64,000 nucleotides of DNA from Salinirubellus salinus (GTDB lineage: Archaea; Halobacteriota; Halobacteria; Halobacteriales; Haloarculaceae), in the NCBI RefSeq assembly GCF_025231485.1, contig NZ_CP104003.1, forward strand, positions 2,728,001 through 2,792,000, written 5' to 3'. Positions 1 to 64,000 of this stretch are shown one piece after another. The notes under the pieces were generated by a model. The model ran no database searches and was not told the DNA's origin. It worked only from the letters and a program-made list of their open reading frames with translations. The first letter of the stretch is position 1; each line of letters starts with the position of its first letter. Made by a program: the position numbers and the translations under genes.

Positions 1-183
1 CGACTCGCCACCCAGCACGGAGCGCGAGAGCGACTTCAACAGCCCGCCCTCGGCCTGTGTCTCGACGTCGATGTCGCCGGCGTAACTCACCATCGCACCC
101 GCCTCGGCCCGGACGGAGTCGCCCGGGGCGAGCGACAGGGAGAGCTGTGCGTAGGACGGCCTGTGGGATATCTCGTGTTCCAC
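1..183 (-). CDS. AIM24/TIGR00266-family protein, N-terminal part only
   Basis: The first 61 residues of a gene that runs off the left edge. The reading frame stays open from a GTG at 183 to base 1. The residues read HEISHRPSYAQLSLSL, then PGDSVRAEAGAMVSY and a glycine-rich GGLLKSLSRSVLGGES. This pattern of an 'xPSYaxl' beta strand, 'EaGaMvsm' and 'GGll..l.R.l.GGES' is typical of AIM24-family (formerly DUF124, TIGR00266) proteins, which form beta-prism trimers of unclear function. The GTG start is the only reasonable one because the nearby ATG is in another frame. Nothing can be said about the C-terminus. Confidence 0.7.
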   Translation of the reverse strand, partial: MEHEISHRPSYAQLSLSLAPGDSVRAEAGAMVSYAGDIDVETQAEGGLLKSLSRSVLGGES

Positions 184-255
184 AGGACGTGTCGCCCGAG
201 CAAACACATAGGCGTACCGGCGAAGGGCCCGCTACCGGGGCAGTACGGCTTCGTT

Positions 256-1865
256 TCACCCCGACAGCTGCAGCACGTCGGCGGGCGACACCAGCCGCTC
301 GTCGAGGTAGACGTTCACCTCGTAGCTGGAGTCGGCCTTCGAGAGGTCGAGACGGTCGACGGAGCCGGTGAGGAGGAACCGGTCGCCGTGGAAGTTCGCC
401 CCTCCGGGGTTCTCGGCGGGACCCGTCCCGCCGCTCGCGGTGAGTGTCCCGTCAGCGTTCCGCTCCGGCGTGTCGTCCGACCCTTCGGCCCGGAAGTCAC
501 CACCCACCGTGTCCGGGTCGAGCGTCCCGTCGACCGTGAGGACGTAGTCCGTCGGCCCGTTGGCCGCGATCATCAGGGTGTGGACGGTGCCGCCGCCACC
601 ACCGCTGGTGCTACACTGGGTGGTGCCGGTGTAGGCGGAGAGGTAGCCCTGTCCGACGCTGTTGTCGTCGAGGACGACGGGCGCAGCAGTGCCGACGTCG
701 ACGTGGATACCGAACTGGGTCCGGAGCGACCCGGAGGCCGCGTCGACGACGTAGACGGCGTTATCGTACGTCGTCTCGTCGGGGTCACCGACGACGAGCA
801 CGGCGTCGCCGACGACGAGCGGCGGGAGCGGACCGCTGTAGACGTTGGCGGTCCGGAACTCCCACAGCCGCGAGCCGTTGGCGGAGTCGAACGCGTTCAA
901 CACGCCGTCGCGGGTCTCCCTGTCCCCCGGTCCGACGGTGAACGTGAACACCGTTCCATCGGCGACGGCGGGCGCGTGCCCACCGGCCCCGCGGTCGACG
1001 CGCTCCAGACGCCACTCCCGTCGGCGGCATCCAGCGCACGGACACCACCGGACCGCCCGACGTAGACCGTCCCGTCGACGACGCTCGGTGCCGATATCGC
1101 CCCGACGCCCGAGGCCCACCGTTGGCTGCCTCCCCCGGTATCGAGCGCGTAGAGCCGGCCGCGGTCGGTCGTGTAGTAGACCGTGCCGCCGTCGACCGCC
1201 GGGGGCCCGATGAATGCGTCCGAGTCGCTGGGAACGTGGTTCCATCGGCCGGAACCGTCGGCCGTGGCGAGCACGTAGAGCGCCCCCTGACTGCCCACGT
1301 AGAGCGAGTCGCCGTCGAGCGTCGGGTACGCCGGGCCCCGGCCCGTGCCCGCTCGCCATCGCTCGCTCCCGTCGCTCGCGTTCAGCGTGTACACGAGGCC
1401 GTGGACGCTCGGCCGGCTGTCCGGCCACGGCTCACTGACGCCGCAGTAGACGGTCCCACCGCCGACGGCGGGATACGACACCGCGTTGAAATCGCTGTCG
1501 GCGTATCCGGTCTGCAAGCGCCAGCGTATCGTCCCTGTGGTCGGGGCGACACAGATGAGCGACGAGCGATGGTACCCACAGGCATAGAGGTTCCCGTCCG
1601 CGGCTGCCAACGTGGTCTGCGTCCCCTGTAGTTCTTCAGGCGCGATCTCCCACGCCTGCTGCAGGTTCGCCGTCGGTGGACACTCGTCGGGACTGTACCC
1701 CGTGTTCGCGGCGTCGCCCTGGTACTGCGGCTTGCCGCCGCCCTGTACGGCACCGCGGACACGCGAGCTCCCGACCCCCGCACCCCACGCGACTCCCCCG
1801 AGAGCGAGCGCGCCCAGCAGTCGTCTGCGTCGCAGTTCGACCGCGCCCCCGGTGTGCCACGACAT
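256..1865 (-). pseudogene. PQQ-like beta-propeller Tat-exported protein, broken by a single frameshift
   Basis: Two overlapping open frames join into one protein of about 535 residues. The N-terminus carries a Tat signal (ELRRRRLLGALALGG). Then come propeller repeats of the PQQ_2 type with recurring 'DG.lYvgs..G.lyALd..dGs.rW' units, for example GALYVLATADGSGRW and GRLYALDTGGGSQRW. The upstream frame loses the repeat pattern just after GVWSASTAG, while the downstream frame resumes with GHAPAVADGTVFTF and continues through further blades to the stop at 256. The switch is at the C4 run at 987-990 (G4 in the coding sense). One extra G would restore a continuous frame. It is either a real pseudogene or a homopolymer sequencing error. 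The start at 1865 (MSWHTGG) is the first Met before the signal. Probable role: extracytoplasmic propeller of unknown ligand. Confidence 0.8.
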
Positions 1866-2111
1866 GACACGACACGTTGACCGAGCGACAGGTAAACTAT
1901 TCTCGCGAGTTCGTGATGGCGTGGTTGTCAGCTACTCACGTCACGGGAGTGACCGTGGCGCCACGAACCCCGCGGGGCCTATGACGTTCGGTCCGTACCA
2001 GAACGCGGGAACGACCGTTCGAGCCTTGTCGTTCGGTGTTCCAGTTCCACCTGTAGCGCCGTCCCGGACGGACCGACCGACACCGCGGAACGATGCGACA
2101 CACATAGACTC

Positions 2112-3326
2112 ATGGACATCGCCGACATCGTCTCAGAGGAGTACGTAACGTTCGACCCGGAGACGCCCGTCTCGAAGCTCGTCGGGACCTTCGACGACCC
2201 GAGCGTGCGGGCGGTCGTCGTCCACGACGACGCGTTCCGGGGTATCGTCACCAGGAGACAGCTCGTCACCTCGCACCACCAGCCCGACGAGAAGGTCGGG
2301 TCGCTCGTCTGGCACGTCCCCCGACTCGGGCCCGACGAGGACGTCCGCAAGGTCGCCCAGCTGATGCTCGACAGCGACAGCCAGCTCCTCCCCGTCTTCG
2401 AGGGGGACGAGCTGGTGGGCGTCGTCACCGCCGACGGCATCCTCGAGGCGGTCCGCCCGTTCCTCGACGCGGCGACCGTCCGGGAGGCCGCCACGACCGA
2501 CCTCGTCACGCTCGACCCGGACTCCACGTTCGGCGAGGCGCTCCACACGTTCCGCGAGGGGCGCCTCACCCACCTCCCGGTGGTCGAGGCCGACGCCGCC
2601 GTGGGTGTCCTCAGCCTCTACGACGTCGTCGGCCTGACGGTCCGGGCGGCGAGTCAGAGCAAGGGCGGCGAGCCCGGCGGCCAGGACTCGTTCGGTGGGG
2701 CGGTCTCCTCGAGCGCCGGACGGACCCACGGCGGGTTCGGCGCCCGCGAGGGCGAACTCAAGCGCGTCCTCGACCTCCCGGTCCGTGATCTGATGACCTC
2801 GCCGGTCCACACCATCGAGCCGGCGGCGACGCTCGATACGGCGGTCGACGCGATGTTCGACATCGACGCCTCCTCGCTCGTCGTCACGGACGACGGCCAG
2901 CCGTACGGGGTGCTCACCAAGAGCGACGTGCTCGACGCGCTCACGTGGGAAGCGGGCGGCAACCGCGCCGTCCAGGTCTACGGGACCGACCTGCTCGACG
3001 ACGTCGGGTACGACGACGTCGTGGCGATGGTCGAGAAGTTCGACGACCGCGACGGCGGGATGAACGTCCTCGACGCGAAGATCCACCTCCACCGGCACGA
3101 CGAGAAGCTCCGCGGGACGCCGCTGCTCATGGCTCGCGTCCGCCTGCACACCGACCGTGGGCTCTACATCGCCTCCGGCGAGGGCTACGGCGCCAAGCAC
3201 GCGCTCGACGAGGCACGAGACGTGCTGGAACGGCAGATCCGCGACCGGAAGACGTACGGCGAGAGCAAGAAGCCCCCGAGCGAGGAGTTCTGGGAGAAGC
3301 GGTTCGGCTGGATGCTCGAGGAGTGA
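2112..3326 (+). CDS. CBS-domain protein with C-terminal HPF/RaiA-like domain
   Basis: 404 residues. Four CBS motifs can be followed: about residues 1-57 (MDIADIVSEEYVTFDPETPV start), 65-120 (ending ELVGVVTADGILEAV), 123-183 (AATTDLVTLDPDSTF) and 225-283 (PVRDLMTSPVHTIEPAATLD, ending YGVLTKSDVLDAL). CBS pairs usually bind adenine nucleotides. A Gly/Ser-rich linker of about 45 residues separates CBS3 and CBS4. The last 120 residues (AKIHLHRHDEKLRGTPLLMA, then GLYIASGEGYGAKHALDEAR) look like the beta-alpha-beta-beta-beta-alpha fold of hibernation-promoting factor/RaiA. That combination suggests a nucleotide-sensing ribosome-associated factor. The domain reading is by eye. The gene has its own upstream region and no operon partner. 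Confidence 0.85.
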   Translation: MDIADIVSEEYVTFDPETPVSKLVGTFDDPSVRAVVVHDDAFRGIVTRRQLVTSHHQPDEKVGSLVWHVPRLGPDEDVRKVAQLMLDSDSQLLPVFEGDELVGVVTADGILEAVRPFLDAATVREAATTDLVTLDPDSTFGEALHTFREGRLTHLPVVEADAAVGVLSLYDVVGLTVRAASQSKGGEPGGQDSFGGAVSSSAGRTHGGFGAREGELKRVLDLPVRDLMTSPVHTIEPAATLDTAVDAMFDIDASSLVVTDDGQPYGVLTKSDVLDALTWEAGGNRAVQVYGTDLLDDVGYDDVVAMVEKFDDRDGGMNVLDAKIHLHRHDEKLRGTPLLMARVRLHTDRGLYIASGEGYGAKHALDEARDVLERQIRDRKTYGESKKPPSEEFWEKRFGWMLEE

Positions 3327-3455
3327 GCCGGGGACCCGTACGGTGAGCTCGTCCCCGACGAACGCGTGACCGGGGGCGGGTTCCCAGCGGCTTGGACGGA
3401 GGATCGGGAGCTATGTGAACGTGTGTCTAACGAGTACGAGGAGCAGGTGAGCGCG

Positions 3456-3659
3456 ATGGGAGCCACCCCGCCAGTACCCAACGACCGGGAGCCGCCACGG
3501 CCGGCAGACGAGGAGCCGTTCGTGGCCGTCGTCACGAGACGGCCCGACGGCGAGGAGACGTGTTCTATCTCGCCGCCGCCGACCAGCGAGCGGCGGCTGG
3601 AGACGGAGTGGGTCGCCGCCAGCGGGGACTCGTTCGTCTCGCTCGCGGAGATGCGCTGA
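3456..3659 (+). CDS. DUF7511-like small haloarchaeal protein
   Basis: 67 residues from the ATG at 3456, which has a GAGGAG-like element about 14 nt upstream. An in-frame GTG at 3366 would add 30 residues, but that stretch uses codons rare here (CTA, TCT) and is not needed for the domain. The conserved part is FVAVVTRRPDGEETCSI followed by TEWVAASGDSFVSLAEMR, which matches the usual ending of the small haloarchaeal DUF7511 family ('..tewi.a..gsfVsLeeMR'). Function unknown. It lies 130 bp after the CBS gene on the same strand and faces queC. Confidence 0.65.
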   Translation: MGATPPVPNDREPPRPADEEPFVAVVTRRPDGEETCSISPPPTSERRLETEWVAASGDSFVSLAEMR

Positions 3660-3731
3660 CGGGGGCGTGAGCGCGGAGCGAGACGCCGGTCGCGTCGTTG
3701 GCCGTCCGTGTCCCGTTCGCCGTCCGTCTCC

Positions 3732-4436
3732 CTACCCGTCGGCGCCACTCGACCGGTAGTCCGGCCGCTCGGCGTAGTCGATGGGGTCCTCGACGTCCGC
3801 ATTCTGGAACGCCTGCAGTCGGAACGCACAGGAGTCACACGTCCCGCACGCGGGGGCCTCCGCCCGGTAACACGACCACGTGAGTTCGTACGGGACCCCG
3901 AGGTCCAGCCCCCGCTCGGCGATGTCGGTCTTCGACCACTCGACGAACGGGGCCTCGAGCGTGATGTCCGTCTCCGGTTTCGTCCCCACGTCCACGACTT
4001 GCTGGAAGGCGTCGAAGAACGCCGGTCGGCAGTCGGGGTAGCCCGCGAAGTCCTCGGAGTGCGCCCCGATGAAGATGGCCGAAGCCTCCTGCGCTTCAGC
4101 GTAGGACGTGGCCATCGACAGGAGGTTCGCGTTCCGGAACGGGACGTACGACGTGGGTATCTCGTCGCTCTCCACGTCGGCGTCCGCGACCTCGATGTCC
4201 TCGTCGGTGAGCGACGACGCGCCGATCTGTGCGAGGTGGCCCGTCTCGACGTGGAGGAACTCCGACGCGTCGACCTCCTCGGCGAGCGCCTCGGCACACT
4301 CGCGTTCCTTGGCCTCGGTTCGCTGGCCGTACGAGGTGTGCAGGAAGAGGGGTTCGTACCCGCGGTCCATCGCCTCGTAGACGGCCGTCGCGCTGTCCAT
4401 CCCGCCACTGACTAGAATTACTGCCTTCTCGCTCAT
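3732..4436 (-). CDS. queC: 7-cyano-7-deazaguanine (preQ0) synthase QueC
   Basis: 234 residues. QueC converts 7-carboxy-7-deazaguanine to preQ0 with ATP and ammonia; in archaea preQ0 feeds archaeosine in tRNA. The N-terminus has the PP-loop ATP-pyrophosphatase motif SGGMDS at residues 10-15. A YVPFRNANLL motif follows, and a zinc cluster of four Cys sits near residues 190-205 (SCYRAEAPACGTCDSC). Length is normal for the family. It is the last gene of queD-queE-queC: its ATG at 4436 lies 3 bp after the queE stop. Confidence 0.96.
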   Translation of the reverse strand: MSEKAVILVSGGMDSATAVYEAMDRGYEPLFLHTSYGQRTEAKERECAEALAEEVDASEFLHVETGHLAQIGASSLTDEDIEVADADVESDEIPTSYVPFRNANLLSMATSYAEAQEASAIFIGAHSEDFAGYPDCRPAFFDAFQQVVDVGTKPETDITLEAPFVEWSKTDIAERGLDLGVPYELTWSCYRAEAPACGTCDSCAFRLQAFQNADVEDPIDYAERPDYRSSGADG

Positions 4437-4439
4437 GGG

Positions 4440-5225
4440 TCAGGTCCCCGGGGCGTCGTTCCAGAGGTCGACGTGCAACCGGGGGGTGTACCGGTAGCCG
4501 TGTTCGAGTGCCAGTTCCGCCGTCAGGTCACACGTCTCGGCGAGCGCCTCGCGGGTCGCCCCCTCGGGCATCAGGAGGACGTCCGAGTCACGGATCGTGG
4601 CGCTCGTGACGCCCCGGAGCTCCGCGAGGAGCGCCTCGACCTCGGCGAGGTCCTCGCGCCCGGTGACGACGAACTTCAGCTGGAACGCGTAGGACTCCAC
4701 GAGCGCCGCGAGCGTATCGTACTGGAGCCGGTCGGCCTCGTGTCTCTCGGCCCAGCTACCCACAGCCGCGTCCCCACCGGCCGGCGGGCGTGCCTCGGTC
4801 GGCGTCGAGGAGGCGAGTTTCGGCGAGATGGAGGCGAGGTCGACGTGCGTGTCCCGGTAGATGGTCCCGTTCGTCTCGACGGTGGTGTGGTAGCCACGCC
4901 CGGAGAGTGCCGCGAGGAGTTCCACGACCGGGTCGTGCAGCATCGGTTCGCCGCCCGTGACGACCACGTGCTCGCCACCGTGCTCGTCCACCCGTTCGAC
5001 CAGCGAGTCGACCGACTCCCAGCCGTGCGTGGGCTCCCACGAGGTGTGATACGAGTCGCAGAACCAGCACCGGAGATTACAGCCCGAGGTACGGACGAAC
5101 GTACTCGGGACGCCCGCGAGCTTCCCCTCGCCCTGCAGGGAGTGGAACACCTCGTTGACGGGGAGGGCGTCCACTGGGGCGTCGGTGTCGGTGTCGCTCG
5201 GCTCGACCTCGGCGTTGACGGGCAT
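4440..5225 (-). CDS. queE: 7-carboxy-7-deazaguanine synthase QueE (radical SAM)
   Basis: 261 residues. QueE makes 7-carboxy-7-deazaguanine from 6-carboxytetrahydropterin by radical SAM chemistry. The pattern EVFHSLQGEGKLAGVPSTFV is followed by the iron-sulfur motif CNLRCWFC (Cys49, Cys53, Cys56), the Cx3Cx2C spacing of radical SAM enzymes, and then VVTGGEPMLH. A 20-residue acidic N-terminal extension precedes the domain. It sits between queD (4 bp upstream) and queC (3 bp downstream), so the three are almost certainly co-transcribed. Confidence 0.95.
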   Translation of the reverse strand: MPVNAEVEPSDTDTDAPVDALPVNEVFHSLQGEGKLAGVPSTFVRTSGCNLRCWFCDSYHTSWEPTHGWESVDSLVERVDEHGGEHVVVTGGEPMLHDPVVELLAALSGRGYHTTVETNGTIYRDTHVDLASISPKLASSTPTEARPPAGGDAAVGSWAERHEADRLQYDTLAALVESYAFQLKFVVTGREDLAEVEALLAELRGVTSATIRDSDVLLMPEGATREALAETCDLTAELALEHGYRYTPRLHVDLWNDAPGT

Positions 5226-5229
5226 CGGC

Positions 5230-5691
5230 TCAGTACCCGGCGCAGAGTTCGCCCGTCTCGGCCACCTCGACCGAGACGTCGGTCACGTTCTCGCCGAATG
5301 TGTCGAGCATCCGCTCTTCGAGGACGACGGCCATCACCTCCGCCGTCGGCGGGTGCTCGAGGACGACGAGGGCGTCGGCGTCGCCGGACTGCTCGAACGC
5401 CTCCACGAGCGGGTCACCCGCCTCGACGAGGAAGCGGTGGTCCCACTCGTCGATGACACCGGTCACGTCGCCCTTGTCGACGACCCACCCCTCCTCGGTC
5501 AGGTGGCCGGTCACGGTCACGGAGACCTCGTAGTTGTGTCCGTGCGGACGCGAGCACTTCCCATCGTGGTGGAGGATACGATGCCCGGAGCTGATTCGGA
5601 TGGGTCGGTCCCGGCCGACGTGGAGGGTGCGCTCGCCGGCCGCCGCGAGCGTCTCGGAGGCGTCGTGCTCGCCCAATATTCTCTTACTCAT
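5230..5691 (-). CDS. queD: 6-carboxytetrahydropterin synthase QueD
   Basis: 153 residues from the ATG at 5691 (MSKRILGEHD). QueD converts dihydroneopterin triphosphate to 6-carboxy-5,6,7,8-tetrahydropterin, the first dedicated step of the 7-deazaguanine route. The family's zinc histidines are visible as GHRIL (His37) and RPHGHNY (His50, His52), with the candidate catalytic Cys46 (GKCSRPH). Later motifs are DKGDVTGVIDEWDHRFL and HPPTAEVMA. The open frame extends far upstream but that part is Arg/Ser/Pro-rich and unlike the family. A TATA-like CCTATGTG on the minus strand near 5718 would put the transcript start close to 5691. First gene of the operon with queE and queC. Confidence 0.94.
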   Translation of the reverse strand: MSKRILGEHDASETLAAAGERTLHVGRDRPIRISSGHRILHHDGKCSRPHGHNYEVSVTVTGHLTEEGWVVDKGDVTGVIDEWDHRFLVEAGDPLVEAFEQSGDADALVVLEHPPTAEVMAVVLEERMLDTFGENVTDVSVEVAETGELCAGY

Positions 5692-5702
5692 ACTCAGAGA
5701 AT
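5678..5702. promoter_or_regulatory. Inverted repeat across the queD start codon
   Basis: ATTCTCT at 5678-5684 and AGAGAAT at 5696-5702 are perfect 7-nt arms with an 11-nt spacer that contains the queD ATG (5689-5691). In mRNA it would hide the start codon if a leader exists; in DNA it would be an operator just downstream of the promoter. Only the sequence supports this; no family of regulator is implied. Confidence 0.35.
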
Positions 5703-5945
5703 ACTGTGAGAACACATAGGCCCCTCGGTTCCACGCAGCGGGGCGTCCGCGGCGGTGGAAGTGGTTCGGCCGTCTAGTGCGTCTTGAGTGCCGAGGTGGC
5801 GCTGCTCGCGCCGACGACGGCGAGCACCGCCACCGGTGCCGGACGAACAACCGTCGTCGGCCGCTAGACCGCGTCTATCGGGTCGCTGTGGAGCGTTCGT
5901 CAACTGCACCAGAGTAGTCATTCGAGTAGTGGTCGAACGTAAACC

Positions 5946-6548
5946 ATGGACCCAGTCGATGAGTTCGAACGGCGGTCGGTCGACCGACGGACAGTCCTCG
6001 CAGGTACCGCAGCGGTCGGGCTGACAGCCCTCGCAGGGTGTCTGGGCGGCGAGGACGGGTCGGGGGAGTCGGCCACGGACCCGGTCGCGGTCGACGCCGA
6101 CCGCGAGTGTGACAACTGCTCGATGCTCATCGGGGACTACCCCGGCCCGACCGGCCAGTCGTTCTACGAGGACGCCGGGGCCCTCCTCGACGGAGAGGAC
6201 CGGCCGGCCCAGTTCTGCAGTTCGCGCTGTACCTACGCGTTCACCTTCGAGCACGAGTCCGAACAGGAGCCGACGGCCAGCTACCTGACCGACTACTCGG
6301 TGGTCGACTACGAGGTGGAGACGGCGGGCGACGAACCGACCATCGAGAAGTTCCGCAGCGCCGAGTCGTTCGCCCCGGTCGAGGACCTCACGCTCGTCGT
6401 CGGCAGCGAGGTCCGGGGCGCGATGGGGAAGTCGATGATCGGCTTCTCCGACGCCGACGACGCGGCGTCGTTCCAGGACGAGTGGGGCGGCGACCGCTAC
6501 GAACACGAGGAGGTCAATCGCGAGCTGGTCCAGTCGCTGATGGGGTAG
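5946..6548 (+). CDS. nosL: NosL-type copper lipoprotein (nitrous oxide reductase accessory)
   Basis: 200 residues. NosL is an outer-facing copper-binding lipoprotein that helps supply copper to nitrous oxide reductase (NosZ). It has a Tat lipoprotein signal (DRRTVLAG, lipobox LAGC with Cys32), then the NosL copper motif CDNCSM at residues 55-60. After that come AQFCSSRC and the second-half NosL pattern VVGSEVRGAMGKSMIGF with DADDAASF. It converges on nosY, whose stop lies 45 bp away, so it is transcribed separately from nosDFY although it belongs to the same function. Confidence 0.9.
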   Translation: MDPVDEFERRSVDRRTVLAGTAAVGLTALAGCLGGEDGSGESATDPVAVDADRECDNCSMLIGDYPGPTGQSFYEDAGALLDGEDRPAQFCSSRCTYAFTFEHESEQEPTASYLTDYSVVDYEVETAGDEPTIEKFRSAESFAPVEDLTLVVGSEVRGAMGKSMIGFSDADDAASFQDEWGGDRYEHEEVNRELVQSLMG

Positions 6549-6592
6549 ACGGGACCGGAGGACACGTTCTCGGCGCCCGAAGACGCACCCGC

Positions 6593-7450
6593 TCAGCGGC
6601 GGGTCGCCCACACGGTGACACCGAGCGAGGCGAGCGTCCAGCCGGCGAGCGCGAGCAGACTCGCCAGCGGGGAGGCGGTTCGCGGTCCGGCGCCTCCGGC
6701 GGTGGTGACGACCGTCTCGAAGACGAGCCCTCGAAACGCGCTGAGCGGGCTGAACGCGACGGCGTAGACGAGTGACGTGTCGGGGAGGACCCAGGTGGTG
6801 ACCCCGAACCTGACCGCGAGGTCGAGCCCGACGAGGAGGGTGACGAGGGGCACGATGGCCAGGGCGACGGCGCTCCGGGTGGCACTCGCCAGGGCCGAGA
6901 CGGCGAGGGCGACCGCGAGGACGGTCACGGCGAACGCGAGCGCGAGCACGGCGAACCGGGCGAACAGGACCGGGGAGTCGGTCCCGGCGTGGGTCGCGTA
7001 GAGGCCGAGCGGTGCCTCGCGCAGGAGGGCGACCGAGGCGCCCACGAGCACGAGCGGGACGCCGACGGCGCCCAGGAGGCCGAGGGCGCGCCCGACGTAG
7101 ACCCCGAGCACCTGTTCGCGTGGGGAGACCGGGTAGCTCGCGAGCACGTCGAGTTCACCCCGCTCCGCGTCGGCGACGATCGCCCGGTAGCCGAAGGCGA
7201 CGGCGACGACGGGGACGAGTAGCTCCAGCGGCGTGAGCAGGCTGACGACCGTCGGGACGTAGCCGCCGCTCGCGCTGCCGAGCACCGAGATCGTCAGCGA
7301 CACCGCCGCCAGCACGGCCGCGAGTACCGTGTACGCCCTCGTCCGAGCGATTGTCCGGAGTTCGCGCCTGACGAGTCGGTCGACCCGTCCGAGCGGACCG
7401 GGGGCGACCGGCCGGTCGACCGGATCGCGCGTGTGGTCCGGGTCGGTCAC
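6593..7450 (-). CDS. nosY: ABC transporter permease of the NosY type
   Basis: 285 residues with six strongly hydrophobic segments. The N-terminal cytoplasmic part ends RELRTIARTRAYTVLA, and the typical ABC-2 loop reads RAIVADAERGELDVLASYPVSPRE, as in NosY and related ABC-2 permeases. NosY pairs with NosF and is needed for copper-site assembly of NosZ together with NosD. The GTG start at 7450 overlaps the nosF stop by 4 bp, showing tight coupling. The assignment as NosY rests on the gene neighbourhood; by sequence alone it is an ABC-2 permease. Confidence 0.88.
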   Translation of the reverse strand: MTDPDHTRDPVDRPVAPGPLGRVDRLVRRELRTIARTRAYTVLAAVLAAVSLTISVLGSASGGYVPTVVSLLTPLELLVPVVAVAFGYRAIVADAERGELDVLASYPVSPREQVLGVYVGRALGLLGAVGVPLVLVGASVALLREAPLGLYATHAGTDSPVLFARFAVLALAFAVTVLAVALAVSALASATRSAVALAIVPLVTLLVGLDLAVRFGVTTWVLPDTSLVYAVAFSPLSAFRGLVFETVVTTAGGAGPRTASPLASLLALAGWTLASLGVTVWATRR

Positions 7451-8337
7451 GCGGACTCACCTTGGACCCGGACGCGGTCGAGGGCACCGACGACCGACGC
7501 CTCGTAGGCCGCCTGCAGCGTGTCGACGTCGAGCCGCGCTGTGATGGACGCCGGCCGTCCCCGTTCGGCGACGACGCCGTCGTCGAGCAGCAGCACCTCG
7601 TCGGCCGTCCGCTCGACGAGGGCCAGGTCGTGGGAGGTCAGCACCACGGCCGTGCCGGTGTCGGCGACCGCCCTGGCGACCTCGAAGACGCGAGGGCTCA
7701 TCCCCGGGTCGAGGCCCGAGGCGGGCTCGTCGAGGACGACGACCGGCGGGGAGCCGATGGTGGCCTGCGCGATGCCGACCAGTCGCGTCATCCCGCCGGA
7801 GAGGGCGTCGACGCGGCGGTCGGCCGCATCCCCCAGTCCGACCCGGTCGAGGTGTTCCATGGCGTCTGCACGGTCCTCGCCCACCAGCGAGGCGTAGAAC
7901 GCGAGCGTCTCGAGGACCGTGAAGCCGGGCCTGAACGAGGGGCGCTGGGGGAGGTACCCGATGGGTCGCGGGACGTCCGGGCCGCGGTACTCGACCGTGC
8001 CCGCGGTCGGCTCGTGTATCCCGGCGAGCGCCCGGAGCAACGTCGTCTTTCCCGTCCCGTTCGGCCCGATGAGGGCGGTCACGTCCCCGGCGGTGGCGGT
8101 GACCGAGACGTCCTCCAAGATCTGCAGGTCGCCGTAGGCGAACGCGAGCGACCTGGCTTCGAGCCGGACGTCGGGGTCGCCGGCTCCGAGTTCGTTCGTG
8201 GTGGCCGCGTCGGCCGGCCGCCCGCCCGGGGGGTCGGCACCGCGCTGGCCGGTCACCACCCCGCCGTCCGGCCGCCGAAGGGCGATGTCGGTGTCGTCGG
8301 TGCTTCGATTCCTCCGCGTAGGGTCGTCGTCTGTCAT
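7447..8337 (-). CDS. nosF: ABC transporter ATPase of the NosF type
   Basis: 296 residues. Walker A GPNGTGKTT, signature LSGGMTRLVGIA, Walker B VVVLDEPASGLDP and the switch His in VVLTSHDLALVERT are all present, so it should be an active ATPase. About 55 Asp/Gly-rich residues precede the domain, longer than usual. It is the ATPase of the NosFY complex thought to energise copper-site maturation of nitrous oxide reductase in concert with NosD. It follows nosD by 57 bp and overlaps nosY. Confidence 0.9.
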   Translation of the reverse strand: MTDDDPTRRNRSTDDTDIALRRPDGGVVTGQRGADPPGGRPADAATTNELGAGDPDVRLEARSLAFAYGDLQILEDVSVTATAGDVTALIGPNGTGKTTLLRALAGIHEPTAGTVEYRGPDVPRPIGYLPQRPSFRPGFTVLETLAFYASLVGEDRADAMEHLDRVGLGDAADRRVDALSGGMTRLVGIAQATIGSPPVVVLDEPASGLDPGMSPRVFEVARAVADTGTAVVLTSHDLALVERTADEVLLLDDGVVAERGRPASITARLDVDTLQAAYEASVVGALDRVRVQGESA

Positions 8338-8394
8338 GGCTGTCTGCTCACGTGCTGTCGTGTCACTCCGGTCGTCCGCGTGGGTCGTCGGTCG

Positions 8395-10329
8395 TCATTC
8401 GTCGGTCACCGGCCGCCCGTCGCAGGCATAGGCCTCGTCGGCCCAGCCGGCGCGGTTGAGCAGGTCGGGGTTGTTCGGCTCGCAGGTCGGAGCGAGGTCC
8501 CTGATGCTCGCGCGCTGCATCCCCGAGACGGACTGCTGGAGCCCCGCGAGCGCCTCAAGAGCGGGTGCACGGGCGAGCGTCGCGGCCCCGTCGACCCGGT
8601 GGAGGCGGCCGTCGACGGGGTCCGTCGGCGAGTAGGCGCGACTCGGATGGGCGCCGTCGACGAGGCTGGTGCCACCCTGCCAGTAGTTGCCTCGGCCGTC
8701 GTGCGTCCAGATCCGGAGGGGACCCGGGCCGGCGGCCGCGTGGCGGTCGTTGGCGACGAAGTCGTTCCCGAAGACGCGGTTCGTCGGGAGGATCGCCGCG
8801 TCTTTCGCGCCGAGTTCGTTGCCGGCGAAGACGTTCGCCTCGTAGATGGAGGCGCCGGCTTCCATGCGCAGGCCGACGTCGTTGTCCTCGAAGACGTTCC
8901 GTGCGACGTAGGACTCCGTGCCGCCGACGTAGGCGCCCGTGTCCGCCCCGGAGATGTGGTTGCCGACGAAGGCGTTCCGTTCCGGGCCGGTCATCACGTA
9001 GATGCCGGTGTCCTCGACGTCCTCGATGCGGTTGTCCGCGAGCAACGCGCCGTCGGTGTGCATCAGGTGGACGCCGAGGACGTCGTCGCTGATGGCGTTC
9101 TCCCTGACCACCGCGCCCGCGGCGCGGTAGAGGTAGACCGAGTCCCGGCCGGCGGTGAGCGTCGACGACTCGACGACGCCCGGCGAGCGGAACAGCATCA
9201 CCCCGGCGTACCCGGCGGTCCCACGGGCCTCGACCGTGACGTCGGCGTTCCTGACGACCGCGCCTGGACTCTCGCGCAGGATGATGCCGTTGGCCGGCGT
9301 CTCGATGTCGACGTCGACGATGGAGACCCGGTCGGCCAGGTGCGCCGTGATGCCGGCGTCGGCGCCCGCGTAGCTCACCGTGAGCCAGTCGTACTCCGTG
9401 TTGGTCGCCTTACCCGGCAGCTCCTGTGCGCCCCGGTCGAGCGTGCCGACGCCGCGGATCGACACGTTTCGAATCCCCACGTCGGGGGCGGTGACGGTCA
9501 CGACCGACCCGTTCCCGTCGCCATTGAGCACCACGTCACCCTCGCCGGCCAGCGTGACGGACCGATCGATCACCAAGGTCTCGTCGTAGGTCCCGTCTGG
9601 GACGAGGACGGTGGTGTTCGCCGGTGCCGTGTCGACGCCGGCCTGTATCGTGTCGACGTCCTCGCCGACGACGACGGAGACCGAGCGGTCGGCGTGGCTG
9701 CTCGCGTTCGCGACGACGCGGTCGGCCCACGCCTGCTGTCGGTCGACGCGGTCGCGGACGGTCGTGGCGTCGTCGCGGTCGAACGACGTGTCGAGAATCG
9801 CCTCCCAGGAGCGGACCGAGCCGCCGTACTCGGCGGCGAAGGCCGCGGCGTCCGCGCGGTCGGCGAACGACGGCACCGCCGGTGCCGTCGGCGTCCGTGC
9901 CTCGCTGCCGACGACGTACCACGCGTCCGGCGCGCGGACCCACGCCGGCTGGCGGTCGACCGTCGGGTTCCCCTCGTCGTTCAGTTCGACGCCCGTGTCC
10001 CCGTAGTCCGTGACGTAGATGGCGAGCGGGTAGCCGAACCGCTGCTCGTGGCCGGCCTGGCTCGCCGCCTCGACGTACGCGTCGACGCCGTAGTAGCCGA
10101 CGACGTACTCGTACTGGGAGTAGAAGACCTGCACCTTCGGCAGCTCGACCGCCGGCCGGTCGTCGAGCCCGTACGTCTCGTCGAGCGTCAGGCCGACGGT
10201 GACCGTGTCCTCGAACGCGACGGGGTCGGGAGACCCGGCCCCCGTCTCCATCCCGAAGACCGCACCGACGGCGAGCACCGCCGTCAGCGCGACCCCCACG
10301 AGCACCAGACCTCGAACTCGCTCGTCCAC
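8395..10329 (-). CDS. nosD: NosD-type right-handed beta-helix protein with NosL-like N-terminal segment
   Basis: 644 residues from the GTG at 10329, chosen because the next residues (DERVRGLVLVG) lead straight into a transmembrane/signal segment; the open frame further upstream is repeat DNA. After the membrane anchor, residues of about 50-210 contain PLAIYVTDYGDTG and WYVVGSE..PSFADRADAAAFAAEYGG, a NosL-like half. From about residue 240 on there are parallel beta-helix (CASH/NosD) repeats: VDTIQAGVDTAPANTTVLVP, then repeated 'G..l..s.g..v..N.i.' coils such as LADNRIEDVEDTGIYVM. The C-terminal RGNYWQGG and AYSPTDPVDG are typical of NosD. NosD assists copper-sulfide cluster assembly in NosZ. 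First gene of nosDFY. Confidence 0.88.
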   Translation of the reverse strand: MDERVRGLVLVGVALTAVLAVGAVFGMETGAGSPDPVAFEDTVTVGLTLDETYGLDDRPAVELPKVQVFYSQYEYVVGYYGVDAYVEAASQAGHEQRFGYPLAIYVTDYGDTGVELNDEGNPTVDRQPAWVRAPDAWYVVGSEARTPTAPAVPSFADRADAAAFAAEYGGSVRSWEAILDTSFDRDDATTVRDRVDRQQAWADRVVANASSHADRSVSVVVGEDVDTIQAGVDTAPANTTVLVPDGTYDETLVIDRSVTLAGEGDVVLNGDGNGSVVTVTAPDVGIRNVSIRGVGTLDRGAQELPGKATNTEYDWLTVSYAGADAGITAHLADRVSIVDVDIETPANGIILRESPGAVVRNADVTVEARGTAGYAGVMLFRSPGVVESSTLTAGRDSVYLYRAAGAVVRENAISDDVLGVHLMHTDGALLADNRIEDVEDTGIYVMTGPERNAFVGNHISGADTGAYVGGTESYVARNVFEDNDVGLRMEAGASIYEANVFAGNELGAKDAAILPTNRVFGNDFVANDRHAAAGPGPLRIWTHDGRGNYWQGGTSLVDGAHPSRAYSPTDPVDGRLHRVDGAATLARAPALEALAGLQQSVSGMQRASIRDLAPTCEPNNPDLLNRAGWADEAYACDGRPVTDE

Positions 10330-10380
10330 AGGGCGGCTAAGGGGACGCCGGACAAAGCCGGTCTGGTACACCTCACGAAC

Positions 10381-10444
10381 GGCCGAGCGACGTGCGTACC
10401 GGAGACGGCCGAGCGACGTGCGTACCGGAGACGGCCGAGCGACG
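10381..10444. repeat. 26-bp tandem repeat, 2.5 copies
   Basis: Two exact copies of a 26-bp unit (10381-10406, 10407-10432, beginning GGCCGAGCGACGTGCG) and the first 12 bases of a third (10433-10444) lie between the regulator stop at 10460 and the nosD start at 10329. It occupies the place expected for the nosD promoter/leader. Confidence 0.9.
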
Positions 10445-10459
10445 CCCGTTCCTCGGCGG

Positions 10460-10990
10460 TCAGTGCGCTCCGCTCGCCGGCTCACCGAGCAGGCCGTCGA
10501 CGAGTCGCGTGAACCGGTCGACCAGCCGGTCGGCGACCGACGGTTCGACCAGCCGGAGCATCCGCGCCGTCTCCTCCGGCTCGGTGACGACGAGCGTCAC
10601 GCGATTGCGGGTATCGCGCTCCTTCTCGACGAGGTCCTGTTCGACGAGGTGGTCGAGGTGCCACTCGAGGGTGCTGCGAGCGATGCCCACGCCGTCGGTG
10701 ACCGTGTTGGGTGCACTCGGGCCGTTGGTCATGAGGTACACGAGGACGTCCCGCGCGGTCTCCCGACGGAGCACGGCCAGCGCGCCGCGTTCCCAGGTCC
10801 CGTACTCCGGCGTGTAGTAGTGCGTCCGGCCGTACAGCGACTCCTCGACGACGTCGTCGGCGTGCTCGAGCTTCCGGAGGTGGTACTGGACCTGTCCCGG
10901 CGCCAGGTCGAGCTCTCGCGTGAGTTCGTTGAAGTGGATGCCGGGGTCCCGACGGACTCGGTGTGCGATCCGGCTGCGTGTCTCGCTCAT
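10460..10990 (-). CDS. Double winged-helix transcriptional regulator
   Basis: 176 residues from the ATG at 10990 (MSETRSRIAH). Two winged-helix DNA-binding domains stand in tandem. The first has GIHFNELTRELDLAPGQVQY and HLRKLEHADDVVEE at about residues 15-50. The second has TARDVLVYLMTNGPSAPNTV and ARSTLEWHLDHLVEQDLVEK at about 85-130. A short helical tail follows. This two-wHTH architecture is common in haloarchaea. It lies 131 bp upstream of nosD on the same strand, so it may control the nos accessory genes; that link is inference. A TATTAA-like element lies on the minus strand near 11060. Confidence 0.88.
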   Translation of the reverse strand: MSETRSRIAHRVRRDPGIHFNELTRELDLAPGQVQYHLRKLEHADDVVEESLYGRTHYYTPEYGTWERGALAVLRRETARDVLVYLMTNGPSAPNTVTDGVGIARSTLEWHLDHLVEQDLVEKERDTRNRVTLVVTEPEETARMLRLVEPSVADRLVDRFTRLVDGLLGEPASGAH

Positions 10991-11293
10991 GGTGTGGTGG
11001 GCGGTGGAACGGAGGGGCCGGCGTTCTGGCTCTGACGGAGCTTGGTGCTCCGTCGTTAATACCTCACGGTCGCCCGGCCGGTTTCGTCGACCGAACCAGA
11101 GCGACCGACCCGGCGGCCCGACCGACCGGCCGTCGGTTCGTGGCCCCGACCGAACAATTTTTGCCGGCGAGGGGTTCGATACTGAACCACTCATGGACGG
11201 GGCACCCGGCGTGAACGCGGCCGGACGACGACGGCCGATCGCCCAGCACCGGCGTCGACAGCGTGGGCGAGCGGGACCGACGGGAGCCCCGTG
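10991..11293. other. Divergent intergenic region between the wHTH regulator and the Bat-type gene
   Basis: About 300 bp. TTAATACC at 11056-11063 is a minus-strand TATA candidate for the wHTH regulator. AATTTTT at about 11155-11161 is a plus-strand TATA candidate for the Bat-type gene. An inverted repeat GGTTC-GATACT-GAACC lies at 11173-11188, just downstream of that TATA. A 33-codon arginine-rich open frame (11193-11294) starts after it, but its composition looks like chance. Confidence 0.5.
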
Positions 11294-14167
11294 ATGTCCG
11301 GGGCGCGCTCCCCGCTCGACGGGGCCGCGGTGCTGCTCGTCGGCACGACCGAGTGGGTGTCGCGGTTCGCCGAGACGCTCGAACCACGCGGGACCGAGGC
11401 CCGGACGGTCGAGACGGCGGCGGCAGCGCTCGACGCGGTCCGTCGCGAGCGCCCGGCGTGCGTCGTCAGCGAGTACGCGCTCGAGGGGTCGACCGGCCTC
11501 GAACTCGCGAGGTCGCTCGGCGCGGAGTGGCCGGCCCTGCCGGTGCTCCTGTGTACCGCCGAGGGGAGCGAGCGGGTCGCGAGCGACGCGTTCGAGGCCG
11601 GGGTCGACGACTACGTCGCCGCGGAGGCGTCGCCCGCGGAGACGGTCGCGAGACTGCTCGAGCGGACCGAGCGTGCGCTCCGGGCCGCCGAGGAGCGGGC
11701 GACGGAGCGCGAGCGGGCCCGGCAGTTCGACGCGGTGTTCGAGGACGCGCGGGCCGCGACGTGGGTCCTCGACGACGAGGGGGCGCTCCGCAGGGCCAAC
11801 GAGACCGCAAGCGGGATGCTGGCGGGGCCGGTCGACGCCCACCTCGGGGAGCCGTTCTGGGAGTCGCCGTGGTGGGCCCCTTCGGACGATATCGCAGCCG
11901 ACGTCCACCGGGTCGTCGAGACCGCACTCGACGGCGGCGTGGACGACGCGGTCGTCTCGCGGGCCACCGCGGACGGCCGGCGGCGCGTCCTCGACCTCTC
12001 GGTGCGCCCCGTCGAGGACCATCGCGGACAGCTCACCTCGGTCGTCGTCGAGGGGGTCGACATCACCGACCGGGTGGAGCTGGAGCGCGACCTCCGGCGC
12101 TCCGAGGAGCTCCACCGGGTCACGCTCAACAACATGACCGACACCGTCCTCATCACCGACGAGTCGGGCGCGTACACCTACGTCTGTCCGAACGTCCACT
12201 TCATCTTCGGCTACCGGGCCGAGGAGATCCGCGAGCTGGGGACCATCGACGACCTGCTCGGGGCGGACCTGTTCGACCGCGAGGAGCTGGCCGAGCGGGG
12301 CGTCCTGAAGAACATCGAGTGCACCGCGACGGACAAGGCGGGGCGGGAACACACCCTGCTGGTCAACGTCCGCGAGGTCTCCATCCAGGATGGGACGCTG
12401 CTCTACAGCTGCCGGGACATCACGAAGCGGAAGCAGCGCGAGGAGGCGCTCGCCACGCTCCAGGAGACCGCGCGTGACTTCCTCTACGCGGAGACCCACC
12501 GGGAGATCGCCCAGCACGTCGTCGAGGACACCCCGGGCGTCCTCGACACGGACGCGAGCGCGGTCTACCTGTTCGACGCCGACACCAACGACCTCCGGCC
12601 GGCGGCCGCCTCGGCCCGGATGCGGGAGCTGAACGGCCCGCTCCCGGACGTCCACGCCGACGGCGCGACGCTGACGAGCCACAGTTTCGTCGAGGACGAA
12701 CCGCTGTTCTTCGACGACGTCCACGAGGCCGACCGGCTGGCGAACCCGGCGACTGACCTCCGGAGTGCGTGTTACATCCCGCTTGGCGACCACGGCGTCT
12801 TCGTGGCCGGCTCGGAGCGGGTCGGCGCGTTCGACGCGGTCACGCGGGAGCTGGCCGACCTGCTCGCGGCGACGGCCGAGGCGGCGCTCGACCGCGTCTC
12901 GCGCGAGTCGCGCCTGCGCGAGCAGGACCGCACGCTCCAGCGGCGCAACCGCGAACTCAGCGAGCTGAACCGCGTCAACGAGACCATCCGCGAGATCGAC
13001 CGGGCCGTCGTCCGCGCCGAGACCCGTGCGGAGGTCGACCACGCCGTCTGCGAGCGCCTCACGGCCGAGGGCCGGTTCGCGTTCGCCTGGATCGGGACCG
13101 TCGACCCGACCGCCGGCCGGGTCGACCCGCGGGCGTGGGCGGGCGACGACCAGGGCTACCTCGACACGCAGTCGTTCGCCCTCGAGGAGACCGGCGGCGA
13201 GCCGGCCGGCCGGAGCGCCGCGACCGGTGCGGTCACGATGGTGTCGAACGTCGCCGACGGGCTCCGCGAGGAGCCGTGGCGCAAGGAGGCCCTCGCCCGC
13301 GACTACCTCTCGGTCATCGCCATCCCGCTCGTCTACAACGACCTCACCCACGGCGTGCTGACGGTGTACGCCGGGTCACGCGACGCGTTCGACGACCGGG
13401 CACGGGCCGTCCTGGCGGAACTCGGCGAGACCGTCGCCGCCGCGATCAGCGCCATCGAGCGGAAGCACGCGCTGCTCTCGACCTCGATGACCCGCGTCGA
13501 GTTCGAGACCGAGGCCCGGACGTTCGTCCTGTCGCGGCTCGCCCACGAGGCCGACGCCACGCTCTCGTACGACGGCGGCATCCAGCAGCGCGAGGGGGGA
13601 CTCCACGTCTTCGTCAGCGTCGAGGACGGCGGCATCGACGCCGTCGAGCGGGCCGCGGCCGACCTCGTAGGCGTCGGGGACGTCCGGCGGATGAGCACCA
13701 GCGGCGAGGGGGGCGTCCTCCGGCTCGGCCTCGCACAGCCGTTCCCCGCGCTCGAGCTGGCCGACCACGGGGCCGTCTTCCGTGGGGCGACGGCCACCCC
13801 GACCACGACGACGCTCGTCGTCGACGTCCCGGAGAGCGTCGACGTGCGCAACGTCACCCAGCTCGTCCGGGCGGCGGTCGGCGAGGTCACGCTCCGGTCG
13901 AAACGGCAGCTCGACCGGGCGGCCGAGCAGGACCCCGCCACGACGCTCCTCGACCGGCTGACCGAGCGGCAACTGGAGGTCGTCCAGACGGCGTACTACA
14001 GCGGGTTCTTCGAGTCGCCACGCGAGAACACGGGCGAGGACGTGGCCGAGATGCTCGACATCTCGCCCGCGGCGTTCTACCAGCACGTCCGGACGGTCCA
14101 GCGCAAACTGTTCGCGACGCTGTTCGAGGAGCACACCCTCCCGCTGAGCGCGAGCGGGGTTGAATAA
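11294..14167 (+). CDS. Bat-type (bacterio-opsin-activator) sensor regulator: pseudo-receiver, PAS, GAF, HTH-10
   Basis: 957 residues (a GTG at 11291 adds one). Domains in order: a receiver-like domain, about 10-120; a PAS-type region, about 145-265 (ending [13 protein letters not shown]); a second PAS, about 270-385 ([15 protein letters not shown], ending [13 protein letters not shown]); a GAF-like domain, about 390-530; a GAF domain, about 560-710 (ending [12 protein letters not shown]); the bacterio-opsin activator domain, about 720-860; and the HTH-10 helix-turn-helix at the C-terminus ([36 protein letters not shown]). The receiver has Glu instead of the phosphorylated Asp and lacks the acidic pair and conserved Lys, so it cannot be a normal phospho-acceptor. 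Likely a cytoplasmic ligand- or redox-sensing regulator. Target unknown; it stands alone. Confidence 0.88.
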
Positions 14168-14188
14168 CGAACCACTCCCGTCGTCGAG

Positions 14189-14204
14189 AGTTGAGTGCTC
14201 AACT
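14189..14204. promoter_or_regulatory. 16-bp palindrome upstream of the zinc-ribbon/glutamate dehydrogenase promoter
   Basis: AGTTGAGTGCTCAACT has perfect 7-nt arms around TG. It ends 12 bp before the TATA-like CTTATACAAT at 14217-14226. This is a strong operator candidate for an upstream-binding regulator of the Lrp or wHTH sort; the regulator is not identified. Confidence 0.6.
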
Positions 14205-14216
14205 GCAGGATATTCC

Positions 14217-14226
14217 CTTATACAAT
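14217..14226 (+). promoter_or_regulatory. TATA element of the zinc-ribbon/gdh operon
   Basis: CTTATACAAT stands in an A/T-rich stretch in otherwise GC-rich DNA. A start about 26 nt downstream (near 14248) would leave a leader of about 30 nt before the ATG at 14278. Confidence 0.55.
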
Positions 14227-14277
14227 TATTACACCTTCCACCGTCGCCGGCCGGTCGCCGGCGGCACCGAACGCATC

Positions 14278-14421
14278 ATGATAGACGTGACAGCCGACCC
14301 GGACGGCGAGACACCCTACGAGTGTTTCCAGTGTGGACAGATCATCGTCGCGGAGACACCGCCCGGTCGGTGTCCCGACTGCGGCGGCGAGATACGCAAC
14401 CGACGGACCCCCATCGAGTGA
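14278..14421 (+). CDS. Small DUF7129/rubrerythrin-like zinc-ribbon protein
   Basis: 47 residues from the ATG at 14278. Two Cx2C knuckles (YECFQCGQ and RCPDCGGE) form one zinc ribbon, with the usual haloarchaeal ending [11 protein letters not shown]. An upstream in-frame start at 14191 would add a Tyr/Arg-rich stretch that overlaps the palindrome and TATA, so it is rejected. The gene ends 2 bp before the glutamate dehydrogenase ATG, so the two share a transcript. Function unknown; small zinc-finger proteins of this type in haloarchaea are often proposed to bind nucleic acid or protein partners. Confidence 0.8.
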
Positions 14422-14423
14422 CG

Positions 14424-15737
14424 ATGGCCTCCAGCACCGGTTCCCACCACGACGAGACGACGACGCGCGACGACACCGAGGAGTCGGACGCGGCGTCCGA
14501 ATCGGCCCTCCAGACCGCCCGCCGACAGCTCCGGCGGGCCGCCGACCACCTCGACATCGACCCGAACGTCGTCGAGCGGCTGAACCACCCCAAGCGCGTC
14601 CACGAGGTCACCGTCCCCATCGAGCGCGACGACGGCAGCGTCGAGGTGTTCACGGGCTACCGCGCCCAGCACGACAGCGTCCGCGGGCCGTACAAGGGCG
14701 GCCTGCGCTACCACCCCGAGGTGACCCGCGACGAGTGTGTCGGCCTCGGGATGTGGATGACCTGGAAGTGTGCGGTGATGGACCTCCCGTTCGGCGGGGC
14801 CAAAGGCGGCGTCGCCGTCGACCCGAAGGACCTGAGCGAGGCCGAGACAGAGCGGCTCACGCGCCGCTTCGCCGAGGAGATCCGCGACGTCATCGGCCCG
14901 ACCGTCGACATCCCCGCGCCCGACATGGGCACGGACCCGCAGACGATGGCGTGGCTGATGGACGCCTACTCGATGCAGGAGGGCGAGACGGTCCCCGGCG
15001 TCGTCACCGGGAAACCGCCGGTCATCGGCGGGAGCGAGGGCCGCGACGCCGCACCGGGCCGGAGCGTCGCCATCGTCGCCCGCGAGGTCGTCGCGTACTA
15101 CGGTCGTGCCCTCGCCGAGACCACCGTCGCCGTCCAGGGGTACGGCTCCGTCGGCGCCAACGCCGCCCGACTCCTCGACGAGTGGGGTGCCACCGTCGTC
15201 GCCGTCAGCGACGTGAACGGCGGCGTCTACGACCCGGACGGGCTCGACACGCACGCCATCCCGACCCACGACGAGGAGCCTGAGGGCGTCCTCGGCCACG
15301 ACGCGCCCGGTACCGTCTCGAACGCCGACCTCCTCGAACTCGACGTTGACGTGCTGATCCCCGCGGCCGTCGGGAACGTGCTGACCGAGGCGAACGCCGA
15401 CCGGGTCGCGGCCGACATCGTCGTCGAGGGGGCGAACGGCCCGACGACCACCGCGGCCGACCGCGTCCTCGCCGAGCGTGACGTGGCGGTCATCCCCGAC
15501 ATCCTCGCGAACGCCGGCGGTGTCACCGTCTCGTACTTCGAGTGGCTGCAGGACATCAACCGCCGTGCGTGGTCGCTCGAGCGGGTCCACGAGGAGCTCG
15601 AACAGGAGATGCTCACCGCGTGGGACGTGGTCCGCGAGGAGGTCGAGGCGCGGGACGTCACCTGGCGGGAGGCGACCTACATCGTCGCGCTATCGAGGGT
15701 CGCCGAGGCCCACGAGGCGCGTGGGCTCTGGCCCTGA
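14424..15737 (+). CDS. gdhA: Glutamate dehydrogenase (Glu/Leu/Phe/Val family)
   Basis: 437 residues. It interconverts glutamate and 2-oxoglutarate plus ammonia with NAD(P). The substrate and catalytic motifs [28 protein letters not shown] and APDMGT are intact. The Rossmann motif is [14 protein letters not shown], and [14 protein letters not shown] is the conserved C-terminal motif. About 40 acidic residues precede the domain. The start at 14424 follows the zinc-ribbon stop directly. The coenzyme cannot be told from the motif with confidence. Probably regulated through the palindrome at 14189-14204. Confidence 0.95.
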
Positions 15738-15758
15738 GAGCGGCGGCCCCAACTACAC

Positions 15759-17003
15759 TCAGACCGGGTGTCGGAGCGCCCAGACGTCCGTCTCGGGGTC
15801 GAGCCGGTGTGGCTCGGCCCCGCGTTCGGTCAGCACGCCGGCGTGGTACAGCATCGCCTTCAGCTGGAACACGGTCGGCGCGTGGTACACCGACCCGTCG
15901 CGGAGCGCCGCGGCGTCGAGTCCCCCGTCGGCGTCGAGGACCCGTGTCCGGGCGTCGTCGGTCCCCCGGAGAAACAGCTCGACGGTGAACGTCGGGTGCT
16001 GGACGTGGAGCCACTCGACGAGGTCGACGAGCGACGGGGCCGTGATGCCGTCCTCGTGCATCGTCTGGAGCTCCGTGACGAGGAGTTCGGTCGCGGGGTA
16101 CGCCCAGACGACCCGCCGGGTGAGCAGGCCCCACGCCGGTGCGACCTCGGTGAACCGCGTTCGCGAGCGCTTCCAGTCGCCGAACGCGTCGAGGGCCGCG
16201 TCGACCGAGCCGTAACGGTCGAGCGCGAACCGGACGACCTCCTCGCCGAGCGACGTGAGTTCGACGCCGCTCGGCGTCTCGGAGACGAGGTCGAGGAACG
16301 CGGCTCCACGGCGAGCGTCAGCCGTCGCCGCGACGACGCGGTCGGCGAGGACCCGCTCGGTCTCGCCGTCGTGGGCCAGCGCGAGCGCGTAGCCGAGGTA
16401 GTTCTTCGGGTGGTTCAGCCCGAACGACCGGTCCGCGACGCCCTGTGCGGTCGCCTGGAAGCGGATGGCCGTCGCCTCGTCGCTCGTCCGGTTGCCGACG
16501 ACACGCGGGACCTCCAGCGCCTCGACGTGGCCGTCCGTCTCCACCGTGAGGACACCCACGTTCAGTTCGCGGGCGAGCGTCCGGTCGGTCTCCGAGACCG
16601 CCGGCGCGGGCGCCGCGAGGTACGCCGCGTTCGCCTCGACGAGCCGGTCGTACGCCTGCACGATGCCGCGCTCGGTGTCGACACCCCCGGTCTCGGTGTA
16701 GCCCTTCGCCTCGATGGCGACGAGCGGTGGGTCGTCGCCGAAGCGCTCGACCGCCAGCCACTCCGACTCCAGCGCCCGGACGCCCACGAGGTCGGGGTAG
16801 CCACCGCCCAGTCGGACGTGGTTGAACGGCGCGAGCGTCTCGCGAACCTCGGCCGCGACACGCCGACCGGGGAGCCACTCCTCGGTCGCGAACTGCGTAT
16901 CACAGACCGCGTACGTGTCCGACTCGTCGGCGTCCGGGAAGAGCCGGCGCTTGGCGTGGGCGAGCACCTGCGGTTCGGCGAGGTCGACGGCCGCGCCTGC
17001 CAT
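15759..17003 (-). CDS. Uncharacterised protein with PD-(D/E)xK-like nuclease signature
   Basis: 414 residues, no signal or membrane segment. The N-terminal third reads NHVRLGGGYPDLVGV (Pro70-Asp71) followed 26 residues later by LVAIEAKGY (Glu98, Lys100), which is the PD...ExK arrangement of restriction-endonuclease-fold enzymes. A Glu in FATEEW could be the upstream acidic residue. The remainder is alpha-helical, with winged-helix-like stretches (SGVELTSLGEEVVRFALDR). It converges on gdhA and stands alone. I do not recognise a named family. A DNA-processing or nuclease-like role is an inference from the motif only. Confidence 0.75.
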   Translation of the reverse strand: MAGAAVDLAEPQVLAHAKRRLFPDADESDTYAVCDTQFATEEWLPGRRVAAEVRETLAPFNHVRLGGGYPDLVGVRALESEWLAVERFGDDPPLVAIEAKGYTETGGVDTERGIVQAYDRLVEANAAYLAAPAPAVSETDRTLARELNVGVLTVETDGHVEALEVPRVVGNRTSDEATAIRFQATAQGVADRSFGLNHPKNYLGYALALAHDGETERVLADRVVAATADARRGAAFLDLVSETPSGVELTSLGEEVVRFALDRYGSVDAALDAFGDWKRSRTRFTEVAPAWGLLTRRVVWAYPATELLVTELQTMHEDGITAPSLVDLVEWLHVQHPTFTVELFLRGTDDARTRVLDADGGLDAAALRDGSVYHAPTVFQLKAMLYHAGVLTERGAEPHRLDPETDVWALRHPV

Positions 17004-17219
17004 GGAGCTCGGTCACGGGCGGGCGGGAAGTACGTGGTGGTGTGCGAGAGCCGGGACGGGTCAGAGCCGGTCGAGCGGAGGGGAGCCAGCATCGAGGGAC
17101 GTCTCCACGCCAGCGAGCAGTCGACAGGCCGTCCGTAGTTGGGCGGATGGTCGGTGTGAACCGGTTAAAATAGGTTGCGTTTGGTGAAAATCATGGTATC
17201 GAGACTGTCATCGCCGTTG

Positions 17220-17228
17220 TTTTAAATA
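17220..17228 (+). promoter_or_regulatory. TATA element of the first branched-chain-type ABC operon
   Basis: TTTTAAATA is centred 26 nt before the ATG at 17250, the spacing of a leaderless haloarchaeal transcript. Confidence 0.75.
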
Positions 17229-17249
17229 ACCAGTAAAGAGAGGCGTGTA

Positions 17250-18479
17250 ATGCCACGACACTCCGGGAGTGTTGACAGACGTACCTTCCTGAAGACGACT
17301 GCAGTCACCGGCCTCGGTGCCGCACTGGCCGGCTGTTCGGGTGCCGGTGGCTCGGACACGGTGACCGTCGGGATGCTCCAGCCGTTCACGGGAGAGGTCG
17401 CCTGGGTCGGCGAATCCTCGGAGCACGCCGTCGAGATCGCCATCGACGAGATCAACGCCGCGGGCGGTATCAACGGCAAGGAGGTCGAACTGGTGACCGA
17501 GGACTCGGAGGCGAACCAGCAGACCGCAGTCTCCGCAGAGCGCAAGCTCATCAACTCCGATGGCTCGGTCGCCATCCTCGGCCCGACGTCGTTCACCCTG
17601 CCGGCGGTCATGAACATCGCGCAGGAGGAGGGCGTTCCACAGGTCTCCCCGACGGCCGGGACGAGCGAGCTCGACGAGAAGGGTGGCGAGTACGTCTTCC
17701 GTACCTCCACGTCGGACTCGCTCGGCGGCAAGGGGATGGCCTACATCGCCGACCAGACGGGTCACGAGGAGATCGCCGTCATGTACGTCGACAATCAGGG
17801 TGGGCGTTCGTTCGGCAAGACGGTCGTCGAGGGGTTCGAAGCGCTCGGGGGGACCGTCACGGCCGAGATCGCGGTCTCGCCGGGGAAGAGTTCCTACCGG
17901 TCGGAGCTGAACAAGGCGTTCGCCGACGACCCGAGCTTCGTCTCGCTCACGAGCGGGACGCAGACCGGGAAGACGATCATCGACCAGTGGCACGAACAGG
18001 ACCTGGGCGGCGTCTGGGGCCTCTCGAACGACATGCAGACTGGCGAGTTCGCCTCGAAGATGGGCGCGAAACTGGAGGGGTCGTACGCCATCGGCCCGCT
18101 GGCCGGTGGCGACCGCTACCAGACGTTCGCGGACAAGTACCGGGACAAGACCGACGAGGACCCGATGCCGTTCACGGCCGAGGCGTACGACGCGATGAAC
18201 ATCGTCGCCCTTGCGGCGGCGGCAGCCGGCGAGAACTCGCCGGGAGCGATCGCGGAGAACCTCATCGACGTCTCGGCCCCGGACGGGTCGACCGTGTCGA
18301 ACTACGAGGACGGTCTCGGTGCGCTCGAGGACGGGAACTCGGTCGACTACGAAGGCGCCAGCGGGCCCGTCAACTTCGACACGAAGGGGAACGTCCGCTC
18401 GCCGTTCGGCCAGTACACGTCCGACGGCGGGTCCTGGACACTCGACGCCGAGATCGCCGCTGAAGACCTGACGTTCTGA
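17250..18479 (+). CDS. Branched-chain-type ABC transporter substrate-binding lipoprotein
   Basis: 409 residues. Tat lipoprotein signal: VDRRTFLKTTAVTGLG then LAGCSG (lipobox Cys near residue 29). The mature part begins VTVGMLQPFTGEVAWVGESS and has the type-1 periplasmic-binding-protein pattern of the LivK/HAAT family (AIDEINAAGGINGKEVELVT, ILGPTSFTLPAVMNIAQEEG). It should bind the cargo outside the membrane and deliver it to the LivHM-type permeases. First gene of a five-gene operon; its TGA overlaps the next ATG by one base. Ligand not predictable: amino acid, urea or short amide are all possible. Confidence 0.92.
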   Translation: MPRHSGSVDRRTFLKTTAVTGLGAALAGCSGAGGSDTVTVGMLQPFTGEVAWVGESSEHAVEIAIDEINAAGGINGKEVELVTEDSEANQQTAVSAERKLINSDGSVAILGPTSFTLPAVMNIAQEEGVPQVSPTAGTSELDEKGGEYVFRTSTSDSLGGKGMAYIADQTGHEEIAVMYVDNQGGRSFGKTVVEGFEALGGTVTAEIAVSPGKSSYRSELNKAFADDPSFVSLTSGTQTGKTIIDQWHEQDLGGVWGLSNDMQTGEFASKMGAKLEGSYAIGPLAGGDRYQTFADKYRDKTDEDPMPFTAEAYDAMNIVALAAAAAGENSPGAIAENLIDVSAPDGSTVSNYEDGLGALEDGNSVDYEGASGPVNFDTKGNVRSPFGQYTSDGGSWTLDAEIAAEDLTF

Positions 18480-19444
18480 TGCTGGAACAGCTGTCGTTCG
18501 TCGTCAGCGTGGCCACGGTGGCGGGTATCTACGCCATCCTCACCATCGGGCTGAACGTCCACTGGGGGGAGACCGGCCTGCTCAACTTCGGGCACGTCGC
18601 GTTCTTCGCGGTCGGCGCGTACGCCTCGGCGCTCCTGACCATCGCCCCGCCGGGGGAGAGTGCGACGTACATCTTCGGGTTCGACCTCCCGGTCGGTGTC
18701 GGCCTCCTCGGTGCAGCGATAACGGCGGGGCTCGTCGCCATCCTGCTGGGGGTTCCGACCCTCCAGTTGCGCGAGGACTACCTCGCGATGGTCAGCATCG
18801 GCCTCGCCGAGATCATCCGCTACGTGATGATCAACGAGAACTGGCTCACGGGCGGTGTCGGTGGCCTCTACGGCATCGACCGCCCGCTCTCCGGGGTGGT
18901 CCCCGGCGAGTTCTACGGGCTGTTCTACCTCGGCGTCGTCGCCGTCGTCGTCGCCGGGTGCTACCTCTACGCACGCCGGCTCAAGCGGACCCCGTTCGGC
19001 CGCGTCCTCCGGAGCATCCGCGAGGACGAGGAGGTGGCCAAGGCGCTCGGGAAGGACACGTACCGGTACCGGATGCAGGCGTTCGTCGTCGGGGCCGTCA
19101 TGGCCGGGCTCGCCGGCGGACTGTGGGCCCACTACGCGACGGCGTTGACGCCGACGGCCTTCGCCGCCTCCGTGACGTTCCTGACCTGGGTCGCCCTCAT
19201 CGTCGGCGGGAGCGGGAACCCGACCGGCGCCATCGTCGGAGCCGTCCTCATCATCGGCTTCCGGGAGGCGACACGCTTCCTGCCCGACCTCTACGGGCTG
19301 GGGCAGATCATCCCCTCGCTTCGACTCATCATGGTCGGCCTCCTCGTGATGGCGGTCATCCGGTTCCGACCGGAGGGACTGGTCCCAGAACGGAACGTGA
19401 CGTACGCGGAGTACCTCAAGCGAGTCGGCGGGGGTGACGAGTGA
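18479..19444 (+). CDS. livM: LivM-type ABC permease
   Basis: 321 residues, eight or more hydrophobic segments. Family motifs are LTIGLNVHWGETGLLNFGHV near the N-terminus, LQLREDYLAMVSIGLAEIIR in the middle, and the EAA-like RSIREDEEVAKALGKD. Membrane permease of the operon. It overlaps the binding-protein gene by one base (TGATG) and livH in the same way. Confidence 0.92.
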   Translation: MLEQLSFVVSVATVAGIYAILTIGLNVHWGETGLLNFGHVAFFAVGAYASALLTIAPPGESATYIFGFDLPVGVGLLGAAITAGLVAILLGVPTLQLREDYLAMVSIGLAEIIRYVMINENWLTGGVGGLYGIDRPLSGVVPGEFYGLFYLGVVAVVVAGCYLYARRLKRTPFGRVLRSIREDEEVAKALGKDTYRYRMQAFVVGAVMAGLAGGLWAHYATALTPTAFAASVTFLTWVALIVGGSGNPTGAIVGAVLIIGFREATRFLPDLYGLGQIIPSLRLIMVGLLVMAVIRFRPEGLVPERNVTYAEYLKRVGGGDE

Positions 19445-20313
19445 TGGTCGCGTTCGACCCGCAGTACCTCGTCAACGGGGTCATCGTCGGGAGCACCATC
19501 GCCCTCGCGGCCGTGGGACTGACGATGATCTTCGGCATCCTCAACTTCATCAACTTCGCTCACGGGGAGTACCTCACCGTCGGTGCCTACACCGCGTTCG
19601 TCGCGAACGTCGCACTCGACCTCCCCATCGCGGTCTCGCTACTGATCGCGATTCCGGTCACTGCAGGGTTCGCCGTCGTCGTCGACCGCGCGGTCTACTA
19701 CCCCCTGCGCGAACGTGGGTTGGGCGGTGTGGGTCTCCTGATCACCAGCGTCGGGCTGAGTATCGCCCTCCGGAACACCATCGAGATCATCTGGGGGTCG
19801 GAGCTCAGAGACTACGCGGTCCCCAGTGGGCAGGCGATGACCATCGCGGGCGTCCGCATCACGGTACTGCAGGTCGTCATCATCGCCGTCGCGCTGGTGT
19901 TGATGCTGGTGGTCCACCTCCTGCTCACGCGGACCGTACTCGGGATCTCGATGCGGGCGACCTCGTCGAACAAGTCGCTCGCACTCTCCTCGGGCATCCA
20001 GACCGAGGGTATCATCCGGTGGACCTGGATAATCGGGATCTCGTTGACCGTGGTCGCGGGCGTGCTCATCGGGCTGAACACCGCGATCCGTCCGTCGATG
20101 GGGTTCCGCTTGCTGCTCGTGATGTTCGCGGCCGTCATCCTCGGTGGGATCGGTGACCCCTACGGCGCGATGCTCGGCGGCCTCTCCATCGGCATCGCAC
20201 AGGAGGTCAGCGTCGCCTTCATCTCGGCGTCCTACAAGCCCGCTGTCGCGTTCGCCATCATGGTGCTGATGCTCCTGTGGCGACCGGAGGGGCTTCGGGG
20301 TGATACCGCGTGA
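19444..20313 (+). CDS. livH: LivH-type ABC permease
   Basis: 289 residues from the ATG at 19444 (a GTG at 19441 is also possible). The conserved N-terminal LivH pattern VGLTMIFGILNFINFAHGEY is present, together with MRATSSNKSLALSSGI in the cytoplasmic loop. Second membrane subunit. It overlaps livM by one base and the ATPase gene by 4 bp. Confidence 0.92.
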   Translation: MVAFDPQYLVNGVIVGSTIALAAVGLTMIFGILNFINFAHGEYLTVGAYTAFVANVALDLPIAVSLLIAIPVTAGFAVVVDRAVYYPLRERGLGGVGLLITSVGLSIALRNTIEIIWGSELRDYAVPSGQAMTIAGVRITVLQVVIIAVALVLMLVVHLLLTRTVLGISMRATSSNKSLALSSGIQTEGIIRWTWIIGISLTVVAGVLIGLNTAIRPSMGFRLLLVMFAAVILGGIGDPYGAMLGGLSIGIAQEVSVAFISASYKPAVAFAIMVLMLLWRPEGLRGDTA

Positions 20314-21104
20314 GTGCGAGCCGTTCGCTGCTCGAGGTGACGGATCTGGCGAAGCACTTCGGCGGCATCAAGGCCGTCGACGGGCTCGACTTCACCGTCG
20401 AGGAGAACTCGATCACGGGGCTCATCGGCCCGAACGGCGCCGGGAAGACGACGTGCTTCCGGACGATCGCGGGGTTCCACGACCCCGACGGCGGCACCGT
20501 CCGCTTCGACGGACGCGACGTGACCGGCGCCGACCCGACCGCTGTCGTCGACGCCGGCATCACCCGGACGTTCCAGGAGGCCCGGACCTTCCCGTCGATG
20601 ACGGTGTTCGAGAACCTGCTCGTCGGTGCCGTCGGCAACCGGGGCGAACAGTTGCTCTCGGCCTCGCTCGGTCCGTCGCAGTATCGCGAGGACGAACGCC
20701 GTGCCATCGAACACGCCGAGGAGCTGCTGGCGTACACGGGTCTCGAGTCGGTCCGCGATCAGCGCGCCAGCGAACTGGGCGTCGGTGAGCGAAAACTGGT
20801 CGAGATCACGCGGGCGCTGATGACCGACCCCGAGCTCATCCTGCTGGACGAGCCGATGGCCGGACTCCCGCGTGACGTGACCGAGGACGTCATCGAGTAC
20901 ATCGAACGCTTGCGTCGAGATCGCGATCAGACGTTCCTCATCGTCGAACACGACATGGACGTCATCATGAGCATCTGCGACCGCATCACGGTCATGGAGT
21001 CGGGGACGGACATCGCCAGCGGCACGCCGGCGGAGATCAAGACGAACGACCGCGTTGTCGAGGCGTACCTCGGAGCCGACACCGACAGCGGAGGTGCGGC
21101 ATGA
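20310..21104 (+). CDS. livG: LivG-type ABC ATPase
   Basis: 264 residues, GTG start at 20310 inside the livH stop. Walker A GPNGAGKTT, Walker B LILLDEPMAGLP, switch His in FLIVEHDMDVIM. The signature loop is LGVGERKLVEI rather than LSGGQ, a variation seen in LivG/UrtD-type ATPases. It energises transport as a heterodimer with the livF product. Confidence 0.93.
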   Translation: MSASRSLLEVTDLAKHFGGIKAVDGLDFTVEENSITGLIGPNGAGKTTCFRTIAGFHDPDGGTVRFDGRDVTGADPTAVVDAGITRTFQEARTFPSMTVFENLLVGAVGNRGEQLLSASLGPSQYREDERRAIEHAEELLAYTGLESVRDQRASELGVGERKLVEITRALMTDPELILLDEPMAGLPRDVTEDVIEYIERLRRDRDQTFLIVEHDMDVIMSICDRITVMESGTDIASGTPAEIKTNDRVVEAYLGADTDSGGAA

Positions 21105-21805
21105 GCGAGCCGCTCCTCGACGTCAGCGACGTCTCGGCCGGCTACGACGACATGCACGTCATCGAGGGCGCGGACCTCCGGGTCGACCCCGGCGAGTTCA
21201 TCGCCATCGTCGGTCCCAACGGGGCGGGGAAGTCGACCCTGCTCCGGACCCTCGTCGGGGGGACGACGCTCTATCAGGGTACGGTCACGTACCGCGGTGA
21301 CGACATCACCTGGACGCCTCGTCACGACATCATCGAGGACGGGATCGGCTACATCCCGCAGGACGAGGCCGTCTTCCCCGACCTCACCGTCTGGGAGAAT
21401 CTACGGATGGGCGGCTACACCAGTCCCGACGGCTTCGAAGCGCGCCTCGCGGAGGTGTACGACCTGTTCCCCCGGCTCGAGGAGCGGGAGACGCAGCGTG
21501 CGGACAGTCTCTCTGGGGGGGAGAGTCGGATGCTCGCAGTCGCCCGGGCGTTGATGCCGGACCCCGAGCTGTTGCTGGTGGACGAACCCTCTGCAGGGCT
21601 GGCCCCGCAGATCGTCGAGCGGATGTTCGACAAGCTCGAGGAGATCCACGAGGACGGGACGTCGGTGCTACTCGTCGAGCAGAACGTCGACGCGGCGCTC
21701 GGCGCCGCCGACCGCATCTACACGCTCGAAGGGGGCGAGATAGACGACCGGGGGACCACCGACCAGTTCAGCGACTCGGACGCTGCCGAGCGGCTCGGCT
21801 GGTAG
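21101..21805 (+). CDS. livF: LivF-type ABC ATPase
   Basis: 234 residues. Walker A GPNGAGKST, signature LSGGESRMLAVARAL, Walker B LLLVDEPSAGLAP, switch His position replaced by Gln in LLVEQNVDAAL, as usual for LivF. It overlaps livG by 4 bp and ends the operon. Downstream at 21826-21842 there is a 17-base match to the repeat unit near nosD. Confidence 0.93.
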   Translation: MSEPLLDVSDVSAGYDDMHVIEGADLRVDPGEFIAIVGPNGAGKSTLLRTLVGGTTLYQGTVTYRGDDITWTPRHDIIEDGIGYIPQDEAVFPDLTVWENLRMGGYTSPDGFEARLAEVYDLFPRLEERETQRADSLSGGESRMLAVARALMPDPELLLVDEPSAGLAPQIVERMFDKLEEIHEDGTSVLLVEQNVDAALGAADRIYTLEGGEIDDRGTTDQFSDSDAAERLGW

Positions 21806-21897
21806 GCGACAGCCACCCGCTCACTCGTCTCCGGTACGCACGATTCTCCTCGCCGTGACACGCCGCCGAGTGTCGACTGCGCGAGCCGGCCGAGCTA

Positions 21898-23289
21898 TCA
21901 GTCCTCCGGGTCGGGGAGCACCTTCCCGGGGTTCAGGATGCCGTTCGGGTCGAACGACCGCTTGATGCCACGCATCACCCCGAGTGCGGCAGTGCCGTGC
22001 TCGGGTTCGAGGTACTCCTGCTTCCCGAGGCCGACACCGTGTTCGCCCGTCGCCGTCCCCCCCAGCTCGATGGCCCGGTGGACGATCTGCTTCGAGACCG
22101 TCGCTGCGGCGTCGAGCCGTTCCGGGTCGCTATCGTCGACGAGGATGTTGTAGTGCAGGTTCCCGTCGCCCGCGTGTCCGAAACAGGAGACGAGCAGGTC
22201 GTGCTCCTCGGCTTGCTCCTCGACGTACGCGAGGATGTCCGGGTACTTGCTGATCGGGACGGTGACGTCGCCGGGAGTCATCAGCGAGAGGTCGTCGCGA
22301 TACGGTTCGAGTGCGTCGGCGAGTTCGCGGCGGGCGGCCCAGAGGGCGGCCATCTCCGCGTCGCTCTCGGTGACGGTGAACGCCTCGACGTCGTGGCCCT
22401 CGAACACGGTCCGGCAGAACTCGACCTCCTGTTCGATCCCGTGATTGGCGTGGAACTCGAGGAACACCATCGGCGAATCGGAGAGGTCGGTGTCGAGGTG
22501 TTCGTTCGCGATGTCGACGCTGAGCTCGTCGATGAGTTCGATCTTGGCGACGTCGACGCCCGAGCGGACGGCGTCGGCGATCGCGGCCCCCGCGTCGGCG
22601 ACGGTGGGGAACGTCGCTCGGCCACCCCAGACCTGTTCGGGTCGCCCGGCCAGCTGGAGCGTGACGCGCGTGACGACGGCGAGCGTGCCCTCGCTGCCGA
22701 TGAGCAACTCCTTGAGGTTGTAGCCGGCGGAGGTCTTGATGGCCTTGCTCCCCGCGGTGATGACCTCGCCGGAGGGCAGGACGGCCTCGAGTTCCAGCAC
22801 CCAGTCGCCGACCTCGCCGTACTTGACGGTCTTCATCCCGCTGGCGTCGTTCGCGATCATCCCGCCGATGGTGGAGATGGCCCCCGAGGACGGGAGTGCC
22901 GGGAGGAAGAGGCCGTGCTTCTCGACCGCTTCGTTCACCTCGTCGCCGAGGATGCCCGGCCCGACGTCGACCTGCCGGTCGTCCGGGCGGATGTCGTGGA
23001 CGTCGTCCATCCGCGAGAGGTCCATGCTGATGCCCTCCTCGACGGGGACGGCGTTCCCCTCGAGACTCGTCCCGGCGGCGTACGGCGTGACCGGAACGCC
23101 GTGTTCGTTCGCGGCCGAGAGCACCGAGGCGACCTCCTCGGTGCGCTCTGGCCACACGACCGCATCGGGGAGCACGGCGTCGGCCTCGTCGGTCCCCCAG
23201 TCGATCGAGTGCTCGGTCCGGTCGGCTCGCGTACGAGAGATGCGAGCGGACGGCAGCAACCCGTCGAGGAACTCGGTGTCGTGGCTCAT
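21898..23289 (-). CDS. GlcD-type FAD-linked oxidase (2-hydroxyacid dehydrogenase)
   Basis: 463 residues. FAD_binding_4 domain at about 40-220 (PVTPYAAGTSLEGNAVPVEE, then FLPALPSSGAISTIGGMIAN, SAGYNLKELLIGSEGTLAVV). The FAD-oxidase C-terminal domain ends with the metal/substrate motif CFGHAGDGNLHYNIL and then GTATGEHGVGLGKQEYL. These are the D-lactate/glycolate/D-2-hydroxyglutarate dehydrogenase signatures; the exact substrate is not set by them. No iron-sulfur part is present, unlike the gene at 46296-49328. It stands between two transport operons on the opposite strand. Confidence 0.92.
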   Translation of the reverse strand: MSHDTEFLDGLLPSARISRTRADRTEHSIDWGTDEADAVLPDAVVWPERTEEVASVLSAANEHGVPVTPYAAGTSLEGNAVPVEEGISMDLSRMDDVHDIRPDDRQVDVGPGILGDEVNEAVEKHGLFLPALPSSGAISTIGGMIANDASGMKTVKYGEVGDWVLELEAVLPSGEVITAGSKAIKTSAGYNLKELLIGSEGTLAVVTRVTLQLAGRPEQVWGGRATFPTVADAGAAIADAVRSGVDVAKIELIDELSVDIANEHLDTDLSDSPMVFLEFHANHGIEQEVEFCRTVFEGHDVEAFTVTESDAEMAALWAARRELADALEPYRDDLSLMTPGDVTVPISKYPDILAYVEEQAEEHDLLVSCFGHAGDGNLHYNILVDDSDPERLDAAATVSKQIVHRAIELGGTATGEHGVGLGKQEYLEPEHGTAALGVMRGIKRSFDPNGILNPGKVLPDPED

Positions 23290-23306
23290 GCACGAACAGG
23301 GTGAGT

Positions 23307-23324
23307 GTGGCGATTTAGTGCCAC
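23307..23324 (-). promoter_or_regulatory. Inverted repeat enclosing the FAD oxidase TATA element
   Basis: Perfect 5-nt arms GTGGC/GCCAC with an 8-nt loop that reads ACTAAATC on the minus strand. The loop is centred 26 nt from the start codon, so a protein bound here would block the promoter. Confidence 0.45.
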
Positions 23325-23600
23325 CGGAATCGACACTCCACTCGGCGGCAGTTCACCGGCCGGCGGCGGCGTCGGCGAACGTCGGAGACGAAGCGCGCCC
23401 GGACCACCGGAGCGCCAGTCCCGGCGGTCGCTGGCGGCGGGGTCGGTCGACCGGACGGCGTATCCACGCCGTGGCCTCGCGTCGCGATTCACCGGGGGAG
23501 AACGCGGAGCTGTGCCCCGCACGGCGCCGTCGATTCGGCTCGAACGGCGTTGAGACGTTCCGAGACGCTCGTTCTCGCGCGTTCCTGGCGTTCGGGGCCG

Positions 23601-23617
23601 ACCCCTCTCATGTTAGG
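23601..23617 (+). promoter_or_regulatory. Shared regulon motif, site 1 (potD)
   Basis: ACCCCTCTCATGTTAGG, ending 36 nt before the potD ATG. Two other copies (30183-30197 and 31568-31583) have the same orientation and spacing to a start codon. Confidence 0.65.
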
Positions 23618-23653
23618 TCCTATCGTTATTCCCGTCTCTTCTGACCCGTACGT

Positions 23654-24793
23654 ATGCGACAAGATAGCACGAGTGACGGAACGAGCGGTCGCACGGGACG
23701 ACCGAGTCGTCGGCGCTTCCTCCAGTTGACCGGGGCGGCCGGCGCTGCGGGGCTCGCGGGGTGTGTCAACAGCCTCGGCGGCGGGGGGAACGACCTCGCC
23801 GACACGCTGGTCATCCAGATGGAGGGGGGGAGTATGCTCGAGGCGCTCAAGTCCGAGGCGTTCGGGCCGTTCGAGGAGGAGTTCGGTGCCTCGGTGGAGG
23901 TGAGCCTCCGGAGCAGTCAGCAGAACGGGTACGCGAAGATCAAGGCCGGGCAGGCCGAGGCCGACATGACGAGCGTCCCGCCGTTCACGCTCTACAACGG
24001 GACCAAGGAGGGGCTGTGGTCGCCCATCAGTACGGACGAGATTCCGAACTACGAGTCGAACGTCCTCGACCCGCTGAAGAACCCGGTGTTCGACCCCGGT
24101 CAGGAGGTCCACGGCATCCCCCACGCGTACGGGACGGTCGGCATGGCGTACAACAAGAACGAGCTGGACTCGCCGAGTTCGTGGAGCGTCACGTGGGACG
24201 GCTCGTACGAGGGGCACGTCGCGATGGAGGGGTTCGGCTTCATCCGCGTGTTCACGACCGCCCTCGAGATGGGGATGGACCCCAACGAGATCGGTGCGAA
24301 CGGCTCCTACGAGGAGAACATCGGGAAGATATGGGACCGGGTCGCCGAGCAGCAGGACCTGGTCGTCACGAACTGGACGAGCGGCGACGAGCAGGCCCGG
24401 CTGTTCGCCTCGGAGGACGCCTGGGTCGGCGAGGCGTGGGGGAACGTCATCTACGGCGCGGTCCAGGAGGGGAACGACCACCTCGGGTACACCATCCCCG
24501 AGGAGGGGGCGTACGGCTACACGCAGAACCACGCCATCCTGAACGACATCAGCGAGACGCGGCGCAAGACCGCCCTGGAGTTCATCAACTTCCTGCTGCG
24601 TGACGACATCCTCCAGCCGGTCACCGAGAAGCTCGGCCTGCCGCCGGCGACCTCGGTCACCTCGGACGAGATCGAGAACCTCTACGACTACGACCCCCGC
24701 GGCGGGAAGGGACTCAAGTTCCCCGACGTCGCGTACATCAACGAACACAACGACGAGTGGTCACAGCGCTGGGAAGAGATCCGAGGGAACTGA
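23654..24793 (+). CDS. potD: PotD-type polyamine ABC transporter substrate-binding lipoprotein
   Basis: 379 residues. Tat lipoprotein signal PSRRRFLQLTGAAG followed by the lipobox LAGC. The mature protein has the spermidine/putrescine-binding pattern: VHGIPHAYGTVGMAYNKNEL, VAMEGFGFIRVFTTALEMG, and AWVGEAWGNVIYGAV near the ligand site. It should capture a polyamine or related cationic compound. First gene of potDABC; regulon site 1 lies 36 nt upstream. Exact ligand not predictable. Confidence 0.88.
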   Translation: MRQDSTSDGTSGRTGRPSRRRFLQLTGAAGAAGLAGCVNSLGGGGNDLADTLVIQMEGGSMLEALKSEAFGPFEEEFGASVEVSLRSSQQNGYAKIKAGQAEADMTSVPPFTLYNGTKEGLWSPISTDEIPNYESNVLDPLKNPVFDPGQEVHGIPHAYGTVGMAYNKNELDSPSSWSVTWDGSYEGHVAMEGFGFIRVFTTALEMGMDPNEIGANGSYEENIGKIWDRVAEQQDLVVTNWTSGDEQARLFASEDAWVGEAWGNVIYGAVQEGNDHLGYTIPEEGAYGYTQNHAILNDISETRRKTALEFINFLLRDDILQPVTEKLGLPPATSVTSDEIENLYDYDPRGGKGLKFPDVAYINEHNDEWSQRWEEIRGN

Positions 24794-24826
24794 GCCGGGC
24801 GCGTCGACCACCACGTTCCACACATC

Positions 24827-25921
24827 ATGGCATTTCTAGAACTCGATAACCTCAGGAAGGAGTTCGGTGACCTCGTCGCGGTCGACGGCGTCTCGTTGAC
24901 GGTCGAGGAGGGGCAGTTCGTCACCATCGTCGGGCCGAGCGGCTGCGGGAAGTCGACCATCCTCCGGAGCATCACCGGGCTCGAGACGCCCACGAGCGGC
25001 GAGATACGACTCGAGGGGAGGGACATCACGGAGCTCCCGCCGTACCGGCGCAACATCGGGCTGGTGTTCCAGGACTACGCCCTGTTCCCACACAAGACCG
25101 TCTTCGAGAACGTCGCCTTCGGGCTGAAGATGCGCGGGGCGCCCGAGGCAGAGCAACGCGAGCGGGTCACCGAGATGCTCGAGATGGTGAACCTCGAGGG
25201 GTACGAGGAGAAGTACCCCGGCGAGTGCAGCGGTGGCGAGCAACAGCGCATCGCCGTCGCCCGGGCCATCGCGTTCGACCCGGACCTCGTGCTGATGGAC
25301 GAGCCGCTGTCCAACCTCGACAAGAACCTCCGAACGAGCATCCGGAGCGAACTCCGCCGCATCCAGGCCGAGACGGGCGTGACGACCCTGTACGTCACGC
25401 ACAACCAGAACGAGGCGCTCTCGCTGGGCGACAAGCTCGCGGTGATGAACGACGGCCGGCTCGAGCAGTACGACACGCCCGAGGACACCTACCGCGAGCC
25501 CCGGACCCGGTTCGTCGCGGACTTCCTCGGCCGCTCGACGGAGCTCCAGGGCACCTACACCCGCCCGGAGGGTGTGGCCAACCCCGTCGCCGACCTCGGC
25601 GAGGGGCTCGAACTCGAGGTGACCGCGCGTGACGGCCTGTCGAACGGCGACCCGGTCTCGCTGTTCCTCCGCGACGAGAAGGTGAAGCTCGTCAACGGGC
25701 ACGCGCCGGAGCGGAACGTCCTCGAGGGCGAGATCGAGTCCGTCGACTACCGTGGTCGCGACATCAACTACTTCATCCGTGTCCCGGAGCTCGACCGGAC
25801 GATCCAGGTGAGCCACGTCGCCGACGACAGCGCCGAGCGGTTCCACGACCTCGGTGACACGGTCCGGTTCCACATCGAGCCGGAGAACGTCACGTGCCTC
25901 CCGGCGGAGGGGACGCCGTGA
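24827..25921 (+). CDS. potA: PotA-type ABC ATPase
   Basis: 364 residues. Walker A GPSGCGKST, Q-loop LVFQDYALFPHKTVFENV, signature CSGGEQQRIAVARAI, Walker B LVLMDEPLSNLD, switch His in TLYVTHNQNEAL. A C-terminal TOBE-type domain covers about residues 245-360. Energises the Pot importer. It lies 33 bp after potD and overlaps potB by 4 bp. Confidence 0.94.
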   Translation: MAFLELDNLRKEFGDLVAVDGVSLTVEEGQFVTIVGPSGCGKSTILRSITGLETPTSGEIRLEGRDITELPPYRRNIGLVFQDYALFPHKTVFENVAFGLKMRGAPEAEQRERVTEMLEMVNLEGYEEKYPGECSGGEQQRIAVARAIAFDPDLVLMDEPLSNLDKNLRTSIRSELRRIQAETGVTTLYVTHNQNEALSLGDKLAVMNDGRLEQYDTPEDTYREPRTRFVADFLGRSTELQGTYTRPEGVANPVADLGEGLELEVTARDGLSNGDPVSLFLRDEKVKLVNGHAPERNVLEGEIESVDYRGRDINYFIRVPELDRTIQVSHVADDSAERFHDLGDTVRFHIEPENVTCLPAEGTP

Positions 25922-26829
25922 GTGCGGAGCGCTCGCGGCTGCCCGCGCTGAAAGACCGGGTGATGGAGAACGACTGGGTCCGCTTCGCCATCTCGCCCGG
26001 ACTCGGCCTCGGCTGGGTCGTCCTGTTGTTGTTCCTGCCGATGACGGTCATCCTCGCCATCTCGTTCTCCGTCCCCGGCGACTTCGGCAACGTCATCTAC
26101 GAGTTCACGCTCGAGAACTACCGGCGCTTCTGGGAGTCGGCCGTCTACAAGAACATCATCCTCGAGTCGCTGTTCTACGGGGTCGTCGTGACGGCGCTGG
26201 CCCTGCCGTTCGGCTACACCGCCGGCTACTTCCTGGGCCGCTCGAAGACCGACTGGAAGTGGATCCTCCTCGGCCTGGTCGTGCTCCAGTACTGGGTGCC
26301 GTTCATCATCCGCACCTACGCGTGGATCATCATCCTCTCGAACAACGGCGTCCTCAACCAGTTGCTGATGGGGGTCGGGTTGCTCGACGCGCCGCTCGAC
26401 ATCATGTACACGACGTACAGCATGGTGCTCGGGCTGACGGTGAGCCTGCTGCCGTTCATGATACTCCCGGTGTACGTCTCGGTGAGCACCATCGACGAGG
26501 ACCAGATCCACGCCGCGAAGACGCTGGGCGCCACCGACTTCCGCGCGTTCCGCGAGATAACGCTCCCGCAGTCGCTCCCGGGTATCGTCTCGGGCGTCCT
26601 GTTCGTGTTCATCATCGGTGCGGGTGCGTTCCTCGCGCCGACGCTGCTCGGCGGGCCGGACACGCGGATGATCGCCCCGGTCATCGAGACGGTGTTCATC
26701 CTCGACTTCAACTGGCCGTTCGCGGCGGCGCTGTCGGTCATCTACTTCGGCGTCATCGGCCTGTTGCTCTACCTGTTCACCCGGCGGGTCGACCTCGAAG
26801 AGGCACTCGACACAGGGGGGGCGGTCTGA
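25918..26829 (+). CDS. potB: PotB-type ABC permease
   Basis: 303 residues from the GTG at 25918, which overlaps the potA stop as GTGA. Six membrane segments, with the EAA loop AAKTLGATDFRAFREITLPQ needed to contact the ATPase. Typical PotB features are YWVPFIIRTYAWIIILSNNG and PTLLGGPDTRMIAPVIE. Start chosen by the overlap; an upstream ATG would lie within potA. Confidence 0.92.
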   Translation: MSAERSRLPALKDRVMENDWVRFAISPGLGLGWVVLLLFLPMTVILAISFSVPGDFGNVIYEFTLENYRRFWESAVYKNIILESLFYGVVVTALALPFGYTAGYFLGRSKTDWKWILLGLVVLQYWVPFIIRTYAWIIILSNNGVLNQLLMGVGLLDAPLDIMYTTYSMVLGLTVSLLPFMILPVYVSVSTIDEDQIHAAKTLGATDFRAFREITLPQSLPGIVSGVLFVFIIGAGAFLAPTLLGGPDTRMIAPVIETVFILDFNWPFAAALSVIYFGVIGLLLYLFTRRVDLEEALDTGGAV

Positions 26830-26830
26830 G

Positions 26831-27688
26831 ATGGCGACCGACCACGCCACCACCGGCGAGACGGACGTCGACGCCGAGCGGGGCTACTTCGGTATCACGC
26901 TCCCCTCGCACGTCAAGTGGAACCTCGTCCGCGCGACGACCGTCGTGGTCTACGTGCTGATGATCCTGCCGTTGCTCGTCATCGTCCTCAACTCGTTCAA
27001 CCCGTCGCGGCTCGGGAACTTCCCGCCGCAGTCGCTCAGCCTGCGCTGGTACGAGGCGCTGCTCGCCGACGGGCTCATGTTGCGAGCGCTGGTCAACAGC
27101 CTCCAGGTCGGCATCGCGGCGGCGCTCTGTGCCGGCCTCGTCGGCACGCTCACGGCGATGGGGTTCGTCCGCAAGCGGTTCCGGCTGAAGAACGGGCTGG
27201 TCATCGTGCTGCTCTCGCCGCTGCTGGTTCCGCCCATCATCGTCGGGGTGGCGGCGACCATCTTCTTCGGCCAGCTCGGCGTCGGGCGCTCGCTCTGGTG
27301 GCTCATCGTGATGCACACCCTGCTCGGGCTCCCGTACGCGTTCCTCATCATCCGGAGTCAGCTCTACCTCTTCGACGAGACGCTCGAGGAGGCCGCCCGG
27401 ACGCTCGGGGCCGACCGGCTCACCACGTTCCGGGAGGTCACCTTCCCCATCATCGCGCCGTCCATCGTCACGGCGATGGTGATCGTCTTCGTCATCTCGT
27501 TCGGCGAGTTCACCGCGACCCAGTTCTGGGTCGAGCGGACGACGACGACGGTCCCGGTCGTCATCTTCTCGATGCTGCGGACGAGCATCAGCCCGAAGAT
27601 CGACGCCCTCGCGACGGTCATGCTGGTCGTGACCATCGCGGTCCCGGCCCTGTTGCTCGGGGCGCGGCGCTGGCTGTTCGAGCACTGA
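26831..27688 (+). CDS. potC: PotC-type ABC permease
   Basis: 285 residues, six membrane segments. EAA loop is EEAARTLGADRLTTFREVTF, preceded by LLGLPYAFLIIRSQLYLFDE. It follows potB by 1 bp and completes the importer. The gene converges on the racemase gene, 30 bp away. Confidence 0.92.
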   Translation: MATDHATTGETDVDAERGYFGITLPSHVKWNLVRATTVVVYVLMILPLLVIVLNSFNPSRLGNFPPQSLSLRWYEALLADGLMLRALVNSLQVGIAAALCAGLVGTLTAMGFVRKRFRLKNGLVIVLLSPLLVPPIIVGVAATIFFGQLGVGRSLWWLIVMHTLLGLPYAFLIIRSQLYLFDETLEEAARTLGADRLTTFREVTFPIIAPSIVTAMVIVFVISFGEFTATQFWVERTTTTVPVVIFSMLRTSISPKIDALATVMLVVTIAVPALLLGARRWLFEH

Positions 27689-27718
27689 ACGGGACGGGGC
27701 AGGGGGCGGACCGGCCGC

Positions 27719-28825
27719 TCACTCCGTCTCCCCGACGACGCGAGTGACGTACGCGGAGGTCGACGCCTGGAGCAGTGCCCGGTAGCCGAGGCGGAAGGCG
27801 AGCCGGTCGCCGACGGCGACGTCGCCGGCGTCCGTGACGTCACAGACGGTGTGGTCGCTGCTCGCGCCGACCACCCGTACGCCGTCGCGGACCGGGTCGA
27901 GTTGCTCCGGCACCGTGTCCTGTCTCCCGAGCGTGAGCACGGCCCGTCGGCGCGGCCCCTCCGCCCTCGACTCGGGGTCAGGCCGCGTGCCGTCGACGGG
28001 CTGGCCCTGCGGCCCGGCCGGGGTGGCTGGCTTGCGCTTGCACTCGACGACCTCCGCGTGGAGGGTGAACGCGTCACGCCGAAGGGACGGGAGGTGGCGG
28101 TCGCGAGCGGCGTCGGTCCCGAGGAGGATGGCCTCCCCGACCCGGAGTTCGTTCACCCGCGCGGGGAGGTCGCCGGCCTCGGCGAGCGGGAGGGTGACGC
28201 TGCTCCCACCCGAGACCACGTCGAGGCGACGGCCGACGGCGGCCTCGCACGCCTCGACGGTCTCGACGAACGACGCCATCGACTCGGCCGTCGGGAGCAC
28301 CCCGGACAGGCAGCCGACGTTGGTCCCGACCCCGGCGACGCGGACCCCGTCGAGGTCGGCTGCCGCCGCCACCAGTGCCGGCGCGTCGGCCGGGAGCACG
28401 CCCTCGCGCCGGTCGCCGGTGTCGACCATCACCACGACGTCGTGCGTCAGGCCGCGTCGGCGGGCGGCGGCCGACAGCGCCTCCACGACCGCCCGTTCGG
28501 TGACCAGCGAGCGGTCGGCCGCGCGCAGGACACGCCCGACGTCGCCCACCGTCGGGGAGACGAGCAGCGTCCGCTCGACGTGGGGACCGACCGCGTCGCG
28601 CAGCCGCTCGAGGTTCCGGACGCGCGAGTCGGCGAGACCGTCGAGTCCACCCGCGAGCATCGCCCGGGCGACGACCGGGTCGCCACAGACGGCCTTCGTG
28701 ACGCCGACCACGCGGCCGTCGAAGCGGTCGCGGACCGCCGTGGCGTTCTCGCGGATGGCGCTCGGGTCGAGCCGGACCACCGGCGCCGGCACCGACGACG
28801 CGTGGCCGCGCCGTTCAGTCGGCAT
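27719..28825 (-). CDS. Alanine/ornithine-racemase-type PLP enzyme
   Basis: 368 residues from the ATG at 28825 (MPTERRGH). It is an alanine racemase N-terminal TIM barrel: the PLP lysine is in GVTKAVCGDPVVARAML, and the chain continues with GLADSRVRNLERLRDAVGPH, VVVMVDTGDRREGVLP and VSGGSSVTLPLAE. The C-terminal part is a short beta domain. This matches the YhfX/ornithine-racemase group more than biosynthetic alanine racemases, which have a second catalytic Tyr domain. It overlaps the M20 hydrolase gene by 11 bp, so the two are translated together. Possible role: interconverting D and L forms of an amino acid released from the imported compound (inference). Confidence 0.85.
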   Translation of the reverse strand: MPTERRGHASSVPAPVVRLDPSAIRENATAVRDRFDGRVVGVTKAVCGDPVVARAMLAGGLDGLADSRVRNLERLRDAVGPHVERTLLVSPTVGDVGRVLRAADRSLVTERAVVEALSAAARRRGLTHDVVVMVDTGDRREGVLPADAPALVAAAADLDGVRVAGVGTNVGCLSGVLPTAESMASFVETVEACEAAVGRRLDVVSGGSSVTLPLAEAGDLPARVNELRVGEAILLGTDAARDRHLPSLRRDAFTLHAEVVECKRKPATPAGPQGQPVDGTRPDPESRAEGPRRRAVLTLGRQDTVPEQLDPVRDGVRVVGASSDHTVCDVTDAGDVAVGDRLAFRLGYRALLQASTSAYVTRVVGETE

Positions 28826-30092
28826 CCTCGCCGCCGTCGTGGCGAGCGTCGGCCCGCTGTGCGGTCCCGACGAGTTCGACCGCGCCAGCCGCGAGGATGC
28901 GCGCCACCTCGACGGTCTCGGCGACGTCGACCCACTCGCCCGCGCTGTGGACGTTCGCCCCGTCGGGGCCGAGGATGACCGTCGGGAGCCCCTCGCGGTG
29001 GCCGAGGTAGTTGAAGTCCCCGACGCTCGGGAAGTAGCCCACCCCGGGCCGGTCGCCGGTGACGGTCTCGGTCGCGGCCGCCAGCCCCTCGACCAGCGGT
29101 TCGTCCTCGTCGACGGTGTACGGGCCGTAGCGTGCGTCCGGGTGTGGCGTCTCGCGGAGGCCGACATCGACATCGACGTCGCCCAGGTCGAGCGAGTCGA
29201 CGACCGCTTCCGCCTCCGAGAGGACGGTCCCGCTCGTCTCGCCGGGGACGACGTGGCGGTCGACGAGGAGTCGGCACGACTCCGGGACCGACAGCGTCTG
29301 GCTGCCGCCCTCGATACGGAGCGGACAGACCGACCCGGAGCCGAGCAGCGGGTGAGACCCCACCTCCATCTCCTCGAGGGCGGCGGCGATGCGACTGGCC
29401 GCGACGACGGCGTTCGCCCCCCGCTCGGGCATCGACCCGTGGGCGGCGGTCCCGCGGACCTCGATGTCGTAGAGGAACCGACCGCGGGCGCCGAGATACA
29501 GCCGCGGGTTCGTGGCGTCCGACTCGCTGTCGAACGCCGGGCCGGGCTCGGTGACGACGGCCATGTCACAGTCCGCGAGGCGGCCGTCGCGGATGAGCTG
29601 GTCCGTCCCGAGCCCGTAGGGACCCTCCTCGTCGACGACGGCCGTGAGCACCACGTCGCCAGCGAGGTCGACGTCGGCCTCGGCCAGTGCGGCGAACGCC
29701 GACATCGCGGCTGCCAGCCCCGCCTTCATGTCGGCGGCCCCCTGGCCGTAGAGGCGGCCGTCCTCGATGCGGCCGGACAGCGGGTCCTCCTCCCAGTCCG
29801 CGACGAGTTCGACCGTGTCGACGTGGCCGTTCAACAGCAGGGTCGGGGCCGCTGGGTCGGACCCCTCGAGTCGGGCGATGACGTTCCGGCCCTCGTAGCC
29901 GGTGACGTCGGGCTCGCTCACGCGGTGGTACGAGGGGTCGAGGCCACGCTCGGCGAGCCAGTCGTGGACGAACTCGACGATCTCCGCCTCGTGGAAGTAC
30001 GGACTCTCGATGCGGACGAGCGACCGCAGCAGGTCGACGGTCCGGTCGGTGTCGACCGTGTCGGCGGCCGCACGCGACGTCCCCGCACTCAT
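28815..30092 (-). CDS. M20-family metallohydrolase (ArgE/DapE type)
   Basis: 425 residues. Di-zinc ligands of the M20 family are all visible: LLLNGHVDTV (His90, Asp92), GQGAADMKAG (Asp121), VVDEEGPYG (catalytic Glu155, Glu156), VVTEPGPAF (Glu182) and the C-terminal GANVHSAGEW (His). The dimerisation domain lies in the middle (about 200-310). Such enzymes remove acyl groups from amino acids or cleave short peptides. It sits between an aminotransferase and a racemase. The ATG at 30092 overlaps the stop of an 18-codon leader frame by ATGA. Confidence 0.92.
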   Translation of the reverse strand: MSAGTSRAAADTVDTDRTVDLLRSLVRIESPYFHEAEIVEFVHDWLAERGLDPSYHRVSEPDVTGYEGRNVIARLEGSDPAAPTLLLNGHVDTVELVADWEEDPLSGRIEDGRLYGQGAADMKAGLAAAMSAFAALAEADVDLAGDVVLTAVVDEEGPYGLGTDQLIRDGRLADCDMAVVTEPGPAFDSESDATNPRLYLGARGRFLYDIEVRGTAAHGSMPERGANAVVAASRIAAALEEMEVGSHPLLGSGSVCPLRIEGGSQTLSVPESCRLLVDRHVVPGETSGTVLSEAEAVVDSLDLGDVDVDVGLRETPHPDARYGPYTVDEDEPLVEGLAAATETVTGDRPGVGYFPSVGDFNYLGHREGLPTVILGPDGANVHSAGEWVDVAETVEVARILAAGAVELVGTAQRADARHDGGEDAD

Positions 30093-30145
30093 CGTGACAC
30101 CCGGTCACTGCCGTCTCCGTCTCGTGGTCGGTGTCCGCCGGTCAT
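30089..30145 (-). CDS. 18-residue leader ORF before the M20 hydrolase
   Basis: A short frame, MTGGHRPRDGDGSDRVSR, from the ATG at 30145 to the TGA at 30091-30089. The stop overlaps the M20 ATG (ATGA). It starts 37 nt after the regulon motif, the same distance at which potD and the aminotransferase start after their copies (36 nt each). So the promoter seems built to start translation here, with the hydrolase read by coupled re-initiation. Its content is unremarkable and it could be only a chance frame in a leader. Confidence 0.35.
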   Translation of the reverse strand: MTGGHRPRDGDGSDRVSR

Positions 30146-30182
30146 AGCTGGGGAAAGCGAGGCTCTCGTTCTAACCACGGTC

Positions 30183-30197
30183 CCTAACATGAGGGGT
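30183..30197 (-). promoter_or_regulatory. Shared regulon motif, site 2 (leader ORF / M20 hydrolase)
   Basis: On the minus strand ACCCCTCATGTTAGG, 37 nt before the leader ORF start. It is two bases shorter than site 1 in the spacer but otherwise identical. It shows that the hydrolase-racemase pair has its own promoter 6 bp downstream of the aminotransferase stop. Confidence 0.6.
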
Positions 30198-30202
30198 GGG
30201 AC

Positions 30203-31531
30203 TCACGCCGCTGCGGCCGCCTCCGTGAACAGGGCCAGTCCGAGCGCCGTCTCGCGGTCGGTCACGTCGAGCGGCGGGAGGAGGCGGACGGTCCGTCGGC
30301 CACACCCGAGGACGAGCAGCCCCCGTTCGAAGCAGTTCGCGACGACCCGCTCCTGTCGTTCCGGGCTGTCGAACTCGACGCCGAGCATCAGCCCACGGCC
30401 ACGGACGTCCGTCACGGCCTCGAGGTTGGCGTCGACGAGGCCCTCGCGCAACTGCCGGCCACGCTCGCGGGCGTTCGCCAGCAACCCCTCGTCCTCGACG
30501 ACGTCCATCGTGACGGCCCCCTCGAGCGCGGCCGAGAGGTCGCCAGCCCCCCAGGTCGAGGAGATGCGGCCGGTGTCGCTCGGGAACACGTCCGACCGGG
30601 AGACGGTCGCGCCGACCCGGAGCCCCTTGGCCGCGGTGACGATGTCCGGTTCGAGGTCGAGGTGGTCGACGCCCCAGCGCTCGCCCGTCCGCCCGAGGCC
30701 GGCCTGAATCTCGTCGCTGATGACGCGGATGTCGTGGCGCTCGCGGATGGCCGCGACGTCGGCGACGAACCGCTCGTTCGGCACGCGGTAGCCGCCCTCG
30801 CCCTGTATCGGCTCGAGGACGAGGAACGCGACCTCGTCGGGGGCCGTGCGACCGTGGTCCGGGTGGAGCTCGTCCGCCAGCACGTTCCCGCCGGGCCCGT
30901 CGGTCCGCCACCCGCAGGTACACGCCCCGCGACAGGTGCAGTACGGGACCGAGACGACACCCGGAACCTCCGGGTAGCCCGCCCGGTGGATGGCCTTCGA
31001 GCGGTTCATCGACAGGGCGCCGAGCGTCCGGCCGTGGAACGCGCCGTCGAAGGTGACCGCCCGGTGGCCGCCCTGCTGGTAGCAGATCTTGATGGCGTTC
31101 TCGACGGCCTCGGCCCCGGAGTTCGAGAGGAAGACGGTGTCCATCCCGTAGTGGTCGGTCCACTCGACGAGTCGTTCCATCAGCTGTGACGGGCCCGGCA
31201 GGTCCGGGTCGGCGGGGTCGCCACCGAGACTCGCGTAGAAGTCCTGGCCGGCGATCTTCCCCGGCGTGACCACGCCGAGTGACGCGAGCGCCTCGACCAG
31301 TCGAGGGTGGTTGTAGCCGAGCGGCGAGGCGGCCACGTGACTCGTGAAATCGAGCAGGACGTTCCCGTCGACGTCGGTACAGAACGGGCCGGTCGCCTCG
31401 GCGGTCACGTCCCAGACGAACTCGTAGACGTAGGTGCTGGGGGCGGCGAACCGGTGGTGGTAGTCGGTCCACTCGCGGGCGGCCTCGCCCGGGAGGGTCC
31501 GGGCGTCCGGCACGGCGGTGTCGCGGTCCAT
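30203..31531 (-). CDS. Class III PLP aminotransferase (GABA/omega-aminotransferase type)
   Basis: 442 residues from the ATG at 31531; a GTG at 31546 would add five. Class III fold: VFLSNSGAEAVENAIKICYQ, TFDGAFHGRTLGALS, LVLEPIQGEGGYRVP, VISDEIQAGLGRTG, and the PLP lysine in VTAAKGLRVGAT. Such enzymes transfer the amino group of terminal amines (GABA, ornithine, polyamine products) to an oxo acid. A cysteine cluster YCTCRGACTCGW follows the 'FHGRT' region and could bind a metal. It is the first enzyme gene of the catabolic side of the pot cluster. Confidence 0.9.
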   Translation of the reverse strand: MDRDTAVPDARTLPGEAAREWTDYHHRFAAPSTYVYEFVWDVTAEATGPFCTDVDGNVLLDFTSHVAASPLGYNHPRLVEALASLGVVTPGKIAGQDFYASLGGDPADPDLPGPSQLMERLVEWTDHYGMDTVFLSNSGAEAVENAIKICYQQGGHRAVTFDGAFHGRTLGALSMNRSKAIHRAGYPEVPGVVSVPYCTCRGACTCGWRTDGPGGNVLADELHPDHGRTAPDEVAFLVLEPIQGEGGYRVPNERFVADVAAIRERHDIRVISDEIQAGLGRTGERWGVDHLDLEPDIVTAAKGLRVGATVSRSDVFPSDTGRISSTWGAGDLSAALEGAVTMDVVEDEGLLANARERGRQLREGLVDANLEAVTDVRGRGLMLGVEFDSPERQERVVANCFERGLLVLGCGRRTVRLLPPLDVTDRETALGLALFTEAAAAA

Positions 31532-31567
31532 GCGGATTACTGGCACGGGTCGCCCCTCAGCCCCCCG

Positions 31568-31583
31568 CCTAGTATGTCAGGGG
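31568..31583 (-). promoter_or_regulatory. Shared regulon motif, site 3 (aminotransferase)
   Basis: On the minus strand CCCCTGACATACTAGG, ending 36 nt before the aminotransferase ATG. It matches sites 1 and 2 in CCCCT, CAT and TAGG. No clear separate TATA box follows, so the motif itself may serve as part of the core promoter. Confidence 0.6.
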
Positions 31584-31603
31584 CGTGTCGGGCCGGGACC
31601 GCC

Positions 31604-32317
31604 CTACGGGAGGACGTCGAACAGTTTCGACTCGGCCTTGCGGAGATGTTCGAGCGCCGTCGCCTTCGAGACGCCGAGTTCGTCCGCCAGGTCCGTCGCG
31701 CTGACCTCCCGTGGCCAGTTGTAGTAGCCCCGGCGACGGGCGAGGTTGAACACGTCGCGCTGTCGCTCGGAGAGCAGGCCCTGACTCAGGACGCCGTCGC
31801 TCTCTCGGGGGTCCGCGACGATGCGCTGGACCTCGATCTCCGCGTCCATGCTCTCGCGGACGGCATCGAGTCGGTTCCGGATGCCGTCGCGGTCCGCCTC
31901 AACGACGACCGTCCAGTACTCGCGGCCGTCGTGGATCCAGACCGCCTTGTCCGGGATGAACCCCTTCGAGACGAGCGCGTCGTTGATGCTGTGGTCGTCG
32001 CCGTACTCGACGATGAGGCTCCGCGAGGCGTTCCCCGTCCCCGGCACCTGCGTGTCGACGCCACCGCGCGAGGCCAGCGGCGACACCGACTTCGTCAGCG
32101 GTGACGTGTCGATGGCCTCGACGAGCGTCTCCAGTTCAGACGCCGACTCCGCGTAGACGGTGAACCGCCCTTTCAGCGTCTCGCCGACCGAGTAGACCCC
32201 GTGTCCGAGGATTCCACCCGAGTTGGCCTCGGTGACCTTGAGCGTCCAGCACTCCGGGTGCCAGATGCGCAGCGTCAGGTGCGACCCGACCCCGTCGGCA
32301 GTCTCGGACAGTTCCAT
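31604..32317 (-). CDS. Bat-type HTH-10 transcriptional regulator
   Basis: 237 residues from the ATG at 32317. The N-terminal part (LRIWHPECWTLKVTEANSGG) is the conserved sensor-like beta domain of the small HTH-bat regulators. A second alpha/beta segment follows. The C-terminus carries the HTH-10: LLSERQRDVFNLARRRGYY, then VSATDLADELGVSKATALEH and LRKAESKLF. It lies next to the aminotransferase, M20, racemase and pot genes, so it is the best candidate for the protein that reads the shared motif. The palindrome at 32319-32336 directly before its start suggests self-control. Confidence 0.9.
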   Translation of the reverse strand: MELSETADGVGSHLTLRIWHPECWTLKVTEANSGGILGHGVYSVGETLKGRFTVYAESASELETLVEAIDTSPLTKSVSPLASRGGVDTQVPGTGNASRSLIVEYGDDHSINDALVSKGFIPDKAVWIHDGREYWTVVVEADRDGIRNRLDAVRESMDAEIEVQRIVADPRESDGVLSQGLLSERQRDVFNLARRRGYYNWPREVSATDLADELGVSKATALEHLRKAESKLFDVLP

Positions 32318-32318
32318 G

Positions 32319-32370
32319 ACACACGGTATCGTGTGTACCGACAAGACTGTACCGACGACCGACTGTACCG
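32319..32370 (-). promoter_or_regulatory. Operator-like palindrome and TGTACCG repeats before the Bat-type regulator
   Basis: ACACACG-GTAT-CGTGTGT (32319-32336) is a perfect 7-nt inverted repeat one base upstream of the regulator ATG. TGTACCG occurs three times in a row, at 32334, 32348 and 32364 (steps of 14 and 16 bp, roughly one and a half turns), within the promoter zone. The arrangement suggests several subunits binding one face. Confidence 0.5.
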
Positions 32371-32534
32371 GTCGGTTCGGCGCGCGAAGTACGGTGGGGG
32401 ACGGTTCTGGAGCCATCGAGACCGACGCGGAGGCCCCCCTATCGGTATATATCCGAATTACACAACGACTACTCCCCGCTCACAGGAGTGGACGTACACG
32501 TCGCCACGGACCGCCCGTGGCGAGCGAGGAGCCC

Positions 32535-32960
32535 ATGTCCAAGACAGACGAGACTTCCCCGGAGGACGCACAGGAATCGATATACGAAGCGTACGTGCTG
32601 GACGTACGGATCGTCGAGACGGCGAACGAGCGTGGCGAGCCGCGGTACCGGTTCGAGGCGGGCACCCACCGTGGGCGGGAGTTCGAGGACCCGGAGCTGG
32701 CCACGCTGTACGCCGACGTCTACTTCTGCACCAACGGCTTCGAAGAGGCGGGCACCGGTGACCGCGGTGTCCCGCCGGAGATCGTCGGGGCCGGCCGGGC
32801 CGTCCTGGCGTCGTACTTCCTCACCCAGCCGAGCATCGACCAGCACTGGGCTGCCTCCTTCTTCGGGGTGAAACCCCACCGCATCCGGGAGTACACGAAC
32901 TGGGTTCGCCAGAACGCCGAGCAGATCCGCGAGGGCGCCGCGGACCGCGGGCTGGCGTAG
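32535..32960 (+). CDS. Uncharacterised haloarchaeal protein with terminal helical DNA-binding-like region
   Basis: 141 residues from the ATG at 32535; the frame upstream is open but contains the TATA-like GTATATATCC at about 32446-32455. Not recognised as a named family. It is acidic and soluble. The first half is beta-rich (AYVLDVRIVETANERGEPRY). The second half is helical and ends ASFFGVKPHRIREYTNWVRQ, which resembles a helix-turn-helix (short helix, turn, 'recognition' helix). FLTQPSIDQHW precedes it. A regulator or nucleoid protein is possible but unproven. It stands alone between the Bat-type gene and phoX. Confidence 0.7.
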   Translation: MSKTDETSPEDAQESIYEAYVLDVRIVETANERGEPRYRFEAGTHRGREFEDPELATLYADVYFCTNGFEEAGTGDRGVPPEIVGAGRAVLASYFLTQPSIDQHWAASFFGVKPHRIREYTNWVRQNAEQIREGAADRGLA

Positions 32961-33126
32961 TCGGCGGCGTTCCGGCGACCCGGACGCTCGTGGTGATGCG
33001 TACTCGCGAGTCTGCCCGACCCGAGTATCCGAGCGGACTATAGTGAGGTAGCGAGGAGGTCGGCGGTCCATAGCGGTATCGACGGGGCAGTCTTGATATG
33101 CGCTCGAAAGTGTAAGTATTGAAATG

Positions 33127-33135
33127 TATTATAAA
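33127..33135 (+). promoter_or_regulatory. TATA element of phoX
   Basis: TATTATAAA, in an A/T-rich island. The predicted transcript start is near 33158, giving a leader of about 12 nt before the ATG at 33170. Confidence 0.7.
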
Positions 33136-33169
33136 CCGCTTTGAGTGGCGGAGTGTCCCGTCCACTCGC

Positions 33170-35302
33170 ATGGTCGACCTCGATCGACGGAACCTGATGT
33201 CTTCGGCAGTCGCCGCCGCGCTGGGCGCCAGCGTGGTCGGAACTGGAGTCGCGAGCGCGAGTGACAGCGAGATACCGGAATCGGACACCCCGGGCGCACC
33301 GAGCGTGAAGGGCGAACTCAAGCGGTTCGCGAACACGGCGTTCGGTGCGGAGGTGACGGGGCCGTACGTCTTCGGCGACGGGACGCTCCTCTTCAGCAAC
33401 CAGCACCCCGAGGAGAACAACCAGGGCGCGTTCAAGTACCCCGGGGTCGGCTACTTCAGCGGGTTCCAGTTCGAGCTCGACGGGGACAACGACGACTTCG
33501 AGGAGCTGAGCATTCCGAACGACAAGGACAAGCAGACCCGGATCCGCAGCAGTGCCGGCGAGTACACGTACCTCGGCGTGGGCCGGGAACCGATCAACGG
33601 ACACGAGGAACGACTCGGCGTGACCCAGACGCCCGACGGCACGGACATCACGCTCGACAACTTCGAGGGGACGCAGTACGGGGCGGCCGCGACCAACCCC
33701 GACTGCAACCAGGTCGTGGAGGCCGGCGATGACTCCGCGTACGACGGCTTCCTCTACACCAACTGGGAGAACAGCCCCGGGAACGTCTCGCGGCTGCCGC
33801 TCACCCGTACCGAGGACGGCGAGTGGGAGGCCGACCCGGATAACGCCATCAACCTCGCGAACACAGAGTCGCTCCGGAGCCTCGGTGGCACGCGTATCAA
33901 CTGCTACGGGGACAAGACGCCGTGGGGCACGATGGTCTCCTCCGAGGAGAACTACGCCCACCCGCGGGTCAACTACACGAACACCGTCGGCGACATCGTC
34001 GAGGACGGTGGCGAGGGGCGCACCGGTGCCGCCCAGTTCTGGAACCGTCCGAACCCGACCGTCGTCGGCTCCGGCGACTGGTTCGGCGAGTACAACGACG
34101 GTGTCTACACGCAGGGAGCCTTCGCCCTCGCCGGCGTCGAGTTCCTCGCGTACTACCTCGGTGCCGAACAGGTCGACCAGGACGCGGGCGGGAACACGCT
34201 GGAACCCATCAGCGACGTCTACCCCAACCCCTACCGGTACGGCTACCAGCTCGAGTTCCGCGAGCAGGGCGACGACGAGCCGCCGACGGCCATCAAGCAC
34301 TACGTGATGGGTCGTGCCTCGTGGGAGGCGCCCGACTTCCAGAACGACCACAAGACGGTCTACGGCTGCTCTGACGGGGACTCGAAGGGCATCTACAAGT
34401 TCGTCGCAGACGAGGACATGACGACCGTCGACCCGATGGCCATCTCCGGGACGCTGTACGCCCCGAAGATCACCAACGACGCCGCGAACGTCGAGGAGTT
34501 CGGGAGCCGTGCCTCACCGGCTCAGGTCGACCTCGCGGTCGAGTGGATCCCGCTGGGCAGTGCCTCCAACGCGGAGTGCGAGGCGTGGATCGCCGAGTAC
34601 GACGACGTCACTCAGGCTGACTACCTCGAAGCCCACGCGGAGAGCCAGGGCTGGAAGAGCATCGCGAACGACGGCAACCCCGGCAAAGGCAGCGACAAGG
34701 GCAAGGCGAAGGGCAAGCAGAACGCCCAGGAGAAACTCCAGGCGGCCCTCGAGGAAGCCGACCGCGAGGTCGTCGAGAACGGCAACCAGAACTACATCAC
34801 CAACGAGGAGATCGTCGAGTGGGCCGACCAGTGGGAGGCCAAGGGGCCCGACGGCGTCGACGAGGAGCTCCGCAAGGTGCCCTTCCTCGAGACCCGCGCG
34901 GCCGCGAAGGAGATCGGCGCCTCCATCGAGTTCAACAAGGCCGAGGGGGTCGACAGCAGGGAGGACGCCAGTCCCGGTGACTACGTCTACTTCGGTATCT
35001 CCGAGTTCAACGACGACCTCGCCGACGAGACGGGCGACATCCAGATGGACCGCGTCGACGGCGGCGTCGTCTACCGCGCCGAACTCGAGAACGATTACGA
35101 CGTCTCGACGCTCGAACCCGTCATCGTCGGGCCGGACTTCTCCGACGGGCCGGCCGACGCGAACGACGCGCTCCGGAACATCGACAACGTCTACGTGATG
35201 GACGACGGGCGGGTGCTCTGCTGCGAGGACGGTTTCGACGAGTCGAACCGCTCGTACCCGAACGACTGTCTGTACGTCTACGACCCGAACCCGGAGAACT
35301 GA
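33170..35302 (+). CDS. phoX: PhoX-type alkaline phosphatase (DUF839)
   Basis: 710 residues from the ATG at 33170. Tat signal DLDRRNLMSSAVAAALGASV with an Ala-x-Ala cut after VASA, so it is exported folded, as expected for a metal-loaded PhoX. Conserved DUF839 stretches include the C-rich active-site pattern INCYGDKTPWGTMVSSEENY and VYGCSDGDSKGIYKFVADED, with AVEWIPLG further on. PhoX enzymes use iron and calcium to release phosphate from monoesters. A lysine/glycine/glutamate-rich insertion (GKGSDKGKAKGKQNAQEK, about residues 505-560) breaks the domain. Likely induced by phosphate shortage, but no known Pho site is recognised. Confidence 0.9.
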   Translation: MVDLDRRNLMSSAVAAALGASVVGTGVASASDSEIPESDTPGAPSVKGELKRFANTAFGAEVTGPYVFGDGTLLFSNQHPEENNQGAFKYPGVGYFSGFQFELDGDNDDFEELSIPNDKDKQTRIRSSAGEYTYLGVGREPINGHEERLGVTQTPDGTDITLDNFEGTQYGAAATNPDCNQVVEAGDDSAYDGFLYTNWENSPGNVSRLPLTRTEDGEWEADPDNAINLANTESLRSLGGTRINCYGDKTPWGTMVSSEENYAHPRVNYTNTVGDIVEDGGEGRTGAAQFWNRPNPTVVGSGDWFGEYNDGVYTQGAFALAGVEFLAYYLGAEQVDQDAGGNTLEPISDVYPNPYRYGYQLEFREQGDDEPPTAIKHYVMGRASWEAPDFQNDHKTVYGCSDGDSKGIYKFVADEDMTTVDPMAISGTLYAPKITNDAANVEEFGSRASPAQVDLAVEWIPLGSASNAECEAWIAEYDDVTQADYLEAHAESQGWKSIANDGNPGKGSDKGKAKGKQNAQEKLQAALEEADREVVENGNQNYITNEEIVEWADQWEAKGPDGVDEELRKVPFLETRAAAKEIGASIEFNKAEGVDSREDASPGDYVYFGISEFNDDLADETGDIQMDRVDGGVVYRAELENDYDVSTLEPVIVGPDFSDGPADANDALRNIDNVYVMDDGRVLCCEDGFDESNRSYPNDCLYVYDPNPEN

Positions 35303-35449
35303 GCTCGGGCCGGCACGCCGCCAGGGGCGTCGGCGACCGGGGCGCGCCCGGCCGGAGACCCACACCTCGTCTTTCTCTTCGTGTCGTCGGAGCGCCGGCT
35401 GTCGCGTCCCCCTCTGGAGCATCAGGGGAGGAGACGTCCTGTTCTCCAG

Positions 35450-36841
35450 TCAGTCTGAGAGCGCCCCGACGACGTCCTCGGCGGTGAACAGCCGGAGGTC
35501 GCCTCGCTCGGCGGCGGCCTCCTCGACCGATGGCGAGAATCCGCTCCGCGAGAAGAGGGCGTACCGTTCCTGCCGGTCGCCACCCTCGTTCGGCGTCCAC
35601 CGGAGTTCCTCGGCGTGTCGCTGGAGGGAACTGAACGCATCGTAGCCCAGTGGCGAGCGCTGGAACTTGCACTCGCCGAGTACGAGCGTCTCGCCAGTCG
35701 ACAGACCGACCACGTCTATCTCGTGCTCACCGTACCACCACTGGCCCACGTCTGCGATGGTCTCGTCCGGGTAGAGGGTCCGGAGTGCCGACCCACAGAG
35801 GTCTTCGAACGGTCTGCTGACGAAGTCCGGAAGAGTCGGCTCGACGAGTTCCTCGTAGCCTGCCCGCCCGAGTTCGTCGTACCGGTCGCCCGTCCCGTAG
35901 ACGTAGTTGAACCAGAACCGGAAGAAGTGGTCACGGAGCCGGTATCGACCGCGCTTCGACCGCGCTGCCTGCTCCGTGACGGGGACGTGACGGTCCAAGA
36001 GTCTGAGTCGCTCGAGCCGACCGAGATACTTCGAGAGCTGGTTGTAGTCGATGCCGGTCGCCCCCGCGATCTCGTTCCGGGTCGTCTTGCCACTCGAGAT
36101 GGCTTCGAGGATCGAGAAGTACCGCGTCGGCTCGGTCAGTTCCATCCGCAGGACGTAGTCCGGTTCGTCGTGGAGCGAGCCGTGTCGAGCGAGGACCGAA
36201 CGCTGGACGTTTCCGGCGAGCGAGGCCGACGAGTCGAGTTCCTCCAGATAGTAGGGGACGCCGCCGAAGATTCCCCACGCGAGCACTGCCTCGACCGCGT
36301 CGGCGTCGTCGGGGAGGAACGCTCGTGCCGCACCGAAGGAGAGCTGTCGAAGGTCCAGCTTCAACGAGGAGCGCCCGTACAACGGGCTGTTCCCGAGCAA
36401 TGCAGCCTCCTCAATCATGCTGATCGACGACCCGACCAGCACGACCGTCGCCGTCGAGTCCTCGAGTTCGTGGTCGAACATCGCCTGGAGGACCGAGGGG
36501 AGACTGTCGTCCTGCTCGACGAGATACGGGAACTCGTCGAGAACGACTAGCGCGTCCTCGTCTGCGAGGTAGCCGAGGACGGCCTCCCATTCGGGGCGGA
36601 TTCGCTCGACACCAGGATACGACTCGGCCGCAGTCTCGACGAACTGCTCGAGCTGGAGCGCGGTCGTCTTCTGTCTCGCTTGATAGAGGACGACGTCGTC
36701 TCGGTCTCGGACCGACTCTCGAACGAGCGCCGTCTTGCCGAGCCGCCGTCGGCCGTAGACGATCGCCAGCTCGGCCGTCTCCGAGTCGTAGAGCGATTCC
36801 AGCCGCGACAGTTCCTCGACACGGTTCACGAACTCTGCCAT
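35450..36841 (-). CDS. Archaeal AAA-type ATPase with C-terminal DUF234 nuclease-like domain
   Basis: 463 residues from the ATG at 36841 (a GTG at 36850 would add three). It begins FVNRVEELSRLESLYDS and has Walker A YGRRRLGKTAL, Walker B ALVVLDEFPYL and sensor VVLVGSSISMIEEA. A winged-helix part follows (TTRNEIAGATGIDYNQLSKY), then LRDHFFRFWFNYVY and the DUF234 domain with EIDVVGLS...LVLGECKF, which is an ExK nuclease-like core. This is the archaeal ATPase/DUF234 architecture, common in multi-copy and perhaps selfish or toxin-like archaeal genes; the cellular role is not settled. Its promoter has a perfect palindrome. Confidence 0.92.
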   Translation of the reverse strand: MAEFVNRVEELSRLESLYDSETAELAIVYGRRRLGKTALVRESVRDRDDVVLYQARQKTTALQLEQFVETAAESYPGVERIRPEWEAVLGYLADEDALVVLDEFPYLVEQDDSLPSVLQAMFDHELEDSTATVVLVGSSISMIEEAALLGNSPLYGRSSLKLDLRQLSFGAARAFLPDDADAVEAVLAWGIFGGVPYYLEELDSSASLAGNVQRSVLARHGSLHDEPDYVLRMELTEPTRYFSILEAISSGKTTRNEIAGATGIDYNQLSKYLGRLERLRLLDRHVPVTEQAARSKRGRYRLRDHFFRFWFNYVYGTGDRYDELGRAGYEELVEPTLPDFVSRPFEDLCGSALRTLYPDETIADVGQWWYGEHEIDVVGLSTGETLVLGECKFQRSPLGYDAFSSLQRHAEELRWTPNEGGDRQERYALFSRSGFSPSVEEAAAERGDLRLFTAEDVVGALSD

Positions 36842-36880
36842 GCTCGACACTGAGCCGCCGCAAGTATGATACTTTCGAGA

Positions 36881-36913
36881 ATCAAACTTCAGAGTATCAA
36901 ACTTCGAAGTTTG
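36881..36913. promoter_or_regulatory. Palindrome and direct repeat upstream of the DUF234 ATPase
   Basis: ATCAAACTTC occurs at 36881-36890 and again at 36896-36905 (15-bp step). The second copy is the left part of a perfect 16-bp palindrome CAAACTTCGAAGTTTG at 36898-36913. All lie 40-72 bp before the start at 36841, in the place of the promoter. Strong operator candidate, perhaps for self-repression. Confidence 0.6.
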
Positions 36914-36956
36914 TTTCTAGAGACGCGAGGCGTCGTGCGCCAGAGGCGGGATCGGG

Positions 36957-39900
36957 TCAGGCCATGTCCGCTAGTTCTCGCTCGATCTTCGCTTCGAAGT
37001 CCTCGGCCAACGCGGCCACCCCCTCGGGCGACCACCTGACCGTCTCGGCCACGCCGGGCGTCGTGAAGTAGAGCGTCGCCGTCACCGCCCGGTCGGGGTC
37101 CTGCTGGGCGAGCGCGACTGCGTAGGCCTCCATCTGCGTGCGATAGTCGTCGGCCTTCTCCGCGGCGCCGTCTGCGTCCACGTCGTTCGTCTTGTAGTCG
37201 ACGACGTGGTGGGCGTCGTCGGTCACCGCGAGGTGGTCGATGTACCCACCGACCTCGCCGCGCTCGAACTCCGCGGTGACGTAGAGTTCGTCGTAGGTCA
37301 CCTCGGGGTCCCACTCGGCGTGGCGAGCGTCGACGTGCGCGATGGCTCGCTCGGCGTGGTCGTGGACGCGCTCGCGGTCGACGGCCGAGAGCTCGTGGTC
37401 GACCTCCTCCTCGACGAGCGTCTGGTCGAGCACGTCGTCCCAGCGCTCGCGTGGCGGTCGGAGTTCACAGATGCGGTGGACGGCCTCGCCGAACACGGTC
37501 GGGGCGAGTCTCGGCTCGCCCGACTCCGAGCTGCCCGCTCCGTCCCCGCCCTCGTCGTCGCCCTCGTAGTGGACTGTGTTCGTCCGCTCGTCGCGGACCA
37601 GTTCGCCGTCGCCGTCGAACAGCGAGGTGAGGTCGGTCGGCGAGAGCCGGTAGCGGAGCGAGGGCTGTGGCGGCGTCGGCGACAGGTCGAACTCGGCGTC
37701 GTCGGCCTCGCCGACTTCGCGCCAGTCGGCCCGTGGCTGCGGGAGGACGACGTCGAACGCGACGCCCGTCCCGTCGACGCGAGCGGTCGCGCGGTCCTCG
37801 GTGTCGAGCGTCGACAGCGTCGCCTCGTCGAGCAGGAGCGGCTGGAGCCAGTCGCGCCAGCTGGTCGGCTCGTCCGGGTCGGCGTCCTTCAGGTCGGCCA
37901 GCGACTCGCCGTCGAGGTCGTGCGTCCCGCTCAGGAGGAGTCGGTCGCGAGCCCGCGTGCAGGCCACGTAGAGGACGCGCTTCTCCTCGGCCCGCTCCTC
38001 GGCGAGTCGGCGCTCCTTCAGTGCGGCACGGGCCACGGTCGTCTCGTCCTCGAACGGGTCGTCCGCCTTCGGGGCCTTCAGCCCGGCCACGTACGTCGAC
38101 GTGCCGTCGCCGACGTCCTCGAACTCCACACGGTCGGCGACCGCCGGCTTCAGGTTGAACTCCTTGGCCATCCCCGGAACGACGACGACCGGGAACTCCG
38201 ACCCCTTCGCGTCGTGGACCGTGAGTATCCGGACACCGTCGCCGCCACCCTGCACGGTGGCCTCGCCCTCGCGGTCCGAGCGGTCGAGGCGGGAGTCGAG
38301 GCGACGGACGAGCGTCGGGAGGCTGGTGACGCCCTCGTCGCTGAACGCCCGCAACTCCTCGCGGAACTTCTCGACGTTCGCGACGGCCTGCTGGGGGCGT
38401 TCGTCGGCCGCGACGCTCGTCAGGTAGCCCGTCTCGTCGAGGACGCGGGTCAGGAACGCGGCCCACGAGCCGTCGAGGGCGGGCGGCGCCTCCGCGAGGC
38501 CGGCCGCCTCGCGCCACGCGACGAGCAGCGAGTGGGCGTCCGCGAGTTCGTCGTGCGCGGCCTCGGCGAGTGCGTCCCAGAGCGGGTCGCCCTCGGCCTT
38601 CAGCCGGGCGAGCGTGTCGTCGGTGAACCCGAACAGGGGCGACCGGAGCGCCCCGTAGAGCGCCCGCTCGTCGCCCGGGTCGGCGAGCGCCCGCAGCAGA
38701 TTGACGAGTGCCGTCACCTCCGGCGTCTCGTAGAAACCCAGCCCGGAGGCGACGGTGTAGGGGACGCCGGCGTGCTCCAGCGCCCGTTCGTACTTCTTGA
38801 GGTGGGTCCGGCTCCGCAGGAGGACGGCCACGTCGTCCGGTTCGACCGGCTTCGGCTCCGGGTCGTCGATGTCGCTCTCGGGGTCGTAGATGGGCTGCTC
38901 GCCGGCGAACAGCCGGGTGAGCCGGGCGGCGAGTGCTTGCCCTTCGAGTTCGGCGTCGTGCTCGGCGGCGGCCGTCGCGAACGCTCCCTCGAAGCGCTCG
39001 GCGCGATACGCCTCGTCGGTCGGGACGAGGAGGTACTCGACGCTCGCCAGCGAGTCGGGGTCGTCGCGGTAGGCGTCGAGTCGCTGTGGGGTCGCCTCGT
39101 ACCTCGGCGTCCCGTCCTCGTCCGGTGGGAACACCGCGTCGAACACGTCGTTACAGAACTCGAGAACCGGTTCGAGGGTGCGGAAGTTGGTCGAGAGCTG
39201 GTCGTCCCGTTCGCCCGCCTCGGGATTGGCGGCCGCGAGTTCGTCGGCAGTCGAGCCGAACGCCGAGACGTCCGCGTTCCGGAAGCGGTAGATGCTCTGT
39301 TTCGCGTCGCCGACGACGAACACGTTCCGCGCGTCGTAGTCGGTCGGGTCCTCGGCCGTGAGGTGCTTGACGATCTCCCACTGGCGCGGGTCGGTGTCCT
39401 GGAACTCGTCGACCATCACGTAGGCGAACCCCTCGCGCAACTCGGCCCGCAGGTCCTCGTCGGCCCCTTCGAGGAACGCCAGGGCGAACTCGATCTGGTC
39501 GGTGAAGTCGACGACGTTCCGCCGGCGCTTGCGTTCCTCGTACGCCTCGTGAGCGAGCAGCGTGAGTTCGGCGAGCGCCTGCACGAACGGGAAGCCACGG
39601 CGGTCGGCCTCGACATTCCCGTCGAACCCGTGGTCTTCGGGCGAGAGCACGTCGACGAGCGTCGCCATCGCGTCGTCGAACCGCTCGCGCTCGGCGTCGG
39701 CCCCCGACCACCGGCCCGCGGTCGCGGTGTAGCTCGCGTAGCGCTCGCCCTTCCCGGTCGTCAGTGCCTTGCAACAAGCGAGGAACGCCTCGCGGGTCTC
39801 GACCGTCGCCTCGGGCGGGAACGCGAGTCTGTCCAGTGTCTCGATGCCGGCGGCCGCCCGCTTCCAGCCCTGTCCGCCCGTGTCGACATCGGGAGGCGGC

Positions 39901-40634
39901 GAGCCGAGCAAGTCACGGAGCGTCTCGACGGCCGCGACGACCTCCGGGTCGGAGAGCCGCTCGGCTGCCACGTCCGGCGGTATCGGATGCAGTTCCTCGT
40001 TCACGAACGCGAGGTACTCCTCGACCGAGGCGTCGGCCCACTCTTCGGCCCAGTCGATGCCGCCCGGGCGCTCGGTCAGCAGGTCCGCGAGGATTCCCTC
40101 CAGCGCCGAGCGGTCGTAGCGCCGCGCCAGCGTCTCCACGGCGGGGTGGTCGTCGTGCGTCTCCAGCAGCGTCCGCACCGTCTCCTCCAGTAGCGCGCCC
40201 GTCTCGCGCTCGTCCAGCGTCTCGAACCCGGGGTCGATGGCGTCGACCGAGAGCGCGTGCTCGCGGAGCAATCGGGCACAGAACCCGTGGACGGTGTGGA
40301 CGTACCCCTCCTCCAGCCCGTCGGCCACCTGACGCCACGCAGCGTACGTCTCGGAATCCGCGTCGGCGACGCGGTCGGTGATGGCCTCGCGGACGCTCTG
40401 CTTGAGTTCGTTGGCGGCCCGCTCGGTGAACGTCGTCGTCACGACCTCCTCGGGCAGCAGGGGTGTCTCCTCGTCCTCGGGCACGCCCTCGATACCGCGG
40501 GCGAGCATGCGGACGTACCGGGCGGTGAGCGTCGTCGTCTTGCCCGTCCCGGCACCGGCCGTGAGGGTGACGTTCCGGTCGAGCGCGTCCGCAGCAGCCT
40601 GCTGCTGGTCGGTGAGGTCGTCGAAGTCAGTCAT
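36957..40634 (-). CDS. AddA/RecB-like UvrD helicase with C-terminal PD-(D/E)xK nuclease
   Basis: 1225 residues. SF1A helicase: TAGAGTGKTTTLTARYVRML (Walker A), VVTTTFTERAANELKQSV (motif Ia), YVMVDEFQDTDPRQWEIV (motif II), VFVVGDAKQSIYRFRNADVS (motif III). Further on are ILTVHDAKGSEFPVVVV (motif V) and RVLYVACTRARDRLLL (motif VI). The last 200 residues hold a nuclease core GGYIDHLAV...HHVVDYKTND followed by a Gln-containing helix, as in AddA and RecB. It should unwind and resect DNA double-strand ends. The usual AddB-type partner is not beside it in this window. It lies 116 bp upstream of the DUF234 ATPase on the same strand. Confidence 0.92.
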   Translation of the reverse strand: MTDFDDLTDQQQAAADALDRNVTLTAGAGTGKTTTLTARYVRMLARGIEGVPEDEETPLLPEEVVTTTFTERAANELKQSVREAITDRVADADSETYAAWRQVADGLEEGYVHTVHGFCARLLREHALSVDAIDPGFETLDERETGALLEETVRTLLETHDDHPAVETLARRYDRSALEGILADLLTERPGGIDWAEEWADASVEEYLAFVNEELHPIPPDVAAERLSDPEVVAAVETLRDLLGSPPPDVDTGGQGWKRAAAGIETLDRLAFPPEATVETREAFLACCKALTTGKGERYASYTATAGRWSGADAERERFDDAMATLVDVLSPEDHGFDGNVEADRRGFPFVQALAELTLLAHEAYEERKRRRNVVDFTDQIEFALAFLEGADEDLRAELREGFAYVMVDEFQDTDPRQWEIVKHLTAEDPTDYDARNVFVVGDAKQSIYRFRNADVSAFGSTADELAAANPEAGERDDQLSTNFRTLEPVLEFCNDVFDAVFPPDEDGTPRYEATPQRLDAYRDDPDSLASVEYLLVPTDEAYRAERFEGAFATAAAEHDAELEGQALAARLTRLFAGEQPIYDPESDIDDPEPKPVEPDDVAVLLRSRTHLKKYERALEHAGVPYTVASGLGFYETPEVTALVNLLRALADPGDERALYGALRSPLFGFTDDTLARLKAEGDPLWDALAEAAHDELADAHSLLVAWREAAGLAEAPPALDGSWAAFLTRVLDETGYLTSVAADERPQQAVANVEKFREELRAFSDEGVTSLPTLVRRLDSRLDRSDREGEATVQGGGDGVRILTVHDAKGSEFPVVVVPGMAKEFNLKPAVADRVEFEDVGDGTSTYVAGLKAPKADDPFEDETTVARAALKERRLAEERAEEKRVLYVACTRARDRLLLSGTHDLDGESLADLKDADPDEPTSWRDWLQPLLLDEATLSTLDTEDRATARVDGTGVAFDVVLPQPRADWREVGEADDAEFDLSPTPPQPSLRYRLSPTDLTSLFDGDGELVRDERTNTVHYEGDDEGGDGAGSSESGEPRLAPTVFGEAVHRICELRPPRERWDDVLDQTLVEEEVDHELSAVDRERVHDHAERAIAHVDARHAEWDPEVTYDELYVTAEFERGEVGGYIDHLAVTDDAHHVVDYKTNDVDADGAAEKADDYRTQMEAYAVALAQQDPDRAVTATLYFTTPGVAETVRWSPEGVAALAEDFEAKIERELADMA

Positions 40635-40953
40635 CCGGACGACCTCGCAGGCCGAGACACGGACGGGTAGGTGGCATAGTTACACACAGTCATCATCAGC
40701 ATTGTCTGGTTTACGGTCCGCCTGCGGGGTAGTCGGGCGTCGAGCGACTGCCACTGCTCGTCACACGCCCAGTTCAGCACACTCGTGGGCGTGAGTCGGT
40801 CCGCCTGATCGGCCCTCGTAGTCGAGACGACCACGGCCACGGACCGCTCCATCCGTGAAAATCGGGGTAGCCTAAATCAGCCATTTCGTGGCGTGAGACG
40901 GGTGAATTCGTGGACCCGGTACGCTTTTGTACGCCGGACCGCAACCCGAGGTA
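40635..40953. other. Divergent intergenic region between the AddA-like gene and the SMC-related gene
   Basis: 319 bp. A 73-codon frame (40631-40852, minus strand; MERSVAVVVSTTRADQ) ends with an ATGA overlap onto the AddA-like ATG. Its codon usage is only partly gene-like, and I give it low weight. An A/T-rich stretch at about 40857-40882 (GTGAAAATCGGGGTAGCCTA) may hold the promoter of the SMC-related gene. No other structure was seen. Confidence 0.4.
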
Positions 40954-42924
40954 GTGACGCAAGACCTACGTGCGACAGCCTCTGCCACACTTACCGTCGA
41001 GAACGTAGGAGGTATCGACGAGACGACCGTGGAGCTCTCGCCCGGCGTCACGGCGCTCGTCGGGCCGAACGCGACCAACCGGACGTCGCTCCTGCAGGCC
41101 GTGGCGGGGGCGCTCGGGAGCGACCGGGTCACGCTGAAGGGCGACGCCGACGAGGGGCAGGTCACGCTGTTGCTCGACGGGGAGACGTACACCCGTCGGC
41201 TGACCCGCCAGGGCGACACGGTGAGGACGGGCGGCGACCCGTACCTCGACGACCCGGCACTGCTCGACCTCTACGCCGTCTTGCTCGAGGACAACGAGGT
41301 CCGTCGGGCCGTCCGACGAGGGGAGAACCTCCGGGAACTGATCATGCGGCCCGTGGACACGGAGGCGATACAGGCCGAGATCTCCACCCTGGTCGACCGC
41401 CGGCAGGAGGTGCACGCGGAGCTGGATCGGCTCGACGCTCTCGCGGAGGAGCTTCGGGAGTTCGAAACGGACCGGCGACGGCTCGAGACCGAACTGGAGG
41501 ACCTGGAAGCGAAGCTCGCGGAGAAGCGAGAGGCGCGAGCGGAACTGGAGGCCGACGACCCGGACGGGTCGGAGAGCAACGTCGAGGCGCAGCTGGACGC
41601 ACGGCTCGAGTCGCTTCGTGACGCGGAGACGGACCTGGAGCGTGTCGAGCGCGAACTGGAGGTCGAGCGCAAGAGTCTCGCGTCGCTGCGCGAAGAGCGA
41701 TCTGCCCTGACCGAGCGCCACGAGTCACTCGAGGACCCGGACGGCGAACGCCTCGCCGTGCTCGAAGAGCGCATCGGGAACCTGCGCGAGCGCAAGGCCA
41801 CGCTCGAATCGACGGTGAGCGAACTTCGGCAGGTCGTCCAGTTCAACCAGGAGCGACTCGCGGAGACCGACGACGGAGTCCTCGACGGCCTCGAAGTGGC
41901 CGGTGGCGAGGAAGGGGAGGTGACCGAGCAGCTGGTCGCCGGGACCGGCAGCACCACCTGTTGGACCTGCGGGAGCGTCGTCGAGCGAGGCCGTATCGAC
42001 ACGATGGTCGGCCGCCTCCGGGACCTCTTGCAGGAACGGAACGCCGAGCGGCGCGAGCTCACCGACCGTATCTCCGACCTCGTCTCGGAGCGCGACGAGC
42101 TGCGGGACCGGCTGGAAGAGCGGGACCAGCTCGAGACGCAGCTGACGGAGCTAGAGACGGAGCTCGAGCGCAGGGAAGAGAACGTAGCCGAACTGACAGA
42201 CCGGCAAGAGGAGCTCCGGGAGCGGGTCGAGGAGCTCGAACGGCGGGTCGAGGAGCTCCAGGCAGCACAGCAGGACGAACTGCTCACGCTTCAACAGGAG
42301 GTGAGCGAACTGGCGTACGACCGGGACCGGACCGCCGACCGGCTCGCGGACGTGGAGTCGAGCATCGAGGACATCGAGTCCGCTCTGGAGACCCGCGAGG
42401 AGCTCGAGGCCGAGCGCGAGTCGATTTCCGCGGATTTGACCGAGCTTCGGACCCGTATCGAGCGCATCGAGACGCAGGCGGCCGAGAGGTTCAACACCCA
42501 CATGGAGGCCGTCCTCGACGAACTCGGGTACGACAACGTCGAGCGAATCTGGATTGAATCGGTCGAGCGGCAGGTCAGCACCACGCCGCGGCAGGTCAGC
42601 GAGCAGGCGTTCGAGCTCCACGTCGTCCGGCGCTCGTCGTCCGGGACGACGTACGAAGACCGCGTCGAACACCTCAGCGAGAGCGAGCGGGAACTCGTCG
42701 GGCTCGTGGTCGCGCTGGCTGGCTACCTGGTCCACGACGTCCAGGATTCGGTCCCGTTCATGTTACTGGACTCGCTGGAGATGATAGACGGCGACAGGCT
42801 CGTGCGGCTCGTCGACTACCTCCGGACGCACGTCCCCTTCCTCGTCGTCGTCCTCCTACCGGACCACGCGAGGGCGTTCGACGACGACAGCGCACCCGAA
42901 CACCGACGGCTCACCGACATCTGA
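40954..42924 (+). CDS. Archaea-specific SMC-related protein (Rad50/SMC-like coiled-coil ATPase)
   Basis: 656 residues from the GTG at 40954 (MTQDLRATAS). N-terminal ATPase half with TLTVENVGGIDETTVELSPG and the P-loop GPNATNRTS (37-45). Long coiled-coil arms run over about residues 140-320 and 345-520. A CWTCG hook (Cys336, Cys339) lies between them, as in Rad50 zinc hooks. The C-terminal ATPase half has the signature region LSESERELVGLVVALAGYL and Walker B PFMLLDSLEMID. This is the size and plan of the haloarchaeal SMC-related proteins, thought to act in chromosome organisation. The P-loop lacks the normal GK[ST], having N-R-T instead. Single gene, divergent from the AddA-like gene. Confidence 0.88.
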   Translation: MTQDLRATASATLTVENVGGIDETTVELSPGVTALVGPNATNRTSLLQAVAGALGSDRVTLKGDADEGQVTLLLDGETYTRRLTRQGDTVRTGGDPYLDDPALLDLYAVLLEDNEVRRAVRRGENLRELIMRPVDTEAIQAEISTLVDRRQEVHAELDRLDALAEELREFETDRRRLETELEDLEAKLAEKREARAELEADDPDGSESNVEAQLDARLESLRDAETDLERVERELEVERKSLASLREERSALTERHESLEDPDGERLAVLEERIGNLRERKATLESTVSELRQVVQFNQERLAETDDGVLDGLEVAGGEEGEVTEQLVAGTGSTTCWTCGSVVERGRIDTMVGRLRDLLQERNAERRELTDRISDLVSERDELRDRLEERDQLETQLTELETELERREENVAELTDRQEELRERVEELERRVEELQAAQQDELLTLQQEVSELAYDRDRTADRLADVESSIEDIESALETREELEAERESISADLTELRTRIERIETQAAERFNTHMEAVLDELGYDNVERIWIESVERQVSTTPRQVSEQAFELHVVRRSSSGTTYEDRVEHLSESERELVGLVVALAGYLVHDVQDSVPFMLLDSLEMIDGDRLVRLVDYLRTHVPFLVVVLLPDHARAFDDDSAPEHRRLTDI

Positions 42925-43006
42925 GGCGGACGGGTAGAGAGTCGTGGGGGGTGTCCGGTCGAGTCACGCCACGGCCAGCCCGTGGGCCGCGGGTCGGGCG
43001 GCTTGC

Positions 43007-43648
43007 TCAGGGTGAGAGGTGCGTCCGGAACCAGTCACTCGCGAGCGCCACGACGTCCGTGCTGGCGGTGCCGTCAGCCCCCACGACCGACCTGAGGACC
43101 ACGTGTCGGTGTGCGGACTCGTCGAGGTCGTCGTACGCCTCGGTGTGTGAGCGCATCAGGTGCGCTTGGTCGGTGTCGACGAGGAGCAACGTCGGGATGG
43201 TCGTCGCCGCCAGCGCGTCGGCCCCGAGGTCGACCCGGCCGTCGACACCGACCACGGCTCTCGACTCGCTGTCGTGGTGACTGACCGCTCGCAGCGCCGT
43301 CGCCACACCGGGACCGACCCCGAGGAATCCTCGCGGCATGTCGGCAGTCCGGTGCTGTCGGTCGAGCCAGTCGGTGACGCCCGCGAGCCGGCTAGCGTGC
43401 AGGTCGATGGCGAATCGGCAGTCACGGTCGCCGTCCTCCTCCGGAGTGAGCAACTCGACGAGCAGTGTCCCGAACCCGCGGTCCCGGAGCGCCGCCGCGA
43501 CCTCGGTCTCCCGCGAGGCGTACCGGATCCCCCACTGCCCGTTGACCAGTACGATCAACGCGGTCGCCTCCGGCGGTATCGTTAGCCGTCCGTCGAGGGT
43601 CGCGTCCTCCACCCGCAGTTTGACGGCCCGCGCGGATCGGTGGTTCAT
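43007..43648 (-). CDS. Alpha/beta-hydrolase-fold protein (dienelactone-hydrolase-like) without its nucleophile
   Basis: 213 residues from the ATG at 43648 (MNHRSARAVK); a Met four codons earlier is also in frame. The layout follows small dienelactone-hydrolase-like proteins: GRLTIPPEATALIVLVNGQW, then RDRGFGTLLVELLTPEED, the nucleophile elbow, and IPTLLLVDTDQ. The elbow should read G-x-S/C-x-G but here is GFLGVGPGVATAL, with Gly112 at the catalytic position. The acid position after IPTLLLV is DTDQ. It is probably not a hydrolase any more, or uses another mechanism. No operon partner. Confidence 0.75.
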   Translation of the reverse strand: MNHRSARAVKLRVEDATLDGRLTIPPEATALIVLVNGQWGIRYASRETEVAAALRDRGFGTLLVELLTPEEDGDRDCRFAIDLHASRLAGVTDWLDRQHRTADMPRGFLGVGPGVATALRAVSHHDSESRAVVGVDGRVDLGADALAATTIPTLLLVDTDQAHLMRSHTEAYDDLDESAHRHVVLRSVVGADGTASTDVVALASDWFRTHLSP

Positions 43649-44265
43649 ATCCGAATATTCCACGTCTGCTCATTTGAACTCGTACAGTGATTCCCAAACA
43701 TCGAAAAAGAACGCCATTATCCGTGACATACGTCTACCCGAACCTGACGTACGCCGGACTCTCGGAAGAGAGCTGGGCGTGCACCTGCCGAGCCGGAAGA
43801 TTCCTGAACGTACATCGCAAAGCGGGGGCGCCGGGAGCACTCGGAGTCGTGGACGCGAAGTGACCGGCCAAACGGTAGCGACAGCCCGCGGTGACAGCCT
43901 TCGCCGATACATTGTTCTTCATATACTTTTGCATTATAATCATATTTCTGTTATACCAGTACTCGCCGAGCGAGTCGACTCGAGGGGGATAGGCCGGAGA
44001 CGAGCGGGACCGGGTCGAAGCAACCGAGAGTGGACTAAAGCGCCTTTATCCCCATTTTTTGGGCTCTAAAGAGGACCGTCAGGGTGGACAACGGCACGAC
44101 AGACGACCGAGCGCCTCGTATTCGACTCCGTTCAGTCGAGTAGTAGTATCACTTTCAAATACGTAAAATATGTCTGTTAACTTCTGCCCTATCAGCCTGC
44201 AGGAGACAGACGGAGGCGGGTCACTGCGAATCGGGATGGGAACCGATGGGGCGGCACCCGGAGCC
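43649..44265. other. A/T-rich 617-bp gap without a convincing gene
   Basis: The gap lies between two minus-strand genes. Base composition drops sharply at 43905-43960 (a run with TATACTTTTGCATTATAA) and again at 44135-44170. These are the strongest A/T islands in the window and look like promoters, but no following open frame has gene-like composition. CCTTTATCCCCATTTTTT lies at about 44042-44059. It may hold an untranslated RNA or the remains of an insertion. Confidence 0.5.
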
Positions 44266-45996
44266 TCAGAAGGCCCCGGGGACGAACAAGTACGCGAACA
44301 CCAGCGTCAGGATACCACTCGCGACGGCGTAATAGACGAGAGGGATGAGCTCGAGGCGGATCACCCGCCCCTCCTGACCCACGAGTCCGACGACGGCGAG
44401 AGCGGCGACCACGTTGTGGATGGCGACCAGATTACCGATGGCCCCACCGACCGCCTGTGCACCGACGACGACCTGCGTCGGCACACTGAGGTTCTGCGCC
44501 GCGTTGAACTGGAACGTCCCGAACAGGATGTCACTCACCGTGTTCGAGCCCGCGATGAACGCCCCGAACGCGCCCACGAGGGCGGCGAAGAACGGGTAGA
44601 TGGCACCGGCGACGTTCGCCGTCAGGTCCGAGAGGATGACGAGCATGCTGTCTAGCTCGCCGGCCTGCCCGGAGTTGATCATTATCTGGACGGTCGCGAC
44701 CGCGAACCACAGCGCGATGACGGCGGGGAGAATCTTCTCCCCGGTCTCGCGCCAGGCGGCCCGCACGCCGCTCGAGTCCATCCCGTGCAGCGTGTACGTG
44801 ACGGCGCTGACGAACACGAAGATGGCACCGGGGAGGTACAGCGTCCGGAACGAGCCACCGAGACCGGTCCCGAGGATGTCGTTCCACGCGATGACGAGGT
44901 TCTGCTGCAGGAAGTCCTGAAGCGGCGACCAGACCCGGGTCACGACGAGGAGGCCCGCGGTGAGGACGTACGGCGCCCACGCCATCCCGAGCGACATCCC
45001 CTGGTTCGAGCCGGCCTGGACGGTGCCGCCGTCGGCGGCGACCGCCGGCTCTTCGTCACTGACGCTCTCGCCGGGTTCGATGTCGCCAACCCAGTGGGAC
45101 GGCCAGGCCTCTCGCGGGGCGAAATCCCACTCCTCGTCGGGCAGGAAGTAGCCGGCTCGGAGCGTCGCGGCCGTGACGAACAGCCCGATCATCGCCCCCA
45201 GCAGCGCCGGGAACGTCGGGCCCAGGAAGTACGCCGTCAGCCAGTAGGGGACGGCGAACGCCGCCCACGCGAACAGGGTCAGCGGCAGCACCTCCAGTGC
45301 CGGCCTGATGGACCGCTGCTCGCCGAAGAAACGCGTCATCATCGCGACGCCGATGAACGGCAGGACGATGCCGACGATGGCGTGGATGCTCGCCGCCCAG
45401 ACGGCGATATCCGCGACGTACTGTGTCACGGTGAGCCCCTGTCCCTCGATGGCTGCCTGGATCTGCTCGTTCTGACTGAACACCTCCTCCAACCCGATGA
45501 TGAGTGGCGTCCCGACGGCCCCGAACGTGATGGCCATGATGTTCCCCGTCAGCGCGACCACGACGGCGGCCAGCGGTGGGAACCCGAGACCGACCAGCAG
45601 CGGTCCGACGATGGCTGCGGGGGTGCCGAACCCCGCAGCCCCCTCGATGAACGACCCCATCAGGAACACCAGCAGGACGACCTGGACACGCCGGTCGTCG
45701 CTGATGGAGGAGAACCCCGCGTTGATGACGTCGAACGCGCCCGATTGCTTCAGCGTGAACAACAACAGTATCGCGCCGAAGACGATCCAGAGTATCTCCG
45801 TCGCCGTGAACACGCCGGCGATGGAGGCAGCGGCGATGAGTTCGGGTGACATCCCCCAGCCGATGACCCCCACTGCCACGGCGATCAGCCAGGCGATGGG
45901 CATCGTGACCGTCGCCGGCTGGTACAACACGACCATGATGACCGTGATGGCGACCAGCGGTAACAGCGCCATCAGGACGAGGGACGCATCAGCCAT
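44266..45996 (-). CDS. lctP: L-lactate permease (LctP family)
   Basis: 576 residues, a dozen or more membrane segments. LctP family motifs include FIEGAAGFGTPAAIVGPLLV, GFPPLAAVVVALTGNIMAIT, FGAVGTPLIIG and, near the end, AFIAGSNTVSDILFG with QNLSVPTQVVVGAQAVGGAI. It imports lactate (and possibly glycolate) with a proton or ion. It belongs with the D-lactate dehydrogenase and the Lut genes upstream on the same strand, but has its own TATA element at 46145-46154. Confidence 0.94.
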   Translation of the reverse strand: MADASLVLMALLPLVAITVIMVVLYQPATVTMPIAWLIAVAVGVIGWGMSPELIAAASIAGVFTATEILWIVFGAILLLFTLKQSGAFDVINAGFSSISDDRRVQVVLLVFLMGSFIEGAAGFGTPAAIVGPLLVGLGFPPLAAVVVALTGNIMAITFGAVGTPLIIGLEEVFSQNEQIQAAIEGQGLTVTQYVADIAVWAASIHAIVGIVLPFIGVAMMTRFFGEQRSIRPALEVLPLTLFAWAAFAVPYWLTAYFLGPTFPALLGAMIGLFVTAATLRAGYFLPDEEWDFAPREAWPSHWVGDIEPGESVSDEEPAVAADGGTVQAGSNQGMSLGMAWAPYVLTAGLLVVTRVWSPLQDFLQQNLVIAWNDILGTGLGGSFRTLYLPGAIFVFVSAVTYTLHGMDSSGVRAAWRETGEKILPAVIALWFAVATVQIMINSGQAGELDSMLVILSDLTANVAGAIYPFFAALVGAFGAFIAGSNTVSDILFGTFQFNAAQNLSVPTQVVVGAQAVGGAIGNLVAIHNVVAALAVVGLVGQEGRVIRLELIPLVYYAVASGILTLVFAYLFVPGAF

Positions 45997-46117
45997 CGGT
46001 CACACCCCCGGCCCAGACGGCGTCAGATACCGTGGCACTCGTTCCGGTCTCGCCGCGATCGCTCGGGCGAGGGGCGATTCGACTAGCCGCCCGCAGAGGG
46101 TTGTCACTGGTTCCCAT
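45989..46117 (-). CDS. Possible 42-residue leader ORF before lctP
   Basis: A frame from the ATG at 46117 (MGTSDNPLRAASRIA) to a TGA that overlaps the lctP start by 8 bp. Its start is about 32 nt after the TATA centre, so it is near the expected 5' end of the transcript, while lctP itself would have a leader of more than 120 nt. Composition is Arg/Ser/Gly-rich and no family is recognised. It may be a coupled leader peptide or chance. Confidence 0.3.
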   Translation of the reverse strand: MGTSDNPLRAASRIAPRPSDRGETGTSATVSDAVWAGGVTDG

Positions 46118-46144
46118 GCGGCTCGACGTGGTGACCGATTCAAG

Positions 46145-46154
46145 TTATAATTAA
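46145..46154 (-). promoter_or_regulatory. TATA element of lctP
   Basis: The plus strand reads TTATAATTAA; predicted transcription toward lower coordinates starts near 46123. Confidence 0.6.
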
Positions 46155-46295
46155 CGGTGATAAACACCCCCGTGGCGACGTGGCTCTCGGGGGACCGACA
46201 CGCGCCGTCACGGCCGGGCGAGCCCCACGAGTGCGACACGAGCGACGAGGAGTCGGGCAGTCCGGCGAACGAACGTCGAGGAGCTGGGCAGTCGG

Positions 46296-49200
46296 TCAGT
46301 CGGTCAGTGCCGCCGCGAGCTTCTCGACCGGATGGGGGGGCTCGCCGTCCGCGCCGTGGTCGGCGAGCTGCGAGCGACAGGAGGCACCGGGGGCGACAAC
46401 CGTCTCCGCAGGCGACTCGTCGACCTGCTCGAACAGTTCCCCCGCGATGGCCTTGCTCATCGAGTAGTGTTCGGCCTGGTAGCCGAACGACCCGGCCATC
46501 CCGCAACAGCCCGAGTCGAGGGCGTCGACCTCGTAGCCAGCCCGCCGGAGCACGCCGACGACGTGGTGGTCCTTCTGGGTGGCCTTCTGCTGGCAGTGGC
46601 CGTGGTAGGTCAGCGACTCCGCGGGATCGTCGAACTCGACGCTCTCGTCGAGGCGGAACCGGTCGAGGTACTCGAAGACGCCATAGGTGTTCGCCGCGAC
46701 CCGCTCGACGTCCTCGCCCGAGAGCAGGTCGCGATAGTCGAGCTGGTACATCACGGCGTCCGACGGCTCGACGGTCACCACGTCCCAGCCATCCTCGACG
46801 CGGGGAGCGAGCGCGTCGACGTTCTCGCGGGCCGTGGCCCGGGCGTGGTCGAGCATGCTCTTCGAGAACGCCGGCCGGCCACTGTCGCCGACGTCGGTCG
46901 GGACCCGCACGTGGACGCCCGCGGCTTCGAGTGCCCGCACGGCGGCCATCCCGACCGCCGGGTGACTGTAGTTGGTGTACGGGTCCGCGAGCAGGAGCGC
47001 CCGCCGCTCGGCCTCAGCAGCCGGCACCGAGGTCCCACCGTGTGCCCGCCACCGGTCGCGGAACGTCCGGCGGTGGAACGCGGGGAACGACCGCTCTCGA
47101 GCGATTCCGACGGTCCGTTCCATCAGCCAGCCCACGCCGGGCGCGTCCATCACCCAGTTCGAGACGGGCGCGAAGGTGCTCCCGAGCGAGAGGACGTCCT
47201 CGACGTTGGCGAACAGTCGGTCACGGAGGGTGACCCCCTCGCGCTGGTGGTACTCGTGGACCACCTCGGCCTTGAGCTTCGCCATGTCGACGCCGCTCGG
47301 GCAGTCCCGCTTGCACCCCTTGCACCCGATACAGAGGTCGAGCACCTCGTGGACGAACTCCTCGTCGAACGGGTCGGCAGGCAGGTCACCCCCCATCGCC
47401 TCGCGGAGCATGTTCGCCCGTCCCCGGGTCGAGGTGATCTCCTCCTCCGCGGCCCGGTAGGTCGGACACATCACCCCGCCGGTCGTCTCCTGGTGGCCGG
47501 TACAGCCCGCACAGCCGTGACAGAGTTCGACCATCCCCTGGAACTCGTTCTCGTTCGACCAGTCGAGCACCGGCTCGAAGTCGGCGGCGAAGCTGTACTC
47601 GGGCCCGTAGCGGAGGTCGTCGGTCAGGTCGGGCGTCCCACAGACGGAGCCGGGGTTGAGCAGCCAGTCGGGGTCGAACGTCGACTTCAGGTCGCGGAAC
47701 GCCTCCCAGAGCCGCTCACCGTACAGTTTCCGGTTCCACCGGGTCCGGGCCTTGCCGTCGCCGTGCTCGCCGGAGACCGACCCACCGTACTCGATGACGA
47801 GGTCCGACACCGCGTCGGCGAGGGCCGCCATCGTCTCGATCCCGTCATCGTCCTTGAGGTTCAGCAACGGCCGGATGTGCAGGACGCCCGGCCCGGCGTG
47901 CGCGTAGTAGGCCGCGAACGTGTCGTACTCGGCGAACAGCTCCTGCAGGTCGGCGACGTACTCGGGGAGGTGCTCCGGCGGCACCGCGGTGTCCTCGATG
48001 AACGGCCAGTGTTTCTCGTCGCTCGTCCGGGAGAGCAGGATGGGGAGGCCGGCCTTGCGCATCTTCCAGAACTTCGCCTGGCGGTCGTCGTCGTAGGCCT
48101 CCAGCGCGTCGACGGCGTGGGTCGAGGGGGTGGTGCCCACGTCGGCCGCCTCGGCGCTCGAGTGCCCCTCGGGGAGGCGGTCGGCGAGCAGGGCCTCGAC
48201 CTTCTCACGGGCCGCGGCCGGCGAGTCGGCGTAGAACTCGACGAGCAAGGTCGAGTCCGTCCCCTCGGGGAGTGTGTCCACCAGATCGGCGAACTCCGGG
48301 GTGTCGCGAGCCAGGTCGAGGAGCACGTCGTCCATCACCTCGACGGCCGAGGGGTCGTGTTCGAGGATAGGCGCGACGTCGCGCATCGCCGGCAACACCC
48401 CGTCGTAGGTCAGCATCGCGATGGCCGTCGCCTCGGGTTTCGGGACCAGCGACACCGCCGCCTCGGTGACGATGGCGAGGGTCCCCTCGCTCCCGGCCAG
48501 CAACCGCCCGAGATTGACCGCATCGTGTTCCCTGGCGTTCTCGAGCAGGTGGTCGAGGTTGTAGCCCGAGACGTTCCGTTTCAGGTCCGGGTAGCGGGCG
48601 TCGATCTCCTCGGCCTCCTCGTCGAGGATGCGGGCGACCGCCGCGTGGATGCGCGCCTCGAGGTCGCCGTCGGGGTCGGCTCGTTCGTGGAGTTCGTCCA
48701 GCTCCACCCAGCCGAACTCCGTCACCGTGCCGTCGGCCAGCACCACCTCGCACGACTCGACGTACGCGTCGGTCTTGCCGTACTGGAGCGAGTGGGCACC
48801 GGTCGTGTTGTTACCGATGGCCCCGCCGAGCACGCTCTTGTCGCCCCACGCCGGGTCGGGGGCGAACTTCAGGCCGTGGGGCTCGAGACGGTCGTTGAGT
48901 CGGGCGAGGGTGATACCCGCCTGCGCACGAGCGGTCCGACCGTCCGGGTCGACGTCGAGGAACGCGTCCATGTGCCGCTTGAAGTCGAGGACGACCGCCT
49001 CGTTGACGGCCTGCCCCGCCAGACTCGTCCCGCCGCCTCGTGGCAAGACCGGTATCCCCTCCTCGGCACAGTACCGCATCACCGCCGCGACGTCGTCGGT
49101 CGAGACCGGGGCGACCACGCCGATGGGGAGTTGTTCGTAGGCGCTGGCGTCGGTGGCGTACAGGGTCCGGGTGTAGCTGTCGAACCGCACGTCGCCCTCC

Positions 49201-49328
49201 ACCCGGCGTTCGAGGGCCGCGAGGAGGTCCGGCCGTTCGACAGCCGCGCCCTGGTAGTCGTAGTCGGTACGCGGGTCCGTCGCCGGGTCGGCCGGAGACC
49301 CACCCGACTGTTGGTGGCTGTCACTCAT
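46296..49328 (-). CDS. D-lactate dehydrogenase-type fusion: FAD oxidase + 4Fe-4S + CCG domains
   Basis: 1010 residues from the ATG at 49328. N-terminal FAD_binding_4 domain (VLPRGGGTSLAGQAVNEAVV, GGAIGNNTTGAHSLQYGKTD), then the FAD-oxidase C-terminal domain (AYYAHAGPGVLHIRPLLNLK, GGSVSGEHGDGKARTRWNR). The iron-sulfur part has HGCAGCTGHQETTGGVMCPT and CIGCKGCKRDCPSGVDMAKL. A CCG-type domain ends it (YHGHCQQKATQ, SGCCGMAGSFGYQ, APGASCRSQL). This single-chain plan is that of quinone-linked D-lactate dehydrogenases with an iron-sulfur tail. It follows lutC and the Lut fusion, with its own TATA element. Confidence 0.92.
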   Translation of the reverse strand: MSDSHQQSGGSPADPATDPRTDYDYQGAAVERPDLLAALERRVEGDVRFDSYTRTLYATDASAYEQLPIGVVAPVSTDDVAAVMRYCAEEGIPVLPRGGGTSLAGQAVNEAVVLDFKRHMDAFLDVDPDGRTARAQAGITLARLNDRLEPHGLKFAPDPAWGDKSVLGGAIGNNTTGAHSLQYGKTDAYVESCEVVLADGTVTEFGWVELDELHERADPDGDLEARIHAAVARILDEEAEEIDARYPDLKRNVSGYNLDHLLENAREHDAVNLGRLLAGSEGTLAIVTEAAVSLVPKPEATAIAMLTYDGVLPAMRDVAPILEHDPSAVEVMDDVLLDLARDTPEFADLVDTLPEGTDSTLLVEFYADSPAAAREKVEALLADRLPEGHSSAEAADVGTTPSTHAVDALEAYDDDRQAKFWKMRKAGLPILLSRTSDEKHWPFIEDTAVPPEHLPEYVADLQELFAEYDTFAAYYAHAGPGVLHIRPLLNLKDDDGIETMAALADAVSDLVIEYGGSVSGEHGDGKARTRWNRKLYGERLWEAFRDLKSTFDPDWLLNPGSVCGTPDLTDDLRYGPEYSFAADFEPVLDWSNENEFQGMVELCHGCAGCTGHQETTGGVMCPTYRAAEEEITSTRGRANMLREAMGGDLPADPFDEEFVHEVLDLCIGCKGCKRDCPSGVDMAKLKAEVVHEYHQREGVTLRDRLFANVEDVLSLGSTFAPVSNWVMDAPGVGWLMERTVGIARERSFPAFHRRTFRDRWRAHGGTSVPAAEAERRALLLADPYTNYSHPAVGMAAVRALEAAGVHVRVPTDVGDSGRPAFSKSMLDHARATARENVDALAPRVEDGWDVVTVEPSDAVMYQLDYRDLLSGEDVERVAANTYGVFEYLDRFRLDESVEFDDPAESLTYHGHCQQKATQKDHHVVGVLRRAGYEVDALDSGCCGMAGSFGYQAEHYSMSKAIAGELFEQVDESPAETVVAPGASCRSQLADHGADGEPPHPVEKLAAALTD

Positions 49329-49366
49329 TTGCACTCCGAGTGGCGTGGTAGTGACGGCTCCGGGGT

Positions 49367-49377
49367 CTTAAATTATT
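49367..49377 (-). promoter_or_regulatory. TATA element of the D-lactate dehydrogenase gene
   Basis: CTTAAATTATT on the plus strand. The predicted start is near 49346, 18 nt before the ATG, so the gene can be read independently of the Lut genes. Confidence 0.6.
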
Positions 49378-49416
49378 GGTAGTGAGTGACAGGCACGCCG
49401 GTCGCCCTCACGGGTC

Positions 49417-49440
49417 ACCGACCGACCGACCGACCGACCG
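49417..49440. repeat. (ACCG)6 simple repeat
   Basis: Six perfect ACCG units, directly followed by TCGGCCGGCC. It lies between the Lut fusion stop and the D-lactate dehydrogenase promoter. Such tetranucleotide runs can vary in length. Confidence 0.9.
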
Positions 49441-49464
49441 TCGGCCGGCCCGCGGACACCCCGT

Positions 49465-51681
49465 TCAGTCCCCGCCGTCGGGGGCGAGGAGTTCCACGGG
49501 GTGTCGCGGCGGGTCCCCGAGCAGGTCCTCCAGCTGGTCGGTGCAGGAGGTGCCGCTGGCCACGACGTGGTCGGCCTCGAGCGACCGGAACTGCTCGCCG
49601 AGGTTCTCCCCCACGTCCATCGAGAGGTCGTAGTACTGTTCTTTGTAGCCGAACGAGCCGGCCATCCCGCAGCACTCGACGTCGCTCGTGGTCACCTCGT
49701 AGCCCCGCTGTTCGAGGACGGCGACGGTGTACTCCGCCAGCCCCATCGTCCGTTGCTGGCAGTGACTGTGGTAGGCGACCGACGCCGGTCCGCCGGCCGA
49801 CGCGAGCGCGTCGGCGTCGGCCCCGTTCGCCACCAGCCCGTAGACGTACTCGACGGCCTCGTAGCTGTGCTCGGCGAGGGGTTCGTACGCCTCGGCGGGC
49901 AGCAGGTGCGCGTAGTCCTCGCGGAACATCGCGAGGTCACTCGGCTCCAGGACCACCACGTCGTAGCCGTCCTCGACGTACGGCCCGAGCGCGTCGGCGA
50001 CCCGCTCGGCCTTCGACCGGGCGGTGGCGATCATCCCCTGTGAGAGGGGGGCGCGGCCAGCGCCCGGGGCCCGCGGGACGACCACCTCGACGCCGAGGGC
50101 CTCCAGTGTCCGGACGGCGGCCTTCCCCCGCTCGACCAGCATGTGGTTGGTGTAGACGTCGGGGTAGAAGACGGCCTTGCGCTCCGGGTCCGCGGGCACC
50201 CGGGAGTCCCGGTCATCGAACCAGTCGACGAGCGTCTCGCGCTGGAAGGCGGGAAACTCCCGCCGGCGGTCGACCCCGACCGTGCGTTCGAGCAGTCCCT
50301 TGACCGGGCCAGCGTTCGCCACCCAGTTCGAGAGGGGCGCGAACGTGCTCCCGAGCTTCGCCAGCGTCTCGAAGTTGCCGAACAGCCGCTTCTGGAGCTC
50401 CGGCCCGCCGCCGGACTCGGCGTCCGGGGTCAGGCCGTCGACGAGGAAGTCGAACTGGCCGGCGTCCCCCGAGCGGTTGATGCGGTCGCGGACCACCGTG
50501 TTGATCCACGGGATGTCGATCTTCACGGGGCAGGCCTCGACACAGCGCGAGCAGCCCGTACAGAGGTCGTTGAACTCGGCGGCGGTGTCCAGCCCCTCGA
50601 CGCCGGCCTCCCAGCCGGTGGCGATACCACCGGAGTACGTCTCCCCACCGAACGCGTGGCCCCCGACGGACTGGAAGTTCGCACACGTGTTCGAGCAGGC
50701 GCTACACCGGATGCAGTAGAGGGTCTCGCGCAAGGTGTCGTCCTCGCGCATCGCCAGCCGGCCGTTGTCGACGAGGACGAGGTGGAACTCCCGGTCGGGG
50801 CTCCCCTCGGTGATGGGCGTCTCGGGGTCGTCGAAGTCGACGGTCGGGGACTCGACCGGCGGCGTCAGCAGCGAGACGTAGCTCGTGATGTCCTGACCCG
50901 TCCCGGAGCGACCGATGAGTTCGACGAACGGCTGGAGGTCCTCGACGGACGGGACGACCTTCTCGACGCCCGCGACCGCGATGTGGGTGTCCGGGACGGT
51001 CACCGTCTTCCGGGCGTTGCCCTCGCTGGTGACCAGCGCCATCGTCCCCGTGTCGGCCGTGAGGAAGTTCGCGCCGGTCATCCCGACGTCGGCGCCCTTG
51101 ATGCGTTCGAGCAACTGCTCGCGGGCGAACATGGTGAGTTCCTCGGCCGTCTCCAGCGGCTCGTCGGGGTCGAAGCGCTCGTTGAACAGGGCCGCGATGC
51201 CCTCGCGGGACTTGTGGATGGCCGGGGCGACGATGTGGCTGGGGGACTCGTCGGCCACCTGGAGCACCCACTCACCGAGGTCTGTCTCCACGACGTCGAC
51301 GCCGCGGGCCTGGAGGTAGTCGTTGACCTCGATCTCCTCGCTGGTCATCGACTTGCTCTTGACGAGTCGCTCCGCGTCGCGGGCCTCGCAGACCTCGGCG
51401 ACGTACCGGTTGGCGTCGGCCGCGTCCTCGGCGACGTAGACCGTCCCACCGTTGGCCTCGACCGTCTCGGTCAGTTCCTCGAGGAGTTCGGGGAGCCGCT
51501 CGATGGCGTCCTCCTTTATCTCGCGGGCCTCCTGGCGGAGTCGCTGGTAGTCGTCGAGTTTGGCGACCGACTCGTACCGGCCGGTGTTGAACCCGCGGGT
51601 GTTCGTGGCGACGGCGTCGCCCTCCGTCTCGAGGAGTTCCCGGATGCGGGCGGCCTTCGCCTCGTGGCCTTTCGAACTCAT
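49465..51681 (-). CDS. LutB-LutA fusion: LUD domain, 4Fe-4S ferredoxin and CCG domain
   Basis: 738 residues from the ATG at 51681. The N-terminal LUD domain (about 20-310: VYVAEDAADANRYVAEVCEA, VKSKSMTSEEIEVNDYLQAR, VGMTGANFLTADTGTMALVT) is followed by two iron-sulfur motifs (CIRCSACSNTCANF, CTGCSRCVEACPVKIDIP). This is LutB/LldF. The last 300 residues are a CCG domain (YHSHCQQRTMG, VECCGMAGSFGYKE, SGTSCTDQLE), which is LutA/LldE in other organisms. So two subunits of the L-lactate-oxidising LutABC complex are joined. The ATG overlaps the lutC stop (ATGA). Confidence 0.92.
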   Translation of the reverse strand: MSSKGHEAKAARIRELLETEGDAVATNTRGFNTGRYESVAKLDDYQRLRQEAREIKEDAIERLPELLEELTETVEANGGTVYVAEDAADANRYVAEVCEARDAERLVKSKSMTSEEIEVNDYLQARGVDVVETDLGEWVLQVADESPSHIVAPAIHKSREGIAALFNERFDPDEPLETAEELTMFAREQLLERIKGADVGMTGANFLTADTGTMALVTSEGNARKTVTVPDTHIAVAGVEKVVPSVEDLQPFVELIGRSGTGQDITSYVSLLTPPVESPTVDFDDPETPITEGSPDREFHLVLVDNGRLAMREDDTLRETLYCIRCSACSNTCANFQSVGGHAFGGETYSGGIATGWEAGVEGLDTAAEFNDLCTGCSRCVEACPVKIDIPWINTVVRDRINRSGDAGQFDFLVDGLTPDAESGGGPELQKRLFGNFETLAKLGSTFAPLSNWVANAGPVKGLLERTVGVDRRREFPAFQRETLVDWFDDRDSRVPADPERKAVFYPDVYTNHMLVERGKAAVRTLEALGVEVVVPRAPGAGRAPLSQGMIATARSKAERVADALGPYVEDGYDVVVLEPSDLAMFREDYAHLLPAEAYEPLAEHSYEAVEYVYGLVANGADADALASAGGPASVAYHSHCQQRTMGLAEYTVAVLEQRGYEVTTSDVECCGMAGSFGYKEQYYDLSMDVGENLGEQFRSLEADHVVASGTSCTDQLEDLLGDPPRHPVELLAPDGGD

Positions 51682-52178
51682 CGCACCACCACCACGTCGA
51701 CCGCCTTCGGGCCGTGTGCGCCCTTCACGAGTTCGCCCATGTCGGCCGTCGCCGACGGGCCGGTCGCCAGGATGGCCGACCCGTACGTGGCACGGAACGT
51801 CTCGCCCAGCCGGTCGAACGCCGCCGCCATGTCGGGGAGGACGTCCGCCTCGCGCAGGACCGCGACGTGCCGGTCGGGAAACAGGCTCACCGGCTCGGTC
51901 CCGTCCGGGGTCGCCCGGAGCGCGATGCTCCCGTAGTCGGCGACGGCGAACGCCGCGGCGGTGACGCCCGTGACCGCCTCGTCCAGCTCGGCCGGCGTCG
52001 GGTCGGTCCGGACGTCCTCCGGGAGCGTCACGTCCGCCCACGGCAGTGCGGCACCGACCGCCGGCCGCTCGACCAGCGTCTCGATGGTGCTTGACGCGTC
52101 GGCGGCGGCGACCCGCGTGACCTCGACACCGAAGTCCGCGGCGCGCGAGGCGAACCGGTCGTAGGGCTCGGCCGTCAT
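51678..52178 (-). CDS. lutC: LutC-type LUD-domain protein
   Basis: 166 residues from the ATG at 52178 (MTAEPYDRF); a GTG at 52187 is possible. It is a LUD-domain protein: AAFAVADYGSIALRATPDGT, SLFPDRHVAVLREADVLPDM, ILATGPSATADMGELVKGAHGP. These are LutC/LldG features. With the following LutB-LutA fusion it completes a LutABC-type L-lactate oxidation system. It overlaps the fusion gene by 4 bp and is first in the operon; an ACATAGTT element on the minus strand near 52210 may be the promoter. Confidence 0.92.
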   Translation of the reverse strand: MTAEPYDRFASRAADFGVEVTRVAAADASSTIETLVERPAVGAALPWADVTLPEDVRTDPTPAELDEAVTGVTAAAFAVADYGSIALRATPDGTEPVSLFPDRHVAVLREADVLPDMAAAFDRLGETFRATYGSAILATGPSATADMGELVKGAHGPKAVDVVVVR

Positions 52179-52371
52179 CTCGGCCACACCGGGTCACCCC
52201 ACGGACAACTATGTGTTGGCATGACATGGAACAGTTCGAGTGGACGTACTTCTAAGTTGCGTCGGCCGACAGCCCGGGCGTCGACGGGCGGCGCCCGAGG
52301 ACCACGCCGAGGCCGCTCTACCCTCGCCGACGGCAGGGGGCCTCGGAGCGGGGCGACGGGGCCTGCAATAG

Positions 52372-52379
52372 CTATATCT
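52372..52379 (+). promoter_or_regulatory. TATA element of the first TIG-like paralog
   Basis: CTATATCT, centred about 28 nt before the ATG at 52404, giving an almost leaderless transcript, although a G-rich AAAGGGGG is also present upstream of the ATG. Confidence 0.6.
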
Positions 52380-52403
52380 GGGAAAACACGAAAGGGGGTA
52401 GAC

Positions 52404-53849
52404 ATGAGCGACGATCAGGAGGGGTTCACAGGTGTGCGACGGACGCTGGAACGTCACCTCCGGGGCTCGACCGACAGTCAGGAGACGCTGGTCCTCAGCG
52501 ACGACGACGGCTACGTCGGGGATACGATCACGTTCAAGGGTCGGAACCTGGAGCCGGACCAGCGGTACGAGGTGGTCTGGCACTCCGTCCAGGGGAGGTG
52601 GGGGGTGTTGCAGGCCAACGAGGTGGTCGGCCAGCAGTACCAGCCCCGGCGCGAGACCATCCTGACGGTCACGGCCAGCGCGTCTGGGGCCTTCAACGAG
52701 ACGTGGACGGTGCCCGAGGACTACGGTGGGACCCACCGGGTCGAACTCCAGAAGGGGGGGACGACCGTCGCTCGGAACACGTTCGACATCACGCCCTGGT
52801 TCGAACTCAAACAGACGGAGGCCCCGCTGGGCGAGGCGTTCACCATCGTCGGGTACGGGCTGGGGCCGGAGGCGACGACCAACAACTACCAGGTGGTCTG
52901 GGACACCGGCAACGTCGGGTTCATGACCGGGGTGATGAACCGGGGGACGGCGACGGCACAGATCCGAGCCGTGGGGCCGCCGGGGCCCCACACCATCCAG
53001 GTGTGGCGTAACTACCGTGGCATCCCCTACCTCCAGAACAACACCCAGTCGCCGTTCGGGCCGGTCGCGGGGGGCCGGCAGTCGCAGTGGACCGTGGAGG
53101 TCACAGAACGGGACGATCCGCCGGAGACCGCCTGGGTGGAGGGCATGTTCGACGAGAGTCCGATCAGCCTCCACTACCCGGAGCTCGACGAGGACACCGA
53201 CGCGACGCTCGAGATCGCACCCACCTGCGGCCAACCGGGGACGGCCGCCATCCTCACCGGCACCGACTTCCCGCCGAACACGGAGGTCGACCTCGTCTGG
53301 TACCAGCACTACGGCCAGGGAATCAGAGGCCCCGACGTCACGACGAAGCCACGTGAGGGCGTGTTGCCCACGGTGACGAGCGACGCGGACGGTCGCTTCC
53401 AGGTCGAGTTCGAGGTCCCGCTCGCGGAGGGCTCGACGCGACCCATCGCAGCGGCCGTCGACGGCCGGACCGTGGCCGTGACGGGGTTCATGGTCCAGCC
53501 GTCCATCGAGCGGTTCGAGCCGACGAGCGGGCCGGTGGGGACGGAGATCGAGATCGAACTCTCGGGCATCGGCTGGACCGCCTACGAGAACGCCCCCTAC
53601 TTCGTCTACGACAACAAACCGCTCGGGTACGCCTGTGGGATGACCGACGAACACAAGACGACCACCGTCGAGGTGGCGTTCCAGGCGTCCGGGCAGCCGG
53701 GGTACCACTTCATCGACGTCTACCCGTCAATCTTCGAGATGCAGGAGGACGAACCCGAGGTCGAGATCAAACCCCACCTGTCGTACCTCGACAACCACCC
53801 CGTCCGGCCGCTCCCGGGCATGCACATGGTGTTCGAGGTCACGGAGTGA
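52404..53849 (+). CDS. IPT/TIG-like multi-repeat protein, paralog A
   Basis: 481 residues from the ATG at 52404. No Sec, Tat or membrane segment is seen, so it should stay in the cytoplasm unless exported in an unknown way. At least four beta-sandwich repeats begin with the IPT/TIG-like 'G..v.i.G.gf.p': YVGDTITFKGRNLEPDQRYE (about 43), PLGEAFTIVGYGLGPEATTN, QPGTAAILTGTDFPPNTEVD and PVGTEIEIELSGIGWTAYEN. Between them are highly conserved unusual blocks (WHSVQGRWGVLQANEVVGQQ, NNTQSPFGPVAGGRQ, LSYLDNHPVRPLPG). The gene at 60418-61884 is a close paralog, about two thirds identical by eye and co-linear end to end. I do not recognise a named family. It opens a cluster with a methyltransferase and an ABC importer. 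Confidence 0.8.
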   Translation: MSDDQEGFTGVRRTLERHLRGSTDSQETLVLSDDDGYVGDTITFKGRNLEPDQRYEVVWHSVQGRWGVLQANEVVGQQYQPRRETILTVTASASGAFNETWTVPEDYGGTHRVELQKGGTTVARNTFDITPWFELKQTEAPLGEAFTIVGYGLGPEATTNNYQVVWDTGNVGFMTGVMNRGTATAQIRAVGPPGPHTIQVWRNYRGIPYLQNNTQSPFGPVAGGRQSQWTVEVTERDDPPETAWVEGMFDESPISLHYPELDEDTDATLEIAPTCGQPGTAAILTGTDFPPNTEVDLVWYQHYGQGIRGPDVTTKPREGVLPTVTSDADGRFQVEFEVPLAEGSTRPIAAAVDGRTVAVTGFMVQPSIERFEPTSGPVGTEIEIELSGIGWTAYENAPYFVYDNKPLGYACGMTDEHKTTTVEVAFQASGQPGYHFIDVYPSIFEMQEDEPEVEIKPHLSYLDNHPVRPLPGMHMVFEVTE

Positions 53850-53943
53850 CGGTCCCGGACACTCTCCCAGTCCGGCGACGGGGAATCCACGTCGGAGGTG
53901 ACAGACGAGTGGATTTTTGTACGGGCACGTGGGACCAACCCCC

Positions 53944-54873
53944 ATGGACGAGGACGCGATATACAACAGACACTTCGAGGTGTTCCTGCTGTGGGCCTGC
54001 CGCGAGACCGGCGTCGTCGACGAACTGCTCGCCGGGACGGAGGGAACGGCCGCGCTCGCCGCCGGCGCGGGCATAACGGAACGGGCGGCGGACATCGTCC
54101 TCGGGTGTCTCGTCGAACTGGGGTACGCCGAGCGGGCCGACGGCGGCTACCGGGCGACGGAGTCCCTCCGGGTGCTCGACCCCGAGGCGGACGTCCTCGA
54201 CCGGGGGATGCTCCCCCACCGGCTCGACTCGCTGGAGAACTACATGCAGCTCCCGGAGGTGATGCGGACCGGCGAGCCGCCCGAGCACACCGACGCGGGG
54301 TTCCGGAACTTCGTCGGGGCCATGGCGACCGTCGAGGACGTGGCCGTCCGCGAGATCGTCACGACCGTCGAGCACGCCCACCCGCGACCGGACACCGTCC
54401 TCGACGTCGGTGGCGGGCCCGGCCGGTTCGGGGCGGAGTTCGCCCGACGCGGGGCGGACGTCGCGCTGTTCGACCGGCCGGGCGTGCTCGACCTCCTCGA
54501 GTCACACCACGCCGACCTCGGCCTCGACGTGGTGGCGGGTGACGCCCTCGAGTCGCTCCCCGCGGGCTTCGACCTCGTGTTCAGCGCCCGGATGACCACC
54601 TCGTTCACCCCCGCGGACCTGCGGGCGTACTTCGAGAACGCGTTCGACGCCCTCAAGCCCGGCGGGACGTTCGTCTGTACCGAGCGGGTCAGGGGCATGT
54701 CCGAGATGGACAACCGGTTCGCGTTCCACATGCTGACGCTGACCGACACGGGGAACACGCACACCGCCGACGAGTACCGGTCGGCCCTAGAGGACGTCGG
54801 CTTCGTCGACGTCGAGATCGATGACGTCCCCCGGACCGAGTTCCAGACGGTCGTGGGTCGGAAGGAGCGCTGA
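53944..54873 (+). CDS. Class I SAM-dependent methyltransferase (O-methyltransferase type)
   Basis: 309 residues from the ATG at 53944, which is 28 nt after a TATA-like GATTTTTG (53912-53919). The N-terminal part is a winged-helix-like dimerisation domain (VFLLWACRETGVVDELLAGT, AGITERAADIVLGCLVELGY), as in plant- and antibiotic-type O-methyltransferases. The SAM motif is TVLDVGGGPGRFGAEFARRG, followed by ADVALFDRPGVL and ALKPGGTFVCTERV. It lies between paralog A and the fused ATPase on the same strand, so it may modify the imported compound (inference). Substrate unknown. Confidence 0.88.
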   Translation: MDEDAIYNRHFEVFLLWACRETGVVDELLAGTEGTAALAAGAGITERAADIVLGCLVELGYAERADGGYRATESLRVLDPEADVLDRGMLPHRLDSLENYMQLPEVMRTGEPPEHTDAGFRNFVGAMATVEDVAVREIVTTVEHAHPRPDTVLDVGGGPGRFGAEFARRGADVALFDRPGVLDLLESHHADLGLDVVAGDALESLPAGFDLVFSARMTTSFTPADLRAYFENAFDALKPGGTFVCTERVRGMSEMDNRFAFHMLTLTDTGNTHTADEYRSALEDVGFVDVEIDDVPRTEFQTVVGRKER

Positions 54874-54948
54874 GTCGGGCGACGTGTCGTGACACCGACC
54901 GACCCGACCCCGCGAAGAGTTTTGCCCGGTGGGGCGCAACGGGAGGCC

Positions 54949-56619
54949 GTGCCCGGGGGACGACTCGAGACGGAGGGACTCACGAAGACGTTCGGCGACG
55001 TCGTGGCGGCCGACGACGTCACGGTCACCTTCGAGCCGGGGGAGTGTCACGGCATCATCGGGCCGAACGGCTCCGGGAAGACCACGCTGTTCGACCTCGT
55101 CATGGGGTTCCAGCGGCCCGACAGCGGTGTCGTGCGGTTCGACGGCGAGGACATCACCGGGATGCGACCAGATCAGGTCGCCCGTCGCGGGCTCGTCCGG
55201 ACCTTCCAGATAACCGCCCCCTTCGAGCGACTCACCGTCCGCGAGAACCTGCTGAGCGTCTACACCGGCGGGCTGGGGTCGGGGCTCCGCGTCCCCACCG
55301 AGACCCACGAGCGGGCCGCCGAACTACTCGACCTGCTCGACCTCGACCGCGTCGCCGACCACGACGCGAGCGACATCTCGGGCGGCCAGCAGAAGCTCCT
55401 CGAACTCGGCCGGGCGACGATGCTGGAGCCGGAGTGTGTCCTCCTCGACGAGCCGACTGCGGGCGTCAACCCCGCCATCCAGGACCGGGTGCTCTCGGCG
55501 CTCCGCGAGATGAACGACGGCGGGACCACGGTCGTCGTCATCGAGCACGACATGAGTGTCGTCGGGGACATCGCCGACCGGATCACGGTCCTCGACGGCG
55601 GCCGCGTCCTGACACAGGGCGCGTTCTCGACGGTCACGAGCGACGAGCGCGTCAGGGACGCCTACATCGGGACCCGGACGGACCGGGCGACAGGGACCGA
55701 CGGGGAGATGCCGGCGACCGAGACCGAGACTGGAACCGAGACCCAGACCGGGACCGGGACCGAAGTCGAGGCCGGTACCCCGACGCCCGGCGTCGTCGCG
55801 GAGTCGAGGGCGCGCCGGCCGGCGCCGGCCGAGAGCGACGCAGAGAGCCGGGTCGCACGAGCACTCGCGTCGAGGGCGGACGGCGACGAGGACGACGAAC
55901 GGGGACCGGTCGACCGTCTGGTCGCCCGGAACGTCACGGCCGGCTACGGGAAGCAGGTCGTGCTCGACGGCGTCTCGGTCAAGAGCCACGATGGGATCAC
56001 GTGCGTGTTCGGGCCGAACGGCTCGGGAAAGTCGACACTCCTCAAGCTGCTCGGGGGCGTCGTACCGGTCCGGTCGGGAGCCATCGAGTACGGCGGCCGG
56101 CCGCTCACCGGGCTCGAACCGCACGAGATCGTCCGGGCCGGAATCACGACGGTCCCGCAAGACCGGCGGACGTTCGCCGGGCTCACCGTCCGCGAGAACC
56201 TCCAGCTGGGGGCCACCACCGTCGACGACGAGGCCGTGGTCGACGCGCGGATAGAGGTGGTCCTGGACCTGTTTCCCGCGCTGGCCGCGTCGCTCTCCGA
56301 GCCGGCGCGGTCGCTCTCCGGTGGCCAGCAGGTGATGCTCGGCCTCGGGTGGGCGATGATGACGGGGGCCGACGTGTACCTCCTCGACGAGCCGCTCAGC
56401 GGGCTGGCACCGTCCGCCGTCGACGACCTCTTCGACGTCCTCCGGACCCTCGTCGACCGGGGCATCCAGATCGTACTGGTCGAACAGCACGTCCGGGAGG
56501 CCATGACCGTCGCGGACCACGTCTACGTCCTCTCGCAGGGACGGATACAGTTCGACGGGCCGCCCGAGGCACTCGAGAGCGAGGACCGCCTCGTCGAGCT
56601 CTACCTCGGGCTCGAGTGA
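54949..56619 (+). CDS. LivG-LivF fused ABC ATPase
   Basis: 556 residues from the GTG at 54949; another GTG at 54889 would add 20 unconserved residues. Two complete ATPase domains. The first is LivG-like: GPNGSGKTTLFDLVMGF, ISGGQQKLLELGRA, CVLLDEPTAGVNP, VVIEHDMSVVGD. The second is LivF-like: GPNGSGKSTLLKLLGG, LSGGQQVMLGLGWAMM, VYLLDEPLSGLAP, VLVEQHVREAMT. A linker of about 70 residues rich in Thr/Glu/Gly (TETETGTETQTG) joins them. In most organisms these are two genes, as in the operon at 20310-21805. Partner permeases are on the opposite strand just downstream. Confidence 0.92.
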   Translation: MPGGRLETEGLTKTFGDVVAADDVTVTFEPGECHGIIGPNGSGKTTLFDLVMGFQRPDSGVVRFDGEDITGMRPDQVARRGLVRTFQITAPFERLTVRENLLSVYTGGLGSGLRVPTETHERAAELLDLLDLDRVADHDASDISGGQQKLLELGRATMLEPECVLLDEPTAGVNPAIQDRVLSALREMNDGGTTVVVIEHDMSVVGDIADRITVLDGGRVLTQGAFSTVTSDERVRDAYIGTRTDRATGTDGEMPATETETGTETQTGTGTEVEAGTPTPGVVAESRARRPAPAESDAESRVARALASRADGDEDDERGPVDRLVARNVTAGYGKQVVLDGVSVKSHDGITCVFGPNGSGKSTLLKLLGGVVPVRSGAIEYGGRPLTGLEPHEIVRAGITTVPQDRRTFAGLTVRENLQLGATTVDDEAVVDARIEVVLDLFPALAASLSEPARSLSGGQQVMLGLGWAMMTGADVYLLDEPLSGLAPSAVDDLFDVLRTLVDRGIQIVLVEQHVREAMTVADHVYVLSQGRIQFDGPPEALESEDRLVELYLGLE

Positions 56620-56634
56620 CGGACGACCGGGCGG

Positions 56635-57858
56635 TCAGCGGTCGGGCTCCGAGCGGTCGCCTGCCGCCGGGTCGCCGCGCCCACCGTCACTCTCGGCCCG
56701 TCGCTCGTCGGTGCCGTGGGGGGACGGCCCCTCCGTGGCCGCCGGCGGTGCCTCCCGCTGCCCCTCGGTCTCGCCCTGGGCGGTGGCCAACGCCTCGGCG
56801 ACTCGCGACGGCCAGGTGACGACCCCACCGGGCGTCCGGAGGACGACGAGGAGGAGGACGACCCCGTAGACGACCTCCTGAAGTTCCGGGACGCCGACGG
56901 CCTCGCGTGCCACCTCGCTCGTCACGGTCAGGAGGAGCGAACCCACGATGGGGCCGAAGATGGTGCCGAGGCCACCGACGACGGCCGGCAGCAGGATGTC
57001 GAGGTTCACCAGCAGCCCGAAGACGACCCGGGGGCGGATGGAGACGAAGTACATGCTCCAGAGCGTCCCGGCCCACGCGGTGAAGAACGCGCTCACGACG
57101 AGCGCGAAGAGCTTGTACCGAATGGTCGGGATCCCGACGGCGCTGGCCGCGGCCTCGTCGTCGCGGATGGCGAACAGGTACAGCCCGATACGTGACCGCT
57201 TGATGACGAGTGCCACGAGCGAGACGACCAGCAGGAGCCCGAGGGCGACGTAGTAGTACGGGAGCGTCTCCCGGAACTGGAACGCGAGGAGGCCGTACTC
57301 GGCGCCGTAGGCGTCCGGGAACGGCTTGACGAAGCCGCTGGCGCCACCGAGCTGGTCGACGTTGATGAACAGGTACAGCAGGAGTTCCGCGAACGCGAGC
57401 GTGACGAGCGCGAAGTAGCTCCCGCCGACGCCGTAGCGGAAGCTGAGCCCGCCGATACAGAGGGCGTAAGCACCCGCGAGGAGACTTCCGGCGAGCATCC
57501 CGAGCCAGGGATTGACGGCGAACTCGCGGCTCAGGACGAGCGGGACGTAGGCACCGAGGCCGAAGAACGCCGCGTGGCCGAACGAGAACTGCCCGGAGAA
57601 CCCGGAGACGATGTTCCAGCTCTGTGCGGCCGTCGCCCAGAGCAGCGCGACGACGAGGATGTTCAGACTCAGGAGGGCCCCGAGCCGCGTCCCGAAGACG
57701 GGGACGTCGAGCGACAGGGGGAGGACCGCGAGGCCGACGAGCAGGCCCACACCCAGCACCGGGGTGGCGTACCAGCGCCCACGCCAGTCTCCGAGCGTCT
57801 CGGCGAGGCTCCCGGCGCGCCGCTGGAGCCGGGCGAGCGACTGCGACCGGTCAGGCAC
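56635..57858 (-). CDS. LivM-type ABC permease with acidic C-terminal tail
   Basis: 407 residues, GTG start at 57858 overlapping the upstream permease stop by 8 bp. About ten membrane segments. Family patterns: AQSWNIVSGFSGQFSFGHAA, GGSYFALVTLAFAELLLYLF, and the EAA-type AIRDDEAAASAVGIPTIRYK. The last 60 residues are hydrophilic (ETEGQREAPPAATEGPS) and are not found in the livM of the first operon. Works with the fused ATPase 16 bp away on the other strand (convergent). Confidence 0.9.
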   Translation of the reverse strand: MPDRSQSLARLQRRAGSLAETLGDWRGRWYATPVLGVGLLVGLAVLPLSLDVPVFGTRLGALLSLNILVVALLWATAAQSWNIVSGFSGQFSFGHAAFFGLGAYVPLVLSREFAVNPWLGMLAGSLLAGAYALCIGGLSFRYGVGGSYFALVTLAFAELLLYLFINVDQLGGASGFVKPFPDAYGAEYGLLAFQFRETLPYYYVALGLLLVVSLVALVIKRSRIGLYLFAIRDDEAAASAVGIPTIRYKLFALVVSAFFTAWAGTLWSMYFVSIRPRVVFGLLVNLDILLPAVVGGLGTIFGPIVGSLLLTVTSEVAREAVGVPELQEVVYGVVLLLVVLRTPGGVVTWPSRVAEALATAQGETEGQREAPPAATEGPSPHGTDERRAESDGGRGDPAAGDRSEPDR

Positions 57859-58744
57859 GGGTCGGCCCCCCGAACAGCCCCGTGGGCTTGACCAGCAACA
57901 CCGCGATGAACACGAGCAGGATGAGGACGTTGTAGTACGACCCGGGGAGGTAGAACGCGCCGAACACGCGGATCATGCCGACGAGCAGGCCACCGAGGAC
58001 GGCCCCGCGGATAGAGCCGAGGCCGCCGAGGACGACCACCACGAACGCGACGGTCAGATACGCGTTCCCGAGGTACGGGTCGAACGGCTGGACGAACGTG
58101 ATGAGCGCGCCGGCCAGCCCGGCGAGGGCGGCCCCCAGGCCGAACGTGAGGTAGTCGATCCGCCGGACGTCGATGCCGACGTAGGCGGCGTTCAGCCGGT
58201 TGTCGGCGGTCCCGCGGATGGCTCGACCGATGTGTGTCCGGTGCAGGAACGTCCAGACCACCGCCGAGGTGGCCGCGGCGACGAGCAGCGCGTACAGCTC
58301 CCCCTCGGGGACGTACACGTCGGCGAACCCCCAGCTGCCGAAGCCGGTCGACAGCTGGCGGGGGGTCGCGGTGAACGTCATCTCGACGAGGGCGACGATG
58401 ATGATGAGGAAGGCGACGGTGACGAGGAACTTGTTCCCCTGGGCCTCCTCCCCGAGGGGTGCGAGCGTCGTCCGCTGTATCAGGACCCCGATGCCGAACA
58501 GGACCACGGCGGCCAGCGGGATGCCGAGGAACGGCGAGAGCTCCAGCCGCGCCGCGACGAACCAGACGGCGTACATCCCGACGACGGTGAAGGCACCGTG
58601 CGCAACGTTGACGACCTCCATGACGCCGAAGATGATGGTGAGCCCGAGCGAGACGAACGCGTAGATGCTCCCCAGGAGGACCCCGAGGACGAGGAGCTGG
58701 GCGAACACCGCCGGCCCGACGAGCAACGGCTGGGAGGCTAGCAC
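57851..58744 (-). CDS. LivH-type ABC permease
   Basis: 297 residues, GTG start at 58744. The LivH N-terminal signature SLGLTIIFGVMEVVNVAHGA is clear. The cytoplasmic loop IRGTADNRLNAAYVGIDVRR and LGGLGSIRGAVLGGLLVGMI follow. Second membrane subunit of the cluster's importer. It lies 69 bp after the binding-protein gene and overlaps the LivM-type gene. Confidence 0.91.
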   Translation of the reverse strand: MLASQPLLVGPAVFAQLLVLGVLLGSIYAFVSLGLTIIFGVMEVVNVAHGAFTVVGMYAVWFVAARLELSPFLGIPLAAVVLFGIGVLIQRTTLAPLGEEAQGNKFLVTVAFLIIIVALVEMTFTATPRQLSTGFGSWGFADVYVPEGELYALLVAAATSAVVWTFLHRTHIGRAIRGTADNRLNAAYVGIDVRRIDYLTFGLGAALAGLAGALITFVQPFDPYLGNAYLTVAFVVVVLGGLGSIRGAVLGGLLVGMIRVFGAFYLPGSYYNVLILLVFIAVLLVKPTGLFGGPTRA

Positions 58745-58813
58745 CGACCCCTCCGTCGGCCGGGGGACCAGCGGCCGTGTCCACGGCTGAGGGGGTGCCA
58801 GGTCATGGGCCCC

Positions 58814-60181
58814 TCAGTTCTGGCCGATGAGTTCGGGCTGGACCTCGACCGTCGCGTACTCCTCGGGGTAGACCACCTGCGCCTCCATGTCCTGGATCTG
58901 GTTCATCACCGAGAGGGGGTTGGCGTTCTCGCCGCGCTCGGTGAACGAGATCGGTGGCATCGCCATGATGTGCTCGTCGACGGTGATGTCGTCGAGCGTC
59001 CGGCGCAGCACCTCCGGGTCGGCGCTCCCCGCCTGTTCGAACGCCTCGATGACGACCTCCGCGGTCGTGTAGGCCATGCCGATGTTGCCTTTCATCGCGG
59101 GGGTGTCGAAGGTCTGCATGTACCGCTCGTTGATGCGCTGGGCCTTCTCCTGTGTCAGGTCGATCTGGTACCCCGAGGAGAGCGCCCCGTCGATGACGTC
59201 TCCCATCTTCTGGAAGTTCTCGGTGTACATGCCACCGCTGGCACACGCCGCGAACACGTCCGGCCAGTAGTTCTGGTCCTGCATCGCCTTGACCAGTTCC
59301 AGCATCTGGTTCGTGAACACCGTCGGGAAGATGGCGTCCGGGTCGGCTTGCCTGAACCGCGTGACCTGACTGTCGGCCGTCCCACCGAACCCGATGCTCG
59401 CGGTCTCGACGACCTCCATGTTCGTCCCCTCGATGGCGCGCTCGAGCCCGTCACGGATGGCCTGTCCGTAGGTGGTGTCCACGTAGAACAGCCCGACGGT
59501 CTCGATGTCGAGCCCCGCCCGGTCGGCGACGGCAGTCAGCCCCTCGACGTGGTCGGCCGACTGGCTCCAGGAGTTGGGTTGCGCCCGGTAGACGTACTCG
59601 AGGTCGCGTTCCTGGAGCAGCGACGCGGCGACCGAGATGTCGATGACGAACGGCACGCCCTCGGACTCGGCGACCCGGGTCGCGGCGTTGGTCACGGGCG
59701 AGGAGTACGTCCCGGTGAGGATGTCCGCACCCCGGTCGATGAGTTCGCCCGTGACCTCCCCACCAACGGCGGGGTCGTTCTTGTGGTCGCCCTGGAGCAC
59801 CTTCACCTCGGCACCGTCCATCGACTGGATACCGCCCTCCTCGTTCTTGACCGTCGCGGCCATCCGGACGGCATTGTGGAGACGGTTCCCGACGTAGGAG
59901 GTGCTCCCCGTGAGGGGGTGGACCGAGCCGATGACCACCTCGTCGGGGTAGTCGGTCGACGTGCTCGTGACGGTCGGCGTCCGCGTGGCAGTCCCGGTCC
60001 CGTCCCCAGCGGGGGTCTCCGTCCCCTCGCCGCCGGCACACCCGGCGAACGTCACCAGCGATGCCGTCGCCCCGGCCGCGAGGAACGCGCGTCGCGAGCG
60101 GCGGCCGTCGGGTCGGGTCGACGCGTCGGAGTCGGACACGGCCTGGGCGCCCTCCGTCTGTTTCGAATCACCGTCGGACAT
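58814..60181 (-). CDS. Branched-chain-type ABC substrate-binding lipoprotein
   Basis: 455 residues from the ATG at 60181; an ATG at 60190 is in frame, but the TATA element at 60204-60213 predicts a transcript start near 60182, which favours 60181. Tat lipoprotein signal RRSRRAFLAAGATASLVTFA followed by GCAG. A Thr-rich linker follows. The binding-protein fold begins VVIGSVHPLTGSTSYVGNRL and has AATVKNEEGGIQSMDGAEVK, GTYSSPVTNAATRVAESEGV and GNIGMAYTTAEVVIEAFEQA. Family HAAT/LivK; ligand unknown. Leads the minus-strand half of the cluster's transporter. Confidence 0.91.
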   Translation of the reverse strand: MSDGDSKQTEGAQAVSDSDASTRPDGRRSRRAFLAAGATASLVTFAGCAGGEGTETPAGDGTGTATRTPTVTSTSTDYPDEVVIGSVHPLTGSTSYVGNRLHNAVRMAATVKNEEGGIQSMDGAEVKVLQGDHKNDPAVGGEVTGELIDRGADILTGTYSSPVTNAATRVAESEGVPFVIDISVAASLLQERDLEYVYRAQPNSWSQSADHVEGLTAVADRAGLDIETVGLFYVDTTYGQAIRDGLERAIEGTNMEVVETASIGFGGTADSQVTRFRQADPDAIFPTVFTNQMLELVKAMQDQNYWPDVFAACASGGMYTENFQKMGDVIDGALSSGYQIDLTQEKAQRINERYMQTFDTPAMKGNIGMAYTTAEVVIEAFEQAGSADPEVLRRTLDDITVDEHIMAMPPISFTERGENANPLSVMNQIQDMEAQVVYPEEYATVEVQPELIGQN

Positions 60182-60203
60182 GCCAGCCATTCGAGCAGAC
60201 AGA

Positions 60204-60213
60204 CGTTTAAAAG
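60204..60213 (-). promoter_or_regulatory. TATA element of the second binding-protein gene
   Basis: CGTTTAAAAG on the plus strand (CTTTTAAACG in the sense of transcription), centred about 27 nt before the ATG at 60181: leaderless spacing. Confidence 0.65.
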
Positions 60214-60417
60214 TACTGGAAAGTTATCTACAAATGTGGTTTTCGATAAGGTTGGTAACGTGATTTCTGCGCTCGAGTTTCGTACAGTAACGTGAATTTT
60301 TCACCCCAATCGAGGACCCGAATCCCGATAGACGCCAGGAAGAGTGGTCGAGACACGAGCGCAGGGTGCGCTGCCCGCCCGCCCCGACCACGAGGGTGAA
60401 GTGGACAGACGGTCAGC

Positions 60418-61884
60418 TCACTCCGTCACTTCGAAGGCGAAGTGGAAAGCAGGGAGCGGGCGGACTGGGTGGTTGTCGAGGTACGACAGGTGGGGTTTGA
60501 GCTGGAAGTCGGGGTGGTCGTCCTCGACCCAGAACAGGGACGGGTACGCATCGATGAAGTGCCAGCCGGGTTCGCCCGTCGCGTGCAGGACCGGATTCAC
60601 GGTGCCGGTCTCGTCGTCGCCACCCGTCCCGCACAGGTACCCGAGTGGCTTGTTGTCGTAGACGAAGTAGGGGGCGTTCTCGTAGGCGGTCCAGCCGATG
60701 CCCGAGAGTTCGATCTCGATCTCCGTCCCCACCGGCCCACTCGTCGGCTCGAACCGCTCGATGGACGGTTGCATCATGAACCCGGTGGCGGCGACCTGTC
60801 GCCCGCCGACGGCGGCCGTGATGGGACGCGTCGACCCGATGTCGGTCGGGATGGTCACCTCGGTCTGGAAGCGACCGTCCGCGTCGCTCGTCACCGTCGG
60901 CAAGACGTCGGGTTTCGCCACCGGGCCGATCTTCGGGTCGGGCGTCGAGGAGGTCCCACGTGGCTCGTGGCCCTCGTGGCGGTACCAGACGAGGTCGACC
61001 TCCGTGTTCGGCTCGAACTGCCGTCCGGTGATGATCGCCGTCGTCCCGGCCTGCCCACACTGTGGGCTGATCTCCAGTTCGGCGTCCGTCTCGTCGGCGA
61101 GCCCCCGGTAGTGGAGGTCGATGGGTGACTCGTCGAACAGGTCGTCCATCCAGGCAGTCCGGGGGGCCGACTCGGGCTCGCTCACCTCGACCCGCCACGC
61201 GGTCTGGCGGCCGCCCGCGACCGACCCGAACGGTGACTGCGTGTTGTTGAGCAGGTACGGGACCCCGCGGTAGTTGCGCCACACCTGGAGGACGTGCTCG
61301 CCCGGAGGCCCGACCGCACGGACCTCCGCGGTCGCCGTCCCCCGGTTCTGCACGCCGGTGAGGAATCCGACGTAGCCGTTGTCCCAGGCCACCTGATAGT
61401 TGTTCTGCATGACGTCCGGGCCGAGGCCGTACCCCCGGAGGGTGAACGTCTCGCCCATCGGGGCCTCGGTCCGGTCGAGTTCGAACCACGGGACGAGTTC
61501 GAGTTCGGCCGTGGCGACCGGCTCCTCGGCGTCGGCCTGCACCTCGATGCGGTGGGTCCCCCCGTACTCGTCGGGGATGGTCCACTCCGCGTCGAACGCC
61601 CCCGAGTCGTCGGCCTCGACGGTGAGGATGGTCTCGGACCGCGGTCGGAACTGTGGCCCGACGATCTCGTTGGCCTGGAGTACCCCCCAGCTCCCCTGGA
61701 CCGAGTGCCAAACCACGTCGAACGCCTCCCCCGGCGGAAAGTTCCGTCCCTTGAACGTGACCGTGTCCCCGACGTACGCTTTCTCGTCGCTCAGTACGAG
61801 CGTCCCCGAACGCTCGGTGCCCTCACCCTGCCGACGCGAGGTGCGGCCGCGCCTCGCGGTGGACTCGTCCGGTCGCTCTGTCAT
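60418..61884 (-). CDS. IPT/TIG-like multi-repeat protein, paralog B
   Basis: 488 residues from the ATG at 61884. It has the same plan as the protein at 52404-53849, with four IPT/TIG-like repeats (YVGDTVTFKGRNFPPGEAFD, PMGETFTLRGYGLGPDVMQN, QAGTTAIITGRQFEPNTEVD, PVGTEIEIELSGIGWTAYEN). The last is identical to the paralog over more than 50 residues around it, ending TGFM.QPSIERFEPTSG and YFVYDNKPLGY. The C-termini are nearly the same (LSYLDNHPVRPLP, FEVTE). No export signal. Differences: a GTSSTPDPKIGPVAKPD insertion before repeat four and a different N-terminal 30 residues. Promoter is leaderless. Unknown family. Confidence 0.8.
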   Translation of the reverse strand: MTERPDESTARRGRTSRRQGEGTERSGTLVLSDEKAYVGDTVTFKGRNFPPGEAFDVVWHSVQGSWGVLQANEIVGPQFRPRSETILTVEADDSGAFDAEWTIPDEYGGTHRIEVQADAEEPVATAELELVPWFELDRTEAPMGETFTLRGYGLGPDVMQNNYQVAWDNGYVGFLTGVQNRGTATAEVRAVGPPGEHVLQVWRNYRGVPYLLNNTQSPFGSVAGGRQTAWRVEVSEPESAPRTAWMDDLFDESPIDLHYRGLADETDAELEISPQCGQAGTTAIITGRQFEPNTEVDLVWYRHEGHEPRGTSSTPDPKIGPVAKPDVLPTVTSDADGRFQTEVTIPTDIGSTRPITAAVGGRQVAATGFMMQPSIERFEPTSGPVGTEIEIELSGIGWTAYENAPYFVYDNKPLGYLCGTGGDDETGTVNPVLHATGEPGWHFIDAYPSLFWVEDDHPDFQLKPHLSYLDNHPVRPLPAFHFAFEVTE

Positions 61885-61907
61885 ATCCGAAGTACGCGAC
61901 AGCACTC

Positions 61908-61916
61908 GTAAATAGC
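61908..61916 (-). promoter_or_regulatory. TATA element of TIG-like paralog B
   Basis: GTAAATAGC on the plus strand (GCTATTTAC in sense), centred 28 nt before the ATG at 61884. Paralog A also has AGCTAT in its TATA region. Confidence 0.6.
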
Positions 61917-61993
61917 TTTGTGTGCCACGGGGCGACCCCACGGCCGCCCACGATGGAGCCCGGTCGCGGGGAGGTGGCCCAGTCGGCCCCCAC

Positions 61994-62003
61994 GTTTATT
62001 ATT
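61994..62003 (+). promoter_or_regulatory. TATA element of the DoxX-family gene
   Basis: GTTTATTATT, 26-27 nt before a GTG at 62025 and 42 nt before the ATG at 62040. Confidence 0.6.
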
Positions 62004-62039
62004 GGGAGGACGTAGTAGGGGTGGGTGAGTAACACTAGC

Positions 62040-62570
62040 ATGTCGAACAGACGGCTCGAGACGGACATGTTCGGTCGACACGTACAGTTCGAGTACTCCG
62101 AGACGTGGGTCGGATACGCCCTGTTCGGCCTCCGTGTCATCATGGGGTGGTCGTTCTTCTACTCCGGGGCCACCAAGGCGTGGGACCCGAACTGGAGTGT
62201 CCGCGGGTTCCTCCTGTACGGCATTCCGGAGGGGAACCCGTTCGTGGACATCTGGACGGTGATGGCCACCGAGTGGGCCTGGCTGCTCACGCCGCTGAAC
62301 TCGCTCGGCCTGACGCTCGTCGGCCTGGGGCTCATCTTCGGCGCGTTCGTCCGGTTCGCCGCGTTCTGGGGTGCGGTGATGATGCTGTTCTACTGGCTGG
62401 CCGCGTTCCCGCTCCCGAACTCCATCCTCATCAACTACCACGTGATGTACGTCCTGCTGTTGTTCGTGCTGGGCGCGTTCGGGGCGGGCCGCATCCTCGG
62501 CCTCGACGCCTGGATCGAGTCACAGCCCATCGTCGAGAACAACCCCCGGTTGAAGCTGTTCCTGGGGTGA
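62040..62570 (+). CDS. DoxX-family membrane protein
   Basis: 176 residues from the ATG at 62040; a GTG at 62025 fits leaderless spacing from the TATA element and would add five residues. Four membrane segments in the DoxX layout: LFGLRVIMGWSFFYSGATKA, then LNSLGLTLVGLGLIFGAFVR, FWGAVMMLFYWLAAFP and MYVLLLFVLGAFGAGRILGL, ending in a short soluble tail. DoxX proteins are small integral membrane proteins linked in some cases to quinone-dependent oxidation of thiosulfate or to redox balance; here the role is open. Divergent from paralog B with 155 bp between starts. Confidence 0.88.
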   Translation: MSNRRLETDMFGRHVQFEYSETWVGYALFGLRVIMGWSFFYSGATKAWDPNWSVRGFLLYGIPEGNPFVDIWTVMATEWAWLLTPLNSLGLTLVGLGLIFGAFVRFAAFWGAVMMLFYWLAAFPLPNSILINYHVMYVLLLFVLGAFGAGRILGLDAWIESQPIVENNPRLKLFLG

Positions 62571-62716
62571 GCCGGGGGTCACGACGGCCATCGACGGCGG
62601 GCCGGCCCCCGACACCGCGGCCGTGGGACCCCCGTCGTTTCGGACTCGGGCCCGGAAGGTGGGCCCGCTGGTGTCGAAGTCACCATTATGTGGATTCGCA
62701 CAGACGGCTAGTACCG

Positions 62717-63211
62717 ATGAAACGCCGGTCACTACTCCGACGGACCAGTATCGGCCTCGCGGCGGTCGGTTCGACGGCGCTCGCTGGCTGCACCGCGGGC
62801 GACGACGAGGACGGCGAGCAGACGCCGCTCCCGAACCTCCAGCTGTCCGACCCGACGCTCGAGAGTTCGGTCGACGGGCTCTCCCTCGTCGACTCCCGCG
62901 ACGACCTCCGGCGTGGACAGCAACACGAGGACGTCCACTTCGCCGTCGTCGCCACCGTCGAGAACGCCGGTGCGGAGGAGACGGACCTGGGTGACTATCA
63001 GTACACCGTCACCCTCTACGACGGGGCCGGCACCGACATCACGCCGGGGGATACGTGGACCGCTAACGCCGCCACGGTCGCCCCGGGCGAGACGGGGACG
63101 ATACTGCTGCAGGTGTCGTTCATCGAGTCCAACGTCACCCCTCGGGACGTCGGCCGGTACGAGGTCGCGCTCGCGTGTGGCGGGGACAACAGCGGGAGCT
63201 ACCTGACTTAA
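62717..63211 (+). CDS. Small Tat lipoprotein with FxLYD/DUF4352-like domain
   Basis: 164 residues from the ATG at 62717. Tat lipoprotein signal KRRSLLRRTSIGLAAVG with lipobox LAGC. After an acidic linker there is one immunoglobulin-like beta domain (VHFAVVATVENAGAEETDLG, DYQYTVTLYDGAGTDITPGD, VAPGETGTILLQVSFIESN) of the kind found in FxLYD or DUF4352 extracellular proteins. Function unknown. Its stop codon TAA is at the very edge of the structured element that follows. Confidence 0.8.
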   Translation: MKRRSLLRRTSIGLAAVGSTALAGCTAGDDEDGEQTPLPNLQLSDPTLESSVDGLSLVDSRDDLRRGQQHEDVHFAVVATVENAGAEETDLGDYQYTVTLYDGAGTDITPGDTWTANAATVAPGETGTILLQVSFIESNVTPRDVGRYEVALACGGDNSGSYLT

Positions 63212-63775
63212 GCAGAGAGTCCCGCCGTTCAGGGCGGGCGTGAATCCGACTACTTCCGCCACAGACCACGCGGTTATGCCGACCGGGGGCGTCTCTTCGG
63301 TAACTCAACGCGGAAAACTGGAGGTGGTTTGGCGTTCCTCCCGTCGGCGTGGTCGATAACACACTTTCGACCGGGCGAGAGCCCACCGACGCACCTGCCG
63401 AAAGGCGGGCATGAAAAACGCGAGCCTGCCGCGCTTGAGCCTGCCCACCGTGGCTCAACGGGCAGGCAGGTCGATGGCACGACCCGTGCCCGGACGCGGA
63501 GAAATCGGTGTCCGGGGGTATCCCCCAACCCCTTCTCGGGTGACGGGGATACACGGTACAAGGAGATACCGCGTCCGTCGGGACGCCGAATCCGCCACAT
63601 CCCTCACGGGACTCACGTACCGCGCACAAACCGAGACGCCCCGGCTCCGCCGGGTGGATTTGCCCCCGTTGGACGCACCGGAGTCCCACGCACCGTTTTG
63701 CGAGGTGCGATGGCCGGAGCGACCCCGAGCGCGGATGGGGAAACCTCGCGCTTCAGGGCGAGGAGGATGTCATTG
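63212..63775 (+). mobile_element. Non-coding IS200/IS605-like (MITE/PATE-type) element with strong RNA structure
   Basis: No gene-like frame. Near each end is a hairpin with the same core: CCCGCCGTTCAGGGCGGG (63221-63238), followed by CGTGAATCCGAC, and CCTCGCGCTTCAGGGCGAGG (63744-63763), followed by AGGATGTCA. The second form resembles the right end of haloarchaeal IS1341/TnpB elements, where the hairpin belongs to the guide-like RNA. Inside are a GNRA hairpin CCTGCC-GAAA-GGCGGG (63394-63409), an 8-bp stem GCCTGCCC/GGGCAGGC (63439-63467) and a competing stem TTGAGCC/GGCTCAA (63435-63458). Probably a non-autonomous element that kept only its ends and RNA. A stand-alone structured RNA is the other reading. 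Confidence 0.45.
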
Positions 63776-63890
63776 CTGAGGCGTCGGTCCCGTGGTCGGT
63801 CCTACCAGTTCCGACGCGAGTGTGGGTCGGCCCCCTCGCCGGGGGGGTCGACCTGAACGTTTTTGACTCGTAGGTGCAAGGAGATACGCG

Positions 63891-64000
63891 ATGCAGGGCC
63901 CAGCAGAGAAGCGACTCGATCCGACCGTCTCGCCGCTGTTCGTCGACGCGGTCCACGACAGGCTCCGGGCGTACGACGGCCGGCGGGTCGGCGACCGGCG
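63891..64000 (+). CDS. N-terminus of an unrecognised protein, cut by the window end
   Basis: 36 residues are visible from the ATG at 63891 (MQGPAEKRLDPTVSPLFVDA, then VHDRLRAYDGRRVGDR). An AAGGAG element 9 nt before the ATG is one of the clearest ribosome-binding sites in the window. GTTTTTGACTC at about 63859 may be the TATA region. Too short to assign a family. Confidence 0.6.
   Translation, partial: MQGPAEKRLDPTVSPLFVDAVHDRLRAYDGRRVGDR

Follow-up and report, generated by a model that had tools for sequence, protein, structure and literature searches.

TIG-ABAB, a rare and undescribed family of Ig-like proteins in haloarchaea, and its secreted Ig-repeat lipoprotein and CoxG-like partners

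Most TIG/Ig-repeat proteins are exported adhesion or cell-surface proteins, and an extracellular or DNA-binding context is typical of TIG proteins. CoxG-like proteins, by comparison, anchor soluble oxidoreductases to the membrane, as shown for the Sulfolobus G3PDH and also discussed for CO dehydrogenase and 3-hydroxypyridine dehydrogenase (PMC11962113). Here, we describe TIG-ABAB, the name we give to the family of two haloarchaeal paralogs, A and B, which is rare, strongly conserved and undescribed. Profile, structure and PADLOC searches match TIG-ABAB to no characterised family, and literature searches on TIG, DoxX, CoxG and dihydroxyphthalate decarboxylase in connection with haloarchaea yield nothing on it. 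A role in anti-phage defence was rejected, with PADLOC returning no match for the paralogs, the lipoprotein or the CoxG-like protein and, for the neighbouring methyltransferase, nothing beyond the generic SAM domain of mad2. Below, we document the domain architecture, conservation, obligate co-occurrence and operon partners of the family, and we infer a possible substrate class, anchoring by CoxG and a binding or scaffold role.

The paralogs are encoded in the window, a 64,000-nucleotide stretch of a haloarchaeal chromosome (G000:C1:2728001-2792000), where an earlier note had described a block at 52404-61884 with a signal-less paralog at each outer end and a methyltransferase and branched-chain-type importer between them. 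Reading frames agree with the lengths, strands and coordinates given for A and B, a pairwise comparison yields 67% identity where the note had estimated about two thirds, and profile searches recover the methyltransferase, fused ATPase, two permeases and binding protein. The block is not the whole unit, which takes in a DoxX gene and extends past the window's right end with genes for a flavoredoxin, a CoxG-like protein and Ig lipoproteins. The features are as follows, in window positions unless a chromosome position is given.

52404..53849, + strand: paralog A, a signal-less TIG-like ABAB protein of 481 aa, TATA box ~30 bp upstream
53944..54873, + strand: O-methyltransferase-like SAM enzyme, start at 53917 (TTG) or 53944 (ATG)
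54889..56619, + strand: fused LivG-LivF-type ABC ATPase with two nucleotide-binding domains, a UrtD/LivG-like and a UrtE/LivF-like half
56635..57858, - strand: LivM/UrtC-type permease
57851..58744, - strand: LivH/UrtB-type permease
58814..60190, - strand: Tat-exported substrate-binding protein (Peripla_BP_6), own TATA-like box before the start
60418..61884, - strand: paralog B, a signal-less TIG-like ABAB protein of 488 aa
62040..62570, + strand: membrane protein of the DoxX family, read divergently from B, start at 62025 (GTG) or 62040 (ATG)
G000:C1:2792500-2793153: flavoredoxin, beyond the window end
G000:C1:2793340-2793759 (locus L078): CoxG-like protein, ~1.3-1.8 kb beyond the window end
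G000:C1:2793817-2794851 and G000:C1:2795155-2795784: Ig-repeat lipoproteins

The off-window flavoredoxin, CoxG-like and lipoprotein genes lie 0.5 to 3.8 kb past the window end (window-equivalent 64500-67784). Past the lipoprotein genes, a short-chain dehydrogenase, an SCP-x-type thiolase and an OB-fold ChsH2-like protein form a typical acyl-CoA set (G000:C1:2795901-2798254; L078:6902-9252). Directly left of A and outside the conserved module, positions 49465-52187 encode LUD-domain and 4Fe-4S lactate-utilisation-type proteins (LldF/LldG-like). Two further apparent importer sets, a Liv-type one at 17361-21805 and another at 23726-27688, were recognised in the window from gene order and N-terminal sequences only.

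Each paralog comprises four Ig-like domains, as had been proposed. The TIG profile PF01833 scores 27.4 and 26.4 bits over the whole proteins against a gathering cut-off of 20.9, with no individual stretch of A or B significant alone, and the match is absent in some homologs. A structure model of A, built from a five-sequence alignment, is an all-beta chain of four sandwich domains with a mean pLDDT of only 64, and its lowest-confidence parts are the most conserved loops. Structure modelling covered proteins of the window and of loci L014 and L015. A fold search with this model returned only generic multi-Ig chains at TM-scores of ~0.2 or less, and the best hit of the A profile among solved structures, at 0.027, is not significant. 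Compared as profiles, the two halves of the family match at E 2e-22, with a probability of 99.5%. The similarity pairs domain 1 with domain 3 (E 2e-18) and domain 2 with domain 4 (E 2e-9), while adjacent domains show no match to each other. This pattern indicates that a unit of two Ig/TIG-like domains was duplicated in tandem, hence ABAB.

TIG-ABAB is found in 22 of 392 Halobacteriales genomes and 12 of 95 genera, with two copies in several genomes and a patchy presence inside several genera. Weak matches outside Halobacteriales (e.g., L067) reflect a single generic Ig domain and were dismissed. In the family tree, B clusters firmly with the second copies found in Halonotius, G332 and G282 (support 98/96), and A groups, weakly, with the methyltransferase-adjacent copies of four other genomes (85/65). 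A and B are therefore old paralogs brought or kept together rather than a recent local duplicate.

Two partners define the TIG-ABAB module, a secreted Ig-repeat lipoprotein and a CoxG-like protein. A full-length, Tat-exported Ig-repeat lipoprotein is encoded in exactly the 22 genomes that carry TIG-ABAB, with no genome having one alone; the remaining lipoprotein matches are weak and mostly span the N-terminal export signal only. The CoxG-like protein (PF06240, 1e-21) is present in 18 of 19 sampled TIG-ABAB genomes, scores of at least 177 bits occur only there (the next is 155), and its gene adjoins the lipoprotein gene in 19 loci. The earlier note lacks both partners because their genes lie outside the window, beginning 1.3 kb past its end. 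The lipoprotein has no match among solved structures in a profile search, and its structure model (pLDDT 53) is too poor for a fold search.

Gene maps of 28 TIG-ABAB copies reveal a much more variable outer neighbourhood. The next co-directional gene encodes a NitT/TauT permease in 9 copies, a 4,5-dihydroxyphthalate-decarboxylase-like protein in 6 (with stop and start overlapping by one base in three of them), a methyltransferase in 5 (A-type copies from five genomes) and a binding protein in 2. Among the mapped copies, the Liv importer was seen in the window genome only, a polyamine-type importer is found at other loci, and no importer lies near four of the methyltransferase-linked copies. 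In the window genome, the Liv/urea part list is complete, with two LivH/LivM permeases, fused LivG/LivF ATPases and a Peripla_BP_6 binding protein whose nearest solved chain is 8wch (1e-28). Only the UrtE-like half exceeds its equivalog cut-off (317.6 vs 285.8), and the permeases and binding protein score far below theirs. The nearest solved relatives of the methyltransferase are DnrK-type (aromatic) O-methyltransferases (2e-11). The earlier note had guessed at a pathway for uptake and modification: the tie to uptake genes holds, but most homologs occur without an adjoining methyltransferase and with importers of other classes, so the methyltransferase and branched-chain importer are not the defining system. 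Because the importer classes differ, no single substrate is implied. A DsrO/TtrB-like FeS protein, an NrfD protein and a Tat-type 2Fe-2S protein (lipoprotein) recur beside the module in ~8-9 genomes without an obvious catalytic subunit (L019:16297-19297, L023, L048, L050, L053, L059, L022 and L056).

The enzymes linked to the module hint at aromatic or heteroaromatic acids as substrates. The 4,5-dihydroxyphthalate-decarboxylase-like protein matches the solved 4,5-dihydroxyphthalate decarboxylase 9jp7 (9e-48), three loci encode an enzyme of the xanthine-dehydrogenase/4-hydroxybenzoyl-CoA-reductase type, and one encodes a UbiD decarboxylase. Given these enzyme partners and the anchoring by CoxG known elsewhere, we tentatively favour an accessory core in which TIG-ABAB, together with the Ig lipoprotein and the CoxG-like protein, may link variable importers to enzymes acting on such acids, with TIG-ABAB itself as a cytoplasmic binding or docking protein. 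Firstly, a small organic substrate would be captured outside the cell by the Ig lipoprotein and a binding protein. It would then be imported by an ABC importer, the class of which differs between genomes. Thirdly, TIG-ABAB, held at the membrane via the cytoplasmic CoxG-like protein, would use its conserved loops to bind the substrate or would dock the soluble enzymes that modify it. Finally, a lineage-specific enzyme would act on it, be it the 4,5-dihydroxyphthalate-decarboxylase-like protein, the O-methyltransferase-like protein, a xanthine-dehydrogenase-type hydroxylase or UbiD, and, where a redox step is present, electrons may be handed to the membrane. Several observations count against this model. 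The aromatic-linked enzymes vary between loci, and the mapped loci hold single enzymes that differ between genomes rather than a full set for one aromatic compound. The structure model of A is of medium quality, and in the window genome the CoxG-like reading frame is interrupted by a TAG stop after ~140 codons, through either a sequence error or real decay.

Alternatively, TIG-ABAB may itself be an enzyme acting on the imported compound, its homologous halves making up two composite sites with residues of the long conserved loops, namely W59/W66, N212-Q215-P217, W391, D403-N404 and Y461/H465-P466. The earlier note had drawn attention to strictly conserved loops between the repeats, and the alignment corroborates this: 57 columns, many of them in loops, are invariant across 31 homologs (30 haloarchaeal and one from Deinococcus). 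Identity across families is 52-67%, and loop residues are invariant out to Deinococcus. The loops of this uncharacterised family probably form an active or binding site, as had been suggested. Such conservation is far stricter than in structural Ig domains, and the translational coupling to the decarboxylase-like gene likewise speaks for an enzyme. However, TIG-ABAB has no cofactor motif and no match to a catalytic family, and several of its conserved histidines sit at PGxH positions that look structural, so we regard a catalytic TIG-ABAB as unlikely.

A module of sulfur or other respiratory metabolism is a serious rival, if a doubtful one. A sulfonate-type importer, DoxX, flavoredoxin and the FeS/NrfD/2Fe-2S genes recur as neighbours, and DmsR-type regulators lie upstream at several TIG-ABAB loci. 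DoxX orthologs adjoin the TIG-like gene in 12 loci, and the ten best DoxX matches among the 392 genomes are those adjoining it. Against this stand the lack of a shared catalytic subunit and the importer, DoxX and FeS matches, which fall far below equivalog cut-offs. DoxX is also linked to TIG-ABAB in no more than about half the genomes; as a core member it was rejected because its family is widespread without TIG-ABAB.

The compartment of TIG-ABAB bears on a further alternative, namely that it is exported to serve in adhesion or at the cell surface, with the haloarchaeal copies leaving by a signal-peptide-free route. None of the 30 haloarchaeal copies has a signal peptide, in line with what had been reported for A and B, and their start codons are fixed by TATA boxes ~30 bp before the ATG in a leaderless system. 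These boxes are present in the block and recur in homologs; the near-leaderless spacing stressed in the earlier note is thus real, but it was rejected as a distinguishing feature because leaderless transcripts are usual in haloarchaea. The haloarchaeal copies also share operons with cytoplasmic enzymes. What speaks for export is the obligate partner, which is secreted in haloarchaea as well, and the homolog in Deinococcus. Plasmid p_2 of Deinococcus sp. D7000 is the only plasmid record with a TIG-ABAB homolog (29% identity over 94% of the query, 4e-44), and the gene immediately before it encodes a lipoprotein homolog. Among the 196 ORFs of this region, each of the two profiles picks a single gene, the TIG-ABAB profile at 3e-60 and the lipoprotein profile, at 6e-12, its neighbour. 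Both members of the pair (L071:14374-16356) are annotated as hypothetical and carry signal peptides, that of the TIG-ABAB homolog being typical and N-terminal as read from the sequence; no CoxG, DoxX or importer gene lies alongside in the plasmid region. The cytoplasmic, CoxG-anchored role is therefore not the role of the whole family, and a TIG-typical context is not what was found: the haloarchaeal copies are signal-less, and the Deinococcus homolog is predicted to be exported. A surface role for the haloarchaeal proteins nevertheless appears quite unlikely. A chance neighbourhood, with an independent conserved TIG protein among unrelated genes, would suit the varying importer class and enzymes but is very improbable given that TIG-ABAB and the lipoprotein co-occur exactly, in 22 of 22 genomes, and that their adjacency is repeated in Deinococcus. 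It is already refuted for both the lipoprotein and the CoxG-like protein.

The unit actually extends past the block first proposed and is more interesting in one respect, in that its Ig partner is obligate and recurs in Deinococcus. TIG-ABAB and the secreted Ig partner could even constitute a new cross-domain pair (archaea and Deinococcus) for substrate handling or catalysis, in which an Ig scaffold with a binding or catalytic site would be combined with varied importers, a broad reading that we consider improbable. With its exact co-occurrence, residue-level conservation between archaea and Deinococcus and switch of compartment, the pair is well placed to represent a new principle of substrate handling. 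If the favoured reading of an accessory core for aromatic acids is true, the module offers a concrete entry to a poorly known part of haloarchaeal catabolism and shows one accessory core combined with different importers.

How, then, does the module compare with described systems? With IPT/TIG proteins (PF01833), TIG-ABAB shares an Ig-like fold signature, its whole-protein score lying just above the gathering score. It differs in lacking any single significant domain, in its ABAB layout and long invariant loops, and in being probably cytoplasmic in haloarchaea and always accompanied by a specific secreted partner. As in CoxG-anchored dehydrogenases such as CO dehydrogenase and the Sulfolobus G3PDH (PMC11962113), the gene for a CoxG-family protein accompanies that of a soluble protein which may have to be positioned at the membrane; here, however, the core partner is an Ig-repeat protein rather than a dehydrogenase, and there is no common catalytic subunit. 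The operon partner in six loci is homologous to 4,5-dihydroxyphthalate decarboxylase, but no phthalate dioxygenase was identified nearby, and the haloarchaeal protein is a putative decarboxylase. Finally, NitT/TauT- and Liv-type import clusters with catabolic enzymes likewise place importer and enzyme genes in a single operon, whereas the arrangement described here combines a fixed three-protein core with importers of varied class.
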